This document shows, in pieces, positions 1 to 64,000 of a DNA stretch of 64,000 bases. Made by a program: the position numbers and the translations under genes. Location: NCBI RefSeq assembly GCF_963678975.1, contig NC_089275.1:27279977-27343976 (forward strand), written 5' to 3'. The stretch is from Dysidea avara (taxonomy: Eukaryota > Porifera > Demospongiae > Dictyoceratida > Dysideidae). The number at the start of each line of letters is the position of its first letter. Within the stretch, counting starts at the first letter, position 1. Below the pieces are notes generated by a model. That model worked only from the letters and a program-made list of their open reading frames with translations. It was not told the DNA's origin and did no database searches.

Positions 1-1089
1 CAATTAGGCAATGCTTATTTGTTTATTATTCTGTGTAGTAGGAAATTCTAGTGAACACAACTCTTCAGTCAGTTACGTTCAGTGGGACTTACCACAAAAT
101 TAATTATAAAGATCGTTTTCACAGTTCAGTAGCATACCATTCCATAGCTATATAATGTGTATAAAGGTCTTCGAGACATGTGTACATTTACTGGTCATGT
201 GAATTGCCAGGAGAATTTAAGAGATTTATTGGAAATTATGTGAAAATATTAGTTATGCTTTGGTCTTTGGGTGGGTAGAAGAAATTGGTATGACTTTAGT
301 AATGTTTGTTAAAGGCAAAGCGAAGGTTGAAAGCTCTTTTAGTATTGTTAAAAAGATCATCTATCAGTATGATATAAGGAAACTCGATATTTTTCGATAA
401 GATACAGTATATTAGGCCAACTGTGCAATTCATTCTAAAAGCAGCAATTAGAAAACTGCAGCTACCAGACTTGCTACTATAAACTGTAAAACACTGTATC
501 TGTTATTTAACCTATTTGTGCTGGTAATGTTTGAGATGATAACAAAGCGCCCAATGTTTGATGTCCAGTAGTCCATAAATTATCATGGCTGTTCACATGA
601 TGCAATGGTAATGTGTGAATATAAGCATTGTCAGAATTTTTGAAAGATTTCTTTATGTACATGGTGTATGGCAGAACCATTGTATGTTTACCTTTGGTAC
701 TCTCCTTATAATTTCTGCTGTAGATGTTAAATATGATTACTGTATTCAAATTCTATATAAGTAAAAAAAAAATTATTTTAATGTTTTTGATGTGCTCATG
801 AACTGTTTAGATAAAAGTGAAAACAGTTTGGTTTTACATTATAAAAGAGTATAGTGTCAAGTGTTGATATATCTATGCAAAAGCATTTCTACTAAAATCT
901 ATTAAGTATTAGTATTACTACATTGTTGAAACTAAATTGTTATGGTAGATCTTTGAGGTGCTATTTTTTGATTGTAGCAGTCAAAATTTAGTACTTTTAG
1001 ATGCTTCCATAGTGCATTAGTTTTAACAGTGTACATGTAGTTACACAAGGATGTAAGACATTCTTTGTACATGAAATACCATTTAACAG
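1..1089. other. Upstream sequence, no exon recognised
   Basis: AT-rich sequence just upstream of the first recognisable receptor exon, presumably intron of the same gene. The short open frames show no protein-like pattern and no splice-flanked GAIN segment. Nothing else is supported. Confidence 0.5.
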
Positions 1090-2358
1090 GATGCCACAAA
1101 TGTGTTGGACAGCCTTTTGGATGAAAGGAATGATGAGTCCTTTGAGCAAATGACAAACAGGGTATGACTGATGCTCTTTTTATTATGTTTGTGTAGTGCA
1201 TACCTGTGTACTTGATGGGTCAGTTGTACAATAATAATTTGGTCCGAACTGTAGTTTAAGGTATGTATATGTTGAAGAATTGAGGGGATCTATGTATTAC
1301 TGAAAAAGTTAAACTTTCAGTACTACAGGAGGCATCGGAGTAGATTCAACAAGCTCAGCAATCACCTCACCATTGCTAGCTTCAATAAAACATCTTTAAA
1401 GCTTTGAAGCTACAGCTACTTAGCACAGTAGAGGATACAGCATGGAGAAAATAGGCAAATGCTCCCCAGTACTTTGACCAGAAAACGAAAAAGCAATGTC
1501 ATACTTTTAACCAAGATACTCTAATAGAGTAGTCAATAACTGTAATAGTACAGTCATTGCAATACCATCATAGCTTTTTATAATTTTTCCTGACTACACT
1601 TGAATCTTGTACTGGGTGTGCCCCCATTGTCAATTATTGAATCCATATGGTAACATGTAACATTATTAATTTTGTTAGATGCAAAAGCACTTCATTTATT
1701 TGCATTTTACATTGAATGCAATGGCATAGCTGCACTGGTGCCGACTGGGGCTTGTGCCCCTCCATCAGCACTGCAGGCCACACCATCAGTAAGTCTTGTA
1801 AATCAAACAATCTGAACTGATGTATCTCACAACTAGCTTTTTATGTAATGATACATGAAGTAAATTTAAAAATTGCTACTGTGTTCTGCCAACTGCATAC
1901 TAATGAATCCTGAGCCTTAAATAACTTGCTTTCCTCTGATCATAAGTATTGTATCATTTTTGTATGTTTACAATTTTTCATATACATAATTAATGTAGAA
2001 TGAATCAGATGCTTCTCCATCCATTGGTGAAAGAATGCTGTCCAATATTGAACGAATTGGCACACTGTTAAGTAGTACACTGGATAGTAATTCTAATGAG
2101 ACTGTCAAAGGTACTCTGGCAGGAAACAACACTGGTTAGTAGAATATGCTTGACATGTTTGTGCAGGAATAATATACTTCTCATATCATGTAGTTATTGA
2201 AGCACAAATCCCAATTGAACAAGATTTAATGGGGAAAAAAGATATAGATTTTCCAACTGATGACTCATCTTCTGTCAGTCCATTTACAAATTTTGGTAAC
2301 AGGGTCCCAAGATATGAACTATCAACTTCTGTCATTTTAGAACAAATGAAAAGTAAAG
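1090..2358 (+). CDS. aGPCR exons 1-3: GAIN domain, helical part
   Basis: Exons 1090-1161 (reads DATNVLDSLLDERND...), 1999-2134 (contains ERMLSNIERIGTLLSS) and 2194-2358 (contains PRYELSTSVILEQMKSK) are joined with phases 0, 1 and 1. Short amphipathic helices with a leucine-rich pattern just upstream of a GPS fit GAIN subdomain A. The reading frame of the third exon stays open past its donor, to 2456. I chose the GT at 2359 because its phase matches the next GAIN exon at 5591. The assignment rests on position and phase more than on sequence motifs. These three exons are the least certain of the gene. Confidence 0.7.
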
Positions 2359-5300
2359 GTATGTATTTATCCACACAAAACAATCAAGCTGCTAAAAAGG
2401 GTGTGGTCTTCAATAGCCAAGGTGAAAAAGTTGTGGTGGTCACCAAGATATCTTAGCTGTTTTTGTGTGCATTTTATCTTTTTGTAAAATATATTTAATC
2501 TAATTTGCTTTGTGGCCTACCCTACTTGGCAGACTGCTACAATGAGAAAAAGGTGTGCTTTGGAGAAGGGACTGGAGCTATTCAAGTTTAAATATTACAT
2601 TTTCTTTCTTCCTGTCAATATATACTCATGGTGTGATGTGCCCACTTTATTGGCTGTACAACCTACTATTATTTGTCTTGATTACAGTATTACACGGTAA
2701 CTAGCAAAAACTCACCAAGGGTGAATCGCTAATATGAAGTATAGTAATCTACCACAACTAGATGAATATACTGTAAAGGAATCTAAATCAAATTGTCCAA
2801 GTCCTCAATGTTTAAGTTGGGAATGGTGCTGTCATCATTACATAAGTGTAGTCACTGAACTTGGCTGAAAAATGAGAACCACCTTTTATGACACACTGTT
2901 TTGGGCAACAGGGGCACAGAGAAGGGTTTTCCAAGGGTTTCAGGAAGCCCTTCTTTTAGACTTAGATTTCTAAGGTTTTAGCAGTACTAGCCAACACAGT
3001 ATGTTTGGCCATAGATAATGTATGCGTTCCTAATGGATTGGAAATGCCCATTAAATTATTTACCTATCCTAGTTACAGTGTGTTAACACATTCAGAAATT
3101 TGTTGAAATGTACTGAGTGGCTGTTTGACTTTCTCTTGCTTGTTTGAAGGCGAGTTTAAAGGTGTGGACATTCCTTTTACATTTCTTATTGTGTTGCGTA
3201 AGTTGTGTACTGAACAAGAACACAGTGTGTCTGTGGACATTGGGAGAAATATTGTTTGTGACAGGTGACAATGGCAGGTACGCATTAACTAATATTTCAG
3301 CAGCGGTATTATTAGCCATCTTCTAGTCACCGCATTTACATAACCAAAGAAATGTGTAATACATTGAAATAGATTTTATGTCACAGTACTGCTGAGCTTG
3401 AGTTAAACAATTGCACAGAGTAGTGCTTGTTTTCTGATATTTTATCACAGAAAAACAGTGAAAATACACAGCAAAACAGTGAATATCTAGCTAACCTAAT
3501 ACACTCAACCTGCTTCAAGTGGTAGCAAAGAAACAATGCCGCACTTTCTCTTTCCGAGGAAATTTGTGCAATTGTTTTGAAACACCATATTTCACCAATT
3601 TCTTACGTTGTTGTTTACTACTCGCCAGTGTCCCTACCCAGTCCAGCCTCCAATTAGTGTAGGTGGTATGGGCCCAGCTGTAAACAACAAGCACTAATTT
3701 GCTGGTTACAAAACAGTGAAATCTTCCACCTGTGTAGGCCATAAAGTTTATGTGCATTGAAACGAGGATGGCCCATCACATCATTATGTAAATAATACAG
3801 GCATTTCCAATCCATGTGTCGTATATTATCTATGGTTTGGCAGCACAAGAATGAATGAGTAACAGCATGCAGTACAGCACAACAGTTGTGACCTGATCTG
3901 CAAGAACCCCACATGTTCACACATTTTTGAGTTTCATTTTATTACATTTTCTATAGCCATAGGAATGGTCAACCAAAGGTTCAGCCCTGGGATTCTTGCA
4001 GATCTGGTCACAATTGATACATAAACTTACATTCATCTCTTGAGGAAGGATCTACTGAGGGTACATACATACTCTTGAAAGATTTTTAATGATTGAGATA
4101 CTGTAGTGGACCGTTCACACATACAGTATATCCAACTATTAACAGATTTGTTAATGTGATAAGGTTGGAAATAATAGGAAGTGTTGCTTTTTGAAGAAAT
4201 AGTTCTAGAGTAGGCATTATAGCATTATAAATGTAGGTGATTCAAAACTGAGTATGGGCTTCTACTGCTAGTCAGCAAATTTTGTTAGTCATAGTTAGAC
4301 CCTTTTTGTGGTGGATTTGGTGGATTTTGGAGGTGTCTAAGTTACTTAGACCCTTTTCATGTTTACTTAGACCCTACTTAGACCCTTTTCATGTTTATTT
4401 TGTACACCTGCACTGGTAGCATTGGCAACGCACCACCACCTGAAAATTAATTTTAAACCCGTAACTGTAACTGTTACGGGTGGAGTAATAGCTTGTTTTT
4501 ACTAATGAACGCTACATTTTACGGGTGGAGTAATGGCTTGTTTTTACTAATGAATGCTACATTTCTCTGTTACAAGCAGCTGTCAACAATGTTAAGGTAC
4601 AACAACTACATAAAGGGTCTAAATAACTTAGACTTCAGACCACAGTGGTCAAAGTAATTTAGTAATCCTCAGGCCCTGTAGTAGCGCCTTCGCTTCACTC
4701 AGGCACCACAACACAGGGCCATCGGGTTACTAAATTACTTAGACCCTTGTGGTCTGAAATCTAACTATTACATAGACCTCCTGTATTTCTTATATTATCC
4801 ACTTGGGTGTACAAGAAACATCCTTAATACTTTTAATTGTACCATAATAAATATTGCTTTGATTACTGTATTTACAAGTCATTCCATTTTTTACTGGACT
4901 CGTGTCTGTATGTGTAGGCCACTAACTGCATAGCTGTGACCTAGCTAGGAAGTTTTGCATAAACTGTCACATATAATTATCTATAAAATCACCTTTAATA
5001 TAGCTATCTGTTGAGTTTTGCACTATTAAAGTCTCTCAGCAGCTGGGGACTGTCAATAACTTCGTGTTTCTGTTGGAAAATCCCCTTTAACTGTGCCCTT
5101 GATTAACTAGTAGGTATAGAGAGTTCAAAAGTAAGAAAAGTTAGGGGCTGAAATTTTTGTTTGCATGGATTTTGAAGTGTAATGGCATGACATGATAAAC
5201 AACATCACCAAGGGAAGACTGGTACAGTGAACACAGTCTACAGCAAGTTTCATGAGTATTCCCTTTCCTGTGGAGTTATGGCTGTTTAATGGAAAAATCT

Positions 5301-8300
5301 GAAAAGAATGAATTGCCACTAAATTATCACCAAAAGATGCACCTTTAAATGTACCACATAAATCAACTTACAGTACTCAAAAACATTTGTGTATGTTTTA
5401 AAGAAAGAATACAGTAAGTAAAATATAGCAATTTAAAATTGTTATACCGACTGCAGTGTAGTTGTCAGCTACAAAATTTTATTGATTTTGATATTAGCAA
5501 ATCATATAAAATAATAATATATGTGTTGCATTAGAATCACTGTGACCTACATATGTACACACTGTAGTCATTTTAACTTTCTGTATGTAGGGGCTAGAAT
5601 TCCAATTATCACTAGTGTTACTCGAAGTTCACGTTTATCTGCTAATAAGGGGTGAGTTGTGACAATGGAAAATGACATTATTGATTTTGGTGCAATTTTC
5701 AACAGGGAAAGGATTGACAGTGTAATAATATCCATTCAAATATCCGATGACCCACAAACTAGGACTGATCTTGGCGATGAACCTGTAACACTGATTTTTG
5801 ACATTGGAATGGTATGTCAAAATTGAATGCTTTGAATGAAATTGTGGACAAGTAATTGTTTACATCGAAATTTTATGAATTAGTATATGTACATTATAAT
5901 ATAACTACTCAATTATTCTAGGCAGAAAATACAACTCGATTCAGACCTCGGTGTGCATTCTTTGACTTTTCCAAGTATGTAAAGAATTGTATGTTTACAT
6001 GTTAATAGTGTTGACATATTGTGTAGTTTGTCTAACCAAAGTGGAAGATTTTCAGTTGATGGTATTGCTGTGATCACCAGGAATAGTACATATGTTCAAT
6101 GTACCTCCAACCACTTGACCAGCTTTGCTGTACTAGTGGATGTATCAGGAGTAAGCTGACCATCAACTTAATTAAAACCACATAAATTCAAATCAACCAA
6201 TCTAAATATCTGGTTGTGTTCTTTTTCTTTGAAAGTTAATTTTTTTTTCTTATGTTACAGTGTATACAAATCACTAAAATTGATCATGTCAATGGCTCCA
6301 GTGTAACCAAAAAGATTATTGTTTACAGTAGTTAGTGTGTAATATTTCTACAGGGTGGCTCTGAATCTCAGGCATTGTCAATTGTCAGTTACATTGGATG
6401 TGCAGTATCTATTGTTTGCCTGATTGTAGCAGTAGTTGCATTCATTGCTCTAAGGTAAACATATTTTGATTCTGTTTAATGGAAGTTTAGTGCTTAATTA
6501 GGAGAAAGGTGTTCAATTTAATACAACACTTTGTCCACCTCAACCTCTCCATTGCTCTACTACTGGGTCTGATAACATTTGTTAGTGGAATTGAAGCTGC
6601 TAGTGAATATGGGGTAAAGAAAACATTAATTTTGTAATATAGTTTATTTATTTTCCCCTTACCGTTATAGGCTAGTTGTCTCATTGTGGCTATCTTACTT
6701 CACTACTTCTTCATGGCTGCATTCAGCTGGATGTTTTGTGAAGGAGTCCTATTGTTTATCATGTTAAAATTTGTATTCTATCGGGGATTTTTCAAGAGGA
6801 GGTTGTTCTTCTTAATACTTGGTTGGGGTAAGCAACATTTGTGTAATTCAGACATAGTAAATGGCTTCTGTATACATTTCATGACATGTAGGACTGCCTG
6901 TTCCAATTGTTATTATATCAGCTGCTGTATCACATGAACAGTATGGTGTAAATGATAGGTCAGCATGTTAATATAACCTATTGATGAATCATTCGTTGCA
7001 CCTATTTTGTAGATGTTGGATATCTGAAGAAAAGGGTGCAATTTGGGCTTTTGTTGGTCCAATGTTATTGATCATAATGGTAACTGGTTATTATTATTAT
7101 ACAGTATGCATAACTGTGATGCACAAATCTTTTTATAGGCTAATTTCTTTTTCTTGATTGTTACTATGCATGAAGTCTTTAAAACTAATCGTGGCAAGTC
7201 ATCAACTGAAAAGATAAATGCACTTAACACTGTAAAGTAAGGAAATCAAATGTAATGCATATTATTATATTTTGAGCCATCCACATTCAGGTCCATAGCT
7301 GGGGGGGGGGGGGGGGGGGTTGGAATAACACCTTCTTGGAAAAAAAAGTCCACTGTTTTAGCAGAAAGGCCTGAATTGTAGTATAAAAGTCCAAATTATT
7401 AGTAGCAAAAGTCAATTAGCTACAGTGTACTAAATACCACTAATAAGAAGCTAAATTAAATGCTCTGAGTAGCTCATTCAGTGCTTGTAATGTAATGCAA
7501 CATTGAGAAACTCTATTAGAGCAGTCAACCACTCTAATAAAACAATCACTCTAATAGAACAGTTACAATTGCATATTGAGATTGTCTAAACTAGAGCTTT
7601 CATTAAACTTTTTGTTGGTGGGCAAGCCCCCATGTAGAGCCCATGAATAGCAGCCATACTTCAACTCCATACAATGTATAAAATTTGTTGTTTAAGACAC
7701 TCTTTGTTCTGTTTTGCACACCATAATATAATCTGCATCATGCCATATAAAAAGGTCCACTATTCTTCAAAAAGAACTTACCCAGATAAAAGTCTGGCAA
7801 CTGCCCTGACATTGAAGTTTGAACCAGCCAATCCATACTGAATTTTTAATCAAACTCTTTTTATACTATTGATCATCATAAACAGTGTTTTAATTTTCAT
7901 TTCTAAACTCTACCTTTATGCTACGGTACAGATTTAATGCAATGTCACACCCGCATGCGGGTGAAAGATACTGCTTATACCACACTCAAATTCCATTAAT
8001 AAAATGCAACATGTATCTATCTTGGGTAGTACTAAGCTCGATCAATCAGCTACAAATTATTAAATATTTTAATGTATAATACTAATAGTTATAAAGATCT
8101 ACTTCTTCTAAATACACATGTACATCACCTTTGGCAGCACTAGTGTTATATATTAGCATAATTTTCTATTAATGCACACTCTCCTCTACTGTTTCTATTA
8201 AATTCAAGCTTGGACAGAGTGATTCACATTCAATTTCATTTAGGCATTTGTGTCTTAGGAGCATTAAAACAAGGTACCTAAGTGTTAGTCATTAGCAATT

Positions 8301-11300
8301 GCATCATTTGTGCTACAAAATTATTAATTAACTGTTGTACACCCTCAAGGGCTTAGTTGTCACCTAAAACCTCACCTAGAACTGCTTTATGAACTAGGGA
8401 CTACCAGAAATTGATGTTATAGACAAGGGTTGTATTGGAAATAAATGGCTACGTGTGGGACTTGCCAATGGTGGAACAAAAATACGAGGGGTTCTGTTGC
8501 AGAACTTACGAGTGGTAAGGTCTGCACGCGTAATTAGTCACTGCCAAGTTTCTACCTTCGACGGTCTCACCCTACAGTGTAATTTTGCATTAAATCTGTA
8601 CCATATATAGTATTTAAATGCAAGTACACCTGTACATGTAATGGATCCTCTCAGTTATCCATATCTAATCAAAAACAGCTAAGCTGTAAAAAAAGGTGCG
8701 GCCCCAAAAAGGCCATGGTGAAAAAAGATGTGAAATCCAAGGTGGCGGCCAAGAAATGGCTGTGATGGTAGATTAATGGTAAAAATTTTAATAACGACAA
8801 TTCAGGTGAATTTGGTCTTAGCACAAAATTCACCTGAATCGTTGTTATTAAAATTTTTACCATTAACCTACCATCACAGCCATTTCTTGGCCGCCACCTT
8901 GGATTTCACATCTTTTTTCACCATGGCCTTTTTGGGGCCGCACCCTTTTTTTACAGTTTAGCTGTTTTTGATTAGATTTCACTTCTTTTTGTGGTTGTAT
9001 ACCCCAAAGCCGGCCATAGGCCGGCTTTAGGGATTTTTTTTTCTTTACCACAGGAAGAAGAAAAGATGAAGTAGATGTTAAATACTTTAAATATTTTATC
9101 AGTAAATGTACAAATTATATATATATATATATATATATAGTACATATATTTATTACAGAACACTCTACACGGTGGTTTCTTTATAACTGAACACTCTACA
9201 AAGTGACTTCTTGTAGCTGATATTTCTACAGGGCGATTTGTTTGTAGCTGAACTCTCTACATGATGGTTTCTTCGCAGCTGAATTCTCTACATGGTGGTT
9301 TCTTTACAACTGAACTCTCTACAACATGGTTTCTTTGCAGCTGAACTCTCTACAAGGTAACTTCTTCTAGCTGATGTCTCTACAGGGTCACTTGTTTGTA
9401 GTTGAACTCTCTACATGATGATTTCTTTGTAGCTGAACTCTCTACAAGGTATCTTCTTCTAGCTGATGTCTCTACAGGGTCACTAGTTTGTAGCTGAACT
9501 CTCTGCATGGTGGTTTCTTTGTAACTGAACTCTCTACAAGGTGACTTCTTCTAGCTGATCTTTCTACAAGGTGATTTGTTTATAGTTGAACTCTCTACAT
9601 GATGGTTTCTTTGCAGCTGAACTCTCTGCAAGGTAACTTCTTTAGTTGATCTCTGCACAGGGTGAATTGTTTGTAGCTGAGCTCTCTACAAGTGACCTCT
9701 TCTAGCTGATCTCTCTACAGAGTGATTTGTTTGTAGCTGAGCTCTCTACAAGTGACCTCTTCTACTGATCTCTCTACAGAGTGATTTGTTTGTAGCTAAA
9801 CTCTCTACAGGTGATTTGTTTGTAGCTGAACTCTCTACATGGTGGTTTCTTTGTAACTGAACTCTCTACAAGGTGACTTCTTCTAGCTGATCTTTCTACA
9901 GGGTGATTTGTTTGTAGCTGAACTCTCTACAAAGAACTTCTTCCAACTGATCTCTGTACAGGGTGTATTGTTTGTAGCTGAACTCTCTACAAGGTAACTT
10001 CTTCTAGCTGATCTCTATACAGAGTGACTTGTTTGTAGCCGAACTCTCTACATGATGGTTTCTTTGTAGCTGAATTCTCTAAAAAGGAACTTCTTCTAGC
10101 TGATCTTTCTACAGGGCGATTTGTTGCAGCTGAATTCTCCACAAGGTAATTTGGTTGCAACTGAACTGTCTACATGGTGATTTCTTGTAGCTGAGCTCTC
10201 TACAAGGTGACTTCTTCTAGCTGAACTCTCTACAGAGTGATCTTTTTGTAGCTGAAACTCTCTACAGGGTGATTTGTTTGCAGCTGAACTCTCTACATGA
10301 TGGATTCTTTGTAGCTGAACTCTCTACAAGGTGACTTCTTCTTGCTGAACTCTCTACAGGGTGAATTGTTTGTAGCTGATCTCTCTACATGATAGTTTCT
10401 TTGTAGTTGAACTCTCTACATGATGGTTTCTTTGTAGCTGAACTCTCTACAAAGTAACTTCTTCTAGCTGATGTCTCTACAGGGTCACTAGTTTGTAGCT
10501 GAACTCTCTGCATCGTGGTTTCTTTGCAACTGAACTCTCTACAAGGTGACTTCTTCTGGCTGATCTTTCTACAAGGTGATTTGTTTATAGTTGAACTCTC
10601 TACATGATGGTTTCTTTGCAGCTGAACTCTCTGCAAGGTAACTTCTTTAGCTGATCTCTGCACAGGGTGAATTGTTTGTAGCTGAGCTCTCTACAAGAGA
10701 CCTCTTCTAGCTGATCTCTCTAGAGAGTGATTTGTTTGTAGCTGAACTCTCTACATGGTGGTTTCTTTGTAATTGAACTCTCTACAAGGTGACTTCTTCT
10801 AGCTGATCTTTCTACAGGGTGATCTGTTTGTAGCTGAACTCTTTACAAAGAACTTCTTCAAACTCATCTCTGTACACGGTGAATTGTTTGTAGCTGAACT
10901 CTTACAAGGTAACTTCTTCTAGCTGATCTCTATACAGAGTGACTTGTTTGTAGCTGAACTTTCTACATGATAGTTTCTTTGTAGCTGAATTCTCTAAAAA
11001 GTAACTTCTTCTAGCTGATCTTTCTAGAGAGTGATTTGTTTGTAGCTGAACTCTCTACATGGTGGTTTCTTTGTAATTGAACTCTCTACAAGGTGACTTC
11101 TTCTAGCTGATCTTTCTACAGGGTGATCTGTTTGTAGCTGAACTCTTTACAAAGAACTTCTTCAAACTCATCTCTGTACACGGTGAATTGTTTGTAGCTG
11201 AACTCTTACAAGGTAACTTCTTCTAGCTGATCTCTATACAGAGTGACTTGTTTGTAGCTGAACTTTCTACATGATAGTTTCTTTGTAGCTGAATTCTCTA

Positions 11301-14300
11301 AAAAGTAACTTCTTCTAGCTGATCTTTCTACAGGGCGATTTGTTTGTAGCTGAATTCTCCACAAGGTAATTTGGTTGCAACTGAACTCTCTACATGGTGA
11401 TTTCTTGTAGCTGAGCTCTCTACAAGGTGACTTCTTCTAGCTGAACTATCTACAGAGTGATCTTTTTGTAGCTGAAACTCTCTACAGGGTGATTTGTTTG
11501 CAGCTGAACTCTCTACATGATGGATTCTTTGTAGTTGAAGTCTCTGCAAGGTAACTTCTTTAGCTGATCTCTCTACAGAGTGATTTGTTTGTAGCTGAGC
11601 TCTCTACAAGTGACCTCTTCTAGCTGATCTCTCTACAGAGTGATTTGTTTGTAGATGAACTCTCTACAGGTGATTTGTTTGTAGCTGAACTCTCTACATG
11701 GTGGTTTCTTTGTAACTGAACTCTCTACAAGGTAACTTCTTCTAACTGATCTTTCTACAGGGCGGTTTGTTTGTAGCTGAATTCTCTACAAGGTGATTTA
11801 TTTGCAGCTGAACTCTCTATTGGGTGAATTCTTCTAGCTGAACTCTCTACAGGGTGATTTTTTTCAACTGAACTCTCTACATGATGGTTTCTTTGTAGCT
11901 GAACTCTCTACAAGGTGACTTCTTCTAGCTGATCTCTCTACAGGGTGATTTGTTTACAGCTGAAATCTCTACATAGTGCATAGTTTCTTTGTAACTGAAC
12001 TCTCTACAAGGTGACTTCTTCCAGCTGATCTCTCTACAGGGTGATTTGTTTCTAGGTGAACTCTCTACAGGGTGACTTGCCTGTAGCTGAATTGTCTATC
12101 AGATTAACTGGTTGTAGCTGAATTCCCTACAGAATAACTTGCAATGTAATATAATTCTTTAATGGAGTAAGTTATAAACGTAGCCGAATGCTCTATTAGG
12201 GTGACTGTTCTATTAGAGTATATCGATCTCGCATTTGCAACACGTAGTTGGCTTTCGAATCATGACTCAGTGGTTTCTAATCCGATTCTTCTGTACTACT
12301 GCAAGGACTTTCTATGATGATTATTCCAGCTACACACTGATTTTCAGCTCCTTGCTCTAAGCGGTTTGCCTGGTAGGCGTGAAAACTAATAGTTTTTTAT
12401 TCATAAAAATCGATTGCGTAATTGTGACACAGGTTGGGTTTTGTGTCATATCTCCATGGTCTTTATCTCGATTCTCTTCAAACCACAAAAAGGCACTCCT
12501 ACGATGGTTACTCCATCTACATATCAATTTTCAACTCATTCCTCCGAGTGGTTTTCCCTGTAGGCGTGACAGACCTTCGACCTTATTTTACGCACATAAT
12601 TGGTCATAACTCCGTGAATGTTCATCGGATTCATACCAAAGTTGGTACTGAGATCCGCCTTAATGAGTTTCAGCCCGATTGGAGCACGCATTCGTGTTTT
12701 ATGGTGGATTTTGCGAAATGTGCGAAATAAAGAAGTAGAAGAAAAAAACGAAGAATTTAAAACTAAATTTTGTTCACTCGTATCTCGGAAATGGCATTAC
12801 CGATTTTCTTCAAATTTGGTATGTAGACTCCCATAACTGGCCGGCACGTGTTTAGCAAATTTGGTTCCAATCGGATAAGGGATCACAGAGCTACATAGGT
12901 GTGAAAATTGCGTTTTCTTTCTTCCTGTTAATATACTCACGGTGTGGCGCGCCGGCTTCTTGGGCCGCACGACACACTATTGTGTGTTTTGATACTATTT
13001 TCATATAAAGAATTCCACTGTAATATCTGAAGTTACCGTATCTGGACCCCCAATATTGGCACACCCTATAAATTGCATATCTGAATGTTAGAAAATGACT
13101 GTTCAATTAGACTGTTTCTTTTTATTACATGTTCAATTAAGAAAATTGAATGAAATTCTGTATGCACTGCAAATTCAGAATTTTGAAGTCTATTGATTTT
13201 ATACCATGGGTGTATTGCATATGCAGGCAATGTGTATTTGACTTTTAATTTTACAGTTGCAATTGCATCAAAATAAAGTCATTATATTTGCTATGTTGAT
13301 GTTACGTTAAATACATGTACTGCACTTCATTCCATATGCATGGGTCAAAAATTTTTTAATCAATTTTACTCTCTTAGGTGAAAAATACTAGGTTAAGTTT
13401 GAGAAACTGCATCAGTAACAGTGATTTGTGGCTTTAATAAATACAATTCATTAATGCTGCAAGTTTAAAATGTAGGGGAGATGCCAGATTATCACCTTGG
13501 GAACTTTCCTAGACTACATAAATTATCTATATAGGGAAAAGTTACCACCTGGTTTGAGAATGTTTTCTGCATTCAACAGTATGATAGTACTGTAAATTAG
13601 GGATCTTGAAGGTTTGGGTTTTTCTGGCCAAAAATATCACCCTAAAACCAGCCTCACAATACCTTCATGGAATATGCATGCTTTAGCAGTATTAATTACA
13701 TGTAGGTATAAAACGAAGCCAAAAGTGCCTTTAGTATGCTCTTATATCGTGCTACAATTATTTATTCTGTGGAATCTTGTATGCATAGATGCCTTCATTA
13801 ACTTGATAGCGGCTAAAGTTATGGGCTTGATTTTTTCACTTTTTGACATTGCTTCAGCCCAACAGGTGCCTTTTTGACATACTGCAATATGTACAATGCA
13901 TGCTTTATATTTATAGACGTATCTGTGTCCTCCTCTAGTGATCTGTGTCCCATTTATCTTTGCTGACAGCATAATGTGTCATAGCACCACATAATGGCTT
14001 CCCTATACATTTGTAGCGGGAATCATCCAATTTTCCCATTGTGAATGGATTGATTGCAGAGGTTCTTCTTGTAGTATTCTTCATTTGTAGTGCTGTGTAA
14101 TGAGGTGAACATACAGTAGCTGAAAACAAAGCATAATAGCCACTTCAGTAACTGATAGATGGGGCATGCGCTTAGATGAAAAAAAATAAGCCTGCATGGT
14201 GCCATTCTTTCTTTAAATGGAGTATGCATGGGATCACCAGTCATAATACATGTAAGTAAACAAACAAGTACAAGTAAAACGTAGGAATTTTAACATCAAT

Positions 14301-17300
14301 TTGGGATCAAAGTGTACACATACTAGAGGACATTTAATTCTAGACTGAAGTAGGCATTAAATATCCACTAGTATATCTTCAGGTGTAGGTGTCCTCCCTT
14401 GTTTCAATTCTTTAATTCCTTATTGAACAGTTGACACTTATTAAATTTCATAATTGTTTCTAAATTTTACTTGTACTTGTTTTGATAATAAGTCTGCTAC
14501 AGTATGTGAGCATTCAGTAATTTTCTACTGGGATGTACAGGGTAGTGATTAATAACTGTGATGACATATTTATATATCCTTCCCTTCATCTCTCCTGCAG
14601 GTCATTATTGAGGACTGCTGTTATAATTGTTCCCCTACTTGGGTGTACTTGGGTGTTTGGACTGTTGGCTATAAATGAAGGCACAGCTGTATTTGCATGG
14701 ATTTTTACTATATTGAATTCTCTACAGGTACTTAACATTAAATTGTTTATATTCCAATGTGAGAATATTAATATTTCCTGTCTACAGGGTGTAAGTATCT
14801 TGTTTCTCTATGTGCTGAAAAATGAGAAAGTTAGTTTAAAATATATCCATGAATTACTTGCATGCACGAATTACTTGCAACTATGTAAATGCTGTATTGT
14901 ATAAATCATTTCTCTTTGCTATTACAGGCAGAAAAATATTTGTTTTATGCTACTGCATGCCTAGGTTCTTGAGGTTAACAACAGAGTTTACAGCAATAAA
15001 TGAACTTCTAGAATGTATACAAACATTTCCTACTCTATGTACTTATTAACTATTGTCACTCCAAGGTTGTTGTGCACTCACACATAGTTTTGTATCTCTA
15101 TTATGTGTACACTGTAGTTTTTGAGGACAGTGAAAGTATGTGGACAGAAGTACTACTCTTCTGATGCTGGCACTCAATCTTCATCTGTGAGTTATGCTAC
15201 AGAGTGTGCTGATTAAATATAATGTTGATATTTATGCAGGTTAAAATGTTTACTCTGCAAAAAAATAAGAAAGCTTCTGACATAACTCTCAGTAAGTATT
15301 GTTTGCAGTGTGATGCATCAGCAGATCAAAGGTTACAGCCAGTGTTACAAATCAATTATATACTGGTATACACATGGTTGTAACAACTCAACTACATACC
15401 TTAGATAGGATTGGCAATGAAAAAATCAACCTCTATAGCTTCTTCTCCAACTCTGTGTGATCAATCCTACCAAAGTCTACATCAAAACTGTAGGCTAATA
15501 ATACAGGGTTTCCTCTTGCTGTTTCCATAATGCGCATTTTAATTTTTCGTGATTTTTCAGGTTGTTTTAATAAAATGGGCAGCAGCATCAGCAATCAATA
15601 TTTTGATAAATGGTACATTACATGGTGATCATTATATTTTTAAAAATGGATGTGTATTGTTGGGGTAATAGATGCTGCAAGTTTCTAAGTCATAGTGTGA
15701 ACAGCTTGTGTTTCCACATGAATACTATATTTAAAGTCCAAAAAGGTGTCTGACAGTTAGTATACCAACTCTGCACTTTGTTAAGTGAGTTGATTTTTTT
15801 ATTACAGACCCATCAAACGCTGTTTTAGTGAATATTGAAGTACAGCGAATCACCATTTAAGCCAGTGTATTTTGTGGAGCACCTCACCCAATAACCGAAA
15901 AAAACAATGGACAACATCCTAGATGTTCCTTCCCATTTTATGAATATGAGTCAAAATCTGTCAAAATTTTCAACATGCCTATATTCCAAACAGAAAGCAT
16001 TTGCTCTCTACCAAACCCATCATTTAAAACTAGACCACTGATAGGCTCCATCCCCTGGGTTACAAGTTAATTTAAAGGGAGTTGATTTTTTTCACTGCCA
16101 ACCCTAACTTAGGCCACACAATTTGGCCACCAATTAGTTCAAAGGTATAAAGACACTATACCACAACAGGAAGTCACAATACCGTAGAATTGGGTTGTTA
16201 AGTGCATGTGTCTATTAAGTGCATATTATTTGTTAAGCGCATGCACATTTCTTGTGATTAACGATTAACCATGGCTGATAAGCACACATGGGGCTTAAGA
16301 CACGACAAAGCTACAACGGGCTGAAATTACTGGAAAATGATTGTCTGCTCAAGCGCTTATGTCTCCCTTGAGGTCTTCCTTCACTGTGTATACAACAAAT
16401 AAGCCTTCTGGATTGCAATATTCTTGTTCATTATGAAGGATTTCATCCAGAAATAGAGTCAAATATCCTTACACACTGGCATTGTGACTGGTATGAACTA
16501 CTAACTCCTCCATTACAATGTATAGTGATTCCGTGTTAACACACCATAATTATTTATTAGGCGTATGCATCTAACAGATAGTATGATATTTTACAAAAGT
16601 TTTCTCTGAAAATTATAAGTGCATGCGCTTAATAACCCGATTCTAGGTACAAACTATGAATTTACCATTCCAATAAGTTGATGAAAACTATTACATACAC
16701 TGCCACAGCAGCAATGAATATCCATAACAATTACACTCTTCATGGGAAGTAGTGCAATGTCCTGGCTGAGTCATTGTTGACACACCACAAAGTTACTCGT
16801 TTACCATCACATTAAAATAATATCTAAGTATTTTAACTCTGTTGTACAGTATGCTCCTCAATGTTGACCTTAGGCTTACTACTATAGCTCCAGGTGTATT
16901 AGTTAACCACTACCACTGTTTTAAGATGCCCAAAAGTAGGTTCAATCCAGGAGTTAAGTACCATAGTTTGGAAATTATTTAACTGAAAAATGTTCACTGA
17001 AAATATTTCTGCCCCTTCCATTGCCTGATGAAACTTTTATGTGCAAATAATTATTATTGTGGGTGTGCTAGCCATCCATAGCTACATGGGACCGTGTGCA
17101 AGCCAAAAAAAGGAAAAGGTAATACAAAGCGCATACATCAATATATGCACTGGTACATATACTTAATGGATGGTTTCGGGTGGGAGGGAGGGAAAAAGTT
17201 TTCTGTCCACGAACATGCCATGCACTATGGCATGATCTCGTTATCTCAAACCTGTCAAGCCAGTTTATTACAATTGAATCATTATGACATCATTACGTCT

Positions 17301-20300
17301 CATGTATCCTACAAGATTGGTTCAGGTTTTACCTGAAACAAATGCATTGATTTCAGTTTGTGGTGCTAGCACTGGGCTACTTTGCTAATGTACAATGCCG
17401 CTCTAATAGACCTTACAGTCATCTCATAGACTCTGTGTTGCTGAATTTAATTATTTACCCAAAAGGCTAGTTTATCACTAAAGGATGCTGGCTTCATTTA
17501 CTATGGTATGGTATGTAGGTTTGCACTGTATTTATTCTACGCCCATACCAAGGCATGTTAACTTCAATTTATATCGTTGCAATAAATTACATACTGTTTT
17601 AAGATGCCCAAAAGTAGGTTCAACCCAGGGATTAAGTACCATAGTTTGGAAATTATTTAACTGAAAAATGTTCATTGAAAATATTATAATAAAATATTTC
17701 TGTCTCTTCCATTGCCTGATGAAAACTTTTATGTGCAAATAATTATTGTGGGTATGCTAGCCATACATAGCTACATGGGACCATGTGCAAGCCAAAAAAA
17801 GGAAAAGGTAAAAGTATCTAGCTATTCAGGAGTCATAGTCACACTGGTGAGACTGCTAGCCACTATCGCTGATGAATCATTACTCAATGTACAATGCCAT
17901 CCAGATACTATGGTGCCATTCTCAAATAATGCTGGCATAGCTGCTGCATACCAAACTTTGAACAGAAATTGTGCATAATGCATATTGCACTAAAACGTCG
18001 TTAGTTTGTCTGATGTTACATCAATCTGTCCAGCTAATCTAATGTTCAGAGAATGCTTACATAGTTTCCAATCTAGAAAGTTTCTACAAAACAGATATGC
18101 AGAACCACATTACTAAATTTTAACCTCTGAAATATTTAATTAATATTTTATCCTTCCGTAGGGCTTGCAACTAAGCTTACCAACTTTATTTAGAATTAGA
18201 TATCATTTTAATGTCATGACGTAGGCAAAAAGCAATTTGAGCTGCACAGCAGTGAAAGACGTTATTGAAAGCAGAATCTATGTATGTAGGGGGTCAGGAA
18301 GGAGCGCAGCATGATACATAAATATAGTTTACAATACACTCATGAGATTTGTATCTGATTTGTTTGTAAACATTATGCCTGAGAGCCTCAGGCCCAAGAG
18401 ATAAGTAATTACAAACAAGTACAAACCAAATGGGTGTGTCATCAACTTTTTTGTGGTATGGAGTGTGCATGGATCAAAGACGCTCAATTGTAATATGTAA
18501 GGAGAAAAATGATAAGGCTAACAATAGTTATTTGTGAAAACTGTGTCCAAGGCAGGATGTACACCCTTTCATATGGTCAATTTAAACCATTCAACCCGAA
18601 TTAACATGTTCATATGAACTCCTTAACCTGGGTTGAACCTCAAAGTCATAAAGAGCCATAAGGATATGTAACCCTATAAAGCAGTAAGGTTGAACTCAGG
18701 TCTGCAAAATAAAAGTGAGTTGTGGTTTTTGACGAATACATAAAGTGCTTATAAGATAATAGTATATTAAAAATTATGAATTTAAAGGGATCCAAGTGAT
18801 AAAAAGTAGTGAAACAAGAGATGAACAATGGTAGTTATTACAGCATAGCTCAGTGGGAGATCCCTACTCTGGCAATGAACACAAAATAATTGTTATACCA
18901 TGCCAAAGTAGGGATTTCCCACTGAGCTATGCTGTAAATAACTACCATTGTTCATCTCTTGTTTCACTACTTTTTATTGCTTGGATCCCTACTTCATTGT
19001 TAAATTCATAATTTTTAATGTACTAGTTTATTTAGTTTTTTGTTAAACCATACAGCTAGCTATAAACGTGTGACTGTTCTATTAGGATGACTGCTGTATT
19101 AGAGTATCTCGAGTCAGCTTGCAAAAGATGTGTGCTTGCCCAAAAAGGGTGTGTTCATCGTGGTTTCGATCGATTATTACACTAGAGTATCTCGAATCAG
19201 CCTACTAACTTGAAGGTGTGTGGTCACAAATACAGCTAATGTAAAAGGGGCGTGGTCTCGATCGATATACGCAGAATAAAGAATGGGCGTAATCTTGTGA
19301 CCTATCATGGAGTACCAGTACCTCCGTAGCTACAGTAGCGTACTCTAAGCACCTTAAATAATTTTGTGGTGTCTATTATGCTGCTTAAAGAAAGTGTTGA
19401 TATGGAAAATTAACGGCTCGATATGGTTTCGTTGGATGAAGAAGACAAGCAGCCTGATTGAAGATAAAAGAAAAGACAAGGTGCACAGGGTGTACACTTG
19501 TCGGAACCCCAAAAGGCACATCCCACCGGTGAGTTTGTTGTTGTAGCGTAAAATGGTGACCGTGCGCTGCTTCGTTTGGGCTCTAGGCTTGCGACTGTGG
19601 TCAGTGAGTGAGGCAGTGAGGCAGTTGTACTAAATTTGGATTTTTTTGAAATTTTTATATCCGGCCACCTGTAAGTGTTTTGTTGTATTTAATGCTGTTT
19701 TATGTATTATATGGACTAGTACTATTCCGTAAAGGTGGTTTTCGCCGCATACAATGTTTGTAGGATGATTTTTAAAGGCAGAATTTTGGGCGGCGCGCGA
19801 AACATTCACCACGATCCCTAGTTAAACGGTATGACCGTACCGTTTGATTATCACACAATAAATACCGTCTTTTTATGATTGCTTGTGCACAGAAACTTGG
19901 TTGAATGTGGGTTACAGTAGATAGGAAACTATTCAATGCAAAAAGATTTTGTCATCAATGGGCCAAACTGAAAATTTTTATGACAAAAAACTTAGCTAAA
20001 GCATTCTGTACAAAAATTCAATCTTCAAAGTAATGAGTGGTTAAATAGAGCTAGATAAGTTAGTGATAATTTATGTGCTACAAATTTGACTAGACACAAG
20101 GATATAAAGTATAATATTGTGCCTCAAATTTGAATGTTAAATATGTATTTAAACGTATAAAACATCAGTGTTGCTAAAGTATGTCAAATCATGATAACAC
20201 ATTTTACATTCTATACATATTCCAATAATTATATCACAGTATGCTTTTTATATGTTGATACAGAATCTAAGACATCAACTATTCGTGACAGCATTGTCTG

Positions 20301-20591
20301 TAATGATGATTCCTTTCAAATAAACTGTTCCAGTCCTCTTACACCTATAAGTGTTTGTAAGTTTTTGTGATTACTATAGTAATTATGTGTTAAGTATTTA
20401 TATTAATTACAGTTAACAATGACAGTGTTGTTGAGAAGTTTTCATTTCAACCTGAATTGACACCTTGCACACTACAAGAGGAAAGTAATGAGGAGCAAGT
20501 TGCCACATCGCAGTCACAAGATGAGATACATCATCACGAAGAGTCAACTGTATATACAAATGAAGATGCTGTAGAAGAGACCTACCTTTAG
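1090..20591 (+). CDS. Adhesion-class GPCR (GAIN/GPS/7TM), 5' end outside window
   Basis: Nineteen exons, all bounded by AG and GT: 1090-1161, 1999-2134, 2194-2358, 5591-5651, 5706-5811, 5922-5974, 6027-6150, 6354-6454, 6502-6613, 6671-6827, 6892-6958, 7013-7079, 7139-7236, 14601-14727, 14788-14829, 15118-15186, 15240-15291, 20264-20356, 20413-20591 (TAG). Splice phases agree at every junction and the exons total 1881 nt, 626 codons plus stop. The order is GAIN part, GPS, seven membrane helices and a tail of about 130 residues, which is the layout of adhesion receptors (family B2). These are surface receptors self-cleaved at the GPS and activated by the exposed tethered agonist. The N-terminal ligand-binding ectodomain and start codon lie upstream. 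The 3' end is complete. Which adhesion subfamily it belongs to cannot be told from what is visible. Confidence 0.9.
2596..2695 (+). repeat. Relic of the minisatellite element's outer end
   Basis: TTTCTTTCTTCCTGTCAATA, then an ACTCATGGTGTG-like block and TTTGTCTTGAT, match in order the end of the large element at about 12915-12993. The copy has many substitutions, so it is an old, truncated third copy of that family. Confidence 0.5.
4475..4566 (+). repeat. 46-bp tandem duplication
   Basis: A unit beginning ACGGGTGGAGTAAT and ending GAAYGCTACATTT occurs twice back to back, with a few substitutions. Confidence 0.8.
4607..4765. repeat. Imperfect palindrome (fold-back repeat)
   Basis: The left arm GTCTAAATAACTTAGAC... 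and AAGTAATTTAGTAA is mirrored by TTACTAAATTACTTAGACCC on the right. The centre has GGCCCTGT/ACAGGGCC. A piece with AAGTGATTTAGTAATCCTC also occurs near 40,685, which suggests a dispersed fold-back family. Confidence 0.6.
5591..6150 (+). CDS. aGPCR exons 4-7: GAIN subdomain B and GPS cleavage site
   Basis: Exons 5591-5651, 5706-5811, 5922-5974 and 6027-6150. The strand pattern ERIDSVIISIQIS, followed by the EPVTLIFDI block, is the usual run into a GPS. The GPS starts CAFFDFS and ends YVQCTSNHLTSFAVL. Autoproteolysis is expected between L228 and T229 of the visible protein (HL|T), giving a tethered agonist TSFAVLVDVSG. The paired Cys residues are present. The Trp that most GPS motifs carry after the first Cys block is absent: the segment reads SNQSGRFSVDG. 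Confidence 0.9.
6354..7236 (+). CDS. aGPCR exons 8-13: TM1 to intracellular loop 3
   Basis: Exons 6354-6454 (TM1, SYIGCAVSIVCLIVAVVAFI), 6502-6613 (TM2, HLNLSIALLLGLITFVSG), 6671-6827 (TM3, with the family signature FSWMFCEGVLLFIML), 6892-6958 (rest of TM4, GLPVPIVIISAAVS), 7013-7079 (the CW of extracellular loop 2, then WAFVGPMLLIIM of TM5) and 7139-7236 (end of TM5 and intracellular loop 3). The CW/WAF.GP and WM.CEG patterns are diagnostic of class B2. Introns here are only about 50-60 bp. Confidence 0.95.
8663..8977. repeat. 315-bp near-perfect inverted repeat (fold-back element)
   Basis: Arms of about 150 bp run from ATCTAATCAAAAACAGC (left) to its mirror ending GATTAGAT (right), with a short loop near 8818-8830. 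Mismatches are few. The core GGTGCGGCCCC...GGCGGCCAAGAAATGG recurs degenerately at 35,870-35,945, so this is a dispersed family. I could not see a clean target duplication. Confidence 0.85.
9006..9028. repeat. Perfect GC-rich hairpin
   Basis: AAAGCCGGCC-ATA-GGCCGGCTTT: ten paired bases and a three-base loop, followed by a T-rich run. It lies between the fold-back and the minisatellite element and may mark an element end. Confidence 0.7.
9040..12993 (+). mobile_element. Minisatellite-bearing interspersed element, copy 1
   Basis: The order is a head (GAAGAAAAGATGAAG... to an AT run, about 9050-9160), a 31-bp minisatellite (9160-12145), copies of the CTCTATTAGAG motif (12,189-12,232), and a tail of about 750 bp containing two diverged copies of a block with TTTTCARCTC...GTAGGCGTGA. 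The end is marked by a hairpin ACACACTATTGTGTGT at 12,972-12,987 and TTTGAT. The same parts in the same order occur inverted at 61,612-64,000, and similarity to that copy stops just after TTTTGAT. This defines the right end. The left limit is approximate. There is no convincing protein. The class is unknown. Confidence 0.75.
9160..12145 (+). repeat. 31-bp minisatellite array (about 3 kb)
   Basis: Nearly every 30-32 bp repeats TAGCTGAACTCTCTACA or TAGCTGATCTCTCTACA, followed by alternating spacers of the types AGGTGACTTCTTC, GGGTGATTTGTTTG and TGRTGGTTTCTTTG. Higher-order structure is visible: 10,721-11,024 is repeated almost exactly at 11,025-11,328, and a stretch from about 9481 recurs from about 10,486. 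Open frames on the minus strand here come from the repeat itself. Confidence 0.95.
14601..14829 (+). CDS. aGPCR exons 14-15: TM6 and TM7
   Basis: Exon 14601-14727 encodes SLLRTAVIIVPLLGCTWVFG (TM6; LLG.TW.FG is the class hallmark) and then the start of TM7, AWIFTILNSLQ. Exon 14788-14829 completes it as GVSILFLYVLKNEK. The phase joins exactly to the exon ending at 7236, so a 7.4-kb intron splits TM5/loop 3 from TM6. That intron carries the minisatellite element. Confidence 0.93.
15118..20591 (+). CDS. aGPCR exons 16-19: cytosolic tail with PDZ-ligand-like end
   Basis: Exons 15118-15186 (FLRTVKVCGQKYYSSDAG...), 15240-15291, 20264-20356 and 20413-20591 form a hydrophilic Ser/Thr- and Glu-rich tail of about 130 residues. 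It ends EETYL and TAG at 20589-20591. The last residues T-Y-L fit the class-I PDZ ligand (S/T-x-hydrophobic), so coupling to a PDZ scaffold is a reasonable inference. Exon 16 is the weakest call because there is no motif, only good splice sites and phase 0. The final exon is supported by phase, an open frame and acidic composition. Confidence 0.75.
16916..17811 (+). repeat. Direct duplication of about 205 bp, 0.7 kb apart
   Basis: 16,916-17,122 and 17,594-17,811 share TTTTAAGATGCCCAAAAGTA through to AGCCAAAAAAAGGAAAAGGT. They differ by scattered substitutions and a small insertion (AATATTATAAT-like) in the second copy. Confidence 0.9.
18751..19030. repeat. Fold-back repeat
   Basis: The left arm (about 18,751-18,872), with ATTAAAAATTATGAATTTAA and GATGAACAATGGTAGTTATT, is mirrored at about 18,905-19,030. 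The loop contains an AATAATTGTTATACC stretch. Confidence 0.85.
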
Positions 20592-21551
20592 TAACATCAA
20601 TGCTCATTTTTTTTTCCTTTTCTTACTCTACATTACTACTTGTAGCTACAGCTACATAATTTCTAAGTACACAGTAGTTGTTTGTATAGTAGCAGTGCGG
20701 CGCTGCTTGTAACAACTTAAAGTAGGTATGCATGTGTGTCAGATGAATTATTATACAACGCAGTGTGTTTTTCTACACATATTATGATTGTAATACATAT
20801 TTCATGCTTTATAACAGGCTGAACTTACCTGAAAAATGAAGTGTAATGGTCACATCACTTTTCAGTAATTGATGGTTGGGCAAGTGTTCAGATGCAAAAC
20901 TACTATGTCCAGCACCATACATTCTTCCTTTCGATGCAGTATGCACTGGTTCATGATCACCAGTCATAATTATATTACAAAAAGTAAACAAGGAAAATTA
21001 GGAATTTAAGGTCATTGTAGGTATCGCAAATCTATATAGAAATATAAGGATAGAGAGATCACCTACACCTACAATATACACATATGTAGTCCCTAATTCA
21101 GTTATCACTCTATTGCTAAACAAAGTATGTATTTTTATTGCATGTGATATATATATATATATATATATATATCCCTATACGAGTATATGTACAATATAGT
21201 AACTTTGATTCTCAAAAGCAAATCTCATCTATAATAGTATGCATTAATGTTTGCCATGTTCACATAAATGTGTTGTGAAAGAAGGCTTGTTTAGAGACAC
21301 ATTGTATAAATAATGGTAGAGAGTTCATTAAGAGTTGCACTATAATTATACTATTTAAGATACTTGCTTGACACTGTTGCATGACTGTATTTTATGCGAC
21401 TCTGCTTGAAGTTTCTTAGTTTACTAGAGTGGTATATCCCCAGTATATGGAACAGTTAATTGTTTGTTATTTTAGCAGATTTTCAGTAAACCCACATTCA
21501 CTGATGTTTTACTGAGAGTTTAAAACTTAGTAAAACAATTATGTTCCATAT
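20592..21551 (+). other. Receptor 3' flank
   Basis: 3' UTR and flank of the receptor. The segment 20,816-21,020 is a diverged relative of about 14,120-14,310. Both share, on the minus strand, an ATGACTGGTGAT start followed by CATACT and CAGTTACTGAA/CAATTACTGAA. An (AT)n run lies at about 21,150-21,172. No exon is certain. Confidence 0.5.
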
Positions 21552-21790
21552 CACTGTGAAAAAGGTGGGATATAATATGGTATTTCCAGTGGGTTATTGA
21601 CTACAAATAAGCCGGCCCTTAATATAAACCCTGTATTATACTCATGTTATACTTTAGTATAATGCGTACTATACTATTACATATATGGTTTCAGTTTATT
21701 TACCACATTACCTAAAATAGCTATATCAAATATAATGCCCACACTATACCATCACATATATAGTTTCAGTATGTTTAACGCATTAACTAG
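21552..21790 (+). repeat. Partial copy of the CACTGTGAAAAA-type element
   Basis: CACTGTGAAAAAGGTGGGAT, then ATGGTAT and TATACTTTAGTATAA, parallel the left end of the 3-kb element at 47,246. No matching right end was found, so this is a fragment. Confidence 0.5.
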
Positions 21791-22018
21791 ACCCTAAAGC
21801 TTTACATGTGACAGTGTATCAAATTTGCTCAAAATTTTTCCCAAAATGCTTTCAGGGATTCCCCAAAATTTTCACCCATTATATGCTCTTCATGATCAGT
21901 TTTCACATTATGCTCCTACAGGTTAGCAACTATCCTTACAATAGTCTTGGAACATTATTATAGTTAATTTTTAATCATGTGAATGCTGCATTAGAGTATT
22001 TCACTACAATGTGACTGT

Positions 22019-22851
22019 TAGGCATGAGGCTATTATGCTCCAAAAATTGAGCATTATGCTTTTGAGTAGTGCTCAAAAAATCACCTATTTTGCTTTGGAG
22101 AATTACCCATTATTCCCAAAATTATGCCACCATAATTGGCTAATAATACCAGTTTATTGCTGTATCAGACAATTTTCATTGATGTTTAGGCCACTCCAAA
22201 TAAATTCTCTGTTTCCCGTCCTTGACTCAAGCATATTTGCATGCGGGCGGGCGGTCCATTTCCATTATTTCATTATAAGATTGGCAGTTTTTCAAGCCAT
22301 TATTTGCCTGGCACAACCATAAAAAGCTGCATAAAAGGATGCTTAAGCTTTATCCTTCCTTTTTAAGTTGCAAAAATAACACAAGCGTGAAGTGTGGGCC
22401 AACTTGATAGCACTGCTGACACCGTTTCGAGATGGCTTTTACTGAGCCTGTCAGTATGCAAGAATGACCGGAAAATAATGGAAAAATACGGAATAATGGA
22501 AGTTTTAGAGCTGACAGTAACCAGATGCGGGCGGTGGACGGGAAACAGAGAATTTATTTGGAGTGGCCTTAAGCTTCAAATAGTCTTGAATTCTTTAGCT
22601 GGTTGCTGTATTAGAGTATTCATGTCAACGTGCATGACTGCTTTATTAGAGTAAATAATATTCAGTGACTGTTCTATTAGAGTTTCTGACTGCTCTATTA
22701 GAGTATCTCGATCTTTTCTAACGGAATGTGCAGTCTGTAGATTTTCCTACTGTTAAAGCTTTATAATCACCTCAAAATGCTAGCATAATTCCTGATTCCC
22801 ACACATACCCATTATGCTTGAAATTATGTCGGCATAATCGCCGCATCCCTA
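22019..22851 (+). mobile_element. hAT-type MITE, copy 1 (split by another MITE)
   Basis: Imperfect terminal inverted repeats: TAGGCATGAGGCTATTATGC at the left, and at the right the mirror of TAGGGATGCGGCGATTATGC. Flanking 8-bp direct repeats are GTGACTGT (22,011-22,018 and 22,852-22,859). TAGGG-type ends with 8-bp duplications are the hAT pattern. It carries several CTCTATTAGAG-type motifs inside. Without the insert at 22,189-22,568 it would be about 450 bp, like the second copy at 56,475-56,910 (436 bp). Confidence 0.88.
22189..22568 (+). mobile_element. PIF/Harbinger-type MITE, copy A
   Basis: 380 bp with inverted ends GGCCACTCCAAATAAAT / ATTTATTTGGAGTGGCC extending over about 30 bp, and TTA on both sides (22,186-22,188 and 22,569-22,571). 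The uninterrupted relative of the host MITE at 56.5 kb has a single TTA at this place. A TTA/TAA 3-bp duplication is the PIF/Harbinger signature. There is no coding capacity. Confidence 0.9.
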
Positions 22852-23215
22852 GTGACTGTTCTATTAGAAAGTATATATCAATCTAAGGAGATATAACTTG
22901 TAGGGACCCGTCGATTTCGCCAGCAAAATATTTGGCATAATGGTTGGGTAAAAGCAATGAGTAAAATGCTGGCATAATAGGTGCAATTTTTGTGAAGTGG
23001 ACATAAACATTTCACAAAAGATCGAGATACTCTAATAGAACAGTCAGACACGCTAAAATATCGACAATGCATAGCTAATTGTTACAGGAACAACAAGTGA
23101 CAATCGAGATACCCTAATAAAACAGTTACACATGTTAAGCAATATTGGCTGGCTTCTTGCTTTACATGTTAGAAGTAATTTCTGATCGAGATACTCTAAT
23201 AGAACAGTCACTTTA
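22600..23215. repeat. Cluster of CTCTATTAGAG-type motifs
   Basis: At least seven copies of the motif GACTG(C/T)TCTATTAGAGTA, often extended by TCTCGATC, occur in both orientations at about 22,610, 22,665, 22,690, 22,857, 23,030, 23,105 and 23,190. Confidence 0.85.
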
Positions 23216-23574
23216 AAGCGAAACTGTAGCTTTGCACTTGGAAATATTCAATTAACAAAGATCAGTGCTGAGCAAAATTTATAATTCTTGAGAAAATTAT
23301 GGAGCATAATAGGTGAAAAATAAAAGAATTGCTGGAAAGAAAAATAGGTAGAAAAAAAGCAAAATAGACTGGTCCCTAGATATAAGAGGGGGAGAAACCA
23401 TCGTTATTGATGATGAAAAAGGCATGAACAATACAAAATAAATAAAGTGTGGTGTGTCCTTGGACTCATGCAGCCACATTATCTACATATGGCAAATGCC
23501 AAATATGGGTGTGGCAAGGAAATTACAATAAAAAAACTAATTGTTTGTCCATTCTGGACAATCTCTCACCAGAA

Positions 23575-24060
23575 ATATCTTGATTGATTGATTTGATTTT
23601 TATTAATTTGTGAAAATTCGTACAGGGAAGAGTAAAAGGCTAAAGAGCCTATAAGAACACCCCATCTTCCTGGATGCTGAGATTGCAATCCCTGCTGCTT
23701 CGTCAAGGAGCTTTCTACAGTGTGACTTTGAGATTAACTGATCAAAGAGATTCATAGTGCTGTTAATGATGATGCATGATAAATAAAATAGTGGCCCAGA
23801 ACACTAAGCTAAGCGATCTAATTCGGATAAGATTTGGCTCTTTAGACTGTTTGCAGTCTCTCGCAGACTCAAGGTTTGGAAAGGTATCCAGAGGACTAGT
23901 TAACTCCGGTAGTGCCACTGAATTAAATGTTTAATTGAAGTATAGGTGACAATGTCAGGACGGTAAGGAGTAATCATTAAAGATAATGGAATGGTACCTT
24001 GCCACTTTCACATCTCAGATCAAAGGAGCCGACAGTGCTACATTCATATGTAGCCCAGCT
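23575..24060 (-). pseudogene. Decayed LINE 3' end
   Basis: Read on the minus strand, the segment has short protein-like stretches with stops between them (for example KLLDEAAGIAISASRKMG). These resemble the LINE C-terminal piece at 55,490-55,804 (EQAARIAVSCS). It then ends in a tail with AATCAATCAATCAAG, as LINE 3' termini often do. Several frame breaks. Confidence 0.45.
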
Positions 24061-24133
24061 AGCCGGGCTATATACGAAATGTAGCCAGGCTACAACTGGG
24101 CAGTGATTATATAGACGTTGATGCCAAAATTTA

Positions 24134-25610
24134 GATCTCCTCTTGCTAGATTTCTCAAAAGCATTTGATACAGTATCTCATAACTGTTTACTATCCACTA
24201 GGGTATCAATGGTCAAATATTTAATTGGATTAAAGATTTTCTGCTTGACAGGAAACAGCAAGTCGTTCTTGGAAATGTGCACAGCTCATCTTGCAGTGTG
24301 GTATCTGGTGTTCCCCAAGGCTCTGTTCTGGGTCCTCTCCTGTTCATAATATACATTAATGACCTACCTATTTCTATATCCTCCAAGATTTGTTTGTATG
24401 CTGATGATGTAATAATTTACAGAGCTATCCTTTCAGGTGAAGATGCTTCAATGTTGCAAGAAGACTTAAATAAACTAGTCAACTGGGCTGCAACCTAGTT
24501 TATGTCTCTCAACCTTAACAAATGCGAACACCTAGTCATAACTAGCAAAAAACAACCTTTATCAACTACGTACAAGATCGGGGACTACCCCATTTGCGAA
24601 GTTACCTCAGCAAAATATTTAGGAGTTACAATAAGCCAAAATATTTCTTGGTCTAAACATATTGACATTTATCACTTGTAAAGCAAATTCTATTCTAGCT
24701 TTTTTGCAAAGAAACCTTAGCCAGTGCTCACTTTGTGTCAAATCTTTAGCTTATTTTACATATGTTAGACCGGTGTTGGAGTATGCCTCTGTTGTGTGGT
24801 CACCATTCACACAATCTAATATAGACAATATTGAAATGGTACAACGTATGGCTGCTAGATTGTTTTTAATGATTATTATAGATATTCTAGTGTAACTAAC
24901 ATGCTCAACCACTTAAAATGGGAATTCCTTGAACACAGAAGAACTAAGTCCAACATTATCATGTTCTACAAAATCATCAACAATATTGTTTCAGCTGACT
25001 TTTACAATTATCTTCATAGAAACTTTACCAGGACAAGAAGTCATCAAATGAGATTTATGACTATTTCGGCTAAAGCCACTCCAAATAAATTCTCTGTTTC
25101 CCATCCACCGCCCACATCTAGTTACTGTCAGCTCTAAATATTCCATTATTCCGTATTCTTCCATTACTTTCTGGTTATTTTTACATACTGAGAGGCTCAC
25201 TTGATCAGTGTCAGCTCACATGTCAGCAGTGCTATTCAGTTGGCACAAACTTCACATTTGTACTATTTTTGCAACTCGAAAAAGGAAGGAACAAGCTTAA
25301 GCATGTTTTTATGCAGCTTTATATGGTTGTGCCAGGCAAATAATGGCTTGAAAAGCTGCCAATCTTATAATGAAATAATTGAATGGACCGCCCGCCCGCG
25401 TGCAAATATGCTTGGGTCCAGGACGGGAAACAGAGAATTTATTTGGAGTGGCCTAAAAGAAACACCTACTATCACTCCTTCTTTCCCACAGCTATTCGAC
25501 TATGGAACTCTCTGTCTGAATGAACAGTTAATTCTTTTTTTGTAGCAATTAAATCTCCAAACTTACATTCATTTATTAAGTGTACGTTAACTTGATATGC
25601 ACTACGCTCA
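24134..25610 (+). pseudogene. 5'-truncated CR1-like LINE reverse transcriptase, interrupted by a MITE
   Basis: RT motifs in order: LLDFSKAFDTVSHN (about 24,140), a frame change, SGVPQGSVLGPLLFIIYIND (about 24,305-24,366), then YADDVIIY with the catalytic FADD-like YADD. A thumb region follows with VRPVLEYASVVWSPFT and MVQRMAARL. After the MITE at 25,074-25,453 the C-terminus resumes as YYHSFFPTAIRLWNSL. Several stops and frameshifts. The endonuclease and ORF1 are absent. A dead element. Confidence 0.85.
25074..25453 (-). mobile_element. PIF/Harbinger-type MITE, copy B, inside a LINE
   Basis: Same family as 22,189-22,568 but inverted. 380 bp, ends (A/G)GCCACTCCAAATAAAT and its mirror, TAA on both sides (25,071-25,073 and 25,454-25,456). 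It splits the LINE C-terminal coding sequence. The GGCC end has one change to AGCC. Confidence 0.92.
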
Positions 25611-25673
25611 TATTTGAGTCTTGCATAACAAAAAAATTAAAATCCCAAATCGATTAATGCTCACGTGATTACG

Positions 25674-25765
25674 ATGCACGACTTGGATTTCGCCATGAAA
25701 AACACTCAGATGGAGAGCATTTTGTTATCCTCGCCATCCTACGAGTTGAAAAACGTTGGGCTAAG
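25674..25765 (+). CDS. Candidate first coding exon, isolated
   Basis: ATG at 25,674 opens a frame (MHDLDFAMKNTQMESILLSS...) that ends at a consensus donor (CTAAG|gtgagt) at 25,766, followed by a relatively GC-rich stretch to about 25,890. This looks like the first exon and intron start of a host gene. No continuing exon was found downstream, where the Ginger element is inserted 135 bp away. It may be a real gene whose later exons I cannot recognise, or chance. Confidence 0.3.
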
Positions 25766-25900
25766 GTGAGTACGAGTGCTATAGCTTATTCACCGATCGT
25801 TTCCGCACGTTTTCGATTACGGACACGCCCCCACCGCGAAGCTGCACGGAGCAACCCGGCACTCCACAAGCAAGCTTACCTATCTAGGCCTTTAGTGAAC

Positions 25901-25953
25901 TGTAACAAAATATTTGGTCCGGGTGCATAAACGGTCCGGCCGGACCAAATATG
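25901..25953 (+). repeat. Left terminal inverted repeat of the Ginger element
   Basis: It begins TGTAAC at the target duplication. It aligns with the reverse complement of 31,712-31,762 through GGTCCGGG and ACGGTCCGGCCGGACC, with small gaps. A second palindrome copy follows at about 25,964-25,979. Confidence 0.88.
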
Positions 25954-26495
25954 TTCGACATAAATGGTCCGGCCGGACCATCTATGACGACATAAATGGT
26001 CCTACCCGAACATAAATGATCCGGGTTACCAAACTAAACTGCAACGACTATTTGCCACCGTACAGTCGACAAGAATAGCTATATACACCAATTATAGGTT
26101 AGCCTCATCTCTTTGAAGCGGTGCCTTCAAAGAAATCTCGCAAAATCTCTCAGCATGCTGACATAAACTAAATCCAATAGATATCTCAGTACTGCTTAGT
26201 TAGCTCAAATAGCAGACAGAGTTGGAGTGTATAGACTGTATAACTGGTTGTTGCGGCCGTATCTTGTTGGTATAGGGAGTCTGGTAGTTAGCTTATACAG
26301 CATATCCGGCTAAGGAGCAAGATTCGATACGACGCAGTCGCGTGCCGGCGTTCAATTTACTGACTGAGGATCCGCGGCTATACTGCAGCTACAGCAGGAC
26401 TATATACTAGCTCTAACGAACACGAAAGGCTCAGAGATCAAGTTTAGAGTGAATAATCTGCAACTTGAAGTGGCGCAAGTTGCTTGCTTCCAGTG
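25954..26495 (+). promoter_or_regulatory. 5' region of the Ginger transposase gene
   Basis: About 540 bp between the left inverted repeat and the chosen ATG. It has further GGTCC motifs (to about 26,015) but no clear TATA element that I would defend. It must hold the promoter if the element is autonomous. Confidence 0.4.
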
Positions 26496-28402
26496 ATGGC
26501 TCATAATACTGATAAGGAGGATAACCATTTCGAGGACGAATTGGAAACTGACACACTAGAAGATGTTTATGTTTATGTGACAAGGAAGCAGTATAGAGGA
26601 GGCCTTACTCAAAATCAGAAGCGAATTGTAAGAAGAAAGGCAGCAAACTTTTGTGTGGTTGATGGAGAATTGGTGTTTAGAAAAAAACATAAAGGAAAGG
26701 ATGAGGTGTGGCTATAGTGCACATACATGCATGTATATGTAGCCATATCATTTCTTAATTTGCATGTTCAGGTGCAACAAGTTCGATACATTAGAGAAAG
26801 AAAGGAACAGCTTAGGATTGTACAAGCTTGTCATGGAGATCAGACCTCTGGCCATCTTGGATACAGGAAGACACTGGCAAGAATTACTGAGAGGTTTATG
26901 TGGAAAGGGGTATCTAAGGATGCTAAAGAAATTGTAAGATGCACTCTGCATGAGCATGTAATACAAATGTGATGCCATATCTTGTACGGAATGCATAGGT
27001 GCAACGATGTGATATTTGCCAGCATGTGAACAGAAAGCTAGAAACTATTGCCCCTGCACTGAATCCTGTACCAGTCAAGGCTCCCTGGTATCATCTAGGC
27101 GTAGATTTTGTTGGCCCAATTGCATATCAGTCTCCAGCAGGTATGTATACAGTAAAAGCATGCAATGGCTCTGTAAAGATTAATGGTGAGATCTGTGGCA
27201 AACATATTATATTAATATAGTGACCATCACTAAAATATAATATAGCTATTGGCATTCACTTGTCACAGGTATCACCATGCACTTACTTTTCACAGTGCAT
27301 GCATGAATCAGCATCAATTATTATTATTTATTCTGTAAAAATTGCACACATTTTTTGCAGGAAATCGCTATATTTTAACAGTTATTGACTACTTCACAAA
27401 GTGGGCAGAGGCCATAGCTACCCCGGACAAAAGTGCATTTCAAGTAGCTAATTCTCTATTTAAGGTATCTATATACGTAGCTTTATGTAAATGATATCTA
27501 TTTATATATCTGTGTTTTATTATAGATTTTCATGAGGATGGGAATTCCTAGAGTCATCACAACAGATCAGGGAACAGAATTTAACAACCACCTTGATAAA
27601 CGAATGATGTCATTGCTCCAGATTGATCACAGATTAACAACTGCTTATCATCCGCAGGTATAATTTTCTTGCATTGGTGTCCGTAGCAATTATACAACTA
27701 CATTGTTATTATATCATATACAGATTGTCGATTAAGTATATATATTTCCCTTAGGCCAATGGCTTGGTTGAACGATTTAACCAGACACTACAGAACATGA
27801 TTGTGAAATTTATTGATCATAAGAAAGAGCAATGGGAAGACTTTTTGGATACATGTGTTTATAGCTATAATACCTCCAAACAAGAATCTACACAATACTC
27901 ACCATTTGAACTCATGTTTGCACGAAAGCCAGTGCTACCGGTTGACATTAATACCGAAAAGAAAGATCCTGATGTATTGTTAACGGATTTTTGCAAAGCA
28001 GAAGATCCTTCTCTACTTAATGAGCTTCATCATGCTAAGCAAGCAACACTTAATGCTGCAAAGGCTAACATTCTGAAAGCACAACAAAGACAAAAAGAAC
28101 AGTATGATAAGAGAAACTATAAGCCAGGTATGTAATATATATCTAAAGATACGCCAGTTCAATTTCTTTATGTAGGAGCTTATGCTGTAGGAGCCAAAAT
28201 GCTTATTAGAGATAATAAAAGGAAGAAAAGGAAGGGAGGAAAACTGGATTACAGATGGCTTGGTCCTTATGAAATTGTAAAATCACTAGGAAAAGGTCTC
28301 TACAGTTTAAAAGGAGTTGAAAATCCTGAAAAGGTCATTGAAAGAGTGCATGGCACTCGTCTCAAGCCTTATATGTCTCCAATACAGCCAATACCTCCTA
28401 AA
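26496..28402 (+). CDS. Ginger exons 1-7: HHCC, DDE integrase core, GPY/F
   Basis: The zinc-binding motif is H91-x6-H98 (ACHGDQTSGHLG) and C128-x2-C131 (RCDICQ). The core has D160 (GVDFVGP), D220 (TTDQGTEF) and E256 (ANGLVERFNQ), with 35 residues between D220 and E256, the exact retroviral/gypsy-integrase and Ginger spacing. Exon 7 encodes RWLGPYEIVKSLGKGLYSLK, the GPY/F module that follows the core in gypsy/Ginger integrases. All catalytic residues are intact. The region alone would also match a gypsy integrase. The termini and missing RT decide for Ginger. Confidence 0.95.
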
Positions 28403-30797
28403 GTAAGTTAACTGAATATTTGACATTACTTCTACCTTGGTTACCTCTTCTGTTTATGTTTAGAGTCCAACTGCAGTAGATGCATCTACCAGTTCTGGTA
28501 CATCATATTCCGATTCATCAAGCAAAAATCAAAAATTTAAGGATTGTGAAGGTATTTATTTATATAATACATTCAGTTAAGGATGTACACCCTGTCTTGC
28601 TAATACTGTATGCATAATTGTGTGTATCTGCATAAATTATGTGTATAGATAAATTTATAAGTTATTTGTTTGTAGTAAACCGACTGCAAGATCAACAAAT
28701 GAAATCTGACAGTACTGCAAGAAATTCTAATTCACCTGTGCCACTTCCTTCATTAAGCCAAGGAATAAGCAAGGAGCACTCTGATGGTATATGTGTATAT
28801 TTATTGAATTATACTTCAAGGTGTGCACATCGTACTTATTTCATTTAGTTGTACAGGATAGCCAGGAAGTTAACAGTATAATTCAAGCTAGCACACCTCT
28901 TTGTATGGAAGAGTTTGTTCCTGAACTACTTCCAAGTGGCACTCGAATTTCACCAATTTGTGGGACTAAGAAAGGAGATACACAGCTTAGTGCTACACCT
29001 AAATCACCTGGTAGGTGTTTCAACAAATGTCTGTATTATTTTGATTCATCACAAATTACAGAGAATAGAATTGTAGATGCAATTTTTGATTCGCCTAAAG
29101 GAGTTACTAAATGTAAAAGATTACTGCAGTTTTCTAGTCCTGATAAGAATTGTCCTGATCTTGTGAAACCACAGAGGAAGCGCAAATTGCTGAAAGATGT
29201 TTTTAAAACTGTAAGTTTGGCATATTCATCTGCATAATGGTGCTGCTACATGTGGCACATTGTACAGAATGAGAGTGCTTGCAAGAAGGTAAAGAGTGAT
29301 CCAGTGAAGGAGATTCATAAGAATGACTGTGAGATGGATACAGGATCCACTAATAATGCAGAGGTATAATAACAATGCTATACAGTAGTTATACAGCTAT
29401 ACATTATGCTACATGGAGCACATGTATAATGAATATATGTTATGTATGTATGCACAAAATATTATCATGTGTTTTATTCCTCAAGAAACAGCTTACTAAG
29501 ATTTGGAATGGAAAACCATGTCATGTTGTTAAAGCAAGGATAGGTAGAAATGCAGTTCACCACGGAAGTTTCCACAGCCTAAAACCAAATCAAGATGTAA
29601 ATGATGAGGTTCATTAATGTCTGACATGTATGTGCTTATTTAAATGTATTAAATTCCAAAGATAATCCATACATACCTTGAACTGTTATCAAATATCCAA
29701 GGAAATACTTTTGCCATGATTTCTCAGACACTATCTTGCATACTCAGCCATACCTCTGCTGGGAAGCATTCACACCTATTGTCTAAGGTACAGTTACAAT
29801 GACGGTTAGTAACATTTTGCACACAATAACAAAGTAATTAAGCTATGTATAATTATTGCAATGAGAGTTGTTCCCTTGGTTGCTAGGAATCATTGAGCAC
29901 GTATAAGTACATTGGAGGATGCTACAACCAAGGTAGTAACCATTGGATTCTCATTGTAAGTCTGCTCATCAGTAACATTGTCATCTGTTACGCTATTATG
30001 TTTTTAGGCTATGGACTTGGAGCAGAAAAGCTTTTATTATCTTGATCCCTATGGACCTTCACGGTCAAGCCGTGGTGCATTTGCTGCTGTAAAGTTAGTT
30101 AGTTACATGGCAAATAAGTTTTTTGGCATACATTTTACTTGAAAATGTGACTTCAATTGCTGAACACCTGTTTATACAGGAATTACTTCAAGAGAAGGGG
30201 TGAAATATTAGGAAAGGACCATTTAGACATCACTAAGTTTGAGTTGAAGCAGCTGAAGAGAAAGATTCAGTATGATACCTCCAACTGTGGTGTATACTGC
30301 ATGAAGGTATAATCATAAAATCATTATAAGTATAGCATTATAGTTTTTTGTTAGATGGCTGAGCAGCTGTTTCTATCAGGAAGCATTGAAGAAAATAGCC
30401 TGTGCAGAATGAATACTACACAAGCACGGATTGATATAGGTGTTGCATTGCTTTCATACTCAGGTACTATAGTACATAATGACCTCTAGCTACAAACGAA
30501 TGTGCCTGCATTATGGTATTTGATATACACATTCTATAGTTGATATGACCGAAAGGTGTATAATGTGTGGTGCAGGGGAACAAAGTATAAGTCACCCACA
30601 ATATGTTGATTGGGTAAGACTAATACACAATAATATTTGCACATTTTAATGTATTTTTACAGGTACGATGTGATAAATGTAAGCAATGGTCACACATCAT
30701 CTGTACCAACCTGAAGCCTGAAGAGGCCAAGAATGTAAAAACTTTTTCATGCCACGAATGCTCCCAGGACATTCACCAGATTAATGACTTTGAATAA
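26496..30797 (+). CDS. Ginger transposase: integrase + Ulp1-like protease + PHD finger
   Basis: Exons 26496-26705, 26772-26933, 26999-27140, 27361-27464, 27526-27657, 27755-28127, 28176-28402, 28464-28551, 28676-28786, 28849-29210, 29268-29363, 29486-29608, 29662-29787, 29887-29955, 30008-30093, 30180-30306, 30355-30463, 30540-30613, 30663-30797 (TAA). All introns are GT-AG, phases match throughout and the sum is 2856 nt, 951 codons plus stop, without internal stops. Domains: HHCC 91-131, D,D35E core (D160, D220, E256), GPY at 404-406, a low-complexity basic linker, Ulp1 fold about 670-850 (H771, D788, Q834, C840), PHD 889-940. The predicted role is cut-and-paste integration of the element in the nucleus. 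The protease and PHD parts suggest SUMO-related processing and chromatin binding (inference). The ATG at 26,496 is the first in frame after a GTG/TTG-only stretch. Confidence 0.9.
28464..29363 (+). CDS. Ginger exons 8-11: linker with basic patch
   Basis: Exons 28464-28551, 28676-28786, 28849-29210 and 29268-29363 encode a Ser/Pro-rich, poorly structured segment (residues about 451-669). It contains KPQRKRKLLKDVFK, a likely nuclear localisation signal, and acidic/basic stretches. No domain recognised. Exon limits rest on phase and splice signals only, so they are less certain than those of the flanking domains. Confidence 0.75.
29486..30306 (+). CDS. Ginger exons 12-16: Ulp1/C48-type cysteine protease domain
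   Basis: SFHSLKPNQDVNDEIIHTYL is the start typical of Ulp1-type proteases (FxxLxPxxWLND.VI), here with DV in place of WL. The catalytic set is NHWILI (H771), YYLDPYG (D788), and QYDTSNCGVYC (Q834 and C840). All four positions are present in the correct order and spacing, so an active peptidase is plausible. The family cleaves ubiquitin-like (SUMO) conjugates. In this element it could release transposase or host proteins from SUMO (inference). Exon 12 uses an acceptor CCTCAAG at 29,485. The acceptor at 29,491 (AAACAG) is also possible and keeps frame. Confidence 0.88.
30355..30797 (+). CDS. Ginger exons 17-19: C-terminal PHD finger
   Basis: Exons 30355-30463, 30540-30613 and 30663-30797. The zinc ligands follow the Cys4-His-Cys3 order: C889, C892 (RCIMCG), C910, C913 (VRCDKCKQW), H918, C921 (SHIICTNL), C937, C940 (FSCHEC). 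The Trp before the His, usual in PHD fingers, is present (W916). PHD fingers bind histone H3 tails, so it may steer integration toward certain chromatin (inference). The protein ends INDFE and TAA. Confidence 0.92.
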
Positions 30798-30971
30798 TTG
30801 CAACCATGCCATGTATCTTTATAGCTACAGTGCTTTAGCATTATAATCTTATTTTAATAGCAAAATTCACCTGTGGAAAATTGTAACAGAATTAGCTACG
30901 TAGCAAGATATGAGTAACTATACCTAACATAGCTACAGTTAATTATTATTAGCTGTGCCAGAATATAGCTA

Positions 30972-31115
30972 CACTGCATGTTAATTCGAAAATATGAACT
31001 TCATACACTGTAGATAACACCTGTGGCAACTTGTATGAATCTCATACATGTAGCTATGATTTGTATGATCTTCATGCAAGTTGGCACAGGAGTCATCCAC
31101 TCGAATTAACAGTGT
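30972..31115. repeat. Small fold-back inside the Ginger 3' region
   Basis: CACTGCATGTTAATTCGA at the left and TCGAATTAACAGTG at the right, with ACACCTGTGGCAACTTGTAT mirrored as GCAAGTTGGCACAGG. Downstream of the stop codon. It may be a small MITE inserted in the element. Confidence 0.6.
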
Positions 31116-31320
31116 AATTATTCTAATCACGAATTGTTCTGGAATAGAAACTACAGTATAGTACACCATAGTTGTTTATGCTAGCAAAGAGACGTTCTAC
31201 TATAGGGTCGGCTATATTATGCTCAGTCCAGGTACTGGTATTGATATAGCTTTCTTGTAGCAAAGCCACGGCATCAGGCATGCGTTTGTGGACGCTTAGT
31301 TACGGTGGCAGAGGGATCAG

Positions 31321-31752
31321 TCCCTGGTGGCACAGTGGCGGAATACTTGAGGTAGGGAGTGCCGTTATGGCCGGCTAATGAAAGACTGGAGGCGGACCAT
31401 TTATGTTCAGGCCGGACCATTTTTGCACAGACATGTATGGTCCGGGGGGACCAGTTATGCATGCACAAATGGTCCGGCCGGACCATTTATGACAGCATAA
31501 ATGGTCCGGCCGGACCGTTTTTGCCCGGACCATCGGTCCCTGGTGGCACAGTGGCGGAATACTTGAGGTAGGGAGTGCCGTTATGGCCGGCTAATGAAAG
31601 ACTGGAGGCGGACCATTTATGTTCAGGCCGGACCATTTTTGCACAGACATGTATGGTCCGGGGGGACCAGTTATGCATGCACAAATGGTCCGGCCGGACC
31701 ATTTATGACAGCATAAATGGTCCGGCCGGACCGTTTTTGCCCGGACCATCGG
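31321..31752 (+). repeat. 216-bp perfect-looking tandem duplication of the Ginger right end
   Basis: 31,321-31,536 and 31,537-31,752 appear identical. Each unit runs from TCCCTGGTGGCACAGTGG to CCGGACCATCGG and contains two GGTCCGGCCGGACC palindromes. The right subterminal region therefore has four such palindromes, against two at the left. Open frames across it are the product of the repeat. Confidence 0.95.
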
Positions 31753-31762
31753 TGCGTTGACA
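31712..31762 (-). repeat. Right terminal inverted repeat of the Ginger element
   Basis: Read on the minus strand it begins TGTCAACGCACCGATGGTCC and continues through the same GGTCCGGCCGGACC palindrome as the left end. It is followed directly by the GAAC duplication at 31,763. Confidence 0.88.
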
Positions 31763-31907
31763 GAACTCATTTAAAAAAAAAATTATTATTATATAGTCTA
31801 TATATATATATATATTGTTTTTTCCCCGGGGCTAGATGTACTGCTCTTGCCACCACCCCCAGCACTAGGCCGGTGTTAAAGTGTTGGACAGCTGGTAATA
31901 TCACCAA

Positions 31908-32636
31908 TCAAACAAGGCCAACGGACTCCAAGGTGAAGCGACCTTCGGAGTAGGCCAGATCAATATATGATGTTGATGGACTGTGATTTGAAGAGTGATA
32001 ACCCCTCAAGCACATCACTAAAGATCTTAAAAGCGAAAAGCAAAGCCTACATCGCAGCCAGAATAAGCATTTGCTGTAATTAATGCTATGTTTCTCAGCC
32101 AACATAGAAGCAAGCTTCCTAAACACTGTTGTAGCAATGGGCCCCATGTCACCAGTAGCTGCAAACACCAATGGTGAAAAGCAAGCTCTCTCAACCTGTC
32201 TAACATGCTCATCATATGCCCATCGTTTCTCATGTTCATAAAGTTGATAACATCTGGACAATTGGGAACGAAAATAGGAGCGTGCAAAAGGGTTAAACAC
32301 CTGGACATCGAAAAATGCATGCTGCCTATTTCGACCCCAAAAGTCCCTGGTGACAACATCAAGATGGGCACCATCTTCTCTATTGGCAGTAACAAATTGC
32401 AATGGCTTGCATTCAACAGGCTGGAGAGCAGGCTCAACACCAACATCACAGCATACTTCACTCAACAGACTTGCAGTTAAATCCCTGACTTCATTGTGGC
32501 AGACAGATGGAAACCCATCACAGGGACAAGTAAAGGCATGCTCCACACAAAAAGGTTTACCACAAACACATGTCTGAGGCAAGTTAACAGGTTGCCATCC
32601 AAATTTTAAACACAGAGCATCACGAAACTCCCTCAT
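31908..32636 (-). pseudogene. C-terminal fragment of a retroelement protein (zinc motif + PD-(D/E)XK-like nuclease)
   Basis: A 242-codon open frame. It has a zinc-like cluster (CVCGKPFCVEHAFTCP, then a His near SVCHNEVRD), then DGAHLDVVTRDFW and FFDVQVFNP, which fit a PD-(D/E)XK-type core, then a helical C-terminus (LRCRLCFSLLRSLVMCLRG). This Cys/His cluster plus nuclease-like layout resembles the restriction-like endonuclease end of R2-type retroelements. I recognise the family as common in invertebrate genomes but cannot name it securely. No RT is found upstream on this strand, so it is 5'-truncated. Confidence 0.55.
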
Positions 32637-32639
32637 ACT

Positions 32640-34790
32640 TTTTCCATAAACGATTCAATAGCACTGATTAAAAGATTAAACTCTCATAACCGAAATTTTC
32701 CGTGGTCTCTCTAGGATATATCCGTTAATCATAGCCAAACATGAACAAAACTTACTAGCTGCTGACCCATAATCAAAACTTTTAGGTATGCATATACTCA
32801 GTGGCTGCACTCATGTTGGCTTGGGTGATTGATCGCCCTGTACAGGCGCCCTAATAAGTGTTACATACTAGCTATAACATGGGGCATTCAGGTTTTACCT
32901 GATATGTATACTCTCTGCCCTCGGGCTTGTGGCCCTTGGGCAGTCGGGCATACATATCAGGCAAAGCCCTCATTCCCATGTTACAACTATTACTTATGAA
33001 ATTAGTTTCTGCTTATTGCCTTGCTCTATACTCATCATATAGTGGTGGGTTGAAGGTTCCTGAAGGCCCTTAGCTAGCATGACTCAATAAATCCAATCTT
33101 AGCATGTGTAAAAATTAAAAAAATATAATTATATTATATAGGTCCAGTAGTCCAATTTAGTGTTCCAGTCCAGTCTAGTGATTAGTTACACCTAATCTAA
33201 CCCAGACCTTAACCCTAACCTAACAGGTAAAAACCATACATTCCCTTATCCTAGTTGTGTGTCTTAGAGCACTACTCCTAAACCCAAGAGTGCTGTTCCT
33301 ATTCCCAGGAGCACTTTCTTAATCCTAGGGGCACTGTTTCTAATCATAGGGGAGTGGCAAAAAAAACTTTTTTTTTACAATTACTATGATGAGGTGGTGT
33401 TTGCTGTATGCATATTTCCATGATTATCCAAACAGTTAAAGTAAAGAGAGGGCTTGACAATGTGTGACAAAGTGCCAGTAAACAGGAAAACTTTACGGAT
33501 TTCTGACCAATTAGTGGGGCCTGGGGAAATCTCTCCCATGGAAATCTTTGAAGCACAAGTGTGCCAAGATTGAATCAGGAAGTGATTTTAGAGAAATGGA
33601 AGTAATTTAGCAAAACAGCAATTTAAGCTGAAGAGACAATATTTAAAAATAAGAACTACAATTGCATACATGCAAGCGTGGATTTTAAGGTAATTCAATT
33701 TTGTAGTGAACTGTAAAAAAGAAAATTAAAACTAGTTGGATTGTAAGGCAAATTTATTCAAAGAGTAGACTACGAAATTGCAAAGTTTTGAAAATGGCTA
33801 TCTCAAGATTGGACCTTAAGGTACATTAAATCAAATCACTGTAGTAAATTGTAAACGAGTAAAGATGTACAACACATAAGTATATATAACTTTGAGTTTA
33901 TACTTTTCTGTGGTGCAGATGGATATTTTTGTCTAAGTTTTACAACTAGCCAAAAGCCATTTACAACTAGCTTTATGACCACAACTAGCTCCCTTTTTCT
34001 AGCCCTTGTCCTAGGGGCATTGTTCCTAATCCTAGGAGCACTGTTCCTAATCCTACAACTGTATTTCTTAAACTATATGGATGAATTCCTAATGTTTATA
34101 CAAGTGACCGACTGAATAAATGTTTGCACCATGACCAGTGACCGGCTAAATATCCAGCAAAATTGTTAAAAATACACACATAGTCAAATGCACATAACAA
34201 AGTCAGTCTTCATCTTCTGCTGCATACTACTATAGAAAAAAAACAATTCAAAAGGAAGCTTCAGAGAGGCCCAGTTTTTATTTTTATACCAATTTCTTCT
34301 TAACAACTGAAAGACTCTTCTCCAGTAAATAATACACACATTGCAAATTTAAACTACAAAAACAATCACAAGAAGTCAATTGGATTATTCAAATCTGTAT
34401 AGTGTTCATTATTATTGTTCTAATGGAGAGGCAGGTGCCCCTCAGTAAAAGCACGGTCAGCAGCTGGTACATGGCACACAGGCATGCTTGGATCGAGAAT
34501 GCGATCTGCTGATACACATTATAGAGGAACAAAACAAGGAGAGCCCCAAACTACAACAATGGAGCCAGCCCATAACCATAGAATACAGGGAACTACATAC
34601 CGCCAGATGTGTAAAATACAAGGAGTGTAAAACTTTCATGTTCCATCATAAGCACAGCATTTCTCCATTTCGTGTTTTCAGAAGGTAGCAGCGATGTAGT
34701 AGAGTGGGCTGCAAAATATTTAAATACCATACATCATTAGGTGTGATAGTAGTAAATTATTAAACATTTCAGAAGCCCTAGCATCTACAT
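32640..34790. other. Intergenic, repeats only
   Basis: It holds a relic of the 44.5-kb fold-back (33,066-33,192) and two small clusters of a 21-bp motif like AATCCTAGGAGCACTGTTCC (33,255-33,350 and 34,005-34,060). A palindromic pair TTACCTGATATGTATA / TACATATCAGGCAAA lies around 32,890-32,965. No coding region recognised. Confidence 0.5.
33066..33192 (-). repeat. Relic of the CAGTGGACTGGACTACTGG fold-back family
   Basis: GGTCCAGTAGTCCA..., GTTCCAGTCCAGTCTAGTG and upstream AATAAATCCAATCTTAGCATGTG align with the right arm end of the element at 44,493-45,350, with many changes. Confidence 0.6.
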
Positions 34791-34794
34791 TGGC

Positions 34795-35225
34795 AGGGGC
34801 ATTTGAGGCAAATGCCCTTCCTTTGTGGAGAAACCATGCATACTTCTTCTGATTGAAATACTAAACCTTATCAGGCTAAAATGATGCATACAACTCATGA
34901 AAAATATGCCATTCATTGTAAACTCGCCTGAAACCAAAGTCTAAACAGCTGTCAAACTGTCACCCAGCACCTTTGTGTGCACTAAAAATAGTTATCGTTT
35001 TGCTGGTGATTAAGACATTTATAGCCTTTTTAAGCAGTTCTTTAGACTTCACAACCATCTGCAAAAGCCAAAGTGGCAAAAATCAACAGCGAGATGCTAC
35101 TATGAGGTGATTATTTGCTGCTTATAATAAATACAGCAACTAACAATGGAATCTGCTCTCCCGAACCACTTACACTGTACTTAGCTTGTGTGTGCCCCTC
35201 ACCTTGCCAACTCCTGGATCCGCCC
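34795..35225 (+). repeat. Dispersed repeat, inverted relative at 38,645-38,990
   Basis: GGGGCATTTGAGGCAAATGC, CCTTTGTGGAG and TGTCACCCAGCACCTT, through to the TGCCCCTCACCTTGCCAACTCC stretch, occur in reverse order and complement near 38,645-38,990. A moderately diverged interspersed repeat of unknown class. Confidence 0.6.
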
Positions 35226-35269
35226 CTTATCTACTTGTGCATCATCATCTTGAATGGCTGAACAGTGAT

Positions 35270-35690
35270 GCATTATCTCTCCAGATAAAGGATGCAGCAT
35301 ACCTCACAATGGTTAAACCACAAATGGAACATTCGTCAGCTCAGCTGTGTGGGACCCGTACTATAATTCACACATCTAAAAATTAGAAAAGGTACAACAT
35401 TGTGCAGCCCAATGGATTTATTACGACTATTAGCTCAGTCTTGGTAATGTTAGGTGAATTATCCCGGCCATCTCTTGAGATCCGTTGTAAGATTTCTAGA
35501 TTACAAGTCGTACACAAAACAGCTTGTGATCTCTATTCCATCATATTATTTACTGCCAATGAGAACAAGCAGATCATACCTCCCATTACATTTCATCATA
35601 TTGTCTTTGTCTATAAGGTCATATCAGAACAGTTATTTCTCCAAAGAATGGAACATCTTGCCACTAAAATATTATTGAAACCTCTGATTC
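35270..35690 (+). pseudogene. CR1-like LINE C-terminal relic
   Basis: Across several frame changes it reads KDAAYLTMVKPQMEHSS, then SRPSLEIRCKISRLQVVHKT and SYQNSYFSKEWNILP. These are the thumb and C-terminal patterns of the LINE RT at 50.4-53 kb (VLPSIEYCSSIWDP; LPRSIPDWNNL). Short and degenerate. Confidence 0.6.
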
Positions 35691-35869
35691 TGATTTATAA
35701 TTGGCTTGTGTATTAGTGTAACTTTCTTTCTTCTTTTTCCTGAGCATACCAGGAGGGCTGACTGCTCAGTAAGCTGGACAATTTTGGGATATGCAATTAC
35801 AAAAAAGAAGTGATAGCTATCTTATCCAAAACAACCAACTTGATTGTCTGTGAAGACATTAAGGGTGTA

Positions 35870-35945
35870 GCCCCCAAAGAGGCAGGGTGAAAAAAAGATG
35901 TGAAATCAAAGGTGCATGGCGGCCAAGAACTGTCTACAATATAGC
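35870..35945 (+). repeat. Degenerate arm of the 8.66-kb fold-back family
   Basis: GTGTAGCCCCCAAAGAGGCA, then GTGAAAAAAAGATGTGAAAT and ATGGCGGCCAAGAA, match the left arm at 8,690-8,760. No second arm here. Confidence 0.6.
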
Positions 35946-36266
35946 ATTTTTAATCTCGCCGCAGTAGCTATGACAGAATCAATCATACAAGCAACAGTCA
36001 TAACATTTCAACATTACAGAACTATGTCCAGCTTAGTGCTTCTAATATTCATCATCATTCCCTACTGTACAGCTAGCTACCTAAAATAGATCTATCTTAA
36101 TCTATATGTACAAACACCATTAAACACAAACTCTACAACTTCATGTGGGATTATTTCATACAGCAATTTAATGATGCTAATGTTCATATAGTTTCCATCA
36201 CGTTTGTCCTTGCTGCCACTGTTCAACAGCTTCACCATCAAGTCATATTGTGACTAATAATACTTA

Positions 36267-36647
36267 GGCCACTCCAAATAAATTCTCTGTTTCCCGTCCT
36301 GGACTCAAGCATATTTGCATGCGGGCGGGCGGTTCATTTCCGTTATTCAATATAAGATTGGCAGCTTTTCAAGCCATTGTTTGCCTTGCCCAATCATAAA
36401 AAGCTGCATAAAAGGATGCTTGAGCTTGTTCCTTCCTTTTGAGGTTGCAAAAATAGCACAAACGTGAAGTTTGTGCAGACTTGATAGCACTGCTGACACG
36501 TGAGCTGACATGGTTTCAAATGAGCCTGTCAGTTTGCAACAATAACCGGAAAATAATGGAAGAATACGGAATAATGGAATATAACAGAGCTGACAGTAAC
36601 TAGATGCGGGCGGTGGACGGGAAACAGAGAATTTATTTGGAGTGGCC
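36267..36647 (+). mobile_element. PIF/Harbinger-type MITE, copy C
   Basis: 381 bp, same family and orientation as 22,189-22,568, with GGCCACTCC ends and TTA at 36,264-36,266 and 36,648-36,650. The interior matches copy A closely. Confidence 0.92.
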
Positions 36648-38640
36648 TTAGCTATAGCTAATTAATTTTGTTTATGTAGCTAGTGAGTCACTGCCCCACT
36701 GGCAACACTTGCCAGTGCCAGTGGCTTTCAGTATAACTTTATGTACTGAAAAACTTATAAATAAATAAAAATAAAATGGCATAGTATCTAGTGATCAATC
36801 AGGCGGTTCGCGCGTTATCATCAGGTAATTATCTGGCTTTAAAGGTGTGTTATATTCAGGTAACTATGATACCTGATAACTGGTAGCGCGCCCCAGTGTA
36901 CTCATTGTAGAGGTTATTCGTATACTTAGTATGCTGAAACGGCGTACATAACGGATTGTAGCTGGCTCTCTGGCTGTCTAGTAGGGATGTGAGATGTCAA
37001 TACGAATAGCTGAATGAATATGTTCCTGGCTGGATAGTTACCAAGTTGCCTGCTTGAGTCCTGGTGCGTAAAATGATCGCCAGATGGCGTGCTATAAAAA
37101 TGAAAACTTATCAGTCATGCATGTGCATGATGTGTCATGTATTTTGATGTACTTGACATCCTCAGTTCTGAGGTTTGTGCATAACTAAATATTGGTGAGT
37201 CAGGAATTGAATAGGCTTTCGTTATGGAGATAATGCACGTTTCTTCACTACTATGCACACGGGCAGAGGTGGGGGATAAGTGGAGAACATTACCAGTTCT
37301 AATCCCCACTACTTGATGGTCTTGCTATCCCCTACTATTCCCGTGGACTTTTACTGGGGTATAAGTGGGAATTCGGCATGGAAAATGGCCCACAACTCAG
37401 TCTTCAGTTTTAATACCAGATGGCGTAGCTAGCTACCACTAAAGAAATTTTCAGTCTTCATGCTTGGCTTGGAACTACATTACTCAACATGTCTTTTAAC
37501 AGCTTGCTTTTGCACAAGATCTAGTAGACAGCACGTGAGCCTTGCAGAAAGTGATAGAACTTAATGTGGGAAATTCAAGGATAAATCTCCTGAAAGTAAA
37601 GACTGAGAGTGTTAAAGCTCAACAAGATAACAGCTGTGATTAAATGCCCCACTACCTGGGGCATGGTTGGCGGTTGATTCCCCCACCTCTGTTCGTGTTC
37701 ATAGTAGTGGGGCAAAGCATTGATAGGTGCATAATGTCTATGTACTGATTCAATCCTCAGTGCACCAAGGATTAGTACATTATCTTCATGACCAGTAAGT
37801 TCCCTGCAGTGTTACAATGCTGTAATCAGTATGTGGTTGTGTATTTAAGAGACTGCGGAATTGATGACTGTTAGCTATACAAGGGGGTGGTACTCCAAAG
37901 TATTGTGTACTATGTCTATATGATCTTCATTATTAGTCAAAGTGCAAAATGGGCCTTGACATTAAAAGGACGCTTAACTCTTAATTAGCCAAATTCTCAT
38001 AAAACTCACATTAACATTGTATATCTAACACGTATGTACTTGATAGTTGTCCTTTGAGCTACTACAAAAGTTCTTTTTGACATTGGCTTCGACCTAGGAT
38101 GAAGATCAGACTACACAATACATTGTAGTGTCACTCAGCTGTGAGCTGCAGCACTCTTAAATTTGTACATGAGATTAGCTATTGTAACTGTACCTTGTGC
38201 ACAAACAAGTATCTTCCATAGAGGCCTTCATCTAGTCATGGGGGAGGGGGGGAAAAGGAAGGTTTTATGAGAGTGGGGGGCAAAGGAAAGTTTTATGAGA
38301 GTGGGGGAGGGCAGTAGTGTAAAGTTACCATGTATACACACATGCCATTTACGTAGGTCTGGGGGACATGCTCATCAGAAATTTTTATATTTTAGACTCT
38401 TGGAATGCTTTTGGTGCATCCTCAGGTACCTGAGAATAACATGCCATTGTGTTTTGTTGCTCCTGGTGCATTCTCAAGTATCTGAGAATAACTTGCCACT
38501 CCAGGTGATTTTTGCATTTTAGGTGCATTCTCAGGTACACACTGCTCCAGGAAATGTTTTATATTTTAGACTTTCTCAGATTGCTTCTGATACATTCTGA
38601 GGCACTTTGATTTAAACTATTGAAGGAGGGGGGGGAGTTT
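36648..38640. other. Intergenic, nothing firm
   Basis: A GC-richer patch around 36,800-37,100 and short open frames without recognisable motifs. A run of about 62-bp imperfect tandem repeats with GTGCATTCTCAGGTACCTGA-like units lies at about 38,398-38,545. No gene supported. Confidence 0.45.
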
Positions 38641-38644
38641 GTCA

Positions 38645-38990
38645 AGGGGGGTGGGGGCAGGGGTGGATCCATGAGTGGCAAGGGGAGGGGTACAAACAGG
38701 CTAAGTAAGGTGCTGGGTAACAGTTTTATTTATTTATTATTCACTATCCCCCTAGGAACCCACTACTGAAAGCCTGTGTAGCAGCTCATTTGATTTTGAT
38801 TTAAGGTGAGTTTGTAATAAATGATCATAATATGGATACAGTGTACTTCTTAAGTGATCAATTGATTTTGGCCTGAGAAACTTTAGCAATTCTGAATCAT
38901 TTAAAAGATACATGACTCCTCCACAAAGGGAAGGAGAAGGATGCATTTTCCCCAAATGCCCCATGCATTGGTTGGGAGGGGGGAGAGCTC
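38645..38990 (-). repeat. Inverted relative of the repeat at 34,795-35,225
   Basis: GGTGGATCCATGAGTGGCAA, AAGGTGCTGGGTAACAG and CCACAAAGGGAAGG, through to CCCCAAATGCCCC, are the complement, in reverse order, of the copy at 34.8-35.2 kb. Confidence 0.6.
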
Positions 38991-38995
38991 ACAAT

Positions 38996-41900
38996 CTTTT
39001 TGTAATAGCATTTAGACTCTAGTACTAAACTTTCAGACCTTATTGGCTTAAAACCCTTCTATTCTGAATTAGGTACAAGCTACTGAAACCTTATTATTTT
39101 GTATACAAATGAAATTATAAATTTTCGCTTTCAAAATTAGTCATTGTGTTTACATGTAATTCTGTTGTTACATCAATAAACAATAAAAAACAACCATAGA
39201 GAACTGTTTCTATGATTACTAGACTAAAGTGTGTGGTCAGAGTGGATATTAATAGTAAATATTATTCCCCATATGTATATAGCATATACCTTTTGAAGAT
39301 GGTGATGTGTGTGAAAACAGAAAATGTGGGCACGTATATTGGCCTACATTTTTGTACTTTCATCACTCTTAACATTATACATATTATTCTATTCCAATAA
39401 TATATGACCTGGTGTGTAGTTTGTGCCCACGTGCATTATTTTTGCATCAGGGGTACAGTCATATATAGAAATAAAATTACTTGTACAAGAACATAGTAAG
39501 TATATTATATAGTAGCACATTATTCAATTTAAGGAGTCCAGGGAGGTGATTCTAAAGTGATATTGTAGCATGGAAAGGATTGTTGATAATTTATTATATA
39601 TTGAAATTTTGTGAGTATTGTAGTCCCAAGTCCCAGCCCTACATCTAACATTTTTGAAATTTCCTTCAAAAATTTCTATACGTGCGATAGACCTTGGTAA
39701 TGAGTAGGAGTCATATTCCTTGCTTGAAATAGAGAGCTTGCTTGAAATAGAGAGCTTGTGCCATGTAAATTAACATCCATGACCTTCCAAATTATATGTA
39801 AACAGTCCATTGCGCCATGTAATCTGTATAGAATTTCTATAGCATGCTGAATATGTTTTATTGATGTGACCTGCATTTCTAGCATGCTAGATGCACAAGG
39901 GGGTGTCATGTAAGGAAGTGCTGCAGATGTAGATCTGCAACCATGGTCAAAGTCTTAACCAAGTGAAATTTCTCATTGTCAATGACTTGTGACTTGCAGT
40001 GCTTATTGTGTTTGACCTGTGGCTTAATTGTTTCTTGACCACTGTTTATTTTATAATTTTGTATGCCTGCCTTTGCAACATAGTATAACAACTTCTTGGT
40101 GCGTGCTACCAACAACTGTGAGAAAAACATCTTTGTAATCACAGTGAAATGTCTGCTGATGCTTAAACCTTGAAGCATCTTCTTGGAGATCCTTACATCT
40201 TGTGAGCTATGTATAATTCCATAAACTTGATTCCAGTTACGTATAGTTTGGGTCTAAAACTCTATTTCATCGATCATTGACCCACTATTTTATAGTCTTG
40301 ACTGTTGACTTTAGAGTTTGACCACGGTCACAGATCTACAACCTGAGTGGCACCCCCTTGATGCATTTGCAATGCAAGTGGACTACTTGAAAATGAATCA
40401 TCATTGGGCTGCACAGTTTGTTACTAATAATACATGGTGAAAAGAACAGTATTACTTATTACTAATAGTTAGACACCAAGACCAAGGAAGAACAAAGTAA
40501 TTTAGTAACTTCAAAGACTAGAGGCAGTAGCATCCCAAGTGCAGTATAACAGTGCTACCGAAGGACTACTAGATTAGCAGTTTGTCTTTGTGTTGTAATT
40601 GTTTATCATGTACAAAATTGCTTGAGGGCATGCATGTGACTAAGTGGACATGTGTAGGTGACTAAGTGGACATGTGTAGGTGACTAAGTGATTTAGTAAT
40701 CCTCTAAATGAGCTATGATGTTGCATGTGTGGTGGTCAGATGACCTGACCATTTCAAATATAACTGACACAACAAGTGTAACTTATCATAGAAGATGTGC
40801 CCAAACAATTTAAAGAGCAGTGATACTGTGTCAGAAAGTGTTCTTGAGTCCTGCTATGCTAGAAGCAATTTAAAATTCAGCTCTATCATCTATGGCTGTT
40901 CAGTCATTTGTTGTATAATCAGTATAAATAACTGTCTACACTAGCTATGTTGCTAGTAAGGAAGTATTATACTAAGAACAATTTTAGTAACAACAGTTAA
41001 TGAGTGATAACAAACGTTGATATAATACAATTGCTCTGATGACACACGATAATAACTACGAAAGCCAACTAACTGTTACAAAACACAAAATCAGTATTTA
41101 TATGTAATTATCAATAAATGCCACGTGATAGTTCTAGAGAGTTCCGTAATTATGTCAGTCACTACACAATAATTGTTACTCAATTGACACCTGTCACACA
41201 TGATACTTCTATCAGTCAGTAGCTGATGATGTTAAACACACTATGTGCTGCCAATGATTGTGAGCAGCACAGAAGTTATTCAATAAGTAGCAACCATGCT
41301 ATATGCTTTTAAATACTACCAACAGCAATTGTAAAAACATACATGATGCCCTGCAGCTGTGGGATGAATCAAAACTGTTAACATAAATAGGAAACCGTGG
41401 CTATGATTCTGCATGTTTAAAGTAGCGGCTTCTACACTTTTGTTTTTTCTAGTCAACAAAAATAAGTCTGTTTTCAGTGAGTGTGTGCACGCTGCTGAAA
41501 TCCTTATTGTGGGCCTGATAACACAACAGCTGTTGGTGATGTGGCTAATATCAGTACCCCTTTTGGGAATTTGTAGACAAGACAAGGTGAGGGAATTTCC
41601 TCGCCTTGCTTTTGTTGTAATTGTGGTTCCAACAGCTCCAGATTTGCACACCTGGCCTAAATGACTAAACAGTTAAAGTTAATTTGGTTGTCATCATTTG
41701 TGATCATATGCCACATGCCATACATTTTGGGTTGCGTATTGGAGGATGAATTAGCAGAACTGTACATTCCATGGTCACCGTACACATACAAATTTTCAAG
41801 GAATGTAATTTTTGTGGATTTTGCAGTTGCTTTGCTTTCTGCGACATTTTCATCCTTGAAAATTAACGATTATCAAGTTTAGCTCTATGCTTTCTAATAG

Positions 41901-43339
41901 ATAACCTCAGTGAGAAACGACTGATCCTCAAAAATAAAACCACAAAAATCCTGAAATTCTTTGATCCCGAAAATTACATGCTGTACTTAAAAAATTTGCA
42001 CGTATATGGTGGTATATTATTTGGTCATTCGCATTAAGAAAAGTGCTGTATCCGAACAATGAAACATCCAGACCATTTGCCTTAGAACATTTAGAAACTA
42101 CCTAAAATCGATATACTGTATTATACACAAACAGGTAGAATGTACCCACAAACATGAATCTGTCTTTCATGTTAAATGATAAGTACAGTAAATTTACATC
42201 ACAACAGACCATTTAGCTAGTTTAAATCAGGTGTTTTAGTAACTTGTCATGCACAAATGCTGTATACATCACTGTCAAAGTAGTACCAGTCTTTAATAAA
42301 TAGCATGATGGTATAAACTCAGATTACTACAAGATGTTGCCGGATATAAGCATAATGAATAGGAGATGTATGCAAATTGTGTGTATAGAATCATCAGTTC
42401 TAAAAACCTATTTCATAAACATGTTATAGAGAAATCTATTAGATAGCCCTCATGCAGTGTTCATTTATTTATTTATTATGAGCCACTTGATCAGCCCTGC
42501 CCCATGGTTTTTCTTGTAAGCTGCTTCTCTTCCCAAGCTCACAAGTGATATAACGCAAAGTATCCTGATAATTAACGTACTGGTTTTCCAGATCACTTTA
42601 CGGGTGAAGTTGGGGCCACCCAACTGTCCTCATTAACTAGTAACAAATCATTTTGCTGTTTGATTATCAATTAGCAGTGAAACCTGTTAATAATGTTAGT
42701 AATAGACACTTAATAATATGTGGACACCTGTAAAATCAGGAGTCTGCATGGACATTTAGTAATGGTGTCAAAGTATCCCTTAGCATATACTGTAAATCGA
42801 CCATGATAAAGAGGAAGCTTTCAACCATCTTTATTGCAATGTTATACTTCACCATATTAATTCTAAAAGAAAGCTAAACTAATATAGCACCATTGCTTAC
42901 TTTTGCTTAGCTTTTTGTTGTGCAAGAAACATGTTTATATGTTATAAAATATTTTCCAGTTTTTCTTCCACAACATACTCCAACATTTATACCTTCAATC
43001 TTTCTACACAAATTGTAATCATTGATATACCAATAGCCAGTATAATAACAAAATATTGTAGCTGTATACAAATGTTGGTATCATGAAAATCGTAATAGGT
43101 TGTAATTTCAAGCTAGAAAACAAAGAGCAATTTTCAGAAATTTATCAGGTATGGATGGTATACTGGTACATAGGTAGGTGCAGTCAAGCCCAAATATCCC
43201 ATCAAAAAGTTTTAATGCACTATCTACAAAGACTTTCACAGGACTAGTAACCTGTAGAAGGTTGTACCATGTCTCGCAAGTGAAGGTATGGGCACCTGAA
43301 GTCCCATATGGACTTTTACCCACTATATGATACATGCAT
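38996..43339. other. 4.3 kb without a supported gene
   Basis: AT-rich. A 22-bp unit GACTAAGTGGACATGTGTAG occurs two and a half times at about 40,636-40,692, next to a piece of the 4.6-kb palindrome family. The 83- and 111-codon frames that overlap on opposite strands at 41,316-41,664 show no domain, splice structure or repeat match. Confidence 0.45.
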
Positions 43340-43558
43340 GGACAGTTGGCATTTGCTTCCCCAGTTTACCAGATACCCATCTGCTTCCCCAGTGACACCA
43401 GGCTGCCAGGTCCCCACTAAGCAGCTGAGCAGACTGGAGTAATGTGAGTAAAGTTTCTTGCTCAAGGAAACACCAAAATATCAATTGGTGTAACCAGTCA
43501 TCGAACCTAGAACCTTAATTTTCCATTACCAGGCTGATGCTCTAGCCACTTGGCCTGG
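43340..43558 (-). mobile_element. tRNA-derived SINE-like repeat
   Basis: On the minus strand the head is tRNA-like: GCCAAGTGGCTAGAGCATCA (A-box region) and, about 30 bases on, GGTTCGATGACTGG (B-box-like). It is followed by CCTTGAGCAAGAAACTTTAC and TCAGCTGCTTAGTGGGGACC, a body seen in SINEs of several invertebrates. It is not a functional tRNA because it lacks a sound acceptor stem. The AC microsatellite abuts the head. Confidence 0.6.
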
Positions 43559-43560
43559 TA

Positions 43561-43634
<74 letters not shown>

Positions 43635-43662
43635 GCACACGCACACGCACGCACACACACGC
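43561..43662. repeat. (AC)n microsatellite
   Basis: About 100 bp of AC repeats, degenerate toward the right with GCACAC variants. Confidence 0.98.
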
Positions 43663-44492
43663 TCACTCTATCTAACAGGCATGCAGGTAAGGCTCTTCCC
43701 ATTATTTACTCTTGATATATTAGTGAAAAACTATGTACATTTAGTGAGTTCAAACTCTTAATTATGCACTCATACTGTTGAATAGACAAGATTACAGTTT
43801 GTATGTGCCTCTAATATACAAGACTGAGAATGTGGTGTACATGTATATTGCTAATGATGCATGATAGTTGAAAAGGTACTTGAGCAAACTTAGCGTGAGT
43901 TCAGTAGTCCATTCTAGTAATCCAGCCCAGTATTCTAGTTCAGTAATCCAAAAGTCCAGTCAAGTGAATGGATATACATCTGAAATTTTTATATTTGCAT
44001 GTTGTAAGATCTACATGACAAGTACTGAGTTTCATTACAAAAGTTTAATATCAAAAGCAAATGCTGAGTTGGGAGTTGTGGTTAATTGGTGTGACTACAG
44101 TTGCACCATATAGGAATTAGACCACAACTCCACAGTAGTTTGTGTACACGTGGCCACAATAGATTAGTCACCTTGCTGTCCCAAACTCTGTGGGAAATGT
44201 ATATACTAAAAAATTAAACCATACTATCTTTGGAGTACCTAGTCTGATGTACATGACATTGTCTGCATGGAGGCACTTCTTATAAACTGACTTTATTCCA
44301 TTTTAGGATGTGTAAGACAGTCATCAGCCAGTATATGCCATTTGTTCACCAAGAGAAATTGGCTGGCATGCATATAACCTGAAACTTTTGTGAAAAAATA
44401 TTGAAGTAAAAACTTGGTATAAGGGTAGAAATATTAACTAATTCCTTAGATCCCATGCAACTTACTTTTTGTAAAGTTAGCTAACTAGAAAT

Positions 44493-45350
44493 GGGGGTTA
44501 CTATTCAGTGGACTGGACTACTGGACTGGAACACTGGACTGGACTACTGGACTGACGTATTTTTGGTTTTTGCACATTCTATAGTTGGATTTATGGAGTC
44601 TTGCTAGTAAGCACCCTTAGGGCACCTGCAGCCCACTTCTAAATGCTGAAAACGAACAGTAGAATATGTGAAAACTGTCTCTTAATATTTTCGCTACTGT
44701 TTATTATGCTATACAACACTTATTCCTTACCCTGGTGTGTAGTAATTGAATGTGACAGCAATAGTTAACTAGCAATCAACTAGCCAGTAGACAATATCTT
44801 TCAAGATATATGCTTAGAGCAAGCTTGAGGAGCAAGCTAGTCTTGCCAGCATGGCCAGACCTCTAGACTTGCCTCTAGTTCAGGGCAGGGGCTTACCAAT
44901 TAGAGATTTTTCAGTATGGGCACTTATAATCTTTTAATTGATAAGCCCCTGCACTGAGACAGAAGTCTGGCAGCGAGACTAGCTTGCTTGCTCCTCAAGC
45001 CTTCTCTAAGGATATAACTCAAAGGATACCATCTACTGGCTAGTTGATTGCTGATTAACTATTGCTGTCACAATCAATTCCCTGCACTGCCTGCAGCATT
45101 ACTACACACCAGGGTAATAAATAAGTGTTGTATAGTGGCATAATGAACAGTAGCAAAATTATCAAGATAAGAGACAGTTTTCGCATATTCCATTGTTCAT
45201 CTTCAGCATTTAGAAGTGGGCTGCAGGTGCCCTAACTGGCAAGACTCCATAAATCCAACCATAGAATGTGCAAAAATCAAAAATATGTCAGTCCAGTAGT
45301 CCAGTCCAGTGTTCCAGTCCAGTAGTCCAGTCCACTGAATAGTAACCCCC
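44493..45350. mobile_element. 858-bp fold-back DNA transposon with 10-bp target duplication
   Basis: Arms of about 400 bp. The left begins GGGGGTTACTATTCAGTGGA and the right ends with its mirror. Flanking direct repeats AACTAGAAAT lie at 44,483-44,492 and 45,351-45,360. Long inverted repeats with 9-11-bp duplications are usual in Mutator-like (fold-back) elements. The terminal 60 bp contain an ACTGGACT(A)CTGG-type short tandem motif. The middle has its own inner inverted repeat (GCTTGAGGAGCAAGCTAGTC / mirror). Non-coding. Confidence 0.85.
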
Positions 45351-45416
45351 AACTAGAAATTAGGATACTAGTTGGTTTCATGTTACCATTTCACCCAGGG
45401 GAAGAATAAACTGTAT

Positions 45417-46212
45417 GCAGTGGAAATGGAAAATGGAAAAAGTCAAATCTTCATGACATGTATATTAGGGTAAAACTCTTACTTAGTGGCCACCTCCCAA
45501 AACCCGCCTCATTACAAAAATCACCTTTGTACAAGGTTACAAGATGATGAAGGCACACCGCTTATATACAAGAACATTACAGTGACTAATTCCTTACAAT
45601 AACCACCTCTTTACAAAGACCACTTCTTAAGATTTCATAGCTAAGCTACAAACATGTACTGCATGACTTGTTCACCAACACACCTAGAAAATGATAGGTA
45701 CTTATGGTCATCTTTTGAGACTGAATTTTCTTTGATACAGTTATAGTTTACAACACTTTTTGAGAATATCCATTACAAACCAACCAACTGATTTATGGTA
45801 CAGATGGTCTGATCATACCAAAATATGGAGGATGATATTGACCTTACCATGGGGTCATAGAGAGGAGATACACCATTAATTTCTGGGGCCTACATATTTT
45901 ACACATTATATTAAACGTCCTGGAGTACAGTAATGGGGTGGGATCACGATGAATATTATGTAATTGTACAAATTCATTATTGCATTTGGTTTTTGTAAAG
46001 ACTGAAGAGGTGGTAATTGTATGTCATTAAGTATGCCTATGGCATCTTTGAGACCTAATTACAATGTGGTCTTTGTACAGAGATGGTCTTTGTAAAGAGG
46101 TGGTCTTTGAGAGGTGGCGACTAAGCAAAGGTTTTACCCTAGTGTATACATGTAAATAAAGATTTGACCTTTTCCGTTTCTATTTTCTGTTTCCAGTTTC
46201 CATTTCCACTGC
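45417..46212. repeat. About 800-bp imperfect inverted repeat
   Basis: GCAGTGGAAATGGAAAATGG, AAGTCAAATCTT, TAGGGTAAAAC and GCCACCTC at the left are mirrored at 46,085-46,212. Between them lie further CTTTGTAAAGAGGTGGT-type complementary pieces. No clear target duplication. Confidence 0.7.
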
Positions 46213-46263
46213 TTCCAATTCCCCGAGTAAGTGTTTTTGTTTTAATTCATGATTACTAGATAC

Positions 46264-46608
46264 TAGAGATGCAATGATATATCGCGTATCGTATCATTTT
46301 AAGACAATATTGCTGTATCGATACCAAGTCAAACCGTATCGATACCAAGTCAAACCGTATCGATATATCGTGTATCATGAAACGTATATTGACATATCGT
46401 GGCTTGTTAACATGGTTGACAATCAAATTGTTGTACATTGTGGTTAAACTGAATAGTATGTAATGCTTCTCAAAAAAAGAAAATATTCCTTAAAAACAAT
46501 ATAGACCATTTTTTAGACTCCACTTTGTATCATGCAATATATCGCTGTATCATGATACACCAGAGGCAGTATATCGATACGTCTACACACTGTATCATTG
46601 CAACTCTA
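46264..46608 (+). mobile_element. hAT-type MITE (TAGAGATGCAATGATA family)
   Basis: 345 bp. Inverted ends TAGAGATGCAATGATA / TATCATTGCAACTCTA and 8-bp duplications CTAGATAC at 46,256-46,263 and 46,609-46,616. The interior is rich in ATATCG/TATCGATA short repeats. Non-coding. Confidence 0.88.
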
Positions 46609-47926
46609 CTAGATACTATGTAACCATTGTGGTAACATAGTTACAGTACAGAGAATAGTTATCCCAACGGGCTGCACATATATTTTAGACAACTCATAAT
46701 TTTGAAATCCTGCATGATGTTTCCATTTTGAAAGTCAAATGTTAAATAAAATAAATATCCTGTACTTTGCATGTATATCTGTACATGTATTGTGTTCATA
46801 TGTAGTAACTGCATGTCATATTCATGGTGGTAGATGTTAGTGACCCACATGATTTTATATAATAGATTAAAAAATATTGTGACATGTTGGGATTTAAATG
46901 CAGGCCATCAATGTTTGTTACATAGGTAAGCTATAGTTTATATACAGTGCAGTTGAGTATGCCATTAAATATAATTAACAGGTCACTCTAAGAAGACATG
47001 GAAAGGGACTCTTACAGCAACACTGCATCAAACAGCAATACGGCAGTTACAATGTTGCATATTTAAGCGTTCTGTGTGAACATATTAGGGCTCAAACGAA
47101 TAGTGGTTTTTACTATTCGAATATTTCTTTATTTACAACTATCGAATATTCTTTTTTCAGCATTGGTATGGACAAGATATCAATAATCCTGTTGTACAAG
47201 ATGTCTCTTTAATACAATTCAGAATCAACATGATTTGATCACTTACACTGTGAAAAAAGAGGAATATAAGATGGTATATCTAATGGCTTAAACTATACAA
47301 ATAATCTCAGTATAGTCTTGCATTATACTAACAACTATCTTATACTTTAGTATAAACTCCATCTTATATTATGGGAAACAGATTATACTTTAGTTTAATA
47401 CACATTCTTTGTATGGCTTTGTTTACTTAACTAAATGTGATAGCTTTTTAGCTTCACCATCAGATCTCATTATTGTCTGCTTCACCATCTCATTATCACC
47501 ATCTCATGTGACTAAAGATTTTTTTACTGTACCAAACAAAGTCATGATGATTTTACAATAAGTAGCTACACTTCTGTTAATCACCATACTGGCTAGCTAA
47601 CTAGCTTCAGTTTGTTGTGATAGCTAATTTCATACACACACATTTTCATACGGTAAAGCATATAATACCAGAAAAAAAATTATTCAATCTAAATCATACA
47701 AATCTAGATTTTCTCGCACAGTTAGCACACCTGTAAAAGTTCGTAGTAATGCTTGTTTAAAATTGAAGGGGTCAGTGGTGTGCGCATGCGTATTAGATGC
47801 AATTTAGTCGCCATCTTTGTCGCTATTGTTGTATCCGAGGTTGTAAATGTGAGTGATATGACGGAGTATCTCGCGGAAAGAGTGTGCGCGATCGGCGCCA
47901 TCGTCCAATGAGCCACGATAATAGTT

Positions 47927-49960
47927 ATGGACCACGACTGTACATCCCTGCTGGCTGTAGTGGTGAAGTGGCGCGGCCAAGTGGTCCGAAGTGGACAATT
48001 CCTTCGATGGAAGCAATCAAAAACAGCTCTAGATGAGTAAGTGTTAGACTAAAATGATGGCTTGTACGATAGGTTTAGCCGTATTAAATTGTTTATTGTG
48101 TATTGTACGCAGGGCCGCCCAGAGAAATTAAGGGGCCCAGGGCAAAGAGTTAAAGTGGGGCCCTTGACCCAAGTTGTAAGGTGAAGACCAAAAAAAAAAA
48201 GAAAAAAGAAAAAAAAAGGTCACAACCTGCTAGCAATGACAATAACTACCCATCACCAACCATATCTCCTTATCTATAAGCTTGCTACACTGCTCCTCTG
48301 AAGAATACTGTGACTGCTCTATTAGAGTATTTAGATCTGACTGCTCTATTAGAGTATATCGATCTTTTAAACAGGTATTCAGGGGGCCCTTCATGGGGCC
48401 TCCTGGGGCCCCTTTCAGGCTGGGGCCCGGGGCAAAATGCCCCAGTTGCCCCCCCCCCCCTGTGGGCGGCCCTGATTGTACGACAATGGCCTGCAAATGA
48501 TTCAACTTTGGTGTTGCTGTGTACATATTACATGTTTTATATCCTGTTATCTCAGCTTATGGCGGATGACGAGTGGACACAGTTCATCAGCCATCAATGG
48601 TAAGAGTATGCATGGTCTGCTGTTATGATTTTGTATATTATCTCTTCAGAGGTACAGTTTCTTGTCGAACCTCTTAGTTCTACAGGCTGTCAGTGTACAA
48701 CATCTGCAGTGTTAGTTTCCTTCAATGGCAGCTGCTTCCTTTAAAGAATCTGGTAGCGACCATATGTAGACAGTTTTGTTCTTTTTTCATGGAGTTGTTC
48801 AACGTCATCTTCTAATTACTTACAGCTGTAAGTGCATTAAGCCTGATTGTGTTTTTATTCATTTTCTTTTCAATAGGGTAGGAATTACAGACTTGGTCTC
48901 AGTTCTAGGAGATTCTTCTTATTGCTAACATCTGTAAGTAAGTACACTGAGAGTGTCCAGTATACAATTTATATTTACCTTCGTTTAGGTTTATGGAAAC
49001 TGGTCTCATTTCTTCTGGGAACCAGTCTCATTTCTTCATGTTTTTCACTACCTTTTATCAATAGCTGACGGCTGCTACCTCATCTGGCATTGTAAATGAG
49101 TTGAGTGCTTTCAAGAACCTGTTCCGTCTTGTTTGTCCTTATTTCACTGACCATGCTCGTATTGCTAACAAAAGTAAGTTCACTGAGAGTATGCAAATTA
49201 TATTATATTTAGTCTTGTTTCAGTTGTACTTAGTGATTACAAGATTCTTGGACTTGGTTATCAGTGTATCAGATGCTTCTTGTAAGCTTACGTAACACGT
49301 TAGCCCAACAAAGTCACATACTAAGTGGCTGTTTTATGTCTGGTTAGACTCACTGATAAACCTGTAAGTACACCAAATAATCCAGAATATTAATTATGTT
49401 TGCCTCCATTTAGGGTTGTGAGACCTGGTCTTATCAGACTTGTCTTAGTTGTACATGGATTGTTGGTCTCAGACTCGGTTTCAGTTTTAAAAGATTGTTA
49501 CAAAGTGTAAGTACAATAATTGTTCAGTATACGCATTATATTTCCCATCTTTAATAGAGTTGTGGGACCTAGCCGCCGTTCTACATGATAATACTAGATT
49601 TCCAGACAAGGTCTCGGTTTTATGAGATTCTTATTGTTACAAACTGTAAGTCCAACAATTGTCCAGAATACACATTATATTTACCATCTTTGTATTAGAG
49701 CTGTGGAATAGTTCTACCAGACGATTAACAGATTGTCACAGAGTTCTACATAGTGATAATAATACAGGTAATTTGTAATGGAACTTGTGAATTGTATTTA
49801 CTGTTTTACCTGTTGCAGTTGGATAAAGACTGATAAATGACGAAATTGATTTGATACTGTCATGGCCAAGGAGACATTGATTTACTAGCTGTACCTATTG
49901 TGGTTTTAACATATTTACAGAATTAAATTCATTACAAATATAATTATAGAAATTATTTAA
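47927..49960 (+). other. Candidate multi-exon transcript with reiterated exon/intron modules
   Basis: A possible first exon 47,927-48,036 (MDHDCTSLLAVVVKWRGQ...) ends at a consensus donor gtaagt. A possible second exon is 48,549-48,599. From 48,828 there is a run of 49-55-bp intron-like segments with gtaagt and tag/cag ends: 48828-48876, 48934-48988, 49174-49223, 49364-49413, 49507-49557, 49646-49698 and 49768-49818. Their insides resemble each other (CAGTATAC..TTATATTTACC). The exons between them share ACTTGGTCTCAGTT-like and AGATTCTT..TTGCTAACA-like blocks. No continuous reading frame through them was found. It may be a non-coding RNA or a decayed gene. Confidence 0.4.
48110..48474 (+). mobile_element. 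hAT-type MITE (CAGGGCCGCCC family)
   Basis: 365 bp, ends CAGGGCCGCCC / GGGCGGCCCTG, with an exact 8-bp duplication ATTGTACG at 48,102-48,109 and 48,475-48,482. A CAGGG end with 8-bp duplications is canonical hAT. It contains an A-rich run, two CTCTATTAGAG motifs and a C-run near the right end. It sits in the first putative intron of the transcript above. Confidence 0.92.
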
Positions 49961-50434
49961 TTAAAGTTATGGAAAGTAAAAAAGTACAGTAATATAGTAG
50001 CCAATATATGGTTGAAATAGGCTTAGTATAGTCTGATAATACACCGCACTATACTAGTAATATAATCTCTAATATATGACTGTCTTAAATGCATTCAATA
50101 AGCTTGTTATAGTAAAGTCCTAATCTATTAATATATGCTGCACTATTTCATTCCAATACTAACATAATAAGACTGTTATAGACCTTATTATTCTGAGCTT
50201 TTTTCACAGTGTTATCTCATAGATATGCATATGCTAATGTAGGATCAAGAATTTCCATGTACTCTACACACTGATGTTATATATTCTTTAGAAACGAATA
50301 TTCGAATACTAGAAATGGTTTTCGAATATTCGTTTGAGCCCTACACTACATATTATTTATTCATTTATTTATTATTATTGATTAGCAAAACCCATTGGGT
50401 AAATCGCTAATGTACAAAAACAAAATTTTAGCGT

Positions 50435-53268
50435 CTATGCATTTTGCAAACAGTTCTTGAAAGTAAGTAAGTCTATATTGTCAAGATCTTCCATATCTAA
50501 ATTGTTCCAGTCTGGTATTGATCTTGGTAAGAAAGAGTTACTATATCGATTTGTTCTGGCATACAACTGTAATAGCTTCAAGGGATGGTTTGCCCTGGTA
50601 CTTGTTGCAGGAGATAACACTGGCAGATACTGATTTGGAACATAAATTAATTTGTTTACAAACTTAAACAACAGCATCAGACGTGCCTGTTTCCTACGAT
50701 CTTCCAGTGTTGGCCATTTTAATTCCACTAACATTTCAGTTATACTGTCCCTATGATTCCTTCTCCAAGGTCTATTTAACACGAAACGTGCAGCACGATG
50801 TTGTATCATCTCTAACTTGTGAATGAGTGATTGTTGATGTGGATCCCAGATAGAAGAGCAGTATTCAATAGATGGCAAGACAATCTGTTTATATGCATGT
50901 TCTTTTAAGTGAGGTGGACAATGGTGGAGAGTTCTTCGCAAAAATCCCAGTAGACGATTAGCTTTATTGCACACTGAAGTTATGTGAGGGGTCCATGACA
51001 ACTTGTTATCTAAAAGTACTCCCAAATAGTGATGTCTCTCAACAACTTCTAAGGGGATTTTGTACATTGTATAGGAGAACTCACTAGCAGAATGTAGTGT
51101 AGATATCTGCATGATGCAACATTTTGAAACATTAAATTCCATTTGCCAAATATCAGCCCACGATGATAATGTGTCAAGATCACTTTGGAGTATCTTATGA
51201 TCTTCGGGTGAGTAGATAGGACGATAAACTAAACAATCATCTGCAAAAAGTCTCAACTGACTGTGGATGTTAGTTACAATATCATTTATATATATCAGAA
51301 ACAACACTGGACCGAGCACTGATCCTTGTGGTACACCTGATGTTACACTGCAAGGCGAAGACTGCCTACCATCAATGTACGATTTGTAAGAAACGATTGT
51401 AGCCACTGTAACAATTCACCTCTTATACCATAGAAATTCAGCTTGTGAGCTAGCCTAGCATGGGCAACTTTATCAAAAGCTTTTGCAAAATCTAAGATAG
51501 CCACATCAACCTGAACTTTGTTATCAACTGCTCTGGCAAAATCATCAACTGCAAGAAATAGCTGGGCTTCACATGATCGCTTTGATCTAAATCCATATTG
51601 TACATCAGTTAATATGTTGTTTGACTCGAGGTGTTTCATTATTTGACTAACTAAAATGTGTTCTAATGTTTTACAGACCAAAGATGTAAGAGACACTGGG
51701 CGATAGTTTCTGGGATCAGTCTTATCACCCTTCTTATATATTGGGGTTACATTAGCTTGTTTCCAGGAGTCAGGCACAGTGCCAATTCTTAATGATTGAT
51801 TGAAGAGATGTGTCAGTAGAGGAGCTATTTCAGAAGCAACTTGTTTCAAAAATGCAGCATGTATGTTGTCAGGACCCGGGGATTTAGTTGTATCGCACTC
51901 AGCAAGAAGGTTTCTCACACCATTTAGTGTAATGTGAATGTCTGGGATGGATGGATAGGGAGAATTACCCTTATCTGGAATACAACTAGCGTCCTCAGAG
52001 GTAAATACAGATTTAAACTGGTTGTTTAGGATCTCTGCTTTCTCTAGTGAGTCAGTAATTATATTCTCTGCTTGGTCCTTTAAGGCGCCAATTTCGATAT
52101 TGTCTTGACGTTTACTTTTAATATAATGCCAAAAACGTTTCATTTTGTTATTACCAGATTCAGGGTTTGAAATATTAGATAGATATTGATTGTGCTGCTG
52201 ACGCGTCATACATTTAGTTTGATGTTGTAGTCTTTTATATTCATCCCAATCCTCTGTACGTTGGTATTTCTTTGCACGATTATAAGTTCGCTGTTTCTTC
52301 TTGATCAGTCGTTTTAGTGCAGCATTCATCCATGGTAGGTGGAACTTACTACCAATAGTTTTCTTGGGTACCATCTCTTGTATTAGTTGTGAGCATTTCT
52401 CATAAATATATTCCCAATTTTCGTTCACACTTCTCTGGGTGGTAGAGTTTAGTTCAAAATATCTCTCATAGATGTCTAACATTCTTTCTCGTATAAGGTC
52501 CCAGTTTGCTTTATGATATAGGAAGATTTCTCTAGGAGGTTTCTTTACTAATTTAACCTGAGTGGAGATATCCGCTACAACTGCATTATGGTCGCTGATG
52601 CCAGGGGTAGTTTGGCAGGATGTCACTAGATCTGGGTGGCTAGCAAAGAATAAGTCTAAAATGTTTGTACCCCTTGTAGGTGTGGTAACCAACTGTTCGA
52701 AATGAAGATCTTCTGTAATTGAAAGGAGTTTCTCCCTAAAGGATACAGGTACATATGATTCTGTTAATGATTTACATTGCCAATCAATTCCAGAAGCATT
52801 AAAGTCACCACCAAGAAATATTCTTGCTGTTGGATGGGCATTTCTGATGTCGTTGATGGTATTTTCTAATTCATCTAGGATAGTTGTAGAAGAGTTTGGA
52901 GGACAGTAGACTGAACCCACTATGATGCTTTGCTTGTGTTTCATATGGATATGCACCCAAACTTGTTCGACTGATGTAGAAACATGTAACAGAGAAGATG
53001 GGATCTCATTTCTAATTAGAATGAATACACCGCCACCATGTCTATTTCTGTCGTTTCGATAAACAGTGTAATGTGGGGGGAAAATTTCTGAGGACATAAT
53101 TTTTTCGTCTAAGTAGGACTCTGTTCCCATGAGGAGGTCTAACTTTTGTACATGGAGTAGGGTTTCAAGCTCAGGACATTTATTTACAACACTACGACAA
53201 TTTACAATTGCTAGATTCAATGATTGTAGGTTTTGAGAATTTGCTTGGAGACCAGCCCCTTGAGATAG
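50435..53268 (-). pseudogene. LINE ORF2: AP-like endonuclease + reverse transcriptase, one frameshift
   Basis: The first frame reads on from the ORF1 stop, with EN motifs NLAIVNCRSVVNK, GTESYL, GGGVFILIRNE, IFLGGDFNASGIDW and ISDHNAVVADI (the catalytic SDH). RT follows, with YKKGDKTDPRNYRPVSLTS, VQYGFRSKRSCEAQL and AILDFAKAFDKVAH. The frame shifts by one base near 51,360-51,400. The second frame gives SGVPQGSVLGPVLFLIYIND, LFADDCLVYR (catalytic FADD), the thumb and the C-terminus (SFLPRSIPDWNNL). The endonuclease and RT catalytic residues are present. The single frameshift makes this copy inactive unless it is a sequencing error or a programmed shift. Confidence 0.9.
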
Positions 53269-53985
53269 TCAATTTTGGGATTGCTTCTGCATTTGATTTG
53301 TGGCAGGCACCATTGGTTGGACATTTGAAGGAGCAGTACTGCTAGGATTTGTTTGAGTTCTTGCATTCCTGTAGACAATGGCATTGTTTCGGATTATCAG
53401 ATTTGTTTCTCCTTTTGCTTTTCTTTGTTTAAGTTCTTCTACCAGCTTCTTGTACTTTAAACGCTCGAATTTTGTTCTGTCCGGTGAGAAATACACTGTC
53501 TTATACGCGTCATGTTGACGCAGCCTTGCTGAGTTTGAAAGAAGAAATGATTTGTCTACTTCGTGTTTGAGTGTGACTAATACAGGTCTATTATTACTTT
53601 CATTCTTTTTACCCAGTCTCAGTACTTTTACTACTGCAAATTCCTCAGAAAATACAGTCTTACACAGTTCAGTAAAGAGCTTTTTATCAGCTTCACGGTC
53701 AGATTTCTCAGATAGGTTGTAAATGATTACATTGTTCTTGCGTCGGTCTCGGTCAGCCAATTCATCTGCGATGCTTGATGCAGTGGTGTTCAATACTGTG
53801 CCAGCGCTGGCTGGGGAGTTCTGAAGTGACTGAGTCACTGTGTCTATTTCCATGTTTATACCAGACTGATTTGACAACAAGTGTTGGATTTTTGAACTCA
53901 AGTCTTCAATCTTTTCTTCTATTTGAGTCTTGAGGCCTGATAGAGATTCTTCTACAGATGCAGACCGTGTGGTCTGCTGCTCCAA
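53269..53985 (-). CDS. LINE ORF1 protein (coiled coil + RRM-like core)
   Basis: Up to 238 codons visible. An N-terminal heptad-like region (SLSGLKTQIEEKIEDLSSKI) suggests a coiled coil. Then comes the core seen in many CR1/L2-type ORF1 proteins, NNVIIYNLSEKSDREADKKL, followed by VLRLGKKNESNNRPVLVTL and KTVYFSPDRTKFERLKYKKL. The likely role is RNA binding in the retrotransposition particle. The N-terminal limit is unclear because the first AUG falls within the frame at about codon 48. It ends in UGA at 53,271-53,269, followed in the same frame by ORF2. Confidence 0.85.
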   Translation of the reverse strand: MEQQTTRSASVEESLSGLKTQIEEKIEDLSSKIQHLLSNQSGINMEIDTVTQSLQNSPASAGTVLNTTASSIADELADRDRRKNNVIIYNLSEKSDREADKKLFTELCKTVFSEEFAVVKVLRLGKKNESNNRPVLVTLKHEVDKSFLLSNSARLRQHDAYKTVYFSPDRTKFERLKYKKLVEELKQRKAKGETNLIIRNNAIVYRNARTQTNPSSTAPSNVQPMVPATNQMQKQSQN

Positions 53986-54000
53986 ATTTCTATAATGGTG

Positions 54001-55232
54001 ATGGGTTAGCTGTTTACATATGCAGTATACATGTAATAGAAGTATATTTATATTGATGCAAATTAAACCAATACATGCTGTAGTTGTACTGTTTTAAATA
54101 TAATAGATCTCTTATGTTGCAGTATACTGGTACAACAATGTGGGCAGATAATATTATGTGTGTTTTATAAGAGTGATTGCAAGTTCAACAGCCTGTAGTG
54201 TGTACAAGTATATCACGTACTGTAACTATATAATATGCAGAGTCTATAGTAAATATTATGCTTATAACCTTAATGTAATCACTTAAGTGGATATAGTATT
54301 ATTTTATCATAAGGTATTATGCATTATAATTATTAGTATACATGCATTCTGAAGCTATTGGCAGATCTTTACTATATATTATATTGTTATCGATGGTGAA
54401 CTTCATAATTATTATATATATGTATCTTAAACACAAGATTGCAACACTGAGTGTGTAATTGTATATTGTAGTAACGATGCATGCATGGGTTTATTGCTGC
54501 CTATAATATAATTATATAGCTTTTTAACCTATAAAACTCTGTACGTGTGCTGTTGCAAGCACGGTTTACAGTAGTTGCAAACTATAATGCATTGTTATAC
54601 GAACTGCACTATTATAATTATGGTCTATATACAATTATTATTATAATATATATATCTGTTAAGAAACCAATGGTTATAATTATGGAAGAGTCCATACGTG
54701 TCCGGGATAATCTGGGATCTGTGCCACTATGTATTTTAGCTTAAATTTTCTAATAAAACAATCGTTTCATGGATTTCTTGTATCACTTCATGTATGATAT
54801 TGATGGAGTCTATCTATGTATGTAGATCAAAACATGCATATATATTTGCATATACAGAAAGAGTAAATAAAGTTACATTAAATGTCATACACTTGAAGAA
54901 ATGTGAGTCTAGTCTATAGAGGATATGCACTGCCGAATACATTCTAATGAACACGTGATTTTTTCATACGTCATGACGGTGAACGGAATGCGAATCGATT
55001 CATTACATGGACGGTAGATCAGTTACGAGACATATCCTTCTGCCTAAGAAGTAGTACATCCGGCGAGAAGAAGCTGGCCCGTGGCTTTAGTGGCGAGTTC
55101 CAGTTCGAACATTCATTCACTGCCCATATTTTTATGAGTTTTTCGTGACCTTGTGGTAATCGTTCACAACAACAGAAAGCCTGCTTGTAGCTTAAAAGGC
55201 GAGTTATACTTCGATTCGCATTCACTGCCCAG
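54001..55232. other. Intergenic, AT-rich
   Basis: No exon or repeat family recognised with confidence. Short frames at 54,547-54,744 and 55,019-55,225 lack motifs. A duplicated phrase (CGATTCGCATTCACTGCCCA and a related CATTCATTCACTGCCCATA) sits at 55,100-55,230. Confidence 0.4.
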
Positions 55233-55241
55233 TACTTTTAT

Positions 55242-56317
55242 TAGTCTCGCGTAGCCAGACCGCTTTTTCTCCGTCACGGCGCTTATCGATTAGAGAGAGA
55301 ATAAACGTCTTAATGATTAAGACAAAATATACATTACAAGCATACAGGGGCCTAGACACAGGGGTACCATGTGCTGATGGATCAGTACAGGAGCCCTGGC
55401 AAGACTTACATTAACTAAAGGTAAATTAAATTACAATACACACACACAAAAAAAAACAACTATATCTACATATATGTAATACTTAAAGTTTACCTAAGGT
55501 GGTCTAAGAGATCCCAGCCCGGGGAGGCTCTAGAATTAAAAATTCTGTAAGAACAGGACACAGCAATGCGAGCTGCCTGCTCAAACAAGGATCTTATGGT
55601 TTTCTTTGGCACTTCACAAGCAGTAGCCATTTGAGCAATTGTTTCTGGCAAAAAGTGGCCTAAACAACCAATTTCAATTGGAACAAGATTGACAGTTAAC
55701 CCAGAAAGCTGGAGGTCATATTGCAAGGAGCTATATCGATCTTCCTTTCTAGCTCTAGCAGAAAGGAAGAGCCTACTCCGAAATAGGGTCTGGTCCAGAA
55801 TCAATACGTAAACTCGTTTTCACACCCCAAGCAAGAGCTCGGGGTGTTTAATCAACTTTCGTCATAAAACGTATACTTCCTTTTAAATTTCAAGCCACGT
55901 ACGCACTAGAAATGCCATGAACGATACCTGGTAGACCGTTGATGAGAGATACTGAGGCTGGTATTCTACGGTTTAAAAGGTAACAGATCGATTCCTTGTG
56001 AAAACGAAAAGGCTAAAGGCGAACTGAGCAAGGAATCAACCCGTGTTCTTATTAGCCTTAGAAAACCAGCCTCAGTGTTTCTTATCGACTCTACCGGCTA
56101 TCGTTCATGGCATTTCCAGTGCGTACGTGGCTTGAAAATTAAAAGGAAGTATACGTTTTATGACGAAAGTTGATTAAACACCCCGAGCTCTTGCTTAGGG
56201 TGTGAAAACGAGTTTACATATTGATTCTGGACCAGACCCTATTTCGGAGTAGGCGCTTATAATCTCTAATCGATAAGCGCCGTGACGGAGAAAAAGCGGT
56301 CTGGCCACGCGAGACTA
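55242..56317. mobile_element. Mutator-like fold-back element carrying a LINE fragment
   Basis: 1076 bp with 9-bp duplications TACTTTTAT at 55,233-55,241 and 56,318-56,326. The inverted ends of about 55 bp begin TAGTCTCGCG and continue GCCAGACCGCTTTTTCTCCG. The right TIR has two extra features (GGAGTAGGCGCTTATAAT). An inner near-palindrome spans about 55,772-56,256. Between the left TIR and this palindrome lies a LINE C-terminal segment. Confidence 0.85.
55490..55804 (-). pseudogene. LINE C-terminal fragment captured in a fold-back element
   Basis: A 104-codon frame with KEDRYSSLQYDLQLSGLTVN, LVPIEIGCLGHFLP and EQAARIAVSCSYRIFNSR. It resembles the tail found after RT in some invertebrate retroelements (the VVPIVIGALG.-type block, then a conserved helix). 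No RT core remains. A related decayed piece is at 23,575-24,060. Confidence 0.5.
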
Positions 56318-56474
56318 TACTTTTATATGGAATTTTCGTAAATCTTCGATAGTCGTTCCGAGTCACCATCAACTTTTTTTTTGGAAGCGCCGCGCCGCTG
56401 ATCATTTTTCGTTCGAATAATATAGCATGCATATCCTCTATTGCAAACAGAACGGTGACATACTGGTCTATTAT

Positions 56475-56910
56475 TAGGGATGCGGCGATTATGCCAGCAT
56501 AATTTCGGGCACAATGCGTATGTGTGGGAATCAGAAATTATGCTAGCATTTTGAGGTGATTATAAAGCTTTAACAGTAAGAAAATCTGCAGATTGCACAA
56601 TTCCGAGATACTCTAATAGAGCAGTCAGAAACTCTAATAGAACAGTCACTGAATATTATTTACTCTAATAAAGCAGCCACATTGAAATGAAATACTCTAA
56701 TACAGCAACTAGCTAAAGAATTCAAGATTATTTAAAGCTTAAACATCAATGAAAATGGTCTGATACAGTAATAAACTGGCATTATTAGCCAATTGTGGTG
56801 GCATATTTTTGGGAATAATGGGAAATTCTCAAAAGCATAATGAGTGAATTTTTGAGCACTGCTCAAAAAGCATAATGCTCAATTTTAGGAGCATAATAGC
56901 CTCATGTCTA
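56475..56910 (-). mobile_element. hAT-type MITE, copy 2 (intact)
   Basis: 436 bp with ends TAGGGATGCGGCGATTATGC and GCATAATAGCCTCATGTCTA, and 8-bp duplications TCTATTAT at 56,467-56,474 and 56,911-56,918. Same family as 22,019-22,851 but inverted and without the Harbinger insert, so it shows the empty site. Contains several CTCTAATAGA motifs. Confidence 0.9.
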
Positions 56911-59900
56911 TCTATTATTATATCTAGCTATAATAGAATTACATATCAGTAAGTCACATCATACATTACAATGAGTCATCCATCTTTTCAGCCTAACGTT
57001 ATGCGAGTATACAAAGAGTATGCTGCTAGGGGGAGGCGGTTAATTGTATACTTTTAATTAAATAAAATTAATAACCAAAAATGTAAGATTAAAAAAATGC
57101 TTTAAACCAGTTGGTTAATAATCCATACATACTCCTGTATAAACTACCAACCTTATACTGAAACTGAAAGGCCAGGATACGGATAGTGTAAACATCTGTA
57201 TTATAATTTTAAATTATGATACTTCCCCTGAGTTTATCCGTACCTAGATCTGTTATAGTTAAGTATAATGTATTTAATTTTCAAGAGTAGCATAATTTTC
57301 AAGAGTAGTTGTATGCATAATTGTGAGCATCTTCAACATTATTTCAGCAGTCCTTGTGAAAGAGTTATAAAGAGCACTATTTGTGACCGGATTTACAAAA
57401 AAGGGTCTTCCACAAATCCAATTCCATAAACTTGGGAGACCATAACTTAGTGTTGAAGTGACTTAATTATTATCCTGAAACTTTCACCATGTATTCAGCT
57501 ATGATGGTGCTCACTTCTGACCAAATTTCAAGTCAATAGCTCTTTCCATTCTAAAGATATGAATTGCCAAAGTTGGCAAACTAGATACATGTGGAATAGT
57601 AGGAAGACCCCCTTTTGCAAATCTGGTCACATTTGTACATTTGGTATGTGGTTAGTAAATTGCTTAGCTTTGTGATACAACAATCACATCATTCCACCTT
57701 TCCATAGTCACAACAATGCCACATACTACCACTGACTATCCATAGCCATGGAGCATGGCACTTTTATGTTGACACATGTAGAAAGGGCATCAGTGATATC
57801 AGTTGATACTTCATCATGTGGTTTCCATACTAGGTCTCCAAGCAAGCCTTAGGCCTGGATCTCCAGTAAGCATGTACACTGCCTTTGGATCCTTACTGTG
57901 TATACATAAACATAATGTACTGACTTATGACTAATGTGAGGAATAAAACAATCACAATGGAAAAATTAATGTATACATGACGTGTAAACAGTTTACAATA
58001 ACACAATACAGACACAGCATTCGCACTGTAAATGTCAAAGTAGCACTATAATTGTTCTCAGATGTGCACAGCAATGTTGAATCACTGTTTTCTGTTTCTC
58101 CTATAAGTAGAAATATATGTATATCTGTAACCACTGCATGTATGTAGTTTACCTAGCTCAATATGTATAAGCATCTTGCCTTCGCAGTTCCATCAGAATA
58201 ATTTGATGTCTAATGTAGATACAAACAAACCTTATACACTGTACATGCAAGGTGAAATGTGCATGTAGCAAAATACACAGTATCGTTGCAGTAAATTTTA
58301 AACGTTGAAAATATTGTCATCTAAACCTTCAATGGAAAATACCTTGACTGTTAAATTACTTTGACAAGCAGAGTAGTGTAGTAGTAACTAAACAATCTCA
58401 ATGAAAAGTGAACTCATGTTTGCATAGAAGAGCTGTAGCCACCACACATGCACCTACTGCCTAAATTTACTTGGCAGCTGGATCTGAAATGTATTGACAG
58501 ACATTGACATTAATGGCTCACTCAGCAGCCACCTCCTTAACCACCTCTCTGTATGTAGTGGCCACCTTCTTAACCACTTCTCTATAGTGGCCACCTCAAG
58601 TAGTTTCCAAACACAGCAATGGTGTACTACATGGCATGTTTTCTAAAGCAAATTCTTTAGCCAGTAAATGGTTCATTACAAGTTGTGATGGGTGTGTCCA
58701 CCCACCATTCTAGTTAAAATGCTTCGCAGCACACAAGGAAAGCCCTATTCAATTTTCTCAGAGATCAGCCATCCTCATTCAAGTTATTACAATGAGAATG
58801 ATTAAGTGTAAGAAAGCTAACCTTTATGCATATGGGTGCTCGTTCATTGAACAAAGTCTCCTTTAAGGTTGAAACTTTTCAAACTTGTTCACAAGCATGA
58901 TGTGGACAGACAAACATGCAATCATACTACATGCAGACATGTGGCTTTCCTATATCCAATTTCAGGAAACCAGGTTCACGCCCACAGTAGGCCTACAGCT
59001 TAACAGCACATCGGGTTAAAGTTATTAAACAAACTTTAAAATATTTTAAAGAGGAATCAATTTTATTGCTATGTATAATAATTGCTTTGTAGAAATCAAT
59101 GATCAAATTTCACAGCTTGCAGGCAAATGCCAGATAGTGACAGGGGACTGATACACATTGTTAATTTTATATATGTCATGACTGACACCTTCATTCATTT
59201 TCCTCACTGAAGTACCACAATCCACCTACATAAACCACAGCATGTTACATGCTGTAACACACTGACTAGTGTATATATATATATCTTGCTACACTGCCAT
59301 TAAATAGATCACTGCATGTTAAACAGCTTACCCTAACTATGTATTAGTGCCCAACTTAAACAATTATGACAAAACACCTACAAGGACTTGCAAGTGATTA
59401 CAGTTCAGTATGGATTATAGGATAATTGCCCGTGAAATCAGCACCATCATAAAGAATTAATTTTAAATTGTGGAAAGAATGTTTTAATGGAGTATGGATT
59501 ATAATTAAGACTCCCTGGGCAGTCCTCACTTTATTATTAGCAGTACTGTCTTCTCTGGCAGCTGCTTATCCTCCATTTTATACTTGAAATTATTCAACAC
59601 GTGACATAGTGTCCAATAGACCATGTATATTACTGTCAAACCATTGGGATTGAATTACACCACTGAATTTAGCGTACGTAAGAAAATCTTGTGATTGGTA
59701 CATAGTTCTTAGCATTACCCTCCAAAAAATAGGCTCTCTATATAAACCCTGTAGCTCACATAAACCACATCATACCTCCTCTGGGTAATTGTCTTTTACC
59801 AACCCGGCTTTGACAAAAAGTCAAAACTACACTTACACCTTCACAGGGATTCACAGGGGAAATATTTTATGTTTATATGGGATAATATTATGCATTGATA

Positions 59901-60576
59901 CTCATATCCTACAGTGCATTCATGTCAGCAACAATTTATTTCCTGGTAACCAAAAAACAGTTATTGTAATGTACTCAACAAAATAAAGGCTATAGAACTA
60001 TTATATATATATTGCCTGCAAAAGTAGTTTGTTCTTAGCTGTGCTTGTGCTAACACAAATCACACAGCTGTCCAAATCTTCATGCAATTGAAACTATCAT
60101 CACCATACGGTACATATGGTAATACCTGACCTTTAATAAAGGCCAGAGGGAAGCTACACCTATGAGAATTACAATGAATGAACCAGCTGACCATTAACTG
60201 ATAAGTGAATGAGCATAATGCATTCCATGGACTAGACCCATGGACTCACTGACGGACTGGGCTTGAAACAGGAAATGATGGAGACTGTTTTCACAAATAT
60301 CATATACACGCTAATATTTTCAAAAGATGATGCTAGAAATCTTAGTTAGGGAACATAGTTGTCATCAATTTAAACTATAATACCATACCTGTTTCAGTGC
60401 CCATACAAAAGTCTCAATAGTAGCAGTGAAATTTAATATCCCGTATTTCACTGGTAGCAGTGAAAAAGTTGTAATTGCAATTTCATTGGCTAGAATTTAT
60501 GTTAAGAATGTAGCACCAATTAGTGTTGAGTTTAGTATATGCATGAGTATGGTATTAACTGGGAATAGCATGGTAT

Positions 60577-60704
60577 AGCAGTGAAATTTAAGATAAATAC
60601 CACTCTTGTTGCATTGAAAATGGAAATTTCACTTGGCTTTGCCTCATGAAATTTTACCCATTTTCAATGCAACACTCATGGTATTTATCCCAAATTTCAC
60701 TGCT
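60577..60704. repeat. Inverted repeat, TAGCAGTGAAATTT family
   Basis: GCAGTGAAATTTAAGATAAA and TTGCATTGAAAATGG at the left are mirrored by CCATTTTCAATGCAA and TTTATCCCAAATTTCACTGC. Extra TAGCAGTGAAATTTAA copies lie at 60,420-60,475. Confidence 0.8.
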
Positions 60705-61055
60705 ACCCATGTTATCACTAGTACTAATCACATAGAGATTTAGTTTGCCATACATTAGTCTCAATAGTAGGAGTGCAATTAATCCCAAATCGCATGGCCT
60801 TGTTTCTGTAATTGCACTGTAAATTAGCCAATAAAATAGCGGAATAACAGAAGCCTTTTTAGTGCAACAAGAAAGTGATAATTATAATGAATAGCCAATG
60901 AAATAAGCTGACACATGAAGCCTTTTAAGTACACCAACAAATGATGTAATACAAAGAAGAATGATGCAATCACCTGGTACAGTAGAAGTTAATGGCCACA
61001 TAGAACTGGATAGATGTGTATTACAAACCATGAAGGGTAGTCACTATGTGATCAA

Positions 61056-61140
61056 TAGGCAATCACACACATTTTCATGCAATTATGGAATAATTGTACT
61101 CGTAACAGCCAAAATTGCACTCAAATGTGTGTGATTACCT
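61056..61140. repeat. Short inverted repeat
   Basis: AGGCAATCACACACATTTTC at the left is mirrored as AAATGTGTGTGATTACCT at the right. The inner TGCAATTATGG / CCAAAATTGCA also pairs in part. Confidence 0.75.
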
Positions 61141-61611
61141 ATACTAACCATGACATATGCACTTGTAGCTACATTATATAAAATACCTATTGCTCCATCA
61201 CTAAAGCTAAAAATCTATTATATCAAGTGCTGCAGTAATGAAGAAACCAGACACATAAATTTATGAATACTACAGCATTACCAAGGGCGCAAGCAGGGAG
61301 TTCAGATGAACCCCTTTCAGAGGCAGAATTTTTTAAAATTATAAAAATCACACCTCTCTGGTAGTTACTTGCCCACTGGCGCTCCTCTGTACTACTCTTG
61401 AGGGTCACATTACATTAATGCTGAACCATTGCTAAGCATATCTATTGAATCACGTGATCAATTTTGCATGTGATGCATGGTTGAAATGGCGTGAGTGAAA
61501 TGGCAAAGGACTCTTCAATGGTTGGTTGAGACATATTTCAAGGCAGCACTGCTATAAACTTGAGTGGTTGTGTTATACATGTGTCAGGTTAGCACAAACT
61601 GTGAATTATTG

Positions 61612-64000
61612 ATCAAAACACACGGTAGTGTGTCGTGCGTCCCAAGAAGCCGGCACGCAACACCCGTGAGTATATATATATATATATTGTTATTTTTTTT
61701 GGTAAATAACAATAATTATGGGCATAACACACATACATACTGAAAACTACACCATACTACTACTTATTACCTAACTATATACTTATTACTACCTACATAC
61801 TTAACTTAACCAATGTCAAAGTCACGTGAGTATATTGACAGGAAGAACAAAAACGCAATTTTCGCACCTCCGTAGCTCTGTGATGCCTTGATGAAACAAG
61901 ACGATTTTTGCTGTGAACACTCCCTCCAACTTCAGCACTCCACATTCCAAATTTGAGCGAAATCGCTTCAGGCGTCCCAGAGATATGTGACTTCAAAAGT
62001 TGGCTTAGTTTCTTCGTTTTTTTTCTTCTTATTTTTCTTCCTCTTTTCGTACACTTACAAAAACTGCTATAAAACTCGAACCCTATATCCGATCGCCTTC
62101 AACTTTGGCACACAGAAGCGAGGTATAAAGGCGCATCTCAGTACCAATTTTGGCTGGAATACAATAAACAAGCAAAGAGTTATGAGCGATTATTCACGAA
62201 AAATAACACCAATATGTTGTCACGCCTACAGGGTAAACCGCGTATGGGAAGAAGCTGAAAATCGGTGGGTGAATAGGTTAACTATTGAATCTCAAACCTT
62301 TTGTGGTTTGAAAGAAATCGAGCTTAAAACCAGGAAGATAAAACGAAAAAACCAACAGTGTGTAACAATTACGCAATCGAGATTAGCTACTAACAAAAAC
62401 GACTGCTTGCCACGCCTATAAGATAAACCGCTTTGGGTAATGCTTTGAAAATCATTGTACAGATGGAGTAATCATCTTAGAAAGGTTCATCAATGGTGTA
62501 GAAGAATTAGACTTAAAGCCACGGACTTATAACACAAAATCCAACTTGGTGCAGCAAGTGCGAGATCGAGATACTCTAATAGAGCAGTCATCCTAATAGA
62601 GCAGTCACCCTGAAGAGAATTCAAGAAATCAGCTAGAAACAAGTAACCTGTATAGAGATCAGCTACAAACAATTCACCCTGTAGAGAGATCAGCTAGAAG
62701 AAGTTACCTTGTAGGGAGTTCATGCTATATGGAAAGAGATAGTTCAGCTAGAAGAAATCACCTTGTAGAGTTCAGCTACAAAGAAACCACCATGTAGAGA
62801 GTTCAGCTACAAACACATCGCCCTGTAGAGAGATCAATAGAAGAAGTTACCTTGCAGAGAGTTCAGCTACAAAGAAACCATCATGTAGAGAGTTCAGCTA
62901 CAAACAAATCTCCCTGTAGAGAGATCAGCTAGAGAGTTCAGCTACAAAGAAACCATCATGTAGAGAGTTTAGCTGCAAACAAATCACCTGTAGAGAGTTC
63001 AGCTACAAACAAATCTCCCTGTAGAGAGATCAGCTAGAAGAAGTTTCCTTGTAGAGAGTTCAGCTTCAAACAAATCACCCTGTAGAAAGATCAGCTAGAA
63101 GAAATCACGTAGTAGAGAGTTCAGTTACAAAGAAACCACCATGTAGAGAGCTCAGCTACAAACTAGTGAGCTTGTAGAGACATCAGCTAGAAGAAGTTAC
63201 CTTGTAGAGAGTTCAGCTACAAAGAAACCATTCTGTAAAGAGCTCAGCTGCAAACGAATCACCTGTACAGAATTCAGCTACAAACAAATCACCCTGTAGA
63301 GAGATAAGCTAGAAGAAATTACCTTGTAGATAGTTCAGCTACAAACAGATCTCCCTGTAGAAAGATCAGTTAGAAGAAGTTACCTTAAAGAGAGTTCAGC
63401 TACAAAGAAACCATTTTGTAAAGAGCTCAGCTGCAAACAAATCACCTGTACAGAATTCAGCTACAAACAAATCACCCTGTAGAGAGATCAGCTAGAAGAA
63501 GTTACCTTGTAGATAGTTCAGCTACAAACAAATCTCCCTGTAGAGAGATCAGCTAGAAGAAATTACCTTGTAGAGAGTTCAGCTACAAAGAAACCACCAT
63601 GTAGAGAGTTCAGCTGCAAAGAAATCACTCTGTAGAAAATTCAGTCACAAACAAATTGCCCTGTAGAAAGATCAGTTAGAAGAAGTTACCTTGTAGAAAG
63701 TTTGGCTACAAAGAAACCATTCTGTAGAGAGCTCAGCTGCAAACAAATCACCTGTACAGAATTCAGCTACAAACAAATCACCCTGTAGAGAGATCAGCTA
63801 GAAGAAGTTACCTTGTAGATCATTCAGCTACAAACAATTCACCCTGTAGAGAGAGCATCTAGAAGAAGTCACCTTGTAGAGTGTTCAGTTAAAAAGAAAC
63901 CACCACGGAGATTTCTGTAATAAATATAATTATGTATTATATATATAATTTGTACATTTACTGATAAATATTTAAAGTACATCCACTTCATCTTTTCTTC
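61612..64000 (-). mobile_element. Minisatellite-bearing interspersed element, copy 2 (inverted, cut by window end)
   Basis: Complement order of copy 1: the terminal hairpin ACACACGGTAGTGTGT (61,616-61,631), a GAAGCCGGCACGC block, a tail with two copies of a CACGCCTA...TAAACCGC block (62,219-62,450), CTCTAATAGAG motifs (62,566-62,612), a 31-bp minisatellite (62,615-63,905), then TTTGTACATTTACTGATAAA and the head GAAGAAAAG at the very end. The 144-codon frame at 61,987-62,421 crosses the tail and has no matching frame in copy 1. Confidence 0.8.
62615..63905 (-). repeat. 31-bp minisatellite array, second locus
   Basis: Units TGTAGAGAGTTCAGCTACAA and TGTAGAGAGATCAGCTAGAA with spacers GAAACCACCA, CAAATCACCC and GAAGTTACCT: the complement of the array at 9160-12,145. 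Confidence 0.95.

Follow-up and report, generated by a model that had tools for sequence, protein, structure and literature searches.

The window analysed here, a 64,000-nt stretch of DNA from the sponge Dysidea avara, holds a 5862-bp (5.9 kb) element at 25901–31762 that carries one multi-exon gene and has a GAAC direct repeat on each side (Table 1). The element starts with TGTAA and ends with TGACA, which read inward is TGTCA, and both ends fit TGTNR. When the two TGTNR sites in 25601–26000 were paired with the two YNACA sites in 31651–31900, only one of the four pairs had equal 4-bp flanks, and this is the pair at which the inverted repeats begin. The inverted repeats are clear, though imperfect, extending over about 120 bp with 94 of 125 alignment columns identical. 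The 120-base ends align with a score of 143, compared to a random best of 70 (mean 40, sd 9.4) for 1000 window pairs from which satellite stretches and the element ends were left out; in a 500-pair background that included both, the top random score was 167, above that of the ends. The perfect GAAC duplication, TGTNR-type ends and matching inverted repeats described in the initial annotation are all borne out by these data, in that the two GAAC copies are identical and the repeats, although imperfect, score well beyond the satellite-free background.

Table 1 Features of the element and its borders in the 64-kb window.
Feature	Position	Strand	Basis and remarks
Target site duplication GAAC, left copy	25897..25900	.	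Flank comparison
Left terminal inverted repeat, TGTAAC...	25901..26020	+	End alignment; GGTCCGGCCGGACC palindromes at 25933 and 25966; a third, degenerate box near 25998
Leader, inferred 5' UTR/promoter region	26021..26495	+	Position only
Exon 1 of 19, start ATG, YPYY-like motif region	26496..26705	+	Gene model
Exon 2, first part of H2C2 zinc finger (H91, H98)	26772..26933	+	Gene model, Pfam
Exon 3, CxxC of H2C2 and first catalytic D160	26999..27140	+	Gene model
Exon 4, integrase core	27361..27464	+	Gene model
Exon 5, second catalytic D220	27526..27657	+	Gene model
Exon 6, catalytic E256, end of integrase core	27755..28127	+	Gene model
Exon 7, GPY/F module, SH3-like	28176..28402	+	Gene model, Pfam, structure model
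Exons 8–11 (28464–28551, 28676–28786, 28849–29210, 29268–29363), linker	28464..29363	+	Gene model
Exons 12–17 (29486–29608, 29662–29787, 29887–29955, 30008–30093, 30180–30306, 30355–30463), Ulp1/C48	29486..30463	+	Gene model, Pfam
Exons 18–19 (30540–30613, 30663–30797 with stop), C4HC3 PHD finger	30540..30797	+	Gene model, Pfam
Imperfect 147-bp hairpin 3' of stop, tips TACACTG...CAGTGTA	30970..31116	.	Fold; inverted match of 94 columns at 74%
216-bp tandem duplication, first copy	31320..31535	+	Exact repeat; right subterminal region with palindromic boxes
216-bp tandem duplication, second copy, adjoins true right end	31536..31751	+	Exact repeat
Right terminal inverted repeat, inward TGTCAACG...	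31643..31762	-	End alignment; exact palindromes at 31687 and 31719
Target site duplication GAAC, right copy	31763..31766	.	Flank comparison

The gene model spans 26496–30797 and was assembled manually as a chain of 19 exons from splice sites and open frames. It comprises 951 codons plus a stop in an uninterrupted frame, with GT..AG borders in 18 of 18 introns, which range from 48 to 220 nt. A 20-exon variant, with an added intron at 29011–29061 and an acceptor AG ending at 29491, yields a product of 932 aa. This product is identical at 928 of 932 residues (4 differences) to P0001, a D. avara protein named 'uncharacterized protein isoform X2' that was found by protein search with 98% identity over its full length. 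As the 20-exon splicing reproduces a public protein, the spliced frame is beyond what chance would give. The uninterrupted 951-codon frame proposed initially therefore stands, though the 20-exon model is equally open, so that '19 exons' describes one of two open models. An alternative start of exon 18 at 30576 (939 aa) was rejected, as the PHD finger then loses its first CxxC.

Two Pfam domains in the N-terminal part of the 951-residue protein score above cut-off, namely an H2C2 zinc finger (PF17921, residues 80–136) and an integrase rve core (PF00665, 153–249). These are followed by an SH3_Tf2-1 match (385–440, E 3.2e-4, below the curated cut-off), a peptidase C48 domain (PF02902, 766–866, E 1.1e-10, above cut-off) and a weak, below-cut-off PHD finger match (889–940). 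All four H2C2 residues (H91, H98, C128 and C131) are present and the DD35E triad D160, D220 and E256 is intact, with 35 residues between D220 and E256, which agrees with the earlier statement that every catalytic residue is in place. A GPY motif lies at 404–406, within a region of strands at 382–439 in the P0001 model. The YPYY region contains Y33, R34, F52 and F61; the motif was placed by eye, and its Pro is replaced by Arg34. YP is seen at this point in the Ephydatia rows of the alignment (A1), and YR in D. avara P0225 and Hydra P0133. Towards the C-terminus we see the Ulp1 residues H771, D788, Q834 and C840, and a C4HC3 PHD pattern at 889–940. The C-terminal Ulp1 SUMO protease, triad included, and the PHD finger that follows are additional to what the initial annotation described. 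No Pfam match to RT, RNase H or gag was found in the element protein.

Using HMMER, P0001 lines up with Ty3 and foamy virus integrase at both the CxxC and the DD35E positions (for Ty3, over residues 60–424 with E 8.9e-27), and the Ulp1 residues and triad of the window's protein line up with yeast Ulp1. AlphaFold prediction for P0001 with 18 relatives gave a mean pLDDT of 65 and a pTM of 0.34; the domains are mostly confident, and the linker at 444–646 is without confidence. This low-confidence linker, encoded by exons 8–11, is probably disordered. In a Foldseek search with the P0001 model, ranks 1–11 are taken by chains of foamy virus integrase and Ty3 at a target TM of 0.39–0.47 for whole chains, values that are low because the placement of the domains is unresolved in the model. 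The foamy virus core alone (3l2q_B) gives a target TM of 0.89 at 2.2 Å, and yeast Ulp1 appears at rank 38 with a target TM of 0.77.

The PHD part matches 17 distinct solved sequences at E ≤ 0.01, from ALFIN-like, KDM5A/B, EBS, SHORT LIFE, PHF2, CXXC1, BPTF, a KDM7 homolog, PHF8 and one unnamed PHD protein. Many of these matched proteins are readers of H3K4me3. The likeness to KDM5B, third by E-value, lies around the second cysteine pair (vDWVqCD...CnQWfHqvC). As a lead from sequence comparison, this likeness points to possible chromatin targeting.

A perfect 14-bp palindrome, GGTCCGGCCGGACC, occurs in six exact copies in the 64-kb window, and all six lie inside the element, in arrays in both ends. 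They belong to a set of 11 boxes of varying degeneracy, spaced 32–34 bp apart within an array, and it is plausible that these boxes are transposase binding sites. On the right side the boxes are doubled by a perfect 216-bp tandem duplication, the second copy of which is overlapped by the right terminal inverted repeat. A register of 31316–31531 for the 216-bp copy gives one mismatch, compared to none for the register in Table 1. A duplication this perfect must be recent, or maintained by conversion, or an assembly effect. The palindrome arrays and the duplicated right arm went unremarked in the initial annotation, and in the cited excerpts of Bao et al. 2010 (PMC2836005) no mention of such features was found for Ginger1.

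To place the transposase, a quick integrase tree was made with 116 of 121 rows, the other five being left out as their match was short or missing. The element falls in a set of 29 rows with an SH-aLRT of 98 that contains no RT/RNase H rows. The 68 RT/RNase H rows do not form one side of any branch in this tree (9 changes), and P0030 is placed with Ginger1-like rows by a fork that lacks support. A more careful tree used 53 rows picked after the quick tree, comprising the element, 27 Ginger1-like references and 25 of the 68 RT/RNase H rows. Among these references, 16 have Ulp1, OTU or PHD domains; the 11 for which the domain tables show none of these were picked for having no RT, plus their place in the quick tree or their Hydra, sponge or ENA origin. 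Named Repbase Ginger1 sequences are not among the 27. In the careful tree the element lies in a 20-row set (support 99/96) with Hydra and sponge proteins, Ephydatia among them, and without RT/RNase H rows. The split between the 28 Ginger1-like rows and the 25 RT/RNase H rows has a support of only 94/78, and P0030, P0043 and P0066 are long-branched. An AU test rejected the grouping of the element and P0001 with the 25 RT/RNase H rows at p 1.8e-5, a value that assumes a group named beforehand and was here obtained for one chosen post hoc. By these sequence comparisons, the transposase groups with Ginger1-like proteins, apart from gypsy.

The integrases of D. avara P0003 and P0004, Ephydatia muelleri P0011 and the ENA proteins P0002 and P0122 share the 20-row set with the element; P0121, which has no integrase part, is outside it. 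The order of Ulp1 followed by PHD is common to the element, P0002, P0011 and P0121, and whole-protein identity between P0001 and P0002 is 50%. In a phmmer comparison of the 121 proteins, the C-terminal part of the element protein matches P0002, P0003, P0004 and P0121, and the fish protein P0043 weakly, and among the Ephydatia Ulp1 parts it finds only P0017, marginally (E 0.00056). An exchange of the Ulp1 module between sponge lineages can be considered, since C-terminal parts match poorly across groups, but the shared Ulp1-PHD order has to be set beside this.

The element is a Ginger-superfamily DNA transposon that is closest to Ginger1 by its transposase. Published traits of this and related groups are cited below from excerpts of the respective papers. 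The element resembles Ginger1 elements, and especially families with Ulp1 and PHD such as Hydra Ginger1-9_HM, in its size (5.9 kb, compared to 2.6–7 kb), its inverted repeats of about 120 bp (published 40–270), its TGTNR ends and 4-bp duplication, and its combination of H2C2, DDE and GPY/F with C-terminal Ulp1 and PHD (PMC2836005). The Ginger1 trait of a C-terminal Ulp1 or OTU domain is represented here by Ulp1 (PF02902). It differs from the published Ginger1 elements in having Arg for the Pro of YPYY, 18 or 19 introns compared to the 0–4 tabulated, a protein of 951 aa compared to about 500–800, and a sponge host (PMC2836005). It also differs in its target site: among 112 Hydra Ginger1 copies the duplication is CCGG in 75% and CCGT/ACGG in 24% (PMC2836005), whereas the single insertion examined here has GAAC; PMC10045372 gives the Ginger1 duplication as 4 bp long, with no sequence stated. 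We have therefore filed the element in the Ginger superfamily nearest to Ginger1, and not as a canonical Ginger1. This departure from CCGG/CCGT was not pointed out in the initial annotation, and one GAAC site cannot show that target preference has changed. Ginger2/TDD elements share TGTNR ends, duplications of 4–5 bp and an integrase-type transposase with the element, but are published as having RTATAY targets and lacking GPY/F and YPYY (PMC2836005), whereas the element has GPY and GAAC.

This kind of element is already known, and the copy described here is a well-kept addition to a known superfamily, ordinary in kind and probably in a new host group. We assign a probability of roughly 0.88 to the reading that it is a structurally autonomous Ginger-superfamily DNA transposon of the Ginger1 branch, a claim about structure and kind rather than present activity. 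The description of a structurally intact Ginger1-like transposon is thus upheld, with ends, duplication, open frame and integrase residues all kept. The accompanying remark that such elements are rarely seen undamaged does not agree with the literature, as complete Ginger1 elements have been published from three species, and three Hydra families have more than 70, more than 74 and more than 100 copies, with one family judged still active (Bao et al. 2010, PMC2836005).

Evidence on copies and spread comes from the window and from protein clusters. BLAST found no second copy of the element within the 64-kb window, the best extra match being 34 bases at E 0.007. The 90% cluster of P0001 has 31 members with one contig listed, and these may be isoforms of one locus or come from many loci. 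A second D. avara family is made up of P0003, P0004 and P0121. P0003 and P0004 have 5 mismatches and one gap in 791 aligned columns, identity between P0003 and P0121 is 99.7% across 371, and the longest contigs of the three clusters are 18.98, 14.21 and 50.15 Mb, respectively. P0225, on a 39.47-Mb contig, has stretches in common with this family when compared by eye. The near-identity of P0003, P0004 and P0121 on differing contigs suggests a recent spread of kin elements. The 25901–31762 element itself may plausibly have moved recently. Searches of GTDB and IMG/VR contigs with P0001 gave 6 and 2 peptide-pattern stretches, of which 0 were confirmed, and the palindrome-box pattern had 0 matches in each; these collections are prokaryotic and viral, and so have no bearing on the sponge genome.

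The reading that comes closest to a transposon of autonomous structure, and overlaps with it, is that this is an immobile copy: structurally complete, but dead or only mobilised in trans, a relic of a formerly active family. The alignment of the ends at only 94 of 125 columns, the duplicated right arm, the hairpin nested 3' of the stop and the lack of any AATAAA 3' of the stop codon inside the element all fit such a relic. We regard it as possible, if clearly the lesser prospect, given 951 codons free of stops and frameshifts, just 4 of 932 residues that differ from P0001, and terminal TG/CA and duplication that are undamaged. Far less probable is the domestication of a Ginger1 transposase as a host gene, with remnants of the ends retained by chance. 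Host genes have arisen from Ginger1 on several occasions (PMC2836005, PMC12863088), and GIN1, GIN2 and Imagin, compared here by description only, resemble the element in their multi-exon structure and Ginger1-type transposase origin; the single copy in the window and the one contig listed for the P0001 cluster also fit this idea. It sits poorly with the retention of both ends, an equal 4-bp duplication and all integrase and protease catalytic residues, and with a sister family in D. avara that seems dispersed over different contigs. Imagin is described as lacking the DDE triad, which is reported as incomplete in GIN2 and as kept in mammalian GIN1, the latter as in the element, and Imagin and two related Ciona genes are reported to be without the inverted repeats that the element keeps (PMC12863088, PMC2836005, PMC3424704).

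Most improbable of all is a remnant of a gypsy LTR retrotransposon that retained its integrase alone, even though the element shares H2C2, a DD35E core, a GPY/F-type SH3 module and their fold with Ty3/gypsy and foamy virus integrases, P0001 aligns to Ty3 as described above, and TG...CA ends are common to the element and gypsy. The ends are inverted, and the longest direct repeat common to both is a 63-nt palindrome array at 73–76% identity, with no LTR. Unlike Ty3/gypsy and foamy virus, the protein is without RT, RNase H and gag and continues from integrase into Ulp1 and PHD. Only two frames of at least 110 codons lie inside the element, both part of the gene model, and the tree analysis rejects the RT/RNase H grouping. 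A gypsy-clade placement with LTRs, the alternative raised at the outset, thus finds no agreement in these data, and the Ginger1-like assignment is retained.

For the preferred reading, a structurally autonomous Ginger-superfamily transposon, a working mechanism can be sketched by analogy to integrase chemistry. The protein would bind the palindromic boxes in both ends and pair these ends in an intasome-like complex. Trimming or cutting by hydrolysis would then occur at the TG...CA ends, and strand transfer into the target, staggered by 4 bp, would leave the GAAC duplication. The Ulp1 domain might strip SUMO from the transposase or from nearby repair or chromatin proteins, an idea on SUMO that is also found in PMC2836005, and the PHD finger might tether the complex to H3K4-methylated chromatin. 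A bolder version, which we hold to be improbable, would have a presently mobile sponge transposon that carries three host-interface modules in a single enzyme (retrovirus-type integrase, SUMO protease and H3K4me3-type PHD reader), chooses its targets by chromatin rather than CCGG, and has its ends read via expandable palindrome arrays; the last of these is proposed because the fresh 216-bp duplication suggests expansion.

In Bao et al. 2010 (PMC2836005) the way in which Ginger1 elements are excised is given as unknown, because an integrase normally carries out integration and nothing else. The element is of moderate interest in that this open mechanistic question becomes testable. Since the copy is intact, its ends are defined, both transcript models are open and a public protein is nearly identical to the product, it could serve directly as the template for transposition assays, and also for work on what its SUMO protease and PHD finger contribute. 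With this copy, the range of intact Ginger elements reaches sponges. Bao et al. 2010 (PMC2836005) does not use the word 'sponge', the main text of the D. avara genome paper (PMC12909245) contains neither 'Ginger' nor 'transpos', and no report of Ginger in sponges was among the matches listed from open-licence literature; an earlier record in Repbase or a subscription journal is possible.

Finally, neither Rfam at gathering scores nor a tRNA scan matched anything in the window. The hairpin 3' of the stop codon folds at -58.5 kcal/mol as a 150-base piece and could itself be a nested insertion, a small MITE flanked by TA.

In the integrase tree, two public proteins, P0007 and P0135, form a pair with support of 100/99, joining an OTU-bearing protein from Ephydatia with a protein that carries Ulp1+PHD. 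This pairing of an OTU protein with a Ulp1+PHD protein hints that OTU and Ulp1 may have been exchanged among close Ginger1 relatives.

Within and around the Ginger element, several features were recorded in the window. The palindromic boxes of the right arm are doubled by the tandem duplication there, and the hairpin that precedes this arm is possibly a small MITE nested in the element. The left flank closely matches two further sites in the window, so the element lies in repeat-rich DNA.

Features in and around the element
Feature	Position	Strand	Details
Open frame	14521-14901	+	Matches part of 7tm_2, the secretin-family seven-helix receptors (E 5.7e-8)
Dispersed repeat, left flank of element	25401-25457		96-98% matches at 36319-36264 and 22241-22185
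Imperfect hairpin	30970-31116		Matching tips, TA on both flanks; between stop codon and right arm
Perfect 216-bp tandem duplication	31320-31535 and 31536-31751		Right subterminal arm
248-aa open frame	31911-32654	-	Close to right end of element
Non-LTR retrotransposon remnant	50438-54093	-	Endonuclease and reverse transcriptase matches
31/61-bp satellite, large arrays	9158-12131 and 62629-63905		GAACTCTCTACAAGGTGATTTCTTTGTAGCT

A Pfam search at E 0.01 gave no matches for the 248-aa frame, which on visual inspection resembles the C-terminal end of a retroelement protein. For the non-LTR remnant, the reverse transcriptase match is divided between two overlapping frames. The receptor-like frame probably belongs to a host gene as one of its exons. 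The satellite arrays lie one at each side of the window, in opposed orientations.
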